From positions 46,756,122-46,820,121 of the forward strand of contig NC_134849.1 in NCBI RefSeq assembly GCF_965363235.1: a stretch of DNA of 64,000 nt. The letters run 5' to 3'. The stretch's first letter is position 1. Each line of letters opens with the position of its first letter. The notes below the pieces were generated by a model. The model was not told where the DNA came from. It did no database searches and was given only the letters and a program-made list of their open reading frames with translations. Positions 1 to 64,000 of the stretch are shown here, one piece after another. The position numbers and the translations under genes are program-made. This stretch comes from Mytilus galloprovincialis. Its lineage: Eukaryota; Mollusca; Bivalvia; Mytilida; Mytilidae.

Positions 1-1406
1 AGCACTTGTTACCAATGTGTTCGGTGGTATGACGTAAATACTACACGGAAGCTCTTGAGGATGTAGGTGAAATTTTAAAAAGTATAGAATTTAAAATTGA
101 TCCTATAAGTCAGAAGAGCATTAGTTAAGAAACAAATTCGGCTAAAAAAAATTAAAGATTATGAAGTACCTTTTTTTCATATATATATTTTTAAATAACG
201 TGTAAATGCTGACTCAAACTTTTACCATATTTTAAATTGCATTAGAATTATTTGGGTTTTAAAATTTCTAGAGTTTGCTTGAATTTTGGTAAATGACCTT
301 CTATGGGTTATAATAGTCTTATATACAAAGACAAATGGGTGTTGCGGGGTAGAATATTGTACCCTGTATCATAGGAAAAGAAAAAAAAAACATCTGACAA
401 AAATTCCTTAACCTCACCTAAGTACATCCTTAAGAATGAAATCATACATTTAACTACATTCAAGGCCGTTTGGTCCACAGAAAGACAAATAGTTAATAAT
501 TATGCCATACCACATCTTAGTTTAAAGCATGCTCTTAAAAGTTAAAAGTCCAAGCTATATATTTGCTTCCTAAATTACATAAACAGCTGTTCAAATTCTG
601 TTTCATTGCTTGTAGTAAGTGTTCTACTTCGAATATGTCTGTGCTGTTAACTAATTCCTTTACTTTATAAAAGAGTTTTTTATTAATTTTGGTACTTTAG
701 CCTTAGAAAATAATGGAAATAACGTTTTTAGTGTCAACAACTGTATTGATGGTTCGGATAAATTACGTACTCTTGATAGTCCGTTCAAATCAGTTAAGAT
801 TTTAAGATTTAAACACTTCACTACATCACATTCTACATGTAGGTATAGATTTCATCTGACTTACGTGTTTAAGTTCCCTGTTTTGTCCTTCATAAGGAAA
901 TTATTTTTCACACTCGTAACCTCTATTGCACGTAAAATATATAGATGTTGTTCAATAGACATGGCACATGAACTTTTTTTTTTTTGGTTCACGCAAAAAT
1001 ATGTATTCCATGAAATTTGCAATCTGATGAAATATAAAATACAAAAACTGTTCTTCAGACTAATTATTTAGTTTAACGATTAACGCGAAGTGAAAGTAAC
1101 GACGATCCGAAATTGTTTTATTATCGCCGCCATCTTTTTTCCATAAGTTTCGAAAAAAGTTCGGTCAACGTCGTCTATTGAAAAATAAACAACGTCAAGA
1201 TTAATAACCGAAAGTCCCCTCAACCAATCATATTTACGTATTTCCTACTATGCAAATCATAAGAATTATTTTATGTGTAAGGGGTATTAAAAGGTCAATC
1301 TTGATAGTATGTTTAAGAATCATTTAAAACAAAGGGGATTCACAAGTCAATTTGATGATAAGCTTCCATTTAAATAAGCTATTGGCACATGCATTTGAAT
1401 ATTTAC
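1..1406 (-). other. Left edge, presumed gene A intron
   Basis: No WSC-type exon (GCY..., CxC) with splice sites was found on the minus strand. Open frames here are short and lack family features. No repeat recognised. Confidence 0.4.
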
Positions 1407-1601
1407 CTATCCTGGATATCCAGGTGGAAATTATTTTATACTTCCCAGTCCAGTATGTTGATCCGTCACTACCAATATGACCTTTTAATCTATTGCAATT
1501 CAATCCATCTTCATTTGTCGCCAGTCTGCCTCCATGACGATAACAAAACACCTGTGCATCAAACCATGTTTCCTGGTTCGGGAAATAGTGAACAAAATAC
1601 G
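1407..1601 (-). CDS. Gene A exon 2: first half of a C-type-lectin-like domain
   Basis: An exon of 195 bases entered and left in phase 1, with acceptor TTTTTCAG and donor GTAAAT. It carries the CTLD landmarks WFDAQ, a cysteine six residues after that tryptophan region, GGRLATNE, a second cysteine (LNC), YWTGKY and WISRIG. It aligns residue for residue with exon 2 of genes B and C. The second half of the CTLD, with the remaining cysteines, is not in the window. Confidence 0.85.
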
Positions 1602-4076
1602 CTGAAAAATAAGTATTGATATATAAATAAAATAGAGTGCTTCTTATGTTCACCATATGCATTGTAGCAATATTCACTAATACTGTTAAAACTTATTGAA
1701 CCGACTTGGTTGTAATACGCTTTTGATTGCATTTGGTTATAATCGAAAACTGATTTTTTTTATGCTCCTCCACTAAACATATGGCATTTGTGGGGAACAC
1801 TGGTTAATAACTAGTCAAAATATTGTAAACATTTCTTGGTAGAGTATAAACTCTTTATATTGTAAATTACCTTGTGCATGTTGTGAGCTAACACATAAAT
1901 ATCTAGCTCTTTTTGTCTCCTAAAATTCAGTGTTCATAACTCTCATCATCCTGATTATGCATAAGATATTATGCTAAAGTTAAGCCAAATCACATTCATA
2001 GTGCAGTTGCTAGTTTTTACATATTCATAAATATATTAAAATATTTGCCTTCGTGCGTAATGAAAACAACATTCAATTGGTTCTCTTAGATATGGATTTA
2101 TCAAATCATAGCACACAATATTTGCTTATTTAAGGTTAGGTAAGAAGTAAAATAACAAAAATACCGAACTCCAAAGCAAAAAGCTGTATTAGATCAAACC
2201 AAAACCAACTTATCCATTCAACACGCACGGTACTCGTTTCTGAAAGGTAAGGTAAAATAAAAAGCAGACATATCCATTCAGAGCCCACTACACTTCATTC
2301 TGTTTAGTTGGGTCAACGAAAGTAAACTTATTGATTTATTTTTAGAGGCAACTTAACAAAAAAAATTCAATAGATGATATTGAAATTAAGTACAAAAGTA
2401 ACATCACAAAAATACTGAGCTCAGAGGAAAATTCAGAAAGGAAAGTCTCTAATCAAATGGCAAAATTAAAAGCTCAAACATATCAAACACATGGATAACT
2501 ACTGTCATATTATTCCTGTCTTGTAACGCGTATTTTCTTGTATAGAAAATTGTAGATTATACCTGGTTTTAAAGCTAGTTAAACCTCTCACTTGTATTGC
2601 AGTCACAACAAATTATATCATATTGACAATGATGTGTGAACAAAACAAACAGACATCGATCTTGATATCTATATCATTAACGGGAAGCTTAATACAAACA
2701 TATACGATAACAGATCCAATTTTAGATGGTGACGTTCCCTTGTCACCATCTTATGGTGTTTATATATCTCAACTTGTACGATTCGCTAGTGGTGTGGTTC
2801 AAAGCATGGATTTCCAATGTCTGGAAAACCCAAACGCTCGAATCAAAAAAGTTTAAAATACCAAATAAAGTACGAAGTTTGAGAGCATTAAGTACCGAAA
2901 TTTCTGATAGGGTTTGCCAATTACAGCTTCGAAAATTCGAATCATTTAAAGTTTTTTAAACAGTTGATTCATAATTGTTACCAACCGTGATGATTCCTGG
3001 GCTGGTGATACCCTTGGGGAAGAAACTTCGTCAAGCAGAGGCAGCAACCCTGTGGTTGTTAAGAAAATCATCATAGATAACAATGTGTTCGCAAGATATG
3101 TGTTATCTCCACTAAAGAATCAGTAGTGACGCTAAAATCAAAGGTTTTTTTTCTATATATAAAAAATAGTCTTCAATCCGGTATTAAAACTCTTGCAAAA
3201 CTGGGCATTCATATTACTGTACAAGATGAAAAAGTGCACAGCCACATTCGATCATAAATGGGATGTTTAATTCTGTTTCCAGTGACGCTAAATTAGAGGG
3301 AGCAGCACGGTCTACATGTTACAAACCCATGTAAAAACTATTTGAGAGATCCGAGGTGACCTCTTTGAATGCAGAATGGGTGTTCCTATCAATCGTATCA
3401 TCCTTTTCCAAAGGCAGTCCACATTTCCACAACCTTTATCCGGGACTTTCCTTTTACAACACACTTGCAGAGATTGTAGCACTATCCTGGTATATGACAT
3501 GGGATTTAACGTTTTCTTCCGACTGAAATTATATGTTTATTACATAATACACCCCGCCGCACAGCCAACTGGATGACCCTCTTAGGAATGTGTTTTATTG
3601 CCGGATAGAGTAGAAAGTTGATCATGTGTAATATCCCATGCCACCATTTAGGTCAATCAATGTAAGTTACTTATTATAATTCAAAGAATATGGAATATGT
3701 GCACATATGTGTTTCCGGTCAAGTACACAACACACACTCCCAAGACCTCTGATAACGATTTGCGTATACGTGTTTAGCCCTGTTAAATGTCTTCGAGTGA
3801 TGACATTTGTTTAGACGACATGTACTACTGACCTAAAGATAAAATAAAACACGAAGAAGTAATCTTACAACTTTTAAACTCTAGAATATGTAGTTAAAAC
3901 ATGTTGATTTAACAGTCCCTCACCTATTTTTCAATGTATATAATACTCCAACATGTACCTCATAAGATATATATTATAGATATTTTCAGTTTTATGTACT
4001 CACCATTAATTTGGTGAATTAGCAGAAGAAAGATGAGAAATGAATTTATAATAGAAATTAATCTCACAATGCACAT
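1407..4076 (-). CDS. Gene A: partial CTLD/WSC-type receptor, first two exons
   Basis: This is the 5' part of the leftmost of three paralogous minus-strand receptor genes. Exon 1 (4004-4076) encodes a signal peptide and exon 2 (1407-1601) the first half of a C-type-lectin-like domain. Both junctions are in phase 1, so the joined frame is open. The exon 1 donor is GTGAGT and the exon 2 donor is GTAAAT. The matching exons in genes B and C have the same 73-base first exon and nearly the same second exon (198 versus 195 bases). In B and C the next exon encodes half of a WSC domain; I could not find it in bases 1-1406, so the gene probably continues off the left edge. The product should be an extracellular-facing membrane receptor. 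It could instead be a truncated gene copy, since the downstream exons are unseen. Confidence 0.75.
2590..2850 (+). mobile_element. Reverse-transcriptase retroelement fragment, C-terminal part
   Basis: A short decayed copy of the coding region seen more fully at 15478-16090. ILDGDVPLSPSYGVYISQLV is legible near 2720-2790. It lies in gene A's intron and is followed by a worn copy of the 356-bp family. Confidence 0.65.
2850..3070 (-). repeat. Worn copy of the 356-bp GACGAAACG family
   Basis: In reverse orientation this stretch resembles the 356-bp unit, with traces such as 'gggctggtgatacccttggg' near 3000. It is far more diverged than the tandem block at 8340-9640. Confidence 0.5.
4004..4076 (-). 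CDS. Gene A exon 1: signal peptide
   Basis: Seventy-three bases: ATG, 24 codons and one extra base before a GTGAGT donor (phase 1). The peptide starts MCIVRL, as in gene B, and continues with a long hydrophobic run (SFLIFLLLI), as expected of a cleavable signal peptide. Its length and phase match exon 1 of genes B and C exactly. Confidence 0.82.
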
Positions 4077-4129
4077 ATTTATCGAATATATTTCTCTCGA
4101 CTTTTGTAAGTTGACATAAAATCCAACAG

Positions 4130-4215
4130 ATAGTATAAACAGACTTTAAAAACGATATTAGATTTATCTTCCTGTAATGAGGGATCATTTCAGAGAGGAA
4201 ATAAGCATATAAGTT
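4130..4215 (-). promoter_or_regulatory. Upstream block conserved between genes A and B (gene A copy)
   Basis: About 55-140 bases upstream of gene A's ATG lies a stretch shared with gene B at 36729-36816. Read on the plus strand, both contain CGATAT, then ATGAGGGA, ATTTCAGAG and AAATAAG in the same order and spacing. It could be core promoter or 5' untranslated sequence. Gene C has no obvious counterpart. Confidence 0.5.
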
Positions 4216-4755
4216 AATCATACATAACTTCTTAAATATCGTGCAAGACTTTAGATACACATGGACATACAATTATATATAATTTTTGCATAAGAGGGAA
4301 TGATTACAATAAGAAGTAGAAGTTGATATTTTTAAAACTATCACCTAATTTGTATTTCTCATTACAATGGTGTTATACTTTTTTTAAACTGATTGCTTCT
4401 ATTTAAAAATCACAGCAATGTCTTTAAAACAAAGCACAATGCCACACATAACTTCATATTCAAGACGCCTTAACACTTGTTTGCATGGAATACTTTGCCA
4501 CCATCACAAATATAAGGACTGTTCCACTAAATCAAAGACGATAACTGAAAAATATTTTTAATAATAACTGCAATTATTAATTGCCAATATGTTTGAATTA
4601 GTATATAATTATTTTTCAGAATATTATTGTGAGCAATTAATTAATTATAACATTATTACAGAGAACATTTGCCAGTGTTATAATAGCGCTAAGTTTCTAG
4701 CACTTAGATTTCCAATTATTCGAAACCTAAATACTTTAGTGCTTTTTTATATATA

Positions 4756-6047
4756 CACATGGAAAAAAGTATTGCAACACCTTGATTTTTTAAAAATTGA
4801 AAAGTCAGTCTCTTATTTTGGATGGAATATGATAAAATATTTGTAAAATAATATCGAAACGTAGTTAATGATAACCTTGGCTTTAAAACGAACAAAAAAT
4901 GTATGAAAAAAAAAGGTTTTATCGAACCAAAATTTTTATAACAAAATGAAGTATTTTTTGTACAAAAAAATGCATTTTACAAGTTTTACTGTAGTCGAAC
5001 TTTACAATGTCAGACATTTCAAAATTAATCTTTAGATGATTGTTCACATCATGGTTGGTCGATATACGCCAAATAATTAGTACTTTGTGTGCAGCTTCCA
5101 TTCAAACGGATAACCGCATCTTAATGTCTTCTGATTCCTGCCATAAGTCGACTCATTTGTTGCTAAGCTAGCAGCAACCCTTCTTGACACAAGGTATTGT
5201 TTATTTCATGACCTGTTTGAACTGGGGTGTCCTTTCGTGCACTTTACGCCCATCAGTGTCCCATATATGCTCGATATGGTTCAAATTCGGGCTACGATAG
5301 GGCCAAGGAAGATAAACCGAATTCCATTGAAACAATTGATCTTCCTCCACAACGTTAATTTCCAACTTTGGCGAGCTCTGCACAATATTGGATACGGGCA
5401 TCTGTGTGTCTGTTCGTAGGCAAAGGTCCCCGAAATGGTATTATCGCACGATAACCAGTAGCGATGAGCCGATCTTGAACAGTTCTTGCTTAAAGGCTCC
5501 TGTATGGTCATTATTCACTTTTTAGGATTGTATTTTTTGCAATGGGTTTCCTTCTGACCAACCTTCATTATGCTTAATTTTCCCTAGCAGATGTTATAGG
5601 GGATCTTCTTGACCTCGGAAGGTCTTAAACATCGTTTCTTGCCTGGATTTTATTCTCAAAACGACTTATAGTGGAATGGAGATGACCAACAATACGTGCA
5701 ATTATCACAGCGGCATACCTGTTTTCCCTCATGCTGGATATCTGCCATCTTGCTGCAGTTATGAGTTGTGGGTGACCAATTACAAGGTGTAAATAACATA
5801 AATTTATAAACTTGGTTATTTTAAGTGTTGAAAACAATGAGGATTAAAACATCTGTTTTAGTGTTTACAAGTACAGTAGCTGCATGTGCAGATAAAAACT
5901 GAAAGAGTCGATATTTATTGATTAAACTCAGGTGATATTTAAATAATGTTTAACTAGTTCTATTTCAAAAAATCATTTAATAAAAAAATAAAAAGTATTT
6001 TTTTAATTTGAATTTTAATTTGGTGTTGCAATACTTTTTTCCAGGTG
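4756..6047 (-). mobile_element. Decayed Tc1/mariner-type DNA transposon
   Basis: About 1.29 kb bounded by inverted repeats of roughly 25 bases (CAC[A/C]TGGAAAAAAGTATTGCAACACC), each next to a TA. The transposase lies on the minus strand. A helix-turn-helix remnant is near 5650-5810 (ISSMRENRYAAVIIAR, then STISRFE). The end of the catalytic core is near 5220-5360, with WPYRSPNLNHIEHIWD, the Tc1 form of the last DDE/D block. Coding is broken by stops and frame changes, so it should be inactive. Both termini are intact enough to be moved in trans. Confidence 0.85.
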
Positions 6048-6059
6048 TATATACGCATA

Positions 6060-6308
6060 AAATTGAGAATTGAAATGGGGAATGTGTCAAAGAGACAACA
6101 ACCCGACCAAATAAAAAACAACAACAGAGGGTCACCAACAGGTCTTCAATGTAGCGAGAAATTTCCGCACCCGGAGGCGTCCTTCAGCTGGCCCCTAAAC
6201 AAATATATACTAGTCCAGTGATAATGAACGCCATACTAATTTCCAAATTGTACACAAGAAACTAAAATTAATATAATACAAGACTAACAAAGGCCAGAGG
6301 CATCCAAA
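6060..6308 (-). mobile_element. Retroelement 3' end (family 1)
   Basis: Reverse complement of the module at 16480-16727, ending in the same CATTCCCCATTTC...CAATTTT terminus. It begins just 12 bases after the Tc1 element. Confidence 0.7.
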
Positions 6309-6624
6309 TTTAAATATTACCTGTGGGTAAAACTATTTTGAAATCATCCTTTTTAAGTATTGTTATGTTATCATTTAAAGAATCAATAACTCTATTTCGA
6401 AAAATGTGTCATCAAACCTTAAATCATATAATTTGTTATCATAAATAAACATTTGGATGATATCAAATTGAAACGTTGCATGGTTTTGATCGAAGGTTAG
6501 TTTTGATAAAATAAAAACATTTTTGTATCGTGCAAATAATTCAGCTAGATACCTTTTTTTATATACTTGAACGAATCAGAATAATATTATTGTATTTATG
6601 TCTAAAACAATTGATATCTAAAAA

Positions 6625-7092
6625 AAAGGGGCTAAAGGTACCAGAGGGACATTGAAACTCATAGATTGAAAATAAACTGACAACGTCATGGCTAAAACAA
6701 ATAACAAACAGACAAATAATAGTATTCAAGACACAACAAAGAAACTAAAGACTAGCAACACAAACTCTACCAAAAGCTGGGGTGATCTCAAGTGCTCCGG
6801 AAGGGTAAGCAGATCCTGCTCAACATGTTGCACCCGTCGTGTTGCTCATTTTAATACAAACCTGGTAAGTAGTCTAATTCGGTAAGTCACATTCGTGGTT
6901 AAAAGGGAAGTGGATTGTAGTTATGACATAAGGAACATATGCGATATTATCTGTTAAACGGTTATTCCACAACGGTCTACCAACTCGTTAAATACCGAAG
7001 GGATGATCTCAACTTTACCATTTGGAACTCTCCGTTTAGTAGCTTCCTTGTGAGAAGCAACCCTCTTCCAAGGAAATAATGATAGGAAATAC
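6625..7092 (-). mobile_element. Retroelement fragment (family 2): coding remnant and 3' end
   Basis: Reverse complement of a segment like 25760-26286: a remnant of the coding part around KLL...GEFQMVKL, then the 3' region ending near 'ccctctggtaccttt'. It is a degenerate, 5'-truncated copy. Confidence 0.65.
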
Positions 7093-8339
7093 AAGCCCAA
7101 GAATATCGTATCAATTGGGTCATAAATTGTAAAAGTAAACCATTTTAGGCCAAAACACGGAGCTTTAGCTCACACCGAACACCCAACAAAATGACTAGTG
7201 TAAAACCATTCAAACCAACGATCTAATCTATATAAAATATGAGAAACGATAAATATTTATGAACCACATCAACAAACGATAACCGACTTATTACAGGTGT
7301 AATAAATGCAGCCATAAATTTAAAAGCCAGATTTGAAAATCTTATAAAATCCTTTTTTTCCAAAGATTTTAAAAGATAAAAACTGCAAAATTTTAATGTA
7401 TGACCAATCTAAATAGAATATTTTCCTGCTTGTTATTTTGAAACAAAGAAGTAAAATTCATCATGGTTGTTTTCAATTCTTGGTGCTTTACTTTTTAGGC
7501 TGATCACCTTTAGTTGTAGCTTTTCTTGTGGAAGATAATAGCTGTTTATACATCCGTATGATATTTTTTGTTCTATTTAATCTTCATGACAATTGCATAT
7601 TTAATAGCGATAGCAAGGACATTGAACGCGACATTGGCCTCGATAGTAATAAAAAGATTTCGGATAAAATTTAGCAGAAAGTGCCTGTGAACAAAAATGC
7701 GTATTGTTGGTAGTTACAGGTTTTTTTCATAGTCTTTTTACGATACTGCGGGAATAAAATATAATTTAAAGAGGTTTTCAATGCTTATTCATGATGGCTA
7801 TTGTTATTGAGTAATTTATCTACTAGTATAATGCTTGGGGTTTTTATGTTTTGTTTCTTAATTTTTCGTACACTTGATTGTTATTTGTATTCATAATTTA
7901 AGACATACATAGAGTTAATTTATATTCTGCTACTACTAACAGTGCTCATGGTGTTAGTGCCGCTAAAATTCAAGAAAGATTATTTCTAAAAGATAGAATA
8001 GTGCCGGGAATTGAATTTTTTCTGTATGTAAAGTTACATATATTGTGTATATATTCATTAGTAGTAAGTTCCCTTCCTCGTCATTTTCTTGAATTTCTTA
8101 CTTTTCTCATTCGATACCTTAACTACTCATTGAGTTCGTTTCAGTTATACAATTATTTGGTTATACTTGTTCAATCATGTAATAAATCACTTTACAAAAT
8201 GTAACCAGGGCCGACATTTTAGATTCGCAGCTAACAATATTTATTAAATTTGTGGAAATTACAATCTGAGCCCCTTACAGATTTGATATGTACATGTTTT
8301 GTAGCATATCTAAAGGGTATGGGTTGTTTCTTAATTTTT
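7093..8339. other. Intergenic, mostly unassigned
   Basis: 7150-7350 resembles a worn copy of the SINE-like family (compare 34440-34620). 7350-8339 holds no open frame, inverted repeat or known family that I can recognise; its right end leads into the 356-bp tandem block. Confidence 0.4.
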
Positions 8340-9640
8340 CGATGCCACTGCTGGTGGACGTTTCGTCCCCGAGTGTATCACCAGCCCAGTAGTCAGCACT
8401 TCGGTGTTGACATGAATATCAATAATGTGATAATTTTTATAAATTCCTGATACAAAACTTTGAATTTTTCGAAAAACTAAGGATTTTCTTGTCCCAGGAA
8501 TAGATTACCTTAGCCGTATTTGGCACAACTTTTTGGAATTTTGGATCCTCTATGCTCTTCAACTTTGTATTGTTTGGCTTTATAACTATTTTGATATGAG
8601 CGTCACTGATGAGTCTTGTGTAGACGAAACGCGCGTCTGGCGTACTGAATTAAAAACCATGGTACTTTTGATAACTATTTACACCACTGGGTCGATGCCA
8701 CTGCTGGTGGACGTTTCGTTCCCGAGGGTATCGCCAGCCCAGTAGTCAGCACTTCGGTGTTGACATGAATATCAATAATGTGATCATTTTTATAAATTTC
8801 CTGATACAAAACTTTGAATTTTTCGAAAAACTAAGGATTTTCTTGTCCCAGGAATAGATTACCTTAGCCGTATTTGGCACAACTTTTTTTTGGAATTTTG
8901 GATCCTCTATGCTCTTCAACTTTGTATTGTTTGGCTTTATAACTATTTTGATATGAGCGTCACTGATGAGTCTTGTGTAGACGAAACGCACGTCTGGCGT
9001 ACTAAATTATAATCCTGGTACTTTTGATAACTATTTACACCACTGGGTTGATGCCACTCCTGGTGGACGTTTCGTCCCCGAGGGTATCACCAGCCCAGTA
9101 GTCAGCACTTCGGTGTTGACATGAATATCAATAATGTGATCATTTTTATAAATATCCTGATACAAAACTTTGAATTTTTCGTGAAAAAACTAAGGATTTT
9201 CTTGTCCCAGGAATAGATTACCTTAGCCGTATTTGGCACAACTTTTTGAAATTTTGGATCCTCTATGCTCTTCAACTTTGTATTGTTTGGCTTTATAACT
9301 ATTTTGATATGAGCGTCACTGATGAGTCTTATGTAGACAAAACGCACGTCTGGCGTACTAAATTATAATCCTGGTACTTTTGATAACTATTTACACCACT
9401 GGGTTGATGTCACTCCTGGTGGACGTTTCGTCCCCGAGGGTATCACCAGCCCAGTAGTCAGCACTTCGGTGTTGACATGAATATCAATAATGTGATCATT
9501 TTTATAAATTTCCTGATACACAACTTTGAATTTTTCGACAAACTAAGGATTTTCTTGTCCCAAGAAGAGATTACCTTAGCCGTATTTGGCACAACTTTTT
9601 GGAATTTTGGATCATCTATGCTCTTCAACTTTGTATATTC
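8340..9640 (+). repeat. Tandem block of a 356-bp unit
   Basis: Three full units and one partial unit begin at about 8340, 8693, 9049 and 9405. Each runs from 'gatgccactgctggtggacg' through ACTAAGGATTTTCTTGTCCC to GACGAAACG[CA][GA]CGTCTGGCGTA and a CCTGGTAC tail. Units differ by small indels. The reverse strand of each unit happens to be open for about 76-81 codons with nearly the same peptide, which follows from the repeat. Confidence 0.85.
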
Positions 9641-11000
9641 TTTTTTCTGATAACCGCTATTGATACAGACATACAAATTAGTCCACAATATTAAAATTAA
9701 TGCAAAATTATATCACATATGAAAACATATATAAAACAATAAATGATAAAATTAATAAACAGCATTATAAAATAACAATATACATGTCAGAGAGAGAACG
9801 AAAAAAGAAATGTGAAGGGTGTTTTAAAAAAGAGAATTTGTTGATGAATTTATGATGGCATTCGCATCTTTATATAGGATTTTGTCATTTATAAAATCTT
9901 TTAATTTACGCAATGGGGTACACAATTTATGTGACGTCGATTAATTTGTTCCGTTCAGTCGCAAAATATTTGAATTTCAGGTATTTGTCAACTATTTCAA
10001 TTTCAATACACAACACATTTATAAATTCTAGTTTATCTAATGGATCAAAAATCGTTTTAACCATTGTATAACCACATCATGATAAAAGGAATGACAAAAA
10101 TTAAACAATATAATGAAAAAAGCCCGTTACAGGCGAACATATAAGGCAATAACGTACATTGTACCCCACAATAGAATATTGGCTTCCTTACTTTTTTTTT
10201 ATCTGAGCGTCATTGATGAGTCTTATATGACGAAACGCGCGTCTTGCGTATTACATTTAAGCCTGGTACCTCTGATAATCTCTGTCACTTGTCTAAAAGT
10301 AGGACAACATTATCAAGATTGAGATATATCAAACCAGTTGATCTTATACACAGCACGGTCTTGATCAAGAGTTGTTCACCAAAGACATATTTTCGTGCAA
10401 TAGATACTTACACAATCATGAACTTGTTTTCTTTAGATGTGGTCACAAATGCACCCACTATAATACAATGTTGACTGCTGTACCCCAAATTTATGAAATT
10501 TTTACCTACTAGTATCATAGGTTATATATATAAAAATAAGAAGATATGGTGTGGTAGCCAATGAGACAACTATCTACAAAGAGACCAAAATGACATGAGA
10601 AATTAACAACAATAGGCTGTACGACCTTCAAAAGGGAGTTAACCCATACTTCATAGTCCGGTATAAATGACTCTGACATGACAAATGTAAACAATTCAAA
10701 CGAGAAAACTAACGTCCTGATTTATGTACAAAATAATGAACTAGAAACAAATATACAAACGATATCACTGAATTACAGGAGCCTGACTTTGGACAGGCAG
10801 ATGCAGGCTTAACTCATGAGATCGATATAAAACAAAACTACATCTACAAACACAGAGTAGACGTGACAGGGTACTTATACATTTCCACAACAGAAAGACT
10901 AAATGTAAATATCTGAGAGTACTTGCAGTTACTGCCAGTTATTCAAAAGTCATTAACAACTAATAAAAAAATCATGCCCGTAAGACTTAAATATTAATCA
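9582..11000 (+). repeat. Tandem duplication, copy 1 (1419 bp)
   Basis: Matches 11001-12419 at nearly every base; I noticed four differences. It starts inside the last 356-bp unit and ends in a SINE-like copy (10538-11000). GTA is shared at the junctions, consistent with recombination at microhomology. A second motif (GATGAGTCTTATATGACGAA) sits at about 10213. Confidence 0.9.
10538..11000 (+). repeat. SINE-like 'AAGATATGGTGTGGTAGCCAA' family copy
   Basis: Begins 'agaagatatggtgtggtag' and runs through 'caaatgtaaacaattcaaac' and 'gaattacaggagcctgactt' to 'aataaaaaaatcatgcccg'. The same order of landmarks recurs at 11957, 19975, 42020, 52870 and 54065. Confidence 0.75.
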
Positions 11001-12419
11001 GTATTTGGCACAACTTTTTGGAATTTTGGATCATCTATGCTCTTCAACTTTGTATATTCTTTTTTCTGATAACCGCTATTGATACAGACATACAAATTAG
11101 TCCACAATATTAAAATTAATGCAAAATTATATCACATATGAAAACATATATAAAACAATAAATGATAAAATTAATAAACAGCATTATAAAATAACAATAT
11201 ACATGTCAGAGAGAGAACGAAAAAAGAAATGTGAAGGGTGTTTTAAAAAAGAGAATTTGTTGATGAATTTATGATGGCATTCGCATCTTTATATAGGATT
11301 TTGTCATTTATAAAATCTTTTAATTTACGCAATGGGGTACACAATTTATGTGACGTCGATTAATTTGTTCCGTTCAGTCGCAAAATATTTGAATTTCAGG
11401 TATTTGTCAACTATTTCAATTTCAATACACAACACATTTATAAATTCTAGTTTATCTAATGGATCAAAAATCGTTTTAACCATTGTATAACCACATCATG
11501 ATAAAAGGAATGACAAAAATTAAACAATATAATGAAAAAAGCCCGTTACAGGCGAACATATAAGGCAATAACGTATATTGTACCCCACAATAGAATATTG
11601 GCTTCCTTACTTTTTTTTTATCTGAGCGTCATTGATGAGTCTTATATGACGAAACGCGCGTCTTGCGTATTACATTTAAGCCTGGTACCTCTGATAATCT
11701 CTGTCACTTGTCTAAAAGTAGGACAACATTATCAAGATTGAGATATATCAAACCAGTTGATCTTATACACAGCACGGTCTTGATCAAGAGTTGTTCACCA
11801 AAGACATATTTTCGTGCAATAGATACTTACACAATCATGAACTTGTTTTCTTTAGATGTGGTCACAAATGCACCCACTATAATACAATGTTGACTGCTGT
11901 ACCCCAAATTTATGAAATTTTTACCTACTAGTATCAAAGGTTATATATATAAAAATAAGAAGATATGGTGTGGTAGCCAATGAGACAACTATCTACAAAG
12001 AGACCAAAATGACATGAGAAATTAACAACAATAGGCTGTACGACCTTCAAAAAGGAGTTAACCCATACTTCATAGTCCGCTATAAATGACTCTGACATGA
12101 CAAATGTAAACAATTCAAACGAGAAAACTAACGTCCTGATTTATGTACAAAATAATGAACTAGAAACAAATATACAAACGATATCACTGAATTACAGGAG
12201 CCTGACTTTGGACAGGCAGATGCAGGCTTAACTCATGAGATCGATATAAAACAAAACTACATCTACAAACACAGAGTAGACGTGACAGGGTACTTATACA
12301 TTTCCACAACAGAAAGACTAAATGTAAATATCTGAGAGTACTTGCAGTTACTGCCAGTTATTCAAAAGTCATTAACAACTAATAAAAAAATCATGCCCGT
12401 AAGACTTAAATATTAATCA
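11001..12419 (+). repeat. Tandem duplication, copy 2 (1419 bp)
   Basis: Direct, adjacent copy of 9582-11000, opening with the fragment of the 356-bp unit and closing with a second SINE-like copy (11957-12419). The near identity means the duplication is recent, or that the assembly joined two alleles. Confidence 0.9.
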
Positions 12420-12589
12420 GTACACATCCAACATCCAATGTATTTAGTTTAAAAATGTCATCAACAGGTAGAAACATATATGACCTTGTGCAATGCCAAG
12501 ATACAGGTATTGGCAGATTGTAAAGCCACGAATATGCATATTCATGAACAAAACAAATAGTTTGACCTATATATGTGTGTTATGTTCAC

Positions 12590-12835
12590 ACATTGTTTTC
12601 ATTAGAATGGAATTCTATGCGATTGTCATACAAGTAAGAGATTCAACTGGCTAAAAAACAGATTTACATGTACCATTTTCTAAATCATAAAATGTCTGTA
12701 CCAAGTCAGGAATACTAGTATGACAGTTGTATTCCTTTCGTCAGATTTGTTGAATTTGCCATTTAATAATGATCTTTTCGTTTTGAACTTTTCTTGGAGT
12801 TTCATACTTTTTTGTGTTACTTTTAAACCTACGTT
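12590..12835 (+). repeat. Dispersed 'ACCAAGTCAGGAATA' 3'-end repeat
   Basis: Contains 'tgtctgtaccaagtcaggaa' and the run 'ttcttggagtttcatactt'. Copies at 37325-37545, 42670-42915, 45520-45660 and 61690-62015 share these, suggesting a retroelement 3' region. Confidence 0.6.
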
Positions 12836-12859
12836 TTACATGATTTAAATGTACGAGTC

Positions 12860-13054
12860 ATTGTTTTTTCAGCTTTGAATTATAATTTTTGCTGTATCGT
12901 AAGTTGGGTCAGATTCACATCGGTTTACTTTATGCTGTCGTATACATTATTTTCCCTATTATCTTCTAGTATAAGAAATGATTGTGTAATATTCAATATG
13001 TTGTAACCGCTATCAGTGTTTTCTTCTGAAGTTATGCAGAATTAATTCCACTTG
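12860..13054 (-). pseudogene. Decayed remainder of the gene B cytoplasmic tail
   Basis: Immediately after gene B's stop, the minus strand still resembles the distal half of gene C's tail. 12994-13011 reads SGYNIL, against SEYDIL in C. A VYD segment follows, and 12890-12919 reads CESDPTYDTA against CESDPTYNTA. These pieces are not in the frame of exon 11 and not all in one frame with each other: a stop ends the first piece and a one-base length difference separates the two. This looks like a coding tail lost by mutation and now in the 3' UTR or flank. An alternative is a separately spliced 3' exon, but I see no clean acceptor. Confidence 0.68.
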
Positions 13055-13316
13055 CTATGTTGATGTCATATTGTTTGTCATAATAGCTGTATTAAAATAA
13101 TTGGGATTCTTCTTTTCTTTTTCATTTCCAATCTTAGTATCTGTTGTTCCTACAGGGATAGGTCTACCAGCATGGAACACTTCATTCTCGTATATTCTAT
13201 TCACTGTTTCGTTATTTGAGGGATTCTTTCTCTGTATATCTGTATACATATGAGATGTCCCACTACTTATTTCATCAGGTGTAATATATATACTTTTTGC
13301 TGCAGCTTTTGTGTTC
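13055..13316 (-). CDS. Gene B exon 11: short cytoplasmic tail
   Basis: 262 bases to a TAG at 13055-13057, giving an 87-residue tail. Tyrosines sit in SIYITP, HMYTDI, RIYENE and PNYFNT; YEN and YFN fit the YxN pattern that Grb2-type SH2 domains bind, but no canonical ITIM is present. The end (NPNYFNTAIMTNNM) aligns with the middle of the gene C tail (RPNDVYSTPMKTKNV). Gene B therefore stops about half way along an ancestral tail; the rest survives as decayed sequence downstream. Confidence 0.8.
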
Positions 13317-16300
13317 CTGACAATAAAATTAATGATACTTTATGTGAACATTTATGTCAAAAACTATTATTAAGTCTAAGGACAAATATCAACATAACAA
13401 ACAAGACGAAAAGAAAAACACCTAAGTTCAAAGAAAACTAAAGAATAATCAACAAAACACCGCCAAAGGTAAGAAGGTATACGTTGGACTTCAACCCATT
13501 CCTATTGCACTGGTTGTACCCGTCGTTTTGCGTGATAAGTAATGGTTTAAATTTTTGGAATTTCGAAAAAAGGGAGGTATGGAATCGTATTAAAAGTATT
13601 TTCAGGTATTAACAGTTAAAACATATGCCATTTATATCGAGTGTGATTTATAACATAGGTTTTCAAAACACAAAAGAGACTTCCATGTCCTTGTATTACT
13701 TAAAACATTTTTGGAGTAGAACGAACTTTTTAAGGTGTTATTTTCTTTCAATGTACGATTCAAACTATAAAAAAATCCTTACAATTAAATCTAAAACAAC
13801 ATCCCATATCATGAAAGAAAACATAAAACAAGATTTGGAAAACGAAAATGATCATTGTCGAAAATACATTCCAACAAGAGGCTCTAAAGAGAGTCTGTAA
13901 GCCTTTACAACAATGGCCGCTTCCTAACATTGTAGACTAGCATATAATTCATGATAAACATGTCGTTTTTGTTGATTCTGAATTGCTGGGTTTTTTGTTT
14001 TTTGTGTGATTTAAAGTACTTAACTATTTCATAGTTTTCAAGATAATCGGTAAAAAAAGATAAAAAGATAAAAATCGTTATTGAGACCAATAATTCCAAT
14101 CAATCATGTTGAGTAATGTTTTAAAATGTTGTAATTCTGCTAATTTTTTATTTAAATGATTGTCTGTCTATTACAGGTATCAAGATAATAATCTAAAAAT
14201 AAACAAACATAGAGCAATGTTGACCATTTGGTTACGGAGTCATCGGAGTCATCGGATACAATCATTTAAACTATACACACAATTGAGTCGTGATTCTGTT
14301 TTTGTGTGCTGTCCTGGTTTTTTTTACGTGATCGTTTTTTTTTTTTCTCTGTGATTAGCATGTCGAAATGTACTATTATATTGTTTATTTGTGTATTTCT
14401 CTTTTCTGAATGTTCTTGCATTTATTTGTACTGTATTCCTGTCATTTAAAGTTGTCATTTTAGTGTTATATATAACTTTGCCATAAAAGTGCAAGGTTTG
14501 GATTGCATTCAACCCACTATTTTTTTCATAAAATGTCCTGTACCAACTCAGAAAAATGGTAATTGTTATCTTATAGTTCGTTTCTGTGTGTGTTGCATTG
14601 TCGTTTGCTTTTGTTGCACTTAAGTGTTTCTGTTGGTTCGTTGTTTTTCTTTCATAGTTGATGTGTTTCCCTCAGTTTTAGTTTGTAACCCGGATTTGTT
14701 TTCTTTCAATCTATTTATGACTTTCGAACAGCGGTATACTACTGTTGTCTTAATTTGCAATATTTGACCTAGTATTTCAGAAAGAAATATTCTTGTCAAA
14801 AATAACGCAAGTTTGCAATCGTGGAACTTATTGATCCATTTCAGTATTGAAACTTGTTACAATGACTTCAACGATAAGTGAACAACGTACCTCAATTTTA
14901 AAATAATAACTAAAACAATGACACCAATAATTGCTAAGGCACCTAGCACTCCTCCGACAATTAAACCTAAAAAAATAAAACAAAATGACATTGCAAAAAC
15001 GTCTTAGGGTAGCGTTTTCCAACTTTACATCACGGTTGCCAAGGTGAAACAGGATCTGTCTACTATTCAATATCACCTGAGATCACTCCTCCCAATTATT
15101 GATGGGGTTCATGTTGCTCAGACGTTTGTTTCCCTATTTTGTTTATAGTAAACTGTTGTTTGCCTTTTGATTTTTTTTCTTATGTTGTTAGGGTGTTTTC
15201 ATTTTAATTTCGACTTTTCAGTTTGATTCAGGACAATAATGTGTATTCTACGACAGATATCGCTAACAGTTCTTAAAACTGTGTGATGTCATTGTGTTAA
15301 TTTGTTCAAATGTTTTAAAAATATATTTATATATTGTTGGAAATTTCTGATTGCGTAATTTGTGTTAAAGTATTCGAAATTGTGTATTCTACGACAGATA
15401 TCGCTAACAGTTCTTAAAACTGTGTGATGTCATTGTGTTAATTTGTTCAAATGTTTTAAAAATATATCTATATATTTCAGTATGTATATTAATGAAATTT
15501 ATCCTGCTGAACTTACTTTAAATAAAGCTAATACTAACAATGACCACTGCCCTTTCCTCGATCTTGATATCTATATCACTAACGGAAAGCTGAATACTAA
15601 AATTTATGATAAAAGGGATGATTTTTCATTTCCTATCGTTAATTATCCGTTTTTAGATGGTGACGTTCCCTTGTCACCATCTTACGGTGTTTATCTATCT
15701 CAACTTGTACGATTCGCTCGTGTATGTAACAATGTTTTAGATTTTAACGAGAGAAATTTATGTATTACTGAAAAATTATTACACCAGGGTTTTCGATATC
15801 ACAAACTAGTCAAAACATTTACTAAATTTTATCATCGGTATAAAGACATCATTCGTAAATATAGCTCAACATGCAGACTTCTTATACGTTCAGGTATTTC
15901 ACATCCAATTTTTTATGGAAATATTCTTTATAAAGCACAAAGGTGTCAGTATTCACCTCAGAAACTTAAAAAACCTTTGAATAGACTCATTAAGAAGGGA
16001 TATAATTACGATACTGTTGTCAAGTCATTAAAGATTGCATATTTTGGCGTTAATATTGAGTCACTGATAAGGTCTTTGCGTCGGAACTAAACACATTTAT
16101 TCTAAAAACAGTTGTTGGCATGACACGGGTTATGTTCTTCTCATATAAGTTATGATGGTATGATACTAAACCCCTAACGGGAAGGATTGTGCCTGATGTA
16201 CATATGATGAAATCATAATCTTTCAGTCAGTTTAATTGAAGTCTGGAGCTGGCATGTCAGTTAACTGCTAGTAGTCTGTTGTTATTTATGTATTATTGTC

Positions 16301-19300
16301 ATTTTGTTTATTTTCTTTGGTTACATCTTCTGACATCAGACTCGGACTTCTCTTTAACTGAATTTTAATGTTCGTATTGTTATGCGTTTACTTTTCTACA
16401 TTGGTTAGAGGTATAGGGGGAGGGTTGAGATCTCACAAACATGTTTAACCCCGCCGCATTTTTGCGCCTGTCCCAAGTCAGGAGCCTCTGACCTTTGTTA
16501 GTCTTGTATTATTTTAATTTTAGTTTCTTGTGTACAATTTGGAAATTAGTATGGCGTTCATTATCACTGAACTAGTATATATTTGTTTAGGGGCCAGCTG
16601 AAGGACGCCTCCGGGTGCGGGAATTTCTCGCTACATTGAAGACCTGTTGGTGACCTTCTGCTGTTGTTTTTTATTTGGTCGGGTTGTTGTCTCTTTGACA
16701 CATTCCCCATTTCCATTCTCAATTTTATTGTTGGAAATTTCTGATTGCGTAATTTGTGTTAAAGTATTCGAAATTGATTTTTGTTGAATTATACAAAATT
16801 CATGATTTTGAATATATTTATAGTAGGAAATGTATGATGCATAGGAACATGCATTTAGTATTTGCCGCTGAACTTTAAATATACTCCATCATCATCGTCC
16901 TCATTATCTCACACCTCCATACTTATGAAATGTACATTTTAATTGTCGGTGAGTTCGAGATTCCGAGGGAAAATGAGTTCCAGGACTCAATTTTGTTCTG
17001 CTCGTTTTAGAGATCATGCAATTTGAACATACTGATGTTTGAACAGATCCCTTAAAATTTCTTTAAACCTTTATATAGCATAACTCTATTTTCCTTGTGA
17101 CTTCTTTGTGAGAAATATAAGCGTTGATCCCATTAGTCAATGCAATTTGCAAGAGTCAAAAAGGAGGCAGAAGATTCTAAGATCACACTCGAATATCATA
17201 AGTGGGAAGACACACAGATAAAACCATGGACAATATAACAAAATCGAATGAAATTTAGAACGTGTTGCATTCAATTGTCTTATTCGTCAAGTACTGTGAA
17301 ACTGAGATCTTTGAAAGAGGGATGAAAGATACTAGAGGGATATTCAAGCTTATAGGTCGAAAATAAACTGACAACACCATGGCTAAAAATAAACAAGACA
17401 AATAATAGTACACAAGACACTACATAGAAAAACTAAATATAAAGTAACACGAACCCCACCACTGTGTGTGAACTCTGGTGCTCTGGACGGGTAAGCACCA
17501 CATGTGTCACCCGTCGTGTTGCTCATTTACCTTAAAAGTTTCAGTAATACTAATTTTATTTTTAAATTCTTCAAATCTAAGACTCTAAAATAGAGACAGG
17601 TCAATTTTGGAAAATATTGTATAGGTTGACGCAAATTAAGTTTTCCGAAAAAAGTACAAATTAAAGCATATTTTCCTTCCTTTCATATGGGTGTATCAAA
17701 ATTGCAGGTATAACGTTTTCTTTGTCCTAACAATGAGCACCATCTGTTAACTTTTAATATTAAAGAAATCAAACGTGTAGTTTTTTTCCCAAGAAAGACT
17801 AAATAAACACATACTGTTTTTAACCGGATGCCAGATTATATAAAAACAGTATCAATATCATACTTTTATATAAAATTAAATAACATGTTTAATGCTGATA
17901 ACGAATAATATCAGAAATGTTAACTTTTTTTTATCTTACCGTTATTGAAAGAGACATGGTTTTCAGAATATTCTGTAAAGTTGTCATTGTCTTTCTGCTT
18001 TACAATAATACTGATTGTACTTTGAAGCCTAGATGAAGAATTGATGATTGTTGAAAATGAACTGTTACCTGTTGAAACGAAATGGAAGCATATGACAAGT
18101 TTCTCACTTGAAAAAGCAGAGTTGTGATATTGATATGAGACACAGCCACCACGTGTAAGCTTATAATACATCAGTCGGCTATACCGTGAATAAAAAAAAA
18201 TAATAGTGTGTTGTATTACACCGTTTCAGTTTTTGTTGTATTACACCGTTTCATAAATTTTGTCTATTGTTGGTGATTTCGGTTTTCAATTTGACATCAA
18301 CATCAAGCTTATGAAATGTTTTTTGTTTGTAATCAATCATGTATAATAACATTCAAATTCTTAAGCTTCTTTTAGAATTAACTATTTACATCTATTTGCG
18401 ATAAGGTTTAGTATTGAACTATGCATTTTTGTTGTAAGGCATCAGCAATTTCTGATTGGCAACATGACAAAAATGTATCATAGAGAGTTGTCGTATGATT
18501 CAAAGGTGTTTTTCGTGTGTGACCTTGTGTAAATCCCAACACTGATCCCAAGCGGCATATTAAAGATCATACTCAATTTCTGGAGTTGAGCAAGGTCACT
18601 CAATGCATCACCTATATGTAGTGTATGTTTGGTCTGTTAAAAAATCTAAGAAAAGAGCTGGGAGGGGCAAATTGATATCTTAGGAAAACTGGCAACGTCA
18701 TTAGCTGTTATCGTGCAATTTCAAAATCGCCAAACGTTCAAGATAATGCAAAAATGTGAAGATTTGCTCTACATCTCTTTTAAATGATTTTTTTTACATT
18801 AATATATACTAAGAATAATTATAATATGACATACTTCTTCCGCTTTGTAAACAACAAAGTGATAAAATTCTCGACACATCTATATTTAGCGAGACTCGGA
18901 GATGTACGTAATAATGGCAGTTAAGATATACCTTCCACGCAAATCCACATTAATCGTAACCTATGTGCAAACGGTTTGTCGATTTCGCTGTGTAAAAAAT
19001 TACGATTTAAATAAACCCTACATAACCTTTATTCTTATTCTGAGGCATAACAAAATGAATGTTTGCATTAGAGATTGGGAACAAATCTAAATAGATTAAA
19101 ATTCCGCGAAATTCATTCATTTCAAAACATGACGTCATACGAATAAAAACGTCAAGCTGGAGGTTTTTCTACTTTTAAACTCGTATAATGCTGCATTAAA
19201 AAAAGTTTTGAGGTAGGTGTTGCTTTTTTTTAATTCTATTGCATTATTCGCACATTTACTGATATCAGCAAGTCAACATAGCGGCTCCTCGGTTACAAAA

Positions 19301-22300
19301 TGTTAACAGTGAATTTGACGGTACTTTACGAGAAGAAAATGTAAATTAAAAATGGCATATGTTGGGTTTAAGAATTAAAAGAACCAATCACATTTTTTCA
19401 AGTGGTTATTTAAGAAATGATGCATGCAAGCTACAGATGTATTGCATTTTTGTTTACATTTATCTGACAGTGGGTGAAATAAAACAGCCACACACACGGT
19501 AACTCACCATTGCTTCAGTTTTCTAATGACCGTATTTGTCCTATTACAATCGAAATAATTCATGGAAGCCATAGATTTGTTGGAAATTTACACATGACCT
19601 GGGGCGTGATATTCGAATTTCATCCTCAGCGTTTTCTTTCGCTTTGTAAACAACAGCATGTTACACTTTTCGATACATCTATACTTAGCGCAGACTCAGA
19701 GCTGAAGATATGAATGACTGTTAAAATTTACCTCCCACGTAAATCAATATGAATCATAACCTAGTTGCAAACACTATGGCAATTTCGCTGTGTAAAATTT
19801 GAAATTGAAAGGAAAAAAAAGAGAACCTTTATTCCTCATCTTACTCAAAACAAAAAGAATTAGATACTTTAGAGCTTGGATTAATGTACCAAATTAAAGT
19901 TAAAAAAAAGTCTGTGAAATTCCATGAATGCTCTGAACACATTTTAGTTATTTCGAAACATAACGTCATACTGTATATAAAAGTAAGGAGAATTGGTTTG
20001 ATTGTAAATAAACAGCTATCCACCAAAGTTAAAATGTAATACATGTAAGCCATTATAGGCAACCGTACAGCCTTAAAGAAAAAAAACATACCGTAGAGTC
20101 TTCTATGAAAGGCCCCTTCATGAAAAATATTAATCAATTCAACTGATAAAACTAACGGCTTATCTTTAATGAAAACAACTTTCGAAAAACAAATATGACA
20201 GACACGAACCAACGACTTCCAATAGAGTACATGCTTCTGACCTTGGACAGGCACATGTTGTGGAAGGATCAAACATGATTGAAGATGCTTATCCTTCCCT
20301 AACCTGTGACGGTGGTGTGAAGGCAAAGCACAAGAACAATCTTCTAGTACGCAAAGCAATAACAAACAATAAATATGAGAAACTAACGACATCCACTCAA
20401 TTACAGGCTCCTTACTTTAGACAGGTACATATATAATGAAGCGGGGTTAAATATGTTGGCCAACCTTCCTCTTACCAGGGCCAGTGGTGTAACAGTATAC
20501 AATTAGAAGAAACTATAAACATCAGATGAAAAGGCAACTCTTCATATCGATAAAAAGCAGAAAAAATACATATAACAAAAACTGCACGTGGCAGCGTAAT
20601 TATACATCATTCACAACGAAGAAGACAGAGTACAGATATGAGAGTAATCGTAGATACTGACAGCTAGTTTGCAGACACTAACAAGTAATAATAATATAAT
20701 GTATCTCAGACTTAGATATCAGTGAGTACATATCAAACATCCATAAAGACGTCATTAACAGTCAGAGAAAAACATCACTATGTGGAAAGCCAAAATATAC
20801 GTATTGACAGATTGTAGTATCATCAATTTGCGTATTTTTATAATAAACATATTTAGTTTGATTTCATTTACTGATAACAATATCAATATTTTTACCAATA
20901 GAAATATTAAAAACAATTGCTTACATCCAACTCATAAGATTTTTGGAGAAAAGTTGTATGATTGGCAATCATGTCACATTTTCTTATTTTTTGATATTTA
21001 TTTAGAGTGACTAATTGGTAATTATTTAGAGTAAGTTTATTAAAACGATTGATCAGTTTACCAGGGTCCTATCTCAAAGTCCGGGATCGGTAAACAACAT
21101 TGCCGTAAAACTTAGGATGTACTATCCTGTTTGCAATACGTTTGCTACAGAAATATAAATATCATTTCGTTGGTACGACATGTGAACTGTGGATTCGACA
21201 GTAAATAGTTGCAAAAATAAAAATATTTAGGGATTGAGAACTATAAGGATTCAGCACATTTTATTAGGGATAATTCGATAAATAAACCGTACAATGCATA
21301 CATTAATAGGAAAACTTTAGCCTTATCTTTAAGTTTTTTTTTCAAATTCCTATTTAAATCAATGTAATTCATATAAGTCATAAATTAGTTATCTTGTTCA
21401 TATGGCCGTTAATGCTCGAGGTATAATTCAAATAACATGTGAAAATCTCCATTTAATATATTGTTGGCATGAATTATTTTCAAACATATAATGATTGTAA
21501 AAAATATAGTCTGCTGTTACGTGTATACCACTAACCTGTAAAATCTCCCATGCCTATTGTTCTTTTATTAGAATCATGAGAATGTGTTGATTTATAACTA
21601 AATGTTCCTTTGTATCGTGGAGCTGAATTTTCCATTGTTTTATTTCTATATGTTGTCCTATTATAAGATGATGCTGTTAAAAATATACATACAACATGTA
21701 CATGTGAAGTTAGTGGCCGGTGGTATTTGCTCCTAGCAACTAACAACAAATCCCTTTCTTTTATTTCTTTCTTACTAATTTCAATATTTACTGAAAACTG
21801 CCATGATAGTAAACGTCCCAGTATACTGATTGCTTCTCTACAGGTGTCAATATAATGTCAATATCTTAGTTAAAGCAGTCAAATTGTCAAAGGGGTTAAA
21901 TGGAAGAGAAATTGTTTGAAGAAGGGACAGGTAGCAAGTTAAAATTTCTCTATACATTTATAAATTCTCATTAAGTTTAGCACAAACAAAGTTGGTAACC
22001 ATATCATGTGTTCACCAATAAACGTTGATTATACTTTAGATAAAAGGTTGTTATATAAAAACATTTATACTTGAATATTTCAGACGAGAGAACCAATGAA
22101 TTTAGGTTCTACCCAAAAGTATTGTGGAATCCTTTTTGAGTTTGTGCTAATACATTCAACATAATTAGTAAATTGCAAATTGCAGAACTTATTAACAAAA
22201 ACATCGATGAGACTTTTATTTCGCAATATTCAACAAGGTAACAAATTGACGTTCACTAAAGCATTTGAAAACTTCATACGTAAGGTGAAATTGGATGCAT

Positions 22301-25300
22301 ATTTCTTAAAAAAAAATTCAGACAACTACAGAATAATTAAGATCAAGTTTTCAAAATCAAAAGAAAATCCTCAGTAAATGAAGTAAGAATGGGCGAATGC
22401 AATTTATCATTATTTTAAAGGAGACCCTTAATATCGGCACTCTGCCAGATGAAATGAAAAAAAATCCAAATGGTTTTTAATGATTCTCTTAAAAATCTTA
22501 AAATTAGAATATATAGATACATATATATATATATATATATGCTTACTAAAAGCACAAAAGAAACCATCCGTCTTCATACTGCACGAAGTATTCGCTCGAA
22601 AGGAAGGAACTGCATAACTATTATAACAGCGGAATGCTTCACATTCCGTAACAACATCTTCAATACCAATTCCATCTTTAATGCACGTAGAGAAATATGT
22701 CTTTAAAAATATCTTTTGTAAACATTTTCTATGAAATAGTACAGTCTCACATCCGTAATAGTTCATGCTTTATATTCATAAATACAGAGAGTTGTACGTT
22801 ACACCAATGAAATATCAGTGAATTGAGTACATTGTACCTTTGTAACAGACCGCATATTCTAACCATTTCAAAGATTTTTTTATACTAAGTGGGGCTTATT
22901 TCTACTCCAAAAAAGTGTCTTGATTTAAAATTTCTCTCATAACCACAATTTGATTTCTTGGTGGAAGATTTTTTTTTATCAAATTAGTTATTGATTGATT
23001 TATGTTTGATTAATATGAAGAGAAAATTATTTAATGCAAATTCAATATGATCACTTTCATATTTATCCAATATTTGATCATATATGCAAATTGATCTCAT
23101 ATCTCATTTTATGCAATGTACGACGCAGGCAAAAGGTTCGATGTTCCCCTTACCAATTGTGTTTTTACTTTTCCTTCATAATTATGATAAAGTAAGAGCG
23201 AAGAAGATTCCTAATATTAATATATTGATATTTGAAAATATGTACGAATCGATAACTTAAGACATATTGACATTGCCATACTTTTTCCATGTTTGTGCTT
23301 GCATAGAATATAGCTAAAAAATTATTTAATTTTTAAATTCATCAAACATAATGTCGATAGTTATAGAATATGTATGTTAATATTCAAAACTTACCACATG
23401 TTATTGTAGTCCAGAATTCTTCTCTATGCATGGGTAACCAAACATTTTGATGTTCAATTGGTAACATGATGCAGATATCCAATAAATCTCCAGGGGTCGT
23501 ATATTTGCATTTTTCTTGACTAATGTTCCAATTTGAACGGAAGGAATTGTCTTAAAAATGTATTGCTAGCATAAAGATAACATGCTTTTGTGGGCTTTTT
23601 TTAATAAAGAAGCAGCTGAATATACTAACATATTTATCTACGTTTTTACATGTTAACAGTATTTCAATTAGAAAAAAACAATTCAAGTATTAAAGCTCAA
23701 AGGTAACATTCGTGTATGAATCAATGAAAAAAACAAAATAATATATATTAAATGTGAGAGATAACTTTTTAAATTAAGTACCGTACTTAAAAACACAGGT
23801 TGGGTGTACAATAACATTTCAATAATAGGTCTCTTTGATAGAATAAATCTTTATATATTTTTGGAAACTTCCCTGATGAGTAATAATAAATCCATTTTAA
23901 TAGCCATGTTTTTGATTCCATATATGTTGTTTTTTCCTTGTAAAGAAAATTAAATAATTACGGTAAACACGATATCAACACTTCTGCAAACTTCTACATT
24001 GAAAAAACATACATGTAAAATTATTTTATCTTAAGAAAAACAAAATAAATCTTGCATCTTATGAAATGTTTTTCTTTACTTTTTTCTATTTTATTTCTTC
24101 TATTATCTATTCCCAGTATTCCTACTGTTACTGTTTCAGCTTACATTTGATGAAGACCTTTTTTAAAGAAAATACCGAATTAAGATTCATTCAAAAGTCC
24201 ATAAAAACTGACCAAATTAAACGTTATCAACCGACGAATCAAGTGAAACACAACTGTCATATTCCTGACATGGTATAGGCATATTCCAAAGAAAGTGGTT
24301 TTATAACTAATTAAATATTCAACTTGTATGAAAGGTTTTTTTTTATAATTCCTCCTTATTACAAAAAAACTTGGTGAGCAACTCAAAGAGAAATGATAGG
24401 TCAATGTAAAAATAAATGGAATCCTGGAGTCAAAACTATGTAAAATAGGCATACAACACAACTGACTAATCAATTCAAACAAAAAAGTGTACTTAATGAA
24501 GGACTGCCATAAACAGACATATAAAAATACTTACCACAGAATGATGTATATTCAGTTGCACAATTATCTGTGTAAACCTCTGGTTGGTATCGACAATCAA
24601 CAAAGGCACAGTTTCCAGAACCATTCAATGTTGTGTTCTTAGTAACTAATAAAATTAAGAATTATTATAGAGAGTATTAATTATAACCTAAATATCATTA
24701 TTTGTTTAATAAATACATGTATAAATACATAATAGAGCAGGAAACTGTACATATCGGTTTAAAAAAAGATGAACTACGTTCAACTAGGAATTTGAAAATA
24801 ACAATGTCGTATTTTTTAGTTCAAACTAAGGAATTTCTTATCCCAGGTATATATTACTTTAGCCGTATTTGGCACATCTTTTTAAAATCTTAGTTATTCC
24901 ACGCACTTCAACTATGTATTTGTTTCGCTTTATAACTATTTTGATCTGAGCGTCACTTATGAGTCGTATGTAGACGAAATGCGCGTTTGGTGTATTGAAT
25001 TTTAATCCTGGTACCTTTTTTTAACTATTTACATCACTAGGTCGATGCCACTGCTGGTAGGTTTACAAAACTGAATTTTTCGAAAAACTAAGGATTTTCT
25101 TATCCCAGGCATAGATTCCCTTAGCCGTATTAGGCACAACTATTTTTTTAAATTTTGGGTCCTCAATGCTCTCCAACTTCGTGCTTGTTTGGCTTCATAA
25201 CTGTTTTTGATTTGAGTGTCACTGATGTGTCTTATGTAGACGAAAAGCGCATCTCGCGTATTAAATTATAATCCTGGTACCTTTGATAACTAATTAAACA

Positions 25301-28300
25301 TTTCATATCGCTTAAGTTAAATCCATCTTCAACTTCAATAAGATAATAAAAAAATGTGGTATGATTGCAAATATGACAACTTCCTAACAGAGTCTTAACG
25401 GCGTTAAATAAATAGGAGGCGACTCTTCTGCATTCCATCCGGTAGAAACTTTCGTTTTTCAGCGCATTTACAACATATTTATTTTAAACTTGTACTACAA
25501 CCACTCATAGAATATATTCCGAAAAGCTCAACAATGTCTCAATATTTAACTGAATTGCTCTGGTTTTTTTCTCCTATTGTATTTTGAGCAGGTTTGCCTA
25601 TTTGTTTGTGAAATACCTCCTGTTGAGATTGTGATATGCGGAGACTCTTGCTGTACTTTTATTATGTTCTTTGTAATTTACGTCAAATTTCGTAGACATT
25701 GACTTATTATTAAAAAGACTTATGTAACAACTAAGTAGCAACATTCCAGCAGCACCTGCATACGGGGTATATATCTCCCAATTGATACGATATTCCCGTG
25801 CTTGCATTTCCTATCATGATTTTCTTGATAGAGGTTTGCTGCTCACAAGGAAGCTATTAAACCAAGAGTTCCAAATGGTGAAGTTGAAATCATCCCTTCG
25901 TAAATTTTACGGACGCCATCACGAGTTGGTTGACCGTTATGGAATAACCGTTTCACAAATGATATCGGATATGTTCCTTACGTCGTAACTACAATCCCCT
26001 TTCATGAATATGACCTACCGAATTAGACTATTTACCGGATTTGTAATCACTTAAGCAACACGACGGGTGCCACATGTGGAGCAGGATCTGCTTACCCTTC
26101 CGGAGCACCTGAGATCACCCCTAGTTTTTGGTGGGGTTCGTGTTGTTTATTCTTTAGTTTTCTATGTTTTGTCGTGTGTACTATTGTTTTTCTGTTTGTC
26201 TTTTTTATTTTTAGCCATGGCGTTGTCAGTTTGTTTTAGATTTATGAGTTTGACTGTCCCTTTGGTATCTTTCGTCCCTCTTTTATGGCATATTTCAAGA
26301 GGTATAATAATTCGATGTTATTCGAATACCTGCTGTACGTTTAGATTTGTGGCATATAATGTTACATCATTAGATTAGAATATCACTTGAAAAATAACCA
26401 CAGCACAAACTTCATTTTTTCTGAACTTCCTCTGCTACACATTTGTTATTTTTATTTACAAAAAATACCACACGCAAACAACAAAATTAACAACAACAGC
26501 ATCAGCACAAATGCTAAAACTAGTGAATGAAGCACCCTGGAGTATTCAAAGGACATGGAATTGCATATTAACTTTATCCTTACATATAGCTATAAAGAAA
26601 CCCATTCGAAGGCCTTTCTGGAAAGGAAACTATTCCAAGGAATAATGTTACCTTCATTTCATAAAAACATACCTGTATATGCCCAATAATAGCTATCTGA
26701 ATGTAGAGATTGCCTGCAATTCTCAATCCCAACTATCTTTTGATAACTTTGTGTATCTTCTGATATGCAGACACACTTGTTTTGCTATGAATATAACAAA
26801 CTTATATAGAAACATTTTAGATAGTTTTGTACTATTAGGTAAACTTAAGGATTTTTTTTCATTGATGTCTTAAAATTAATGATGTTATAAACCTATATTT
26901 ATATAGTCGCGTCGTGCCTCTTTAATTTCAATTAATTAAATCTATTTGAATTTTTGTACATTATTTTGAATTATCTAACTATCTAAATCATTTTTAGTCA
27001 TAGAAGCAATAGCTGTATTTATTTAAATTAAGGTAATAGTCTTTAACTATTGTGGTTTCGTTTTAATAACCATGCTTACATTGATTTATTCTATGATAAA
27101 AACAATTATCTTAATAGTTAAAACTTGAAATAATGATTTCATAGAGTACATGTCAAGGCGACGGACTGAACTCAACAACAAATTAAGAAACAAACCCCAT
27201 ATAGATGCGTACGTCTTTTAAGGACATACATGGTGTGCGTATTGTTATGCGTTTACTTTTCTGCATTAGCTAGAGGTATAGGGAAGGGTTGAGATCTCAT
27301 AAACATGTTTAACCCCGCCGCATTTTTGTGCCTGTCCCAAGTCAGGAGCCTCTGGCCTTTTTTAGTCTTGTATTATTTTTAGTTTTAGTTTCTTGTGTAC
27401 AAGTAGGAGTTTAGTATGGCGTTCATTATCACTGAACTAGTATATATATTTGTTGAGGGGCCAACAGAAGGACGCCTCCGGGTGCGGTAATTTCTCGCTG
27501 CATTGAAAACCTGTTGGTGGCCTTCTGCTGTTGTCTGCTCTTTGGTCGGGTTGTTGTCTTTTTGACACATTCCCCATTTCCATTCTTAATTTTATGAGTA
27601 AATTCCACATTTACTTGTGCAATGTTGTGTCTGCACACAAACAAAGATCTTACTCAGGATAGCAACGACATTATTCGTGGTAAGATGCATTGAGATATGA
27701 AAAGCGATACACTTATTTTATCATATAAAATTTCTCCGATCTATCTGCAGAAAACAAACTATAAATTTGAAATAAATCAACTAATTAGTTTCTGATGTCG
27801 ACAAAAACGCAACAACTCCCCGTAACAGTGACTGAATGCTGAATTGAAATTATTTACAAAGACCATTTATTGTAAAATCGTTATTGTAAAGATTATACAA
27901 GGTCTCCAAAACGAAACCGTATTAGCGGACAGTGAATTGATCATATATATAACACCAAATAAAATATTCAAATATAGGCCATTAGTAAAAAGAAAAACTT
28001 CGATTGTTGGTACGCTAGAAAAAAATATTCAGATATAGTTTGATACAAAATAGAAATGAAGGTTGAAAAGTACAAAATAGAGTTATTGTGTAGCAATGTT
28101 AACCTTCAAATTAATATAATGACAATGTAAATAATTATCAAAGGTACCAAGATTATAATTTAAGTAGCAGTCTTGCGAAGAGTCATGAAAAAAGATGAAA
28201 CAGTGATATACACTGTACCACAGAAATCAACACGACTTTTTGTGTTGAAAGGTCTTGTGAAGTTAGTACTAAATTTAAATTATGAAACCATTAAACGCAG

Positions 28301-31300
28301 TATATTTTTCTTGGTACTTTATTGAATACTGGTAAAATATGAACTTTCCCATTTACGCCAGTGAATGAATTTCACTATTTTATCCCATGATCGGATGTTT
28401 TGAGGAAAACTGTAATATGCAAACTAAAGAGAATAGTTTTCTTTGAAAAAAATACAAAAAATATAATATGTCGCCTAGTACTGATTTGAGTAAATTTGAT
28501 TTCTTTTTTTATTTAAAATGGTCTAAGGGAGATAACACATTTTAAGAAATATAACTTTCTCTTACATACCAACAGTTGCCATGTGACAGAAAAACAATTA
28601 ATTTAATTGATTTAAGGCAATAAATAAACTCATCATAGATACCAGGAATAAAATTTTAATATGTACGCCAGACGCGCGTTTCGTCTACAAAAGACTCATC
28701 AGTGACGCTCGAATCAAATTTATTTTATAAAATGCCAAAAAAAAATACAAAGTTGAAGAGCATTGAGGACCAAAAATTCCGAAAAGTTTTGCCAAATACA
28801 GCTAAGATAATCTATTCCTGAGGTAGAAAAGCCTTAGTTTTTTTTTAAATTCAAAGTTTTGTTAACAGTTAATATATAATTATGAACATATCAATGATAA
28901 CTCAAGTCGCATATTTTGTACTATTTTCTGTCTAATTATATACATACTGAGTGGTTTATATTCAATGTAAATGTGAAAATAATTAAAAAAAAAATATATT
29001 TCACTCATTCACCCCTAAACTGTAATGTTTACATTGACTCGCTTACTGTTTTCGTCTGCTTAGTTTGTTGGATTTTGCACAAGTTTCATACCATTTTAAC
29101 TGTTATTTACTCTGTTTGATAAAATATTGAACACAATGTAAAGATATTTTTAATAGTTTTACACAAAGGCAGGTCCTTTCACAACTTTGGAAGTGAAATG
29201 TCCATTCGTTGTAGTTTTGCTTTTTACAACTCTGAATTATGAGGAATTTATAATAGATTCCCACTCGACAACCAACCAGGTAAACTAGTAGATTGCAACA
29301 GAGACATTTTAAACTATTTAAGAACACTAAATTTGTGTGTGGGTAGTACTGAAAGAGGATTTAAAGTTCATCGTGACATTATGTGTGCGGCAGACTTGCG
29401 TCGTCGTGTTGGACTTTTCAACACCAATTATTCTTTGTCTGTGTGCCGAATTCACCGTACCAAACTTTGGAATTGCATTTACACAGACAAAAGTATATCA
29501 CATCACAATGGGAAAGGACACACATTCAGAGGAGTTAATTGCCAGCAAAGTAGGAAGATCCCAGAGGACCATGGAGTGTTGCTCCCTGTTGGTAGTGGTA
29601 ATACTTAATTTGTTGTTAACTAATTATTCTTCCTTTAAAGCTTTTAAGATTCATTAAGGTAACACATAGATTCAATATATGTATACATATAAAAGTTCTG
29701 ATATTTGATAAAGGACACACATGTGTACATCCTTGTCAAACTTCATTTTTTTTGTACATATCCTTTCATTGAAATACTAAGTGAAACTGTATTAACATCA
29801 AAAACAACACTTACTCAATTAAGTGTGGCCTAGGTGGAATAATGTTTTACTTGTGTGGTATTTCACCATCCCTTATTTCAAAAGTTATTATTCTTGAAAA
29901 AAAAATGGACGATTTAATTTTATAAATTTTGATTTGGATAGATAGTTGTCTCATTGACACTCATACCACGTCTTCCTATATCTATATACAATTTTCAAAT
30001 GAAGTGCAGTTTAGTTGATATTATGTGTATATGTACATGATGTAGGCGTTGTAACTTAAAAACAAATAAAGAAACATTTAATTCTATGAAAACACGCAAT
30101 AAAAAGTAGACTGTGGTGTACAAAGTTGTCATATACATGTAAAATCGCCGACGCGCTTTTCGTCTGCATAAGACTCATCGGTGACGCTCAGATCAAAATA
30201 CTTTAAAGCCAAACAAGTACAAAGTTGGAAAGCATTGAGGACCCAAAATTCCTAAAAGAAAATATGCCGATACGGCTAAGGTAATCTATTCCTGGGATAA
30301 CAAAATCCTTAGTTTTTTTCCACAAAATACAATGTTTTGTAACAGGAAATATATAAAAATGACCCTATAATTGATATTCATGTCTTCTCCGAAGTGCTGA
30401 CTACTGGGTTGGTGATACCATTCAGTCCATTATTTATTATGGTGCCAAGCCATGTAAATTGAAGTGGCAAGTCGCAAATGTCCTTATGCGTTAAAATAAT
30501 TAATGTTCATAGCCCTTCATATAATTACAGATGGTGAATCCCATTACAAAATTCCATGACCAATTATTTATCCACTACATATATGTGAGCAAATCTCAAT
30601 ATTTACTATCTGTACTAATGGATTAAAAAGTCACCCAGATCATTACAACCCAACGTGAGAACTGTTTGAAAATGCAACAAACAGACCAAACATGGTCGTG
30701 CATGTATCCGTTAAGCTCAGACAAAGACTCGTTTTCCCAAAATATATCTCTTTACAGGCAGTAATGAAAACTCAAAAACTAATCATCTTGTAAAGCAGAA
30801 ATTTTAAAATATGAAAAAAGAGGAAGTGGCATGATCGTCAAATGAGACAGCTCAACACAAACGACATAATGACGTAGAAGTTGTTATTAGGTCTTTCCAC
30901 TTTTCTGTGGAAAGACCTATTGTTTTTCTTCTGATTATTTTTTTTTTTTTTTTCTTCCGCCTAATTTTGTTCTTGCGATAAACATTTGTTTCGCAATATG
31001 TCGCTTAGATATTTTGTATATGATATCGAACAGTTTATGCGCTTTTGAAATTTACCCTGCGTAAACAAATACTTTTCTTTGTAGGAGTTATCTCCCCAAA
31101 CACTGTTTTCCTTGTTAGCGCATCTCCTTCGCAACCGTAAAAGATTATGACAAATTTATTTCACAAAATTGCTCGTTATATCCTTCGCATGATTTGTCCT
31201 ATTTTGACCGAAGCGATATGACCGCTCCATATGAGAGTTATTTCCCCTTATGCATCTGATATAAGTGATATGAATTTCTATCTTATAAACCATAAGTGAT

Positions 31301-34300
31301 AGAGACCTAAGATCTTTTGATTTGAGGTCCTTGGTCCCAAAAAATGAAAATTAGGTCAAGGTCAAAGGTCAAGGTCATATTTTAATATTTGAATTTGGCT
31401 TATTTTCACTTATATCCAAAGACTGTATAAGATATCAACAAATTATTTTTACTAAATTGTAAGTTGCGACATGTCGTAAGATGTAAATTTTGATTGCAAG
31501 CGTACGTTGAATGTGAAAGGGAGTTTTCTCCCCTCTTGTATTAAAAAATACACGTTTGGTGATATAACTCATTAACTAAATATAATTAAGACCTATGGTC
31601 TTTTGATTTGAGGTCCTTGGTTTATGACCTTGAAATTGATCTCAAGGTCATAGCTTAATTTGACGTTCTATATTTTGACCTTTGCTTTTATTCTATATGT
31701 ATACATGATAAAGATATACAACTTTTAGAAAAAGGTATCAAGCCATTTAACCTTGAAAAAAAACAACCGGAAGTGACCTTTTGTAAACCGGAAGTAGCTA
31801 TTTTTTGTACTTTATTAATATAAAAGTATATAGAACCAGATATTTTTGGAATCGGTTTCAAGTAAATATTTGAATATAATCGGAAGTAACATTTTCCAAA
31901 CCGGAAGTAACAAATTATCTCCCTTATTTAAAAAAAAAATGTATGGAAACAATATATTTTTGGAATCAGCTTACTAGGAGCTATCATTTGACAATTGAAA
32001 TGACATTTTAAACTTAGTTTCACAACTTTTCATATCAAAAAGGATGGAAAGACCTTCAATTGTTCTCTGAATTTTTTTTTTTTTTTTTTTCGCCTAATTT
32101 TGTTCTTGCGATAAACATTTGTTTCGCAATATGTCGCTTAGATATTTTGTATATGATATCGAACAATTGATGCGCTTTTGAAATTTACCCTGCGTAACCG
32201 AAAACTTTTCTTTGTAGGAGTAATCTCCCCAAACACTGTTTTCCTTGTGAGCGCAACTCCTTCGCAAACGTAAAATATTATGACAAATTTATTTTACAAA
32301 ATTGCTCGTTATATCCTTTGCATGATTTGTCCTATTTTGACCGAAGTGATATGAATGCTCCATACGAGAGTTATTTCCCCTTATTCATTTGATATAAGTG
32401 AATTGCATTTCTAACTGGTAAACCATAATTGATAGAGACCTAGGATCTTTTGATTTGAGGTCCTTGGTCCAAAAAAATGAAAATTAGGTCAAGGTCAAAG
32501 GTCAAGGTCATATTCTAATTTTTGAATATGGCTCATTTCCACTCATTTCCAAAAAACGTTTAAGATATCGACAAATTATTTTTTCTAAATCGTTTGTTGT
32601 GACATGTCGTAACACGTAAATTTTGATTGCAAGGGTACGTTGAATGTGAAAGGGAGTTTTCTCCCCTTTGGTATTTAAAAATACGCGTATGGTGATATAA
32701 CTCATTAACTAAACATAATTAAGACCTATGGTCTTTTGATTTGAGGTTCTTGGTTAATGACCTTGAAATTGATCACAAGGTCATAGCTTAATTTGACGTT
32801 CTAGATTTTGACCTTTGCTTTTACCCCATCTGTATACATAATAAAGTCATGAGACTTTTTGACAAACGGTATCAAACCATTTAAACTTAAAAAAACAACC
32901 GGAAGTGACCTTGTGTAAACCGGAAGTAGCTATTTATTGTACTTTATTACATAAAAGTATAAAAAACAAGATATTTTTGGAATCAGTGTCAAGTAAATAG
33001 TCAAATATTATCGGAAATAGAGTTTTTCAAACCGGAAGTAAGAAATTATCTCCGTTATCTAAAAAAATATTGTTTAGAAACCATATATTTTTGGAATCAG
33101 CGTACAATAAGCTATCATTTGACGATTGAAATGACATTTTAAACCTATTTTTACACCTTTCATATTAAAATACATTGTTTTGGTGGAAAGACCTTCAATT
33201 GTTCTCTGAACAATTGGTTTTTAATTGTATATACATTTCTTTTTTATTACTTACTATGTGTGCTAAAAGCTTAATTTTTATATGCTGCTTTCTACATTCT
33301 TCAAAACATTTCGACACTGAATATGCATGTGCAACATTTGGCTTTCCCAAAATTTCTAAGCAACCTATGAAAATGTTAAACAAAAGATACGTCAGTTATA
33401 TACACATCGACATAAAACCTAAATAAGACATTGATATACAATATTACAAATAAAATCCTTTGTTCTTTTATTTTGCATGTATTTGGGTTTTTAAATATTA
33501 TTTAATTAAAATTATGATCATAAAACTAACATTTTTTGTTATCATTATAAATGAGTTCGAGTCAAAAATGTTGACGATGAACCATTGTTGCAGAAGAGCA
33601 TAGATATAGCTAAATAACAGTAGCTCCTTATTCTCAGTCTTTTTCCCAATTCTATTTCAATTGTAATTTTGAATGCTTTCTTTCAACTTGTTCTGCTTTA
33701 AATGATAAAATTGTTGATTTTCAGTGAAAAGTCAAAAAAAATTTAAATAATAACGGCTGTTACAGCTTTTCGCATTTTATGTTCAAGTATCTAGTTGGCT
33801 CTCAGTAATAGATACAGTTGACACATGCATTCACATATTTACCTATCTTAGATATCCATTGTGATATGGTTTTATACTTCCCAGTCCAGTATGTTGATCC
33901 TCTAGAACTATGAAAATAACTTTTCATTTGATTACAATTCAATTCATCTTCATTAGTCGCTAGTCTGCCTCCTCTGACTTTACACACCGTCTGTGCATCA
34001 AACCATGTTTCCTGGTGCGGGACATATTGTACAAAATATGCTTAAAGAATAAAAATAAATATGTAGCGATGTCTGCTCAAACAGTGATAGCCTCGATTTT
34101 CTTGCGCAATCGTTCTCCTGATTTGAGGAAGTCGAAAGCATTGTATTCGTATATCATTATCCATATGAGGCTATTTGAGTAAAAACAAACCCTGATTGAC
34201 TATGGCCTAAATAATGTTGTTTTCTCTTGTAGGGTGCAGTGTCTTCCTATGGACTATAATCCTGTAAGCACGTCAAGATTCATTTCAATGTGTTGGTATT

Positions 34301-36664
34301 GTACAATGCATGTTTCAGTTTATCTTACAGTATTGAATATGCATGAAATATTTGCTCACTTAAATAGATATAAGAAGATGTGGTATCAGTGCCAATAAGA
34401 CAACTCTCCATCAAATTCACAACTTGTTAAAGTAAACCAGCACAGGTCAAAGAACGGTCATCAACACGGAGTCTCACCTAAACCGAACAGCAAACTATGT
34501 AGGTCCCCTAAATTGACTACTGTAAAACCGACGGTATAATCAATACGATAACCGAGAAACGAGAAAAATCATAAACCACAACAAAAATCGACAGCCACAG
34601 AAAATCAGGTTCCTGACTAAGGACAGGTGCAAACAAATGCAGCAGTTTTAAACGTTTCAATAGATATCAACCTTCACCATTACCTGAAACAACAGCAAAA
34701 TCAACCGAAACAATCAAAAGACATATTAACACAAACAAGTAAATATAAACTGCACGAACGACACAATACAAATACAAAATCGGTAAAATAAGGGGTGGTA
34801 TGTTAAACAATTGCAGAAAGAAATACAGGCAATAAAACATATGACAGTTGTAAGCTAATGCAGTCCGATTAAATTAAACAAAATACGGTGATGGAGAGTA
34901 AGATATCTACCTACAACCCAACCCTTCCCTTCCAACACCACTCTAAAAGGCAGCCAAAAATGATTACTTGTTTTTATAATTTTAAAATGACTTTTACGTT
35001 CTGTTTTAATATAGTTTTGTCCAAAATAAAATTCCAATCGAACAAAAGCCACTTTCAACAAGTCATATTTCAGTTAAACAAAACTTCATTAAAGAAGGTA
35101 TTCTTCTTTGTTATAAGAGTCTTCTTTTGAATGACAGTTTAATCCCAAAGTAGGGCGTCCCTATGAGTGTGTTATATTCCATGCCTCGTGTAGACCTGTA
35201 GAGAGATGTCTCTGAGCATTGAAAATCCTTGCAACCACGTTTTGAGGGGTCCGTAGACAGCCTGTTGATCGTCATCATGACTGCCTCTTTCATAGGACCT
35301 AGCTATTATATTTATGTTTGCCACGAAACGTTAAACTAATAATCTTTAGACAAGGAATAAGTACTAGTATATGTACTAGTTATGATAAGTTTATTAGATA
35401 ACTATCAGATATTTATGTCGGTGTTCAATATATCGATTGAAGGTAGGATTCTTTTTAAAACAGTCTATATAGAACTGAGGACAGGGGACTGTTTAAATAT
35501 TTACTTTTATTATGTATATTAATAATCTTGTTATTACTCTTGTAATGTTATGGCAATAAAGAATTGAATTTATATTTGATTAAATGTAATTCTGAGCACG
35601 TATTCTAAATACGCTATTTTAAAGTATGTAGTTCAGTGGTTTGTCCTCGGTTCATGTCTGTCATATATTTTTTTGGAAATTGTTTAGATATATATTTTTA
35701 AATTTTGTCAAATAAATTGTTTTATATTTTCATGTCTTGTCCTCTTATAGCCGACCATACGGTATGTGATTTTCGTTGATGAAGGCCCCACGGTTGCATA
35801 TAATTTCGTTCATCCAAAAATCGAGGTTCTAGGCTACAGGAGTACATATCAAAGGCACAATACAGGAAATATCTTTTTCAATAGACAGACATATAAAAAC
35901 ACCTAAGGCAAAAGAAACTGCTTCGGCAATACGGGCTTCCAACAAACCATTAAATAGTTGCAGGTGCAGTAAAATACAGTAATGATTGACTAATTAGTTA
36001 TAATATTCAAAACGTCCAATGATAAATATTTCACAGGTACTCTTGACATGATCATCTAAATAAACCGATTAGGCAAGTTATGAAAAAGTGACGAGGGTCG
36101 AGAAATTTGGAATACTTTTCTAAAAAGAGCGTAAATGTATCGTTAGAAAATATAGCCGAAGACTTGTTATAATGCATCAAGCACAAGTTAATGGACGCTC
36201 ATCTTTAGCATGGATATATGGTTTTTTGAAAAGTTTTAAAAGAACACCGTTTTTTACCAGTCCACAATTGATGTCAATTCGGTATAAATTTCTTTTAAAA
36301 GTATGAGCTATTTACAGATATATGATTAAGATCACACTAGCACCTGATAACGATCGACGTATTTACTTTAAATGTTTTCAAGTGATAATATCTGTTGAAA
36401 TTTGATAAAATATTACTGTAAAACTGACTTAAAGAAAAATCCAACATGTAGAAGTCATTTTACAACTTGAAAATAAAACAGTCGAGGTAACAAACTCTTC
36501 ATTTGTTTTCAATAAATCTGTAACTTCGTCATGAACATCTATATATCTCATAAAATATGTTAATAAAGGTTTGCATTTTTTATTTACTCACCGCTTATTT
36601 CGTGCTTTACGAGGATATAGACGAGAAGCAAATTTAGACCCGAAAATAATCTCACAATACACAT
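13055..36664 (-). CDS. Gene B: CTLD(WSC)-CTLD transmembrane receptor, complete
   Basis: Eleven exons, 1494 coding bases, 497 residues. Exons: 36592-36664, 33843-34040, 33255-33364, 26673-26784, 24535-24645, 23395-23550, 22547-22675, 21536-21673, 17940-18068, 14891-14966 and 13055-13316. Residues 1-24 are a signal peptide, 25-90 the first half of CTLD 1, 91-164 a six-cysteine WSC-like domain, 165-201 the second half of CTLD 1, 202-296 CTLD 2, 297-385 a stalk rich in Asn-X-Ser/Thr sites, about 387-409 a transmembrane helix and 411-497 a cytoplasmic tail. All introns are GT-AG and the joined frame has no stop. It is closest in layout to gene C but has two extra stalk exons and a shorter tail. 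A receptor at the plasma membrane is the natural reading; ligand and pathway are unknown. The exon choice is mine and untested by transcripts. Confidence 0.83.
13317..14890 (-). other. Gene B intron before the tail exon
   Basis: No further exon recognised. 14425-14700 has weak likeness to the 'ACCAAGTCAGGAATA' repeat family (a truncated 'tgtaccaactcaga'). A small direct repeat GTCATCGGA GTCATCGGA lies near 14240. Confidence 0.45.
14891..14966 (-). CDS. Gene B exon 10: transmembrane helix
   Basis: 76 bases, phase 1 in and phase 2 out, donor GTACGT. It encodes GLIVGGVLGALAII followed by more Val/Ile/Leu and then KLR, a single membrane-crossing helix with a basic stop on the inner side. Length, phases and the GxIxGGVxG start match gene C exon 9. 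Confidence 0.87.
15241..15476 (+). repeat. 141-bp direct repeat at the left side of the retroelement
   Basis: 'gtgtattctacgacagatat' and about 75 following bases occur at 15241 and again at 15382. Between them lies a 48-bp segment starting TTGTTGGAAATTTC (15334-15381), which recurs at 16728-16775 just past the retroelement's 3' end. Confidence 0.8.
15477..16727 (+). mobile_element. Retroelement (family 1), 5'-truncated, with RT C-terminal coding
   Basis: Up to 16090 the plus strand encodes about 200 residues: FLDLDIYI, TKIYDKRDDF, SPSYGVYLSQLVRFAR and a basic end. This is the part of a reverse transcriptase after the catalytic core. About 640 bases of untranslated 3' sequence follow, with the same end as copies at 6060 and 27236. 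The coding style resembles Penelope-like or LINE-type elements, but there is no endonuclease domain to decide. It sits in gene B's intron on the opposite strand. Confidence 0.75.
17315..17532 (-). mobile_element. Retroelement 3' end (family 2)
   Basis: Reverse complement of the 26040-26286 region: 'agatactagagggatattc' at one end and 'cacccgtcgtgttgctcatt' at the other. No coding remnant is attached. Confidence 0.65.
17940..18068 (-). CDS. Gene B exon 9: stalk, second extra exon
   Basis: 129 bases, phase 1 at both ends, acceptor TTTCAACAG and donor GTAAGA. It is Ser/Asn-rich without cysteines and has sites NSS and NFT. Like exon 8 its length divides by three, so it could be skipped without breaking the frame. 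Confidence 0.72.
18069..21535 (-). other. Gene B intron between the two stalk exons
   Basis: About 3.5 kb. 19975-20770 is a SINE-like copy. A direct pair around 18835-18990 and 19640-19800 ('cgctttgtaaacaacaa', 'cgacacatctatatttagcg') forms a diverged duplication about 800 bases apart. No exon was recognised. Confidence 0.5.
19975..20770 (+). repeat. SINE-like family copy in a gene B intron
   Basis: A diverged, long copy with 'ccattataggcaaccgtaca', a 'tgaccttggacaggcacatg' block and 'ctaacaagtaataataatat' at the end. Its reverse strand is open for 183 codons, which I do not regard as a gene. Confidence 0.65.
21536..21673 (-). CDS. Gene B exon 8: stalk, first extra exon
   Basis: 138 bases, phase 1 at both ends, acceptor TTAACAG and donor GTTAGT. 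It has no cysteine and is rich in Ser, Thr, Lys and Tyr, with glycosylation sites NRT and NKT. No counterpart was found in gene C, whose stalk is a single 39-base exon. It reads as an extended, glycosylated spacer before the membrane. Confidence 0.72.
22519..22540. repeat. (TA)n microsatellite
   Basis: About eleven TA units immediately downstream of the gene B exon 7 donor. Confidence 0.8.
22547..22675 (-). CDS. Gene B exon 7: second half of CTLD 2
   Basis: 129 bases, phase 1 at both ends, donor GTAAGC. It encodes ECEAFRC, NTSC and DGFFCAF, nearly the same spacing as gene C exon 7 (ECTYYHC, NTTC, DGFFCAF). The donor lies just upstream of a (TA)n tract in the following intron. Confidence 0.82.
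23395..23550 (-). CDS. Gene B exon 6: first half of CTLD 2
   Basis: 156 bases, phase 1 at both ends. It encodes WNISQEKC, a second cysteine (DIC) and VWLPM, paralleling the W...C...C...WTG layout of exon 2. The match to gene C exon 6 (WNMFQEKC, IWLPI) supports both boundaries. Confidence 0.8.
24535..24645 (-). CDS. Gene B exon 5: second half of CTLD 1
   Basis: 111 bases in phase 1 at both ends, donor GTAAGT. The cysteine layout NCAFVDC...NC...FC matches the C-terminal end of a CTLD, where the last two cysteines close the fold. It also resembles exon 7 of the same gene and gene C exon 5. Confidence 0.83.
24800..25290 (+). repeat. Two degenerate 356-bp family units
   Basis: Both carry 'gaattt..ttatcccagg', 'ttagccgtatt.ggcac' and a worn GACGAAA motif (24972 and 25237). 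They lie in the gene B intron between exons 4 and 5. Confidence 0.7.
25755..26286 (+). mobile_element. Retroelement (family 2) fragment: RT C-terminus plus 3' end
   Basis: The plus strand reads YGVYISQLIRYSRAC, then FLDRGLLLTRKLLNQEF and LRKFYGRHHELVDRYGI up to a stop at 25986-25988. The 3' region after it ends 'ctttggtatctttcgtccctc'. The SQLxRxxRxC layout shows kinship with family 1 at 15477, but the sequences are clearly different families. It lies between gene B exons 4 and 5. Confidence 0.75.
26673..26784 (-). CDS. Gene B exon 4: WSC-like domain, second half
   Basis: 112 bases, phase 0 in and phase 1 out, donor GTATGT. It encodes the CxC signature of WSC domains (NKCVC), one further cysteine (ENC) and an aromatic end (YYWAYT). 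Two of the usual eight WSC cysteines are missing, as in gene C. Confidence 0.83.
27236..27595 (+). mobile_element. Retroelement 3' end (family 1)
   Basis: Shares 'attgttatgcgtttactttt', 'aacatgtttaaccccgccgc' and the CATTCCCCATTTCCATTCT end with 16370-16727. No coding part is attached, so it is a 5'-truncated insertion. Confidence 0.75.
28640..28870 (-). repeat. 356-bp family fragment
   Basis: In reverse orientation: 'tacgccagacgcgcgtttcg' at 28661, followed by 'tacaaagttgaagagcattg'. It is truncated before the 'gatgccactgctgg' end. Confidence 0.75.
29340..29610 (+). other. Exon-like island of unknown origin in a gene B intron
   Basis: This stretch is less AT-rich than its surroundings. After an ATG at 29510 the plus strand reads MGKDTHSEELIASKVGRSQR and stays open beyond a GTAGTG/GTAATA pair near 29590 that could be a donor. 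No repeat family is recognised. It may be the first exon of an unseen gene on the plus strand, a retrocopy, or chance. Confidence 0.35.
30145..30430 (-). repeat. 356-bp family fragment
   Basis: Reverse orientation, with 'cgacgcgcttttcgtctgca' near 30150 and 'ttcatgtcttctccgaagtg' near 30385. It is diverged but nearly a full unit long. Confidence 0.7.
30889..33210. repeat. Double 1.13-kb unit rich in AGGTCA half-sites
   Basis: Two direct units offset by 1133 bases ('ctaattttgttcttgcgata' at 30961 and 32094). The left edge is a hairpin AGGTCTTTCCAC-6-GTGGAAAGACCT at 30889-30918; GTGGAAAGACC recurs near the right end (33182). Each unit holds AGGTCAAGGTCAAAGGTCA (31354 and about 32487), a second tract of 'gaggtccttgg', and CCGGAAGT boxes. 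There is no coding capacity. It lies between gene B exons 3 and 4. Confidence 0.8.
33255..33364 (-). CDS. Gene B exon 3: WSC-like domain, first half
   Basis: 110 bases, entered in phase 1 and left in phase 0 at a GTAAGT donor. It encodes GCLEILG, then the WSC-type pair SKCFEEC. This aligns with gene C exon 3 (GCYNIT and SECFALC). It lies only 478 bases after exon 2. Confidence 0.8.
33843..34040 (-). CDS. Gene B exon 2: first half of CTLD 1
   Basis: 198 bases, phase 1 at both ends, acceptor TTTAAG and donor GTAAAT. Visible landmarks are WFDAQ, GGRLATNE, LNC, YWTGKY and WISKIG. The classic sugar-binding triplets EPN, QPD and WND are absent, because the exon stops before the loop that would hold them. 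Confidence 0.87.
34370..34850 (+). repeat. SINE-like family copy (variant)
   Basis: 'ataagaagatgtggtatcag' starts it, and 'cacctaaaccgaacagcaaa' shows the variant also seen near 7160. It lies in the first intron of gene B. Confidence 0.65.
35130..35340. other. Less AT-rich island in gene B intron 1
   Basis: A stretch with a more even base mix than its neighbours ('atgcctcgtgtagacctgta'). No frame, splice signal or repeat family recognised. Confidence 0.3.
36592..36664 (-). CDS. Gene B exon 1: signal peptide
   Basis: Seventy-three bases from ATG to a GTGAGT donor, ending in phase 1. It starts MCIVRL like gene A and carries a leucine/valine-rich core (LNLLLVYILV). The start was chosen because it matches the length and phase of exon 1 in genes A and C. 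Confidence 0.82.
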
Positions 36665-36728
36665 TATTTATGGAATAATTTACTCCAAACCATGAAAAGT
36701 GCACATTATTTTCTCAAAATACAAATAC

Positions 36729-36816
36729 AAAATGTTAAACACACTTTCTTCGATATGATATCCGATTTATTTGCATGCAATGAGGGACAATTTCAGAGTA
36801 GAAATAAGTATGTTAG
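36729..36816 (-). promoter_or_regulatory. Upstream block conserved between genes A and B (gene B copy)
   Basis: The gene B copy of the block, about 65-150 bases before its ATG. On the minus strand it includes ATGCAAAT, an octamer motif of the kind POU factors bind; gene A's copy has changed there. Shared position and order argue for selection or recent common descent. Confidence 0.5.
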
Positions 36817-37324
36817 ACGGATGGACAGGTATAAAGGAATATGGGAACGGGAAGCACGAGTCAGGAGCGAACATGGGGAACACGGGTAAGATTTTTGTCT
36901 GCAGTAGATGCAGTGAATTTGGAGTAGAGGGCGAGGGGAATGGAGTAAGAGTAGATAATTGGAAATAAGGCACCTCCTGTGCACCACTCAAGTTTTGCGA
37001 TTTATTTTAGATATATGTTCTTTTATACAATATTTACCAATATATTTGAATTATGTATCGCTTATACATATAAATATGCATGTTATGAGAGACAGTATTA
37101 GGTGAGGAGTGAATAATTGATCGTAGTATTTGATGTATGTTAAACTATAACTTAATTTTGAAAAGTGTCCTAAGACGGCCCCGAAATTGGCTTGATCGGA
37201 ATTCTTTGTCATAGGGTCATGCGGTATTTTTGGGCATTTACTTGGCCTTCTTTGGCATCAATGTAAAAATATCGGAAATTGATGAGACTGTCATTAAAGT
37301 GAGAGGGTTAGCGCTATAGAACCA

Positions 37325-37545
37325 GGTTTAATCCACCATTTTCTACATTTGAAAATGCCTGTACCAAGTCAGGAATATGACAGTTTTTGTCCATTCGTTT
37401 TTGATGCGTTTTGTTATTTGATTTTGCCATGTGATTATGGACTTTCCCAATTGATCTTCCTCTAAGTTCAGTATTTTTGTGATTTTACTTTTTACAAACA
37501 CTGTAGTTTCGCACTTAATTCCTTTACTGACCCCCATTACATTTT
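37325..37545 (+). repeat. Dispersed 'ACCAAGTCAGGAATA' repeat
   Basis: 'tgcctgtaccaagtcaggaa' at 37350 and 'ttgattttgccatgtgatta' after it, in the usual order of the family. Confidence 0.7.
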
Positions 37546-37734
37546 AACTCTGTATACATAATAAGTACATTCAACATTTATTTGTAAAAAAAAAATAACT
37601 CTTGTTTTGATCCATCTAGCCAATAATATTTATTAAAAACATTATCTACCAATCAGAAGAGCACATGACTTCAGCTTTATACAGAAAGCTCTCCCCCTAA
37701 ATGGGCGGTCCCTAATGACGTATATTTATTTACT

Positions 37735-38275
37735 GAATTTATCCCTATAGATGCAGAGTTTCAACGAATCATAGACGATAACAGACAAATGAATCAAACT
37801 GTTATCATTTGTCTGGCAATCTCATTTCAAAAGAGTCCAGGTATTCGTCTTTATTATCATAACCTTTTTAACACCTTTCCTTTTCAAATCTCTGCAATAT
37901 TCCCTTCCAAACTTCCTTCACATCTTCTCCAAAAAATATACAAACTAAAAGAACTAGCGAAGGAATTTGTTGTTGTCACGGCTAATAAAGCTGCTAATAG
38001 TATCATTATTGTTTGACGTAAATTTTACATCGAGGCTCTGCAAAAGAAAGCATGAATTCACCAACATTTAAACTGACTCCATTTTCGGAAAACGACATAT
38101 GTAACAAACACAAACTTTTAGCTTCTTCTTTACAAGCAGAACCAATTACACTGGAAGTCCCAACAATGTACTTGCTCTCGTAACTACACAAAACACCTTA
38201 CAAATATAGGTTTATTTCATGTTCAAGCTACTAAATTGTCTATTCTATTTACTGGTACACTTGGTTCAATAAAAA
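37735..38275 (+). mobile_element. Decayed reverse-transcriptase fragment, N-terminal part
   Basis: The plus strand has KELAKEFVVVTANKAANSII near 37945-38010, the PADKA-type entry to a reverse transcriptase. LHKTPYKYRFI-like coding appears near 38180-38215. It is broken in several places. This is the part missing from the copies at 15477 and 25755. Confidence 0.65.
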
Positions 38276-38409
38276 AAACGTTAAAATGTGAGAAAATGTC
38301 ACTCCTTGTTGATGTTATTTGGTACCTCAAACTGATATAAAAAAAAATAAGATTAGTAGGTATATGCAGAAGACTTTATTGTTTTACAATGAACAAGAAA
38401 GAATCTTTA

Positions 38410-39030
38410 GCAACGGTCAAAATCTAGAACGTCAAATTAGGCTTTGACCTTGACCTCAATTTCAAGGTCATAGGTCAGTAATCTCAAATCAAAAGACCCC
38501 AGGTCAATCACTTGTATGGTTGTGGAGAAATACCAATTTCAAATATAAAAGGGGAGAAAACTCCTTTAAGGGTTGACCAAAACACTTCGACTTAAATGGG
38601 TTGAAGTTGCGCTTATCGTAAACAGTTATTTGGAAAACACATCATTTCATTAACTGTTACAGTTTCTTTTGAATATAGATTACAAGCAAAAATTCAAAAT
38701 TTAGAATATGACCTTGACCTTCAACTTTGACCTCAATTTCTAGGTCATAGGTCAGTGAACTCAAATCGAAAGACCCGAGGTCAATCAATTGTGTGGTTGT
38801 GGAGAAATACTGATTTCAAATACATAAGGGGAGAAAACTCCTATAAGGGTTAACCAAAATTCTTCGACATAAATAGGTTGAAGTTGCGCCTTATTGTAAA
38901 CAGTTATTTGGTAAACACATCATATTATTAACTGTTACAGTTTCTTTTGAATAACATTAACAAGCAAAATTCTAAATTTAGAACACGACCTTGACCTTTG
39001 ACCTTGACCTCAATTTCCTTCAAATGGACC
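38410..39030. repeat. Two to three 270-300-bp units with inverted AGGTCA half-sites
   Basis: 'tttgaccttgacctcaattt' at 38444, 38728 and 38998 heads units that continue with 'ggggagaaaactcc'. It resembles the reverse complement of part of the 30889-33210 element. Confidence 0.75.
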
Positions 39031-40017
39031 AAGGACCATTGTTGTGTGAATTAAAATTATAATTACAGTTATAGTTGTTAGCCGGATAAACAAAAAAATA
39101 CACGATTTTACTGTACACTTTTAGGAAAAGGTCGTCTCGATTAGTATAAATACTGTATGTGTGGTCAACGGTGTGTATTCGTATGAAAGTTTTATTTAGG
39201 AATTCGATCCCATTGAGTTTTCCAAGCGACTTAAAAATTCAAAAGTTTTATATTTGGCTGCATACGGTTCAGCTAGTAAGTAAGATAATTCTTTTACCTT
39301 CACCCTTAAGTTCTTTTGCAGTAAATGTAACACTGTCTTAATAAACTGATCCTCAAGTTTCCCCAAAAAAAATATAAAATACTGTCTTATATATAAACTT
39401 ATATTGTCAAAAAACTTCAAAACACTCGCTTATTCTTTTTTCCGTTTATTGTTTTGTTCATAAATAAGGCCGTAAGTTTCTCATTCGAACTCTTTTATAT
39501 TTTTTATTTTTCATTTTGGGACTTATAACGCTGAATATGTGGTATGGGTTTTTCTAATTGTCGAAGCCCATACAGTGACATATATTTGTTAAATTTTAGC
39601 TTCGTCATGTTCTTTCTGGTGGAAGGTTGACTCATTGGCAATTGTAAAAAAATCTATTTCCTTAAATTTTGACTAATATAAAACATCGTCGTTCGTTCCT
39701 TTATTCATATATAGATAACTTATTAAAATACACTGACAATTACCTGTTCATGTCAAACTTTTCGTGTTGTTTGTGTGTCGGGGGAGGGGGCTAGGATATT
39801 TCCTCTTGTTCGATTTTCGTGGTCTTGTGCATTAGGCCAGAATTTTTTTCCTCTCTTAAATATTCCTTATTGTTAGCTTAATCATGATAAATAATTTAAC
39901 AGAATGTGTTAAAGTCCCGTTACTTCAAAACGCACGAGAGATTTTTATTTGATAATGACTAAATCAAGGAAAAAAAATTGACGACAGGAACGGAAGGTTA
40001 GTTAGTGTGCATAGATG

Positions 40018-40470
40018 GTTATCAAAGGTACCAGGATTATAATTTAGTACGCCAGACGCGCGTTTCGTCTACATTAGACTCATCAGTGACGCTCAAATCA
40101 AAATATTTATAAAGCCAAACAAGTACAAAGTTGAAGAGCATTGAGGATCCAAAATTCCAAAAAGTTGTGCCAAATACGTCTAAGGTAATCTATACCTGGG
40201 ATAAGAAAATCCTTAGTTTTTCGAAAATTCAAAGTTTTGTTAACAGGAAATTTATAACAATGACAACATTATTGATATTCATGTCAACACAAAAGTGTTG
40301 ACTACTGGGCTAGTGATACCCTCGGGGACGAAACGTCCACCAGCAGTGGCATCGACCCAGTGGTGTAAATAGTTATCAAAGGTACCAGGATTATAATTTA
40401 GTACGCCAGACGCGCGTTTCGTCTACATAAGACTCATCAGTGACGCTCAAATCAAAATATTTATAAGCCA
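40018..40470 (-). repeat. 356-bp family, about 1.3 units in reverse orientation
   Basis: Starts 'caaaggtaccaggattataa', with GCCAGACGCGCGTTTCGTCT at 40052 and again at 40406. The unit between is nearly complete and well conserved. Confidence 0.8.
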
Positions 40471-41134
40471 AAGACCGTCTTACGGGTCTTCGTTAACGAT
40501 GTTAAGAGAGAGAGAAGAGTAAAGGGCGAGGAAAGAATGGTTCTGGTTACACTCTTAAAAAAGATTTATAGCTCAATCTTTGTGTTTTCGTAAATTATGA
40601 TTTACGAGAACTTTAAGAGTAGTAACTGGCACCTGGCATGTTCCAATACTGTGTACAGTTAGTAAAAAAAAAATATTTTGAGGTTGGCACGTTATGAATA
40701 TATTTATCAGTATTTTCATTTTGAACTAATTTTCACAAAACTATTGCCTACTATTCTGATCACTGGACATATTATGAATAAAACAATGTCAGCACATGTA
40801 TGGTAGTGTGGTTGTGGGTTTTTGGTTTTTTTTTTACAGTAATTCGGGTTTTTTGTAACGCTTGCGAAAACGTTTATGTCTAGCGTTACAAAAAACGTAC
40901 AAAACATTGAAGAGATTAATTTCCAGTAGTCGAAAGGCGTCAATTTTGTGGCGCTGATTTTCTATGCACTATCCGAAATCGTTGTTTACTATATAGTTTA
41001 TGCACAAAACTTTTACAATATGTTATAAAAATTATTTTGAAACTATCCCTTTTACATTTCAGTATCATTTGAAGACTCTAATATTAGATTTCAAAAAATG
41101 TATTGTCATAAATATTTATAACTTTCATTTTTGA

Positions 41135-41231
41135 GAATCCAAGTAAAGTTTATTTAATCAAATCCAACTATTTACTCTTGATATCAAATCTTAAACAGTT
41201 GGATTTGATTAAATAAACGTTATCTGGATTC
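41135..41231. repeat. Inverted repeat with 35-base arms
   Basis: Arms at 41135-41169 and 41197-41231 pair with about three mismatches ('gtttatttaatcaaatccaa' and its complement) around a 27-base loop. It may be a small foldback element. Confidence 0.8.
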
Positions 41232-42019
41232 CAAAAAATATTAGTTATATACATTCTTTGATAAAAAATAATAATTTTGATATGATCGTTCAATGAATAG
41301 TTTGAATACACATTTATATCTATCTATATCAAAATATCACTTAAATGAATCAGCATTTAAATTTAGAATAAGGGAATGTTTCAATAAGACAACCCTACAA
41401 TAGAGCATAAAATAGCCCAAGGCTATTAATGGGACTTTAAAGCAGCATGTAAACTCCGTATAACGAGACAGGCTTTAGCTAGTCCATAAACAATATTGTG
41501 TATTAGTTAATAACTAAACTCCGACGCATACAAATGAAACAGAAAAAAAATACTAACATAGATTAGAGGTTCCACCTCAACTGGCACATGCGCCAAACAG
41601 CAGCGGTGTTAAACATGTTTTTGTATAACTCAACCCTAACCTACAGCGATACGTACAGTACATATCAATTCAAAATGATCGAGTCCGGTGTTCATTGTGT
41701 TAGAATTGGTAGCACAAAAATACTAAGTAAGATGACAAAGATTATCACAAATTAATTAAGGATTACTTAATATTATTGACATGCCAAGACCTCAATTAAA
41801 CTGATCATATCTAAAAATCAATAACAATCTCTCTCGTTGTGGGTTATTATCATGCCATCGAACATTGTACGAGAACAATATTTCCATTTTTTCTCAAAAA
41901 CTAGTTTTAGAATAAATGTGTTTATTTCCTATGCAAATCGTAACTTTTCCAAGGTCTTATTTCGCAATAAGTGTAAGCAATGTCGTATTCATATCGTGTT
42001 GCATTTATGTTGACTAATA

Positions 42020-42500
42020 ATAATAAAAAGAAGATGTGGCATGGTTGCCAATGAGACAACTCTCCAAAAAAGACCAAATGACACAGAACGTTACCAACTA
42101 TAGGTCGCAGTAAGCCTTCAACAATAGACATAGCCCATACCACATAGTAAGCTTTAAGAGGCCCCAAAATGACAAATGTCAAACAATTCAAACGAGAAAA
42201 CTAACGACCTATTTTATAGAGAGAAAAAATGAACAAAAAACAAATATGTAACACATCAACAAACGACAACCACTGAATTACAGGTGCCTGACGGGACAAG
42301 CACATACATACTGAATGTAGCGGGGTCAAACATGTTAGCGGGATCTAAACCCTCCTTTTAACCTGGGACAGTGGTGTAACAGTACAACATAAGAACGAAC
42401 TATAAAAATCAGTTGAAAAAGGCTAAACTCATCAGCTGGATACAAATAGAAAAACATCTAACAAAAACACAGAGTGGACGTAATAAGTTCATTTTGCTAT
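42020..42500 (+). repeat. SINE-like family copy, well preserved
   Basis: 'agaagatgtggcatggttgc' to 'cacagagtggacgtaataag', including 'caattcaaacgagaaaacta' and a 'gggacagtggtgtaacagta' block. It lies downstream of gene C. Confidence 0.8.
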
Positions 42501-42669
42501 CAAATATGGCAAATGCTTCTCACATTATCTCGATTAATATACCAATATCATATCAACTTTTTGAAAAGGTACCGAAAAACTATTAATCTTATGAATAAAT
42601 AGACAGTTGTTGCAAAATATCATTACTATATCATTCCGATTCTTTGATAAAAAAAAAAGTTCTACTTAG

Positions 42670-42915
42670 TTTCACAATTCAGGAAAAAGTTGTTCAAATC
42701 TGTTTGATTGCTTTATTTGTGTGTATAGTTTACAAAGTAAATCGTTTCCTGTTTTTATATATAAGCGAACAGTAACATCAACATGATCAAAGTAAAAAAA
42801 CTTCTTCTCGTGTATTTTCAATTCGTTTGTTTGATGTGTTTGAGCTTTTGATTTTGCCATTTGATAAGGGACTTTCTATCTTGAATATTCCTTGGAGTTT
42901 TTGTTATTTTTATTT
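42670..42915 (+). repeat. Dispersed repeat related to the 'ACCAAGTCAGGAATA' family
   Basis: Keeps 'gattttgccatttgataagg' and 'ttccttggagtttttgttat'. It supplies the AATAAA at 42909 on the minus strand, which gene C might use for its 3' end. Confidence 0.5.
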
Positions 42916-43140
42916 TTTATCGTAATTCGATATTCGCCTTATATCAATGTAGATCACACCCATCAAAGAACATGATTTTAACAAATTAAACAATAAAGCT
43001 TTAATATATAAATTCAAAAAAAATACAATAGAAGTGCAAGGCTGGAAAATATAAAATGTATTTATATTAGCCAAAGAAAAAGAGAGAAAAGTGAAAGTAT
43101 CACTTGATCGCAACAATAAGTAAATATAGGCAAATATTTA

Positions 43141-43621
43141 TTATAATCTATCATACATGTCATCATCGTTTTTCCGCTTTGACATGCTATTTGTTGCTGT
43201 ATTGTAAGTTGGATCAGATTCACACCTCGATGCAATAGTTGTGTCGTATATATTGTGTTCTAATGTGTCGTTTGATGATCGTGGAGTTTTATTCAGTATG
43301 TCATATTCGCTTTCGACATCAATTCCATCTTTAGAATCTTCTTCTTGTGTAAATTGTTCTACATTCTTGGTTTTCATTGGAGTCGAATAAACATCATTCG
43401 GACGAGAGCAATCTTCTCTGTTATCTTTTTCATTTCTTAAACTTTCATCTGGAACAATTTTGCAAGGTGGTAAACACTGTTCATCGTACAGTTTGTTGTT
43501 GTACATTTTACTATTTGTAGAGGATGTCTCCGTGTTATGGTCTTCTTTATAAGTAGGAGATTGTCCATTACTAAATCCAAACAATCTGTCATTTGCCTTT
43601 TTTGATAGAGCGTTTTTACAC
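43141..43621 (-). CDS. Gene C exon 10: long cytoplasmic tail with ITIM-like motif
   Basis: 481 bases to a TAA at 43141-43143, giving a hydrophilic, acidic tail of about 160 residues. Tyrosines lie in SPTYKE, KMYNNK, KLYDEQ, DVYSTP, SEYDIL, NIYDTT, DPTYNT and, just before the end, DMYDRL. SEYDIL (43294-43311) fits the ITIM pattern [SIVL]xYxx[LIV]; DMYDRL is a YxxL site without the -2 residue. An AATAAA overlaps the stop codon but seems too close to serve as the poly(A) signal; another is at 42909-42914. Confidence 0.88.
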
Positions 43622-46600
43622 CTGACAAGAACAATATTAACATATATACTATTCGATAGTTTTGTTTTTAATCGACAGTAATATTTAAAGAAAGAGTGAA
43701 ATTCGTTATTAAAAATATTAAGTTCGAGGTTATACGTACTAGTAAGAATTATCTAAAAACAATTTAACAATCAATCTTCAAACGTTCTATTGATAGTTAT
43801 GAGAGAGATATGTGTGTCGTAAGTGACAAGAATATTTGGATGGTGATACTTTTTTTTATTTATTAACAAAACTCGATGTATAATGGTTATTATTACTTAT
43901 TTGTTAATAAAGAAATGATACCGATCAAGTGAGTGTTTACGATTGCTCATACTTCATAGCAATTAAATCAGGCCATTTCTCCAATCATGTCTTTCATAAA
44001 TAAAATGTCGTTAATTTTGAACGCCAATATGACGTCATTTTTAAGATAGAAGGCGTGTCTGTCATCGTCATTCTGCAGGGTAGTGCCGAAATGATGTTTG
44101 TTCCGCAAATACGTAATCTTCTTCTCCATAGCACGTGACGATCTTAGTTTTCCAAATATTTTGTGTAGTATAAGATCAAATGTTTTCACCCGTTCGCTCA
44201 AAATTAAAACCCGGTGACGCTCGGTCTAAAAGATAACGGGAATTGTGGTTAAGCCGATTTTAATATATCCGTCCTCATTTGTGAAACAGATTTTCCATAA
44301 CGGTTAAGCAACTCGTAATTGTGTTGCCGTAAAGTGTTTGGAAAGATGATTTCAACTTCACCATTTGGATTTCTTGGTACACTAGCTTCCTTGTAAGCAG
44401 CAACCCTCTTTCAGAGAACACTGTCGGGTTCAGAAATTTTCATGAGGGAGATATTTGGTTGATTATATAAAGAAATCACTAACGCATTACTTTTTTTCAT
44501 ACACGAAACGTACCTGAATTTATAAACTATAATCAAAACAATGACGACAATCAGTACTGTGGTGCCTATGACTCCTCCTATGATTATACCTGTACAATAA
44601 GTATATCAGAAATTATAGTATGTATCAATGACGAGTTTATATTATACATAAATCAGCGATGAACAATACCGACAGTATTTTAATGAGAATAAGGTGTACA
44701 GTTGACATTTTAAACTATCGTTTTGTAACCTATAAATTCGAAATGAATATTGTGAGAATAAAAAGAAAGTTTCTGAATAAGTTTAAATCGTGAGCAGTAA
44801 ATTGGCCAACATAAAATTAATCAAATTAGGCAAAGACATCAATATCTGTAAAATCAATTTCGATTTTGTAGAACAATATATTGATTTAAAACAAGCAACA
44901 TCAAACTTCTTTCATATGGTTAAACAAGTGACAATGGATTGTTAAATTTTTGCCAACCTCCCATTACATTGTTTTCTATCTTGATTACAAACTGTGTTGA
45001 AAAGAAATTGAAATTTTATATCATAAGAAACTGTTGTTTGACTCTAACCTCGTTTTAGTATGTAATTTATTAATTGACATGGCAATTTTTATTATTCTTG
45101 AAGTGAAAAATTACTGAAATGATACTGAAATGCGCATGAAATATACATGAAGTGAGAAAAAGAATGTGTATAGAAGTTACCAGTATGAGGTGTTACAGCC
45201 TGATCCAAATAGTCTGTATCTAGCAAAAAGATAGATAATAAGGGATTTTATAAATAAGACATGTTTAAAAAGCTTTGATATCTTAATAATATTGATTTGA
45301 AAATGCATCATATTTAAAATATAATAGGTTAAAGATTTTCATGTACATTAACACCATATTACCACCTGTTGATTAATTAGATGATTTGGTTTCTATAAAA
45401 TGTATCGATACTGAATGTATATGTTACAGACAAAAATATTTTACTGTTGGTTGAACGATCTTGGCCTTTGTATAATTTGTTCATATTTTTTAATCATATT
45501 CTTTATATATATTCTACATAAGAAAATTTCTGTACCAAATTGGGAAAATGATGCTCTATAGGTTTGAACTATCGATTTTGCCATTTGATATGGGACTATC
45601 CGTTTTGAATTTTTTTCGGAGTTCAGTATTTTTGTGGTTTTACTTTTTATGTGTGTCATGTATATTGAGGAGAAAGCTTTTTCCAAAATATTTTACAAAC
45701 TATCTTTTGTGTCTGAAATTTTTATAGCTGTGCTTTGATGTATTTATATTTGGTTGAAGCATATTGCTAGAATACGCTATGAATAAAACAGGGTATACAG
45801 AAGAGGTTAGAATGTATGACTGTTTTAATCTAATTTTTTTAATAAGGTAGCAGATATCTTAAGTATGAAACAACAGCTGTTCATTTGGTAATACCAAAAT
45901 ATTAAAAACAGAATCAGGAATGTTTGTCATATACAAGTTATAGTAGAAAATATAAAACCCGACGTGAACAAATTTCGCTCAGAAAAATGTATTCTGTGTT
46001 ATTTTTTTCGTATGTTCATTTAGCACGTACATTATGCTATTTTAGCCTGCAAGAGAAAAATCCTCCTTATCAATGTCTTCACTTATCATAAATGCTTGGC
46101 TAATTTTAACTTTTATGAAAGACTTCGTGTTTATATTTAATGCATTATCATTTATCTTTGTGCTTTCAATTCTTAGTTCGTTTGATAAATATGTACTCAC
46201 TTTTAGCAAATGCACAAAAAAATCCATCAGTCATAGATTTGCAAGTGGTATTAACATGCATTGGATGCACTTTTTGTTTGTTATAACAGTGGTAATATGT
46301 GCATTCCGAAACATCCTTTTCGTTGTAAATTTCATCTTTAAACGGTAAATGTACAAAGTAAAACCACAATAGGTAAACTTTATTATAAAGTAAATTAGAT
46401 ATTGTTCAAAATTGATTTCTTTATACTAAAAAGAATTAATAAAAACACATTGCGTTCATCTTTGAGCTTTTTGTCTGTATATAAAATATTTTTTTAATAA
46501 AATGATAAAAATGGTTCGTATTTATATTTACAAATCTTTAATTTCAAGTGCCATATGTGGAGCAGGATCTACCTACCTTTCCGGAGCACCTGAGATCATC

Positions 46601-49600
46601 TCCACTTTTTGGTGGGATTCGTGTTGCTTATTCTTTAGTTTGATATGTTGTGTCATGTGTAATACTGTTTGTCTGTTTGTCTTTTTCATATTTAGTCATG
46701 ACGTTGTCAGTTTATTTTCGATTTATGAGTTTAACTGTCCCTCTGGTATCTATCGTCCCTCTTTGAAAGCTTTGCTTACAAGAATATGAAAACTATCCGT
46801 TCTTGTTTCTGTTCTAGTTATTATGCAGTAGCCTTATTTAATACATATATCAAATAAATGAGGGTTTTCGGTCAGGAACCTTTGTATATATACAGATCAT
46901 AACATGACATTTTTCAAATCATACCACTTATCAGCCCTAGGTCATGATATCAGCCCGTGAGCCGGTAGTCTCGATGGATGATTTTGACCATGGGCTGCTG
47001 ATAAGGGGTCTGGTATGGAAAATGTCATGTTATGTTCTTTTTATCATTTACTTCAACAGAAGACTTACAAACAAAAACCATTTTTAAAACTTGATGCTTT
47101 TGTTGTAATATTTGTTTTGCATTTTTTAATAATTTTCCTGATTCCTAATATTATTTTTGTATCCAACTTTGTTATGTTTTACACAAATAAACGTACCAGT
47201 GAGGTTTATTTTACGGAAATTGCCGAATGACGTCGAAATGTCATCCGACAAAGTTACAGAAAAGCATGCGATAATAACCGGAAGCAGTTGATAACAAAAG
47301 TCATATCACGCGGCTACGACATTTCTTCAAATTTAATGAATAAATATATGTATAAATAATTTTATCATGGGGTTCAATTATACCATTATTTTCTATAAGT
47401 ATTAGATAAAACCTGCTATCTGTAAAGGGTTATCTATTGACATTATAGAGGCAGACTTAAGATAACACACGATCTGTATGTACTCACTTGATTGGCATAG
47501 GTGGTCAAGTTTAGAATTTGAAAGTGTATTTACTAGAAATTGGAAACCTCATTTTGTAAAAATCCAGCGGTACATAATCTTTATTGTTGGAAGTTCATCG
47601 TCTGATTTTTTTTAGACCAATTTGTAACACTTGTTTTCTCGATAAAAAAAAGGTGGCAATGACTTATTGTCCGAAAATGATGAAAACGATAGTCATGTTA
47701 GGACGTAGCTGTAAATAGATATTGGAAGATGTGGTATGAGTGCCAATGAGACAACTTTCCATTGAATTCACAATTTATACAGTAAACCATTATACATTGT
47801 AGGTCCAGGTACGGTATTCAAAATTTAGAGTAAATGATTAAATTTATTTATATTATATTGATTTATCGAATGTTGTGCAACTAAATCCACCCAAGAATTA
47901 GATTTCTGCTCATTTTTTCAAATGCACAACTTATGCTATAAGTCCTCATTGTGAAATTTAAATAAAAAACAGCGATAACAGCTCTGCTTCTGTGCTTTTG
48001 CTATATTCAGTAAAACTAAAACTTGTTTTATATGCAATTGGTCACCTAAGAACTTTTAAAGATGTTTTAAGTGTGTGTTGTGTAATGTGCATAGAGGTTA
48101 ATAATTTTTCACACAGGGTATCGGAATTAACATATCCATTCCAACCAGTTCATGACAATAATAATTGATCGTGATAGTCAATAACGGTACATATCAACAC
48201 TGTAATATATTGGTTACCATAATTTAAATAGTAGCTACTTAGTATTCGTGCGCCTTCTCGAATGAACTTGGGTCGCTCAGATTGTCCATCCTTTTTAACT
48301 GTGTTTTTGATAGCTGGTGGTAACCTAACATAAGTTTTATTCATCCCACTAAGTAATGTTTACCGATTGAAGTTCGTGTTATGAAAGAAGTATATGGTTA
48401 GAAAAAAATAAGTTTTACGTTATAACGAAAATATGGTCAATATATTTATAGTTTCAAATAAGAAATCAAAAGGTCATTTAAAGCTGGAGACACACTATAT
48501 AAAGTTCAGACAAAGTTCAAAGACTCCCTTTGTATTATAAATTTGAATACTTACGGCCTATTATCTCAGTCCGAATGGTCAATTTTTGAATAGGTAACCA
48601 TATACCTCCTCTATAGCCTACATCGTAATGCATTTTGCAGGTAGTGTTTAGATTTTCTAGGACAATATTTCTGCATTTTTCTTGGAACATGTTCCAGTAT
48701 AAACTGCTTGTACTATCACCTGTATATATAAAACAAATACCGGATCATTCATGATTGTTGAATTTCTTGTGATGTTAAAATACCATTAGATCATTCTGAG
48801 TAAAATGAACAGATCTCATTCTAAATCAGGAGTAAATATGTTTACACTGTAGTAGAATTAACATTGTCACTTTTACAACCAATTAGCATATACATTTCTT
48901 TTGCACTAGATAATATGAATCATTGAAAAGGGACATATGAATACAATTCGAAATTCATTAAGTATGTTTCTATTTAACCCGCCTCCGCTGGGAACTCGCG
49001 TATAACTTTCTACTTTTTGCATTATAATACATTACACAGATATATCGGTTAGATCCCAGTTTATTCATATACAACTCTAGATTTAATAGTTAAGTTGACC
49101 GAGTTTTCAAGAGCGCTAAATCGAGTTTTCTATGTCTAAAACGTTTGGTAGAGTGGTGTTCTATGACATTTACCAAATGTTCTGTGGCGATTGACCAAGC
49201 GTTCTATAGCGTTTGAACAAGTCTTCTATGGTGTGTGGTCAAGTGTTTACGGCGTCTGGCCAAGTACTTATGACATTTTATCTAGTTTTCCAATGCGTTT
49301 TAACAGAGTTTTCAAAATCGTTTGATAGCGTGTTCCTTGATGTTTGAAAAAGTTTTCTATAACGTTTGAACCTGTGTTCTATTGCGTTTTGCCAAGTGTT
49401 CAATGACATTTTACGAAGTTTTCTATGTCGTTTGATCATGTGTTTTATGGCGTTTGACTGAGTTTTCTATGTCCTTTAAGCATGTGTTTAATTGCGTTTG
49501 ACCGAGTTTTCTCTGTCGTTTGACCATGAGTTTTGACTTGAGGTGACGGCAATAGGTTTATAACAGTTTTTAATGTTAATCCCGTTTATAAAACAGTATA

Positions 49601-52600
49601 AGCGAGTGTAAAAATTGGTTCGTACATTTTTGAAAAGAGTAAAAATATACACGAAAATTCATTTTTGGTCTTTTGCTTGTATTACATATATACACTCGGA
49701 CGAAAAGTAGGAACCATCAATTTTACTTTTTGGAATATTCCTTACAGTGTAACCATTCTCCAAACGAAAGTGTCTTCCCTAAAATTGTAAACATAAGGTT
49801 CCTTACAGATACAAGTAGACCAATCTTTCGAGATGACAGCGCTTAATTGTTGTTCTATAGTAGTTGGATTGTAAGATATTTTATTCGAAGTCAATTGACA
49901 ATATAGCATTGACACCAGACATATCTGTTCGACTTTATTGGGCAAAATTGTGTTTTTTTTTACCAAAACGAATTCATAATCGATATTTACTCTCATTTTG
50001 ATTTTACATTTATTATAAGTGAAAATGGTCCCTTAAATATTTTTCTTGCTTTCTCCTGTTATAAAAATAAGCATAAAATTTGAAAAATGTATGGTTCAGT
50101 CTTATAACTTGGTAAAGGTACTGTTCGTGACTAAGGTTTTCACCAAATAACTGCATGCTCTGTAAATTAATCTTTAACATTCGTTTAAAAATCTATTGGG
50201 GTTTAACTTTTTTCCCGAGTGTATATAGTTAAAGAAAAAGACCTCTTCCAGATAAACACAATATTAATGCTATAAACATTTACTAGTTATTTACCACAAA
50301 ATGCAACCCGTTTGTCCTTGCAAGAAGATGGAAAAGTCTGGTTTTGTTCACAATCAAAATAGGCACAACTATCTTTGGACTGGTTCAACGCCACAACTAA
50401 AAGTAAATTAGTATTCAACTTTAAAACAAAATATTCAAAAGATAAATCATGATGTAAATGTACACCACCGATACAAAAGGCAATATGTGTCCAATATGCA
50501 TTATGGTATTGCTTGCACCCAATAGTCAAGCAATTCTGTCGTTCAAATAATTAACTTGTTTTAATGGCATCACATGTTTCAATTAACCAACTTAAATTAT
50601 ATTTGCACTAAACAAAACAAAAAAGTGTCTTCTTTATTTATAGTTCAACGCAATCGGCAATCTGATCGACTCAATTTCAAAAATGTTCCTCATTATCATT
50701 AATCTCGAAACGTTAAATGTTTTATTTTTTATTTATCTATTTCGTTATTTGTTATTTCAGCGTTTCTTTTTGTTGTTACTTGGGATTATTATGTTCGCTA
50801 CTTCCAGATTCCCAACATTTCGTGTCGAGCTACATATGGTGTGGATGATTTATCACTACCAATAGTTTGATGTAGCCGTCGTGAGATTTGGAAGCTATAA
50901 CTGCTTTCCTAAAAGAAGTATGGTTGAAATTTTGATTAAATAATGCCAATAACGCTAATGAAGTATACTTCGTGAAACGGGAAGCCTGACAAAATCCCAT
51001 ACGACTCAAATTCTCGAGACAAAACCCTCCCAATTTATGATTACCAAATTTGAAAAATAGTGTAGTAGCAATTTTGTCTCGTAATCATAGCAATAAATTT
51101 GAATTGCTTGAATTGATTCACATTTGGTCATTCCCAAGCCTTTAAAATAAATCACAAAAAGGCATGACATTTTGCTAATTGTTTCCATCTACGTTCTTTT
51201 TTTGTTCTCCGAGTAATTTGTTTCATACACACCACAACTCCTTTTTTTTTCGAATACATTAGGTTTTGAATAAACAAGAATGTTATAAATTGTATCGCTG
51301 TGTTCCATGTGAAAGTCATAATTCCAATCTAATTAAAATCAAATCCTTTAATTTTAATTAGATTGTCATTATTCGGACATTTAGTTCAAAACCTTTAGCA
51401 ATAGGAACTTTTGCATGTGAAAGATTATCCCTATGTGTAGGATCATGCGGTTTAAAACGATCATTGCATGATCAAATCAAATTTGGAAACGGTAAGACAA
51501 AACGATTTTTTTTTAAATAAATGCTGTTGAATTGCCTGAATTAAAAACAATGCAATGATCCTTTACTTTTTATGTCAAATTAAAAACAGGTGATACATAG
51601 TTTATAAAGTCATGAAAATTCTATGTAAGTAAAACATACCTTCGTATGAGAAGTATGCCTTCTTTAACTTAATAAATTCACTGCAGTTGTGACTTTCGTG
51701 TAGTGTCATCAGTGCATTGTTGTGTAAGCAAACACATTTCTGGTCCTATAAATGTACGAATATGTGTATGCTGATATAAATTACTTCTAAATATCAAAGA
51801 TTACATAAAAAATTATAAATTTCTTACAATAAATAATGATTCTACCACTGAATCGAGTGTGATACGATATTTATTCACTTGAAACAGTTGAATATTCAAA
51901 TTTAAAACGCGAGTCTCGCCAAGCATTTTAAATATTTAAAATTTAATTGTCGAGATTTAGTGGTGGAATCTGTTTCTCTGATGATTTTCTAACAATATGC
52001 CGGAAAAGTTATTACTTCTTTTTGAATGATCTGCAAAAAGATGAATTCTTTCTATGTGACGTCATCAGGCATGGTCGCTTTTTTCATGCCGTCACTATAG
52101 GAAATTCAGAAAGAAGCAAGGAAATTCGACGTCATAATCTGATTTTAGCCTATGAAGAACTGAGATCAAACGAACCACACGTTAATTAAATGTCTTTACA
52201 CAATGGGTGCAGAAAGGGTTAAATTGTCGAAGAATTAGAGTTATTAGTTTATATTCAAAATGATTAGAAATGCAATATTGGTAGTCAGGATATAACGTTT
52301 GCTAATATTAACTGGTACATGACGGGTGTTTCTGAATTAGATCCTATTCGCCCCTTTCGAGAAAAAATTATTTTAGAAATAGATAAAACACATCACAATT
52401 GATAGCATCGATACAAGGTGACCTCGACACTCCGTTTAAGGTCAGATTGTCTACTGCATGAAATGTGTCATTTGTGCTTGCAGTCTTATTAACTATTATT
52501 ATTAACTAATGTGATATACCTGACTTAGGTTTCGGGACTAAAGACAAGAATATATATTGTAAATAAAACGAAGAGCTTTCAACATGTTCAATTTATGATT

Positions 52601-55600
52601 CATTTACTTTGGATTCAAACGTCAAAAGAGGCTGATACATGTAATCATCACAACAATCATGGTTAAGACAATACAGTTCCTGAAAATACGGATTCAACAT
52701 AGATATATATATATATATATAAAACACTAAACCGAATAAGATATTTATATGAACACATTTTCATATCAGGCTTGTCAAATTGAGAATGAGACAAAGAAAC
52801 AAAAAAACAACAAAAAACAGTCCACTAATGGGTTTTTAGCACAGCGATGAAATCCCGCACTCCTAAACTAGCTTACATATAAGGATAAGAAGATGTGGTC
52901 TGATTGCCAATGAGACAACTCTCAACAAGAAACCAAATGACACAAAAATTAACAAATAGATAATCGTACGGCTATCAACACTGAGTAAAATTCAAATCGC
53001 ATAGTCAGCTATAAAAAGCCCGAAATGGCAAATGTAAAACAATTCAAACAAGACAATTTAAGGCCTGATATAGGTACACAATGATATAAGAAAACGAATA
53101 TAATACACAGTAACAAATGACAATTACTGAATCACAGGCTCCTGGCTTGAAACCGGCACACACAGACTAAGGCGGGATGAACCTAGTTTGAAGGCGTGCA
53201 AAGCCTCACCACCTTACCTGGGATCGTGATTTAATACTACAACATAAGGAGAAACTATTAATATCATTTGAAAAGGGCTTAATTCATCAGATCAGTTCAA
53301 AGAAAAATACATCTAATTTAAACACAGAGTGGACGTGACAGGGTCATAACTCATAAAAACAATCATGCGTCTAAGACTAAACTATTGATGAGTAGAATTT
53401 AAACAGGGGTATACTACTGTTGCCTTTATCTAACATTCAATGTATTTAGTGTATGCAGACGTCATAGGCAGTCAGCGAAAAAACACATGGCGTTGTGCAA
53501 TGTATATATTGACCAAAACCTTTCATTCAATTTCTTCAAACTTGGACGGCAAGGGAAATAGGATAGAAATGTATCGTGTTTTAATTTTATAACTTACTCT
53601 AAGTCTGTAGGCAAAACGATGGAGGCTAATATTCTGTTTTCTGCATAGTGCAAAACACTCTGACAATGATAGCCAGGAAACATCTGTTGTCCTTGTAATG
53701 TTGTAGCAACCTATAAGAACATACAAAGTATTAACACGAATACCAACTTAAAAAGAAAATTAAAAAGGAGACGTCCTAAAAAACTGACAACACCAAACGT
53801 CAGACTTGATTAACCAATGAATATTCTGCCTTTTCCAAAGAATATTTTGTCAAATATTTAAAGTTTTATAAATGATTATGGATGGCTGTTAGACACCTTT
53901 TGAAAAATGAAGTGCAAATGTAAAACGAGTAAAAATATTAATGGAATGATTATGATTCGATATGCTGAGCCGGATTATTAACGTGTTAGTTCCTACAGTA
54001 AGACATATCACCATACACTAACTCATTATTCTGTTTTCTAATGTCTTTTCACTAAAGAACAGTAACATATAAATAAGAAGATAAGTTATGATAGACAATA
54101 AGACCGCTCCCCATCAGAGACCTTACGACAAAGACGTTTATAACTTAGGGTCACCGTGAGGCAAAACCAATACGCATAGTCATTATACCATATATCGGAT
54201 TATTTATGCTGGTAAAAAATTTCTCGATTTTCATTAAATGAGGTATACGGAATAGTTTGACGGTTATTATTTTGGCGGATTCATAACTTTTATTCATACC
54301 TTATCACGAACACTTTTAAATTGGCGGAATTTATTTTGACGATTTTGTTCTATCCGCGAAAATAAGGGAAAATTTACACCTCGCGACAATAACCCGCTAT
54401 GCGTTAATTGGCCTTGAAATACCAAATGTAAAACAATTCAAACGTAAAAACTAAAGGCATTTTTTAAGTAATTGAATAATGAACTCAATACGAATATGAT
54501 ATACAGCAAAAAACGACAACCACTGAATTACAGGCTAATGATTTGGGACAGGTAAATACAGATTATGGCATGGGAAATCATGTTTGTAGGGTCTAAACCT
54601 AACCTGGGTCAGTTGTGTAACAGTACAACATATGAACAAACTACTAGTATAACCATCAGTTGAAAAGGGCTGAACTCATCAGATCGATAAAAAGAGAAAA
54701 ACAAGTTAAAAGACACAGACCGGATATGGCAGTGTAATAACACATCCCACCAACAGACAGGCATTAAGTACAGATCTGAGAGTATTTGTAGTTACTGATA
54801 GCTCAGCCTTGTTCAAAGTCAATAACAACTAATAAAAAAATCATGTATCGAATACTTTAATATATATCAGCACGCATCAAACAACCAATGGATTAAGTGT
54901 AAGGACATCATCAACAGTCATAAAAAAAACATGCCCTTGTGAAATACTAAAATACAGGAATCGACATATTTTAGAACCGTGAATGTGCATATTATATCAA
55001 CTGAGTTTGTCTCTCATGGTATTTGGAGGCCGTCTAAAACTTCCTCGTGCTTGCTATAAATGCTCCTTTCATTTTTGGGGCGGGATCAATAAACCGTTAT
55101 TTATACATCAAAACTCTACTGGTTATCAGCATTTCAGATACACCAAAGCAGGTAAATGTACTTCATATCTGAGAAAGAGATAATATGTGCGCTCAATTGA
55201 AAAATGAATGTTAAGATCCCCGAAGGACGATGAGATTTGAACGACTCTTTGTGAGGAGGTCTCTTAATGTCAACATTAAATCAATCTTTGTTTTTATGTT
55301 CGAATTTAGTAAAGGTTTTAAGTAATTTATGATAAAGAGATTCCTGACTTATTCCCAGTAATCAGTATATTACGCTCAGTGATATCCAAAACGTCACTAC
55401 AGACACGGGCATAGCAAAAATTACCTTTTTCCTATACTAAGGACAAATAACTTATAGTTTTTTATAGTATGATAATGGCATTAATTTATGTAAATTGTAT
55501 ATTTTCCGTAATACCGGGTAGATATGAAACTTTATAAATTCTTCTTTATTATTGCATGCCTTTCCGTAACGTTATCGCATGTCAACTCGACGTCACTCGT

Positions 55601-57774
55601 CGAATTCCGGAAAATACACCTGTACTGAAAAAAGAATGATACAATAAAATGCATTTTTTCAGAAATTTTAAAAATAGTTTTTGTTTGTATTTTTTTTACT
55701 GCAGAGTATGTGATAAAAAGATTTGAACTTGTACTTGAGATCCACTTAAAAGGATCATTATATCAAATATTATTTTTCTACATTGTTCAAGCATATGATA
55801 AAAAAGATCATAACATGACTTTTCTCATATTAGATGTATTATCAGCCCTAATTTAATATCAGACCTCGAGCATTGGGTAATCTCCTGGGTAACTATTGTA
55901 TGTCCCTACTATAGATTGGTAGTTGTATATCAGAATCGTGTCTTTCTTTGCTGTTTATGGTGTTGTTCTATGAAATAATTACTGCAGACGGTTTTTCGCT
56001 TTTAAGGGCATCCGATGCAGTTTCAAGGGAGTTACCTCTCTTTGCTTGACGTTAAACGTTTCGAATTCCCACAAAGCGTCACTTTTTGCGGGACGTTATG
56101 CGTGTAATTTTCCGTAATAAGAACGATATTTTGTATAATCAATGCTCATGTTTTCTGTTTCTCACGCATGCTAACTTCTACACCATTTATGTATGCTTAT
56201 CCTTTAAGGAATTATTGGGGTATAAAACCACTAATTCATATAGCCTCATTGCTTTCTATGTTAAATTCTGCCATTTCAACCATTTATGGCTACTTTGTCC
56301 CGAATTAAAATAAAGTGCCAGTTATTTCATGTAAAACTGTACCTGTGCTGAAAAAGTCGACATACCATTAATCGCATATTAGAGCGTATTGGTTCCCGGA
56401 AGTTTATATTATAAAAACAGGAACTTTTGATCTGACCAACAACCTTAATGTGCTCTCCTATAAAAATTTCATATACATCTTTATTATTCAAATAAATCTT
56501 CCACCAAGGATTCTACAGTGATCCCAAGCCCTCTAGCTTTCATTTGATACCGAAACTACCCAAATATTCCCCCTATTATACAAAGAAACAGCTATATATG
56601 CATAGGAACTTTTTTTTGTTTAAAATATGCACTACTTTCTTGTATGTTCTTTCAGACCGGGCCTGAGATAGTGGTTTTATACCTATAAAGACTGTATGTT
56701 GACCTCGATAAGTAATTGTTATGGCATTGGGTTACTGTCCAATTTCAGGTTTCTTTATCTAAAATGTATATTTCAAACCTGTTATTGCTTTTTAAAGGTA
56801 TGACCATCGTCTAATCAGATGACTTTTAATAATTAAACACTGTACATTTAGATATTTTAACATGCTTTAAATTAAATGTAAACTACAAATACCTTCCCTG
56901 GATATCCAGTATGACTTTGTGTACTCTCCTGTCCAAAATGTTGAGCCTTTAGCCGAATCAACGTCACCTTCAATTTTATCACATGTTAATGTGCTTTCCT
57001 TATATGTTGCTAATCTACCTCCTGCATGCTGACATTTTGTCTGGGCTTCAAACCAAGTACTTGGTTGTCGAAAATACTTTACATGGACTGCTGGAAACAT
57101 CAATAAAAGAAATCACAATAATAAGTAGTAAATAACAGTAAGTTCTGCAATAATAAATGCATCTATGTATGTTTACAAATCGACCATTCAAATAAAAGAG
57201 TAATTAAAATACAGTTTAAAAATCATTGTTCTACACGAATATTTCTTCTGTAACGTTCTTCTAATTAATCTTCGAATTTGTTTCTTAAATTTACAATTTT
57301 CTGAATCGTTTGTTATTACCTGCGTCGTCGAATGCAAAGCATGCATGCGTAGATTAGTAATCGCCGGTTAGGCCTTGAGAAGGAAACTTTTGGACAGACC
57401 TGCAAACAAGACTAGCACGTTGATTTTTTCTGTGGGTAACTTGAACTAATAAAATAAAAATAAAAATTCAAATCGAAAGTCAAAACTTGTACTTAATTTG
57501 TTTCCTTAATTCTGGATTTTCGTCAAAAAATGTCAATTAGATGGATAGAAAAACAGTTAGTATTTTTTTATGTGAGTATTTTAGAAAAGTTCTAACTTCT
57601 AAGTCCGGATATTCCCTGAGAGTTCTTTAACCGAAAAAGTGTTTAAATATTGTCTAACTATTTGCAAATGTAACTTTCAAAATATATTTGTATTAACTTA
57701 CCACTGGCATTATTGATGATCATGGGAAAGACATGGAACAAAATATATAACAATACAAATCCTACATTATTCAT
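43141..57774 (-). CDS. Gene C: CTLD(WSC)-CTLD transmembrane receptor with ITIM-like tail, complete
   Basis: Ten exons, 1488 coding bases, 495 residues. Exons: 57702-57774, 56893-57090, 53598-53710, 51640-51745, 50295-50396, 48555-48719, 46201-46335, 45181-45219, 44514-44589 and 43141-43621. Residues 1-24 are a signal peptide, 25-90 the first half of CTLD 1, 91-163 a WSC-like domain, 164-197 the second half of CTLD 1, 198-297 CTLD 2, 298-310 a short stalk, about 312-334 the transmembrane helix and 336-495 a tyrosine-rich tail. The extracellular part has many N-glycosylation sites (NIT, NIS, NCS, NQS, NQT, NTT twice). All junctions are GT-AG and the frame stays open. It is the best-preserved member of the array. 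A signalling receptor, perhaps inhibitory, is inferred from the tail; no ligand can be named. Confidence 0.86.
44275..44425 (-). mobile_element. Retroelement (family 2) coding remnant
   Basis: Reverse complement resembles 25840-25960 ('gttgctgcttacaaggaagc', 'ttcaccatttggat'). A very short piece between gene C exons 9 and 10. Confidence 0.55.
44514..44589 (-). CDS. Gene C exon 9: transmembrane helix
   Basis: 76 bases, phase 1 in and phase 2 out, donor GTACGT. It encodes GIIIGGVIGTT followed by a Val/Ile/Leu run and YKFR: one helix with a basic cytoplasmic anchor. Confidence 0.9.
45181..45219 (-). CDS. Gene C exon 8: short stalk
   Basis: A 39-base exon, phase 1 at both ends, acceptor TTTTTGCTAG and donor GTAACT, encoding a 13-residue spacer (TDYLDQAVTPHTG). 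It takes the place of the two long stalk exons of gene B. Its small size makes it the least certain exon, but the frame and phases fit exactly. Confidence 0.66.
45520..45660 (+). repeat. Fragment of the 'ACCAAGTCAGGAATA' family
   Basis: 'attttgccatttgatatggg' followed by 'ttcggagttcagtatttttg', in a gene C intron. Confidence 0.6.
46201..46335 (-). CDS. Gene C exon 7: second half of CTLD 2
   Basis: 135 bases, phase 1 at both ends, donor GTGAGT. It encodes SECTYYHC, NTTC and DGFFCAF, the same cysteine spacing as exon 5 and as gene B exon 7. The acceptor (GTTTAAAG) is weak but is conserved with gene B (GCATTAAAG). Confidence 0.82.
46540..46768 (+). mobile_element. Retroelement 3' end (family 2)
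   Basis: Matches 26070-26286: 'ttccggagcacctgagatca', 'gtcatgacgttgtcagttta' and the end 'ctctggtatctatcgtccct'. It lies in the gene C intron after exon 6. Confidence 0.7.
46907..47290. mobile_element. Foldback element with inverted arms
   Basis: 'gatcataacatgacattttt' and CTTATCAGCCC at 46907-46945 reappear inverted as GGGCTGCTGATAAG and 'aaaatgtcatgttatg' at 46990-47036. The tail to 47290 resembles, inverted, 55560-55625, and a second copy of the arm is at 55808. It is a nonautonomous element of unknown class. Confidence 0.6.
47725..47815 (+). repeat. SINE-like family, 5' fragment
   Basis: 'ggaagatgtggtatgagtgc' and 'caatgagacaactttccatt' only; the rest of the family consensus is missing. 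Confidence 0.7.
48555..48719 (-). CDS. Gene C exon 6: first half of CTLD 2
   Basis: 165 bases, phase 1 at both ends, acceptor TATACAG and donor GTAAGT. It encodes LYWNMFQEKC, NTTC and GGIWLPI, matching gene B exon 6 and, more loosely, the CTLD 1 first half. Confidence 0.83.
49135..49535. repeat. 22-bp degenerate minisatellite with 44-bp higher order
   Basis: About 18 units of the type TTCTATGTCGTTTGACCATG in the gene C intron between exons 5 and 6. At the right end, neighbours alternate between endings GTGT and GAGTT, so the best-preserved period is 44 bases. Units decay leftward. Confidence 0.8.
49693..50221. mobile_element. Short inverted-repeat DNA element (mariner type)
   Basis: CACTCGGACGAAAAGT at the left and CACTCGGGAAAAAAGT (inverted) at the right, each bordered by TATATA. 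The minus strand is open for 84 codons inside (to 49742) and may be transposase remains. It lies in the gene C intron between exons 5 and 6. Confidence 0.6.
50295..50396 (-). CDS. Gene C exon 5: second half of CTLD 1
   Basis: 102 bases, phase 1 at both ends. The layout SCAYFDC...SC...AFC corresponds to the closing part of a CTLD. In an ordinary CTLD this would follow directly on the WTG segment of exon 2; here the WSC exons stand between them. Confidence 0.84.
51640..51745 (-). CDS. Gene C exon 4: WSC-like domain, second half
   Basis: 106 bases, phase 0 in and phase 1 out, donor GTATGT. It carries the WSC CxC motif (QKCVC), another cysteine (HNCS) and the end AYFSYE, which resembles the SVY end of WSC domains. 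Exons 3 and 4 together are 219 bases, exactly 73 codons. Confidence 0.86.
52870..53480 (+). repeat. SINE-like family copy, long
   Basis: 'agaagatgtggtctgattgc' to 'gtctaagactaaactattga', with 'acaggctcctggcttgaaac' in the middle and a 3' extension past 53400. It lies just downstream of gene C exon 3. Confidence 0.8.
53598..53710 (-). CDS. Gene C exon 3: WSC-like domain, first half
   Basis: 113 bases, phase 1 in and phase 0 out, acceptor CTTATAG and donor GTAAGT. It opens with GCYNITR, the usual WSC start GCY, and continues to SECFALC, the second and third WSC cysteines. Confidence 0.85.
54065..54970 (+). repeat. SINE-like family copy split by an insertion
   Basis: The family order runs from 'aataagaagataagttatga' to 54185, is broken by about 225 foreign bases (54186-54410), then resumes at 'tggccttgaaataccaaatg' and continues to about 54970. 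Confidence 0.7.
55555..55950. mobile_element. Second copy of the foldback element
   Basis: 55560-55625 matches the inverted tail of the element at 46907-47290 ('cgcatgtcaactcgacgtca'). 'gatcataacatgacttttct' with TTATCAGCCC lies at 55808-55850. Confidence 0.5.
56893..57090 (-). CDS. Gene C exon 2: first half of CTLD 1
   Basis: 198 bases, phase 1 at both ends, acceptor TTTCCAG and donor GTATTT. It encodes TWFEAQ, a cysteine (TKC), GGRLATYKE, a second cysteine (LTC), FWTGEY and WISREG. It is the most diverged of the three exon 2 copies but keeps every landmark. Confidence 0.88.
57702..57774 (-). CDS. Gene C exon 1: signal peptide
   Basis: Seventy-three bases, ATG to a GTAAGT donor, phase 1. 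It starts MNNVGFVLLYILF, a typical hydrophobic leader, but lacks the MCIVRL start of A and B. A TTTTCAG lies two bases before the ATG and could be an acceptor for an upstream untranslated exon. Confidence 0.85.
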
Positions 57775-58504
57775 AACTGAAAATTGTTTTCATTCTCAAC
57801 ACAAATATTTTATAGATAACTTTAAACGTATAGAAAACATTACATTAATCTAACATCGATCCGATGTGTGAGTATGATAAGTGAACAAGGAAGTTTTAAC
57901 AAATACAGATTCAATAAGTTTGAACTTACAATATGATCCCACTGATGGAATGCCTACTATTAGATACTAAAGCATTAAACAAGTACATGTTTCCTGGTAT
58001 ATTCTTTAAATTTTAGATTTGTCTTTGTTATTTTATTTTTGTTGCATTTTTTCTTTGAGATTGGAATTTTGCATTTGCATAAAATTTTCATTACCAGTAT
58101 TATTTGTTTTCCTTTTGCGCAAATAAACAATCTTTTTTTTCTATTTATTTTCATATTCAACTGTTTCTGACGAAGATATACTCGTCATTTGGTCTCTGAT
58201 GGATAGTTGGCTATGCTGGTTATCATAATAAATCAATTTGATACGATTCTAAAACTCAGTATAGAAAACATCACTAAAACACCTCTAATAATGTGTATGT
58301 ACAAAATCACAGCATATAAATTGCCTTCATATGTACATTCATTAAACATATTTACAAGTCCGCTCTGACAGAAAATTTGTAAGTTACTGTGAATTAATTA
58401 AGCCGTACAAACGTGTTGTTTCATACTTAACGTACTATTTTAACTAACATTTATCTGATATTTTCCTATATCTTTTATTGTCGGGAGAATAGCGATCATG
58501 GTTT

Positions 58505-58890
58505 TTATAATGCCCCATTGATGGGCATTATATTTGCTGGTCTGTGCGTCCGTTCGTCCGCCTGTTCGTTCGTCGGTTTGTTCGTCCGTTCGTTCGTCCG
58601 TCCGTTCGTTTAACCGACCGTCTGTCCTGCGTCAGGTTAAAGTTTGTAGTCGAGGTAGTTTTTGATGAAGTTAAGTACAATCACCTTGAAACTTATTACA
58701 CATCTTCCCTATGATATGATCTTTTTAATTTTATTGTCTAACTATACTTTCTTACCCAAATTTCACGGTCCACTGAACATAGAAATTAATAGTGCGGAGT
58801 GTGGTTTCCAAAATATCAATAGTGTCAACAAACTGATTGGAGCAATGATCTATTCCATACAGTTTGAAAAGTCGTGCCGAATGTTTTTTT
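58505..58890 (+). repeat. Dispersed repeat with CGTCCGTTCG simple sequence
   Basis: 'ccccattgatgggcattata' opens it, a cgtc/cgtt-rich tract follows (58545-58625), then 'caggttaaagtttgtagtcg'. I recall this as a common mussel repeat. It lies upstream of gene C. Confidence 0.65.
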
Positions 58891-59169
58891 GATTTTAATT
58901 AACAGTTAACTGTTTAAAACAATTGTGATCATACATGGTCATTTCCAATGATATATCAATATTGTCACAAGTAATAACTTTGAATGGAGGCTAATGAAAG
59001 TTATTTTTACATTTGGTGTTTATGCAATATGCCCGTGGAGACGTGTTTGGTACTCATATATAAAATTGACCTCTTAAGTCAAAGTAAAACCAATTTCAAG
59101 GTACTAGTAAAAAAAATATTGATAGATGATTTAGGAGTTTAGGAAAATTATTAGAGTCTCGCAACCTTA

Positions 59170-61166
59170 TAACTAGAGGCTCTCAAGATCCTGTGTCGCT
59201 CACCTTGGTCTATGTGCATATTAACAATGGACACAGATAAATTCATGACAAAATGGTGTTTTGGTGATGGTAATGTGTTTGTAGATTTTTCTTTACTGAA
59301 CATTCTAGCTGCTACAAATATCTCTATCTATAATGAACTTGGCCCAGTAATTACGGTGGAAAATATTTCCTAAAAATTTACAAAAATGAACAAAAATTTA
59401 TGAAAATTGTTAACAATTGACTATAAAGGGCAATAACTCCTTAAGGGGTCAATTGACAATTTTGGTCATGTTGACTTATTTGTAGATCTGATTTTGCTGA
59501 ACATTATTGCTGTTTACAGTTTATCTCTATCTATAATAATATTTAAGATAATAATCAAAATCTGCAAAATTTCCTTAAAATTACTAATTCAGGGGCAGCA
59601 ACCCAACAACAGGTTGTCCGATTTGTCTGAAAATTTCAGGGCAGATAGATCTTGACCTGATAAACAATTTAACCCCCATGTCAGATTTGCTCTAAATGCT
59701 TTGGTTTCATAGATATAATACAAAATCTACATTTCCTTCAAATTACTTATTACCCAACAACCGGTTGTCCGATTCATTTGAACGTTTCAGGGGCAGATTG
59801 ATTTTCACTTGATGAACAATATTATCCCATGTCAGATTTGCTCTAAATGCTTTGGTTTCAGAGATATAAGCCAAAATCTATATTTCACCACTATGTTCTA
59901 TTTTGAGCCATGGCGGCCATCTTGATTGGTTGGCAGGGTCACGCCACACATTTTTTAAACTAGATACCCCAAAGTAAATTGTGGCCAAGTTTGGATTATT
60001 TTAGCCCAGTAGTTTCAGAGGAGGAGATTTTTGTAATAGATTATTTAGATTTACGAAAAATGGTTAAAAATTGACTATAAAGGGCAATAACTCCTAAAGG
60101 GGTCAACTGACCATTTCGGTCATGTTGACTTATTTGTAAATTTTACTTTGCTGAACATAGTTTATCTCTATTTATGATAATATTCAAGATAATAGCCCAA
60201 AAACGGTATAATTTCCTTAAAATTGCCAATTCCAGGGCAGCAACCCAACAACGGGTTGTCCGATTCGTCTGAAAATGTCAGGGCAGATAGATCTTGACCT
60301 GATAAACAATTTTACCTCATGACAGATTTGCTATAAATGCTTTGGTTTTAGAGTTATAAGCCAAAAACTACATTTTACCTCTATGTTCTATTTTTAGCCA
60401 TGGCGGCCATCTTGGTTGGTTGGTTGGCCGAGTCAACGGACACATTTTTTAAACTAGATACCCCAATGATGATTGTGGCCAAGTCTGGTTAAATTTGGCC
60501 CAGTAGTTTTAGAGGAGAAGATTTTTGTAAAAGTTAACGACGACGGACGACGCCGGACGCCAAGTGATGGGAAAAGATCACCTGGCCATTTGGGCCAGGT
60601 AAGCTAAAAATGGTTAAAAATTGACTATAAAGGGCAATAACTCCTTAATGGGTCAACTGACAACTTTTGTCATGTTGACTTATTTGTAGATCTTACTTAG
60701 CTGAACATTATTGCTGTTTACAGTTTATCTCTATCTATAATAATATTCAAGATAATAACCAAAAACAGTAAAATTTCCTTAAAATTACCAATTTAGGGGC
60801 AGCAACCCAACAACCGGTTATCCGATTCATCTGAAAATTTCAGGGCAGATAGATCTTGACCTTATCAACAATTTTACCCCCATGTCCGATTTGCTATAAA
60901 TGCTTTGGTTTTTGAGTTACAAGCCAAAAACTGCATTTTCCCCTATGTTCTATTTTTAGCCATGGTGGCCATCTTGGTTGGTTGGCCGGGTCAGCGGACA
61001 CATTTTTTTAAAGAAGATACCCCAATGATGATTTTGACCAAGTTTGGTTTAATTTGGCCCAGTAGTTTCAGAGGAGAAGATTTTTGTAAAAGTTAACGAC
61101 GACGGACGACTGACGTAAAGTGATGGGAAAAGCTCACTTGGCCCTTCGGGCCAGGTGAGCTAAAAA
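59170..61166 (+). mobile_element. Helitron-like nonautonomous array
   Basis: Three tandem units of about 540-660 bases open at 59412, 60067 and 60616 with TTGACTATAAAGGGCAATAA. Two end in GACGACGGACGAC..., a hairpin (GGCCCTTCGGGCC at the last end) and GGTGAGCTAA or GGTAAGCTAA. A 3' hairpin followed shortly by CTRR is the mark of a Helitron end. The 5' start near 59177 (TCTCAAGATCCTGTG) also fits. No protein is encoded. Confidence 0.6.
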
Positions 61167-61689
61167 GGCACATTAGAAAATTATCTTAAATAGGAAAAAC
61201 TTAGTTATCACATATCAATAACCAATTATAAATAGATTTAACTTGTTATTTTGCTGACAGGAAAAAAACTATATTGCTTGGTTTAGATATCTTTTATAAT
61301 TATTGAGGTACCTCTCTTTATTAACCAAGGTAGAATCTCTCCTACTAATCTGTGGTACCTTGATGACCATAGTAAATGTAATTGTATTGATTAATTTTAA
61401 ACATACTTTTATCATCTTTTTACGTTATTTCATGATGTAAAAGTGAAAGTATGGTTAGAGCGAATATATCTTGTAGCTATATAATTTTGTCGACTGTTTC
61501 CTAGCGTTCATGTGGTGGTTGTCGTCTAATACTAAATTATTCTAACTTTATGTCTTTTCATGAATTAGATTACGATAATTTAAATATTTTTTTTTTCAGA
61601 TTTTACATAATATTCGTTCTAAAGCCAGGCGAATTATAACATCTTTATCTCTAAGCGGGGTAATATACAATGTTGGCAATTTGATTTAT

Positions 61690-62015
61690 ATACGGAACAA
61701 AAAGTACACATTTAACCGTACCCCTATGTTTGACATTTTTAACTATTATGTCTGTATGTTTTGTTCATGCATAGTTGTCAATATAATGGAATTTGATGCC
61801 ATCGTCGTACAAGTGAGCAATTCAGCTAGCTATAAATCTAAGTTCAATCCACCTTTTCTACATAAAAAAATGTCTGTACCAAGTTAGGAATATGACAGTT
61901 GTCATCCATTCGTTTTATGTGTTTGAACTTTTGATTTTGACATTTGATTAGGTACTTTCCTTTTTGAAATATCCTCGGAGTTCAGTTTTTTTTTTTGTGT
62001 TTTACTTTTTGCTTA
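61690..62015 (+). repeat. Dispersed 'ACCAAGTCAGGAATA' repeat, longest copy
   Basis: Adds an upstream block ('ggaatttgatgccatcgtcg') to the usual 'tctgtaccaagttaggaata' and 'ctcggagttcag' landmarks, and probably represents the 3' end of another retroelement. Confidence 0.65.
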
Positions 62016-62181
62016 TATGTTAAATTGAATAATCTTTCCGTATTTGTTCAAATCATCTTTTACTGAAAATTATACTGTTGAAATAATTTCCTTTCATAAA
62101 AATTGTTCAAGTATCCATAAAGGGTTCATCTAGAATTACAAAAAAAAAATCCGTTCACTTGTTTTAAATTAAATACCTTAA

Positions 62182-62766
62182 GGTGGTATGGGTGTCTTTC
62201 GCAATCTTGAATTGTAAAAAAAAAAGAGAAGTTAAGGTCCAGATTTTCTATCAAGTTAGCAAAATCTGATGCAGGAATGCAGATATTCAATATGAATTTT
62301 CATTTAAAAGAAGCAATTTATAAGAATATAACTTATAAATATTAATATTTTTAAGTGTAGATTTTTTTTTGGTTGTTTTCTTTTTTTTTAAATTGGCATT
62401 TTAAGGGGAGTTAACTCTAAAACAATGCATTTTCTGAAGGAATCTAAACGGAATTTTCCTATTTTGTATTTTAGCGGGAACAAACGTACGGTGACCCTAT
62501 CTTTTCTTTCTGAAAGCATTGTCTGAAAGCTATCTTTTCCTCATATATTTTACAATTCTTTCATTTTGTTTACTTTCTAATCACAAAATGGTGTTTTTTC
62601 CTGTAAAATCCGTACAAAATGGACACATTTTGTCCAACTTATAGCTTGAAAAAATGCACGGTGACCTATCATTTTTATTGTATTTTTTAACATATATCAA
62701 TAAATACTACGTTTTGGCAAAGTATGAACAAATTATATCAATTTTATTTTAGACTCCCATATCACC
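62182..62766. mobile_element. 585-bp inverted-repeat element flanked by TTAA
   Basis: Ends GGTGGTATGGGTGTCT and, inverted, GGTGATATGGGAGTCT, each next to TTAA (62178-62181 and 62767-62770). The TTAA duplication is what piggyBac-type transposases leave. No coding region inside. Confidence 0.75.
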
Positions 62767-63600
62767 TTAAGCATGTTAAGATGATCGTTGTAATATGTTT
62801 CTAAGTAGCAAGGTTTACTACCTTTGACCTTAGGTACACCTCAATACAGTTTGAATAATGTAAATTTGTAATAGAATAAAAAAGTTACGTGATTGGAGAT
62901 TAAATTTTAAAAATAAAACAATATGGAATTAAACATTGAAACAAAATCATGTTGTTTTGAATACATTAATTCAAATAATAAAGGAAAGTATTTTGCCAAT
63001 ACAACAGATCATTTTATACCACATCGATTGGCTGATTAATTAAGATAAAGACTTATACATGTATGTCGTGTAAATATGTTTAAGTAATGAACTCAAAAAG
63101 AATTGAAAACAAACATGGATATTTTTAAACTGTCAGTCTTCTGGGCGATAAAGGAGTGCACACGTTTCCATTTCCATGGATATTTTTAAAGCTCAGTTCT
63201 ATTTTTTTTTAATTTTCAAATTGTTGAAATATTTTTATTTTTATTAAATAGTGCGATATGATGACCTTTAAAATAATAAAATCCTACAGTTAAAGAAGAA
63301 ACATTCTGAAACATATATAACTTTTGATTATCATAAGAATTCTCTTGAATAGCATTTAATTATTTTCAATAGCTTTAAGTAATATTTAAATTGTTGTCAA
63401 TCAGCAATGATGTAATAATAAATAAACATATTAAATTCTAGTTTTTCAAAGCATAGCAGAATACATAGTATATTGATATTTAGAATGATGTTCTCCATTA
63501 AGCGTTTCATCTAATTATTGTAAATCCTAAATAAATGTTGAACTTTGAATTAATACTTAAAGATATGCGCACAAATTCGAAGTTTGTTTGAATGTTTGCT

Positions 63601-64000
63601 TTATTTGGGAATGTGACCAGATCTAACATATTTCATAAGTCTGACCGCTTCAACATGCATGAAATTGAAATCTCTTCTCAAAATTTCTTCATTTAATTCC
63701 TGCAGAACAGCACTGTCGACTAGTTGGTCTGCGAATTCCTTACAATATTTAGACAGGTGAAGTTTTTTAAGAATAACAAGTATCTCCTGGACAGATTTCT
63801 CATCGACAAAAGACCTGGATGATCCAGCTGACGAGCTACTTGTGGATGAGCAATAATCACTGTCAGACGCACATGTTTCACTGATGTACATATAATTGTC
63901 AGATGATTCTAAATTCAAACTTTCGTCTGCATGCATCACACGATAGTTCTGATCCTCTACAACTAAACTTAATAAATCATACGGCCGCGCTGGTAATGGG
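63601..64000 (-). CDS. Last exon of a GAREM-like gene with C-terminal SAM-like domain (partial)
   Basis: The minus strand is open from the right edge to a TAA at 63601-63603, about 132 codons; no ATG need lie here because the exon enters from outside the window. The visible part has a proline/SH3-type stretch (PLPARPYDLL), a Ser-rich acidic linker and then a compact helical domain containing LHLSKYCKEF, NEEILRRDF and VRSGHIPK at the end. This resembles the SAM domain closing the GAREM family (GRB2-associated regulators of MAPK), adaptors in growth-factor signalling. The family name rests on remembered similarity. Another SAM-domain adaptor is the alternative. Confidence 0.6.
   Translation of the reverse strand, partial: PLPARPYDLLSLVVEDQNYRVMHADESLNLESSDNYMYISETCASDSDYCSSTSSSSAGSSRSFVDEKSVQEILVILKKLHLSKYCKEFADQLVDSAVLQELNEEILRRDFNFMHVEAVRLMKYVRSGHIPK

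What the first reader, a model, noticed from the sequence alone, without database searches (positions are those of the whole stretch)
50295..57090. A WSC domain nested inside a C-type-lectin-like domain
In genes B and C, exon 2 holds the first half of a CTLD (W..AQ..C..GGRLA...WTG) and exon 5 its closing half (C-x4-C...C...FC). Exons 3 and 4, a complete six-cysteine WSC-like domain, lie between them. The insert falls where the CTLD long loop, normally the sugar-binding site, should be. CTLD 2 has the same split (exons 6 and 7) with nothing inserted. The cassette enters and leaves in phase 1 (219 bases in C, 222 in B), which is what exon shuffling into a mid-CTLD intron would leave. I know of no described family with this arrangement, though I cannot search.
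Basis: partly seen in the sequence, partly recalled or inferred. Interest (0 to 1): 0.88.

Follow-up and report, generated by a model that had tools for sequence, protein, structure and literature searches.

The report
WSC-like domain inside a split CTLD
A small tandem family of animal cell-surface receptor genes appears to carry one cysteine-rich, WSC-like domain in the middle of another, a C-type-lectin-like domain, at the place where the lectin's binding loop would normally be; the gene layout is real, but the folded structure is still unproven.

Summary
The exon anatomy is confirmed. On the minus strand gene C (57774-43141) reads as nine exons with one 482-aa frame: signal peptide, exon 2 (CTLD first half), exons 3-4 (six-cysteine WSC-like module), exon 5 (four cysteines), exons 6-7 (second cysteine-rich unit), transmembrane segment, tyrosine-rich tail. 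Gene B is collinear. Exon 2 as a CTLD first half is fairly well supported. Exons 3-4 as a divergent WSC module are supported by cysteine spacing and weak profile matches; canonical WSC domains have eight cysteines, and the two missing here form one disulfide pair. CTLD 2 matches no Pfam model. A WSC-like module shuffled into a CTLD intron remains the best reading (0.6). My paper searches found no description of it. New variant of a known kind, pending transcripts and a structure.

The parts
57702..57774 (-). gene C exon 1, signal peptide, ends in phase 1
56893..57090 (-). gene C exon 2: CTLD 1 first half (W-x6-C, GGRLA, WTG)
   Evidence: Lectin_C E 0.0074 alone; in a profile with A and B, hits to CTLD receptors in the PDB
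53598..53710 (-). gene C exon 3: WSC-like first part (Cys 1-3), phase 1 in, phase 0 out
51640..51745 (-). gene C exon 4: WSC-like second part (Cys 4-6), phase 0 in, phase 1 out
50295..50396 (-). gene C exon 5: proposed closing half of CTLD 1 (C-x4-C-x9-C-x7-C)
   Evidence: CTLD identity inferred (searches gave no profile support)
48555..48719 (-). gene C exon 6: proposed CTLD 2 first half
   Evidence: no Pfam match
46201..46335 (-). gene C exon 7: proposed CTLD 2 second half (C-x4-C-x14-C-x8-C)
44514..44589 (-). gene C transmembrane exon
43141..43621 (-). gene C cytoplasmic tail exon with stop codon; 8 tyrosines, among them SEYDIL and a C-terminal MYDRL
36592..36664 (-). gene B exon 1 (signal peptide), resembles gene A exon 1
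33843..34040 (-). gene B exon 2: CTLD 1 first half
33255..33364 (-). gene B exon 3: WSC-like first part
26673..26784 (-). gene B exon 4: WSC-like second part
24535..24645 (-). gene B exon 5: proposed closing half of CTLD 1
23395..23550 (-). gene B exon 6
22547..22675 (-). gene B exon 7
14891..14966 (-). gene B transmembrane exon, same length and phase as in C
13055..13316 (-). gene B tail exon, ends at an early stop codon compared with C
   Evidence: start counted by hand from the sequence printed
4004..4076 (-). gene A exon 1 (signal peptide)
   Evidence: similar to gene B exon 1 found
1407..1601 (-). gene A exon 2: CTLD 1 first half; the rest of gene A lies beyond the window start

Best explanation
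Genes A, B and C are tandem paralogues for a type I membrane receptor. Its first extracellular unit is a compact CTLD without the usual sugar/calcium loop motifs. At the point where the long loop would leave the fold, shortly after the WTG strand, a WSC-like (PAN/Apple-type) module is spliced in; the chain then returns to close the CTLD with exon 5. The module entered by exon shuffling into a phase-1 intron downstream of the WIGL motif, before the B-C duplication. Likely working (inferred): the PAN core brings its two chain ends close together, so it can stand on the CTLD as an interchangeable head; it contacts a glycan or protein ligand, and ligand-driven clustering lets kinases act on the tyrosine motifs of the tail. 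Shown: exon order, phases, open frame, B-C conservation, CTLD-like first half, cysteine skeleton of the WSC-like module. Inferred: exon 2 and 5 packing, origin by shuffling, ligand, signalling, expression.
For: Exon anatomy and open frame. Exons 2-7 similar between B and C beyond shuffles and collinear. Exon 2 is a CTLD first half. Exons 3-4: Pfam WSC E 0.048 in C and 0.011 in B; of 50 cysteine-fixed shuffles one matched WSC at E up to 1, at 0.046. Cysteine gaps 16,3,18,1,14 (C) and 17,3,16,1,16 (B) against 21,3,15,1,14,3,7 in yeast Wsc1; a spacing in ranges that I set around Wsc1 and Kremen 1 arises in 32 of 400000 random placements. In Wsc1 the bonds are C1-C6, C2-C4, C3-C5 and C7-C8 (PMC9024836, passages), so the two cysteines missing here are one bonded pair. 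A phase-0 intron lies in the WSC region of Kremen 2 (PMC3927609, passages), as here. CTLD introns downstream of WIGL are known in fish antifreeze-type and group VII/XII CTLDs (PMC514892, passages). For exon 5: C-x14-C-x7-C (C) and C-x15-C-x7-C (B); gene C's joined exons 2+5 gave a weak PDB match (E 0.042, factor IX-binding protein) running on to the third cysteine of exon 5; joined B exons 2+5 align to Lectin_C positions 2-105 of 107. Half a CTLD is not expected to fold alone, and exon 5 is the next exon with a closing pattern (inference).
Against: With the insert in place neither the B nor the C ectodomain matches Lectin_C or WSC in Pfam. The WSC and Lectin_C scores of window proteins are all below Pfam's curated cut-offs; for B's module DUF1262 scores almost as well as WSC (E 0.015 against 0.011). 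The PDB E-value of 6.9e-6 sums several CTLDs of one receptor; its best single stretch has i-Evalue 0.34. Joining exon 5 does not raise the Lectin_C score over exon 2 alone in B (18.1 against 18.7 bits) and lowers it in C (14.0 against 17.5); of the hybrids, A exon 2 + B exon 5 rises (20.9 against 18.9), A exon 2 + C exon 5 and B exon 2 + C exon 5 do not (18.3 and 15.7). Shuffled exon 5 does as well in 18 of 40 and 11 of 30 cases, the best shuffle (1.9e-5) far better than the real one (0.0048). Exon-5 profiles hit no CTLD in the PDB, nor does the WSC-like profile hit Kremen or Wsc1 there. The CTLD closing spacing occurs in about 9% of random placements. CTLD 1 and CTLD 2 profiles do not match. 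Exon 2 alone folded at pLDDT 45.7, uninformative. No transcript evidence.
Confidence: 0.6

Rival explanations
1. Exons 3-4 are an alternative cassette. As a symmetric 1-1 unit they can be skipped without a frame shift, so the locus makes two receptors: a plain compact CTLD (exon 2 joined to 5) and a WSC-bearing form.
For: Exon 2 to exon 5 splicing keeps the frame in B and C. The borders of exons 2-7 except 3/4 are phase 1.
Against: No transcript data. The cassette is kept with its cysteines in both paralogues, which says it is used, not that it is optional.
Confidence: 0.2
2. No nested fold: exon 2 is a decayed or non-canonical half CTLD, exons 3-4 a separate WSC-like domain, and exon 5 another short disulfide-bonded segment, strung in a row.
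For: No profile support for exon 5 as a CTLD half. Both exon 2 (2 Cys) and exon 5 (4 Cys) have even cysteine numbers and could pair internally.
Against: Exon 2 is kept in three paralogues with CTLD motifs (C-B 32 of 65 identical) although half a CTLD lacks its closing strands. Exon 5 has cysteine gaps of the CTLD closing type.
Confidence: 0.2
3. The inserted module is not a WSC domain but another PAN-like or unnamed six-cysteine domain.
For: Lacks Cys 7, Cys 8 and the CGG motif typical of WSC (sequence; definition). Pfam WSC scores are below the cut-off, and DUF1262 is close behind for B. The PDB profile search found no WSC protein.
Against: Cys 1 and Cys 6, whose bond is one of two described as specific to Wsc-like domains against PAN, are both kept. 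WSC is the best Pfam match of both copies.
Confidence: 0.25
4. Gene-model artefact: the exons belong to different genes or to decayed copies.
For: Gene B has an early stop in its tail with decayed homology beyond it. Repeats lie in and around the long introns.
Against: Gene C has a complete 482-aa frame over nine exons. Order, strand and phases are the same in B, and dN/dS is below 1 in the five modules compared C-B (0.24-0.67, silent sites partly saturated).
Confidence: 0.07

Closest known systems
Canonical C-type lectin-like domain (Pfam PF00059), including CTLDs with a short long-loop region
   Same: First half with W..AQ..C, GGRLA and WTG; proposed C2-C3-C4 spacing in exon 5; an intron downstream of the WIGL motif is known in fish antifreeze-type CTLD genes and groups VII/XII (PMC514892, passages).
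   Different: No EPN/WND-type loop motifs in the joined sequence (motifs recalled); a 73-74 aa cysteine-rich module sits where the long loop would be; no significant profile match for the second half.
WSC domain (PF01822) of yeast Wsc1 and animal Kremen
   Same: Cysteine gaps of the first six cysteines; probable bonds C1-C6, C2-C4, C3-C5; a phase-0 intron inside, as reported for Kremen 2 (PMC3927609, passages).
   Different: Cys 7, Cys 8 and CGG absent; weak profile scores; nested instead of in a row (Kremen is kringle, WSC, CUB).
Polycystin-1
   Same: A membrane protein with both a WSC and a C-type lectin domain (PMC9672506, passages).
   Different: There named as separate domains of a very large 11-TM protein; here nested, in a 482-aa single-pass receptor.

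Membership tests
C-type lectin-like domain (CTLD 1) | First half: helix with W..A...C, GG.LA, WIGL-type strand | tested here: met
   (Lectin_C E 0.0026-0.0074 for exon 2 of A, B, C, below the cut-off; PDB profile search, several CTLDs summed, E 6.9e-6)
C-type lectin-like domain (CTLD 1) | Second half with C2, C3, C4 closing the fold | tested here: inconclusive
   cysteine gaps fit a recalled signature, about 9% by chance; weak match; no profile support
C-type lectin-like domain (CTLD 1) | Single double-looped fold formed by both halves | not testable with these tools
Calcium-dependent sugar-binding CTLD | EPN/QPD and WND motifs in the long loop | tested here: not met
   read from the joined exon 2 + 5 sequences of B and C; motif definition recalled
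WSC domain | Eight cysteines with C7-C8 and CGG | tested here: not met
   six cysteines in both copies; definition from PMC9024836 passages
WSC domain | Spacing of first six cysteines (C-x21-C-x3-C-x15-C-x-C-x14-C in Wsc1) | tested here: met
   32 of 400000 random placements fall in the ranges I set
WSC domain | Pfam profile match above curated cut-off (27.8 bits) | tested here: not met
   14.3 (C) and 16.4 bits (B)
C-type lectin-like domain (CTLD 2, exons 6-7) | Profile match to CTLD | tested here: not met
   no Pfam match for C or B; the PDB profile search gave one unrelated protein at E 0.16

The most novel reading that the evidence does not exclude
An expanded receptor family in which a WSC/PAN module has replaced the ligand-binding long loop of a CTLD by exon shuffling into the CTLD's own post-WIGL intron, so that one binding fold serves as the pedestal for another: a nested receptor head not described in the papers I could search.
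Probability: 0.5. Interest if true: 0.72.

Novelty: new variant of a known kind. Interest (0 to 1): 0.5.

Why it matters
If the fold is as proposed, it shows that the CTLD long loop can be exchanged for a whole independent domain at a known intron position. That would give invertebrate receptors a modular way to change specificity, and it would be a clear, testable case of domain nesting by exon shuffling.

Tried and rejected
Rejected: chance or artefact for the exon layout. Rejected: exon 5 as the missing end of the WSC domain; the gaps expected after Cys 6 (3 and 7 in Wsc1) are not there. Led nowhere: scans for relatives in viral contigs (93 pattern matches, 0 relatives) and in bacterial and archaeal genome contigs (31 pattern matches, 0 relatives); PDB searches with the WSC-like (1 unrelated hit, E 0.19), CTLD 2 (1 unrelated hit, E 0.16), whole-ectodomain (3 hits, two of them CTLD or Link proteins matched in exon 2, best E 0.47), exon 5+7 (2 unrelated hits, E 1) and exon 5 profiles (0 hits); the exon 2 fold, so no fold search was made on it; the CTLD 1 against CTLD 2 profile comparison. 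The control with shuffled exon 5 went against my expectation and removed Pfam as support for the closing half (at E 0.0048: 18 of 40; at E 0.0075: 29 of 40; free shuffles at 0.0048: 11 of 30). Yardstick: in Pfam Wsc1 scores 57.9 bits for WSC, Wsc1 with its end replaced by gene C's 42.1, and gene C's module with the Wsc1 end 33.3, so loss of the last two cysteines explains part, not all, of the low score of 14.3. In one search the exon 2 start of gene A was one base off and its printed translation is wrong; one search shows the right start and one search uses it (1601).

Full report
What is there. The window holds three tandem paralogues, one of them partly, on the minus strand. Gene C runs from 57774 to 43141: signal peptide exon, exon 2 (57090-56893), exon 3 (53710-53598), exon 4 (51745-51640), exon 5 (50396-50295), exon 6 (48719-48555), exon 7 (46335-46201), a transmembrane exon (44589-44514) and a tail exon (43621-43141). 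The internal borders are AG/GT, and the join is one open frame of 482 aa. Gene B has the same exons in the same order and phases. Gene A shows only exon 1 and exon 2 before the window ends. The finding's coordinates, phases and lengths (219 and 222 nt) are right.

Is it more than chance? B and C exons aligned better than all of 2000 shuffles for exon 2, exons 3+4, exon 6 and exon 7, also with cysteines held fixed; for exon 5 it was 0 of 2000 free and 5 of 2000 with cysteines fixed. In an unbiased scan of 252 minus-strand reading frames of the gene C region against the gene B region, exons 2, 3, 4, 6, 7 and the tail found their collinear partners at E up to 0.01. Exon 5 and the transmembrane exon did not (the latter was found without masking), and many other hits, also of 243 plus-strand frames, were repeats or the opposite strand of exons. 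Identity C-B is 32 of 65 (exon 2), 22 of 71 (exons 3+4), 11 of 33 (exon 5), 35 of 95 (exons 6+7) and 13 of 25 (TM); dN/dS is about 0.24, 0.54, 0.43, 0.47 and 0.67, with silent sites partly saturated. These exons look like coding sequence kept by selection.

Exon 2 is half a CTLD. Pfam Lectin_C matches exon 2 alone in A, B and C at E 0.0026, 0.0031 and 0.0074, profile positions 2-46 of 107, below the curated cut-off. A profile of the three copies (with exon 5 for B and C) finds in the PDB the IgY receptor at 6.9e-6, the phospholipase A2 receptor at 0.00048, DEC-205 at 0.0046 and the mannose receptor at 0.034; of 23 sequences listed 19 are named as CTLD proteins and four are not (two pyruvate oxidases, an uncharacterised protein and a chain labelled TNFalpha). 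The first values sum several CTLDs of one chain; the best single stretch of the IgY receptor has i-Evalue 0.34. The whole ectodomain with the insert in place gave no Lectin_C or WSC match in either gene.

Exons 3-4 are WSC-like. Pfam WSC is the best match of both copies (E 0.048 in C; 0.011 in B, where DUF1262 follows at 0.015), below the cut-off. Of 50 cysteine-fixed shuffles (25 of each copy) one matched WSC at E up to 1, at 0.046. The cysteine gaps (16,3,18,1,14 and 17,3,16,1,16) follow yeast Wsc1 (21,3,15,1,14,3,7); random placement falls in the ranges I set around Wsc1 and Kremen 1 in 32 of 400000 draws. In Wsc1 the bonds are C27-C86, C49-C69, C53-C71 and C90-C98, the middle two shared with PAN/Apple domains (PMC9024836, passages). 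The six cysteines kept here correspond to three complete pairs; the missing two are the fourth pair, together with the CGG motif. A profile of the two copies does not find Kremen or Wsc1 in the PDB, so I call it WSC-like, not WSC proper. A phase-0 intron is reported within the WSC-coding region of Kremen 2 (PMC3927609, passages); the intron between exons 3 and 4 is phase 0 too, though I could not compare positions.

Exon 5 is the weak link. Its cysteine gaps (4,9,7 in C and 4,10,7 in B) contain the CTLD closing spacing (signature recalled), but random placement gives that in about 9% of cases. In favour, gene C's joined exons 2+5 gave a weak PDB match (factor IX-binding protein, E 0.042) that runs through exon 5 to its third cysteine, and B's join aligns to Lectin_C positions 2-105. 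Against, adding exon 5 to exon 2 does not raise the Lectin_C score in B or C (of three A/B/C hybrids only A exon 2 with B exon 5 rose, by 2 bits), cysteine-fixed shuffles of exon 5 reach the real value in 18 of 40 cases and free shuffles in 11 of 30, some far better, and exon-5 profiles find no CTLD in the PDB. The case for exon 5 is therefore mainly by position and elimination: exon 2 is a conserved half domain, the six cysteines of exons 3-4 are accounted for by the WSC bond pattern, and exon 5 follows with a fitting pattern. Exons 6-7 repeat the cysteine layout (two, then four with gaps 4,14,8) and the phase-1 split, but match no Pfam model. Of four joined comparisons with CTLD 1 the two with gene C's copy were reached by 19 and 3 of 2000 free shuffles, the two with gene B's copy by 1179 and 887; the profile comparison was negative.

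How it probably arose and works. CTLD genes with an intron downstream of the WIGL motif are known (fish antifreeze-type proteins and groups VII and XII; PMC514892, passages). Here the insert lies at such a place, with phase-1 borders on both sides: the layout that exon shuffling into an intron would leave. It was there before B and C separated. [quoted passage not shown] The product is a single-pass receptor with seven N-glycosylation sequons between residues 25 and 297 and eight tail tyrosines, including SEYDIL and a C-terminal MYDRL. Tyrosine signalling, ligand and clustering are inference.

Literature. I searched for WSC with C-type lectin in bivalves, Mytilus, Crassostrea, molluscs and polycystin, and for short loops of and insertions into CTLDs. 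I saw the listings with the start of each abstract; three lists were cut (15 of 99, 15 of 97, 12 of 20). I saw passages of PMC4581086, PMC514892, PMC7618208, PMC9672506, PMC9024836, PMC3927609 and PMC2792708; in PMC13114784, on domain insertions, the words lectin, C-type and WSC do not occur. Nothing that I saw describes this arrangement. The library lacks most papers of subscription journals and bioRxiv preprints.

Noticed in passing
window 13057-12857: Gene B's tail exon stops early compared with gene C; homology goes on beyond the stop with further stops, so gene B has a shortened tail or is decaying.
   Followed up: partly
window 43621-43141: The gene C tail has eight tyrosines, among them SEYDIL (relaxed ITIM-like, motif recalled) and an acidic C-terminal DDDMYDRL; Pfam finds nothing significant in it.
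   Followed up: partly
window 15428-16087 (+): A 220-aa open frame in a gene B intron looks like a fragment of a reverse transcriptase-type element (recalled impression); a short similar frame lies at 2527-2853.
   Followed up: no
window 9461-9786 and 10997-11205: A block with nearly the same reading frames occurs twice, about 1419 bases apart.
   Followed up: no
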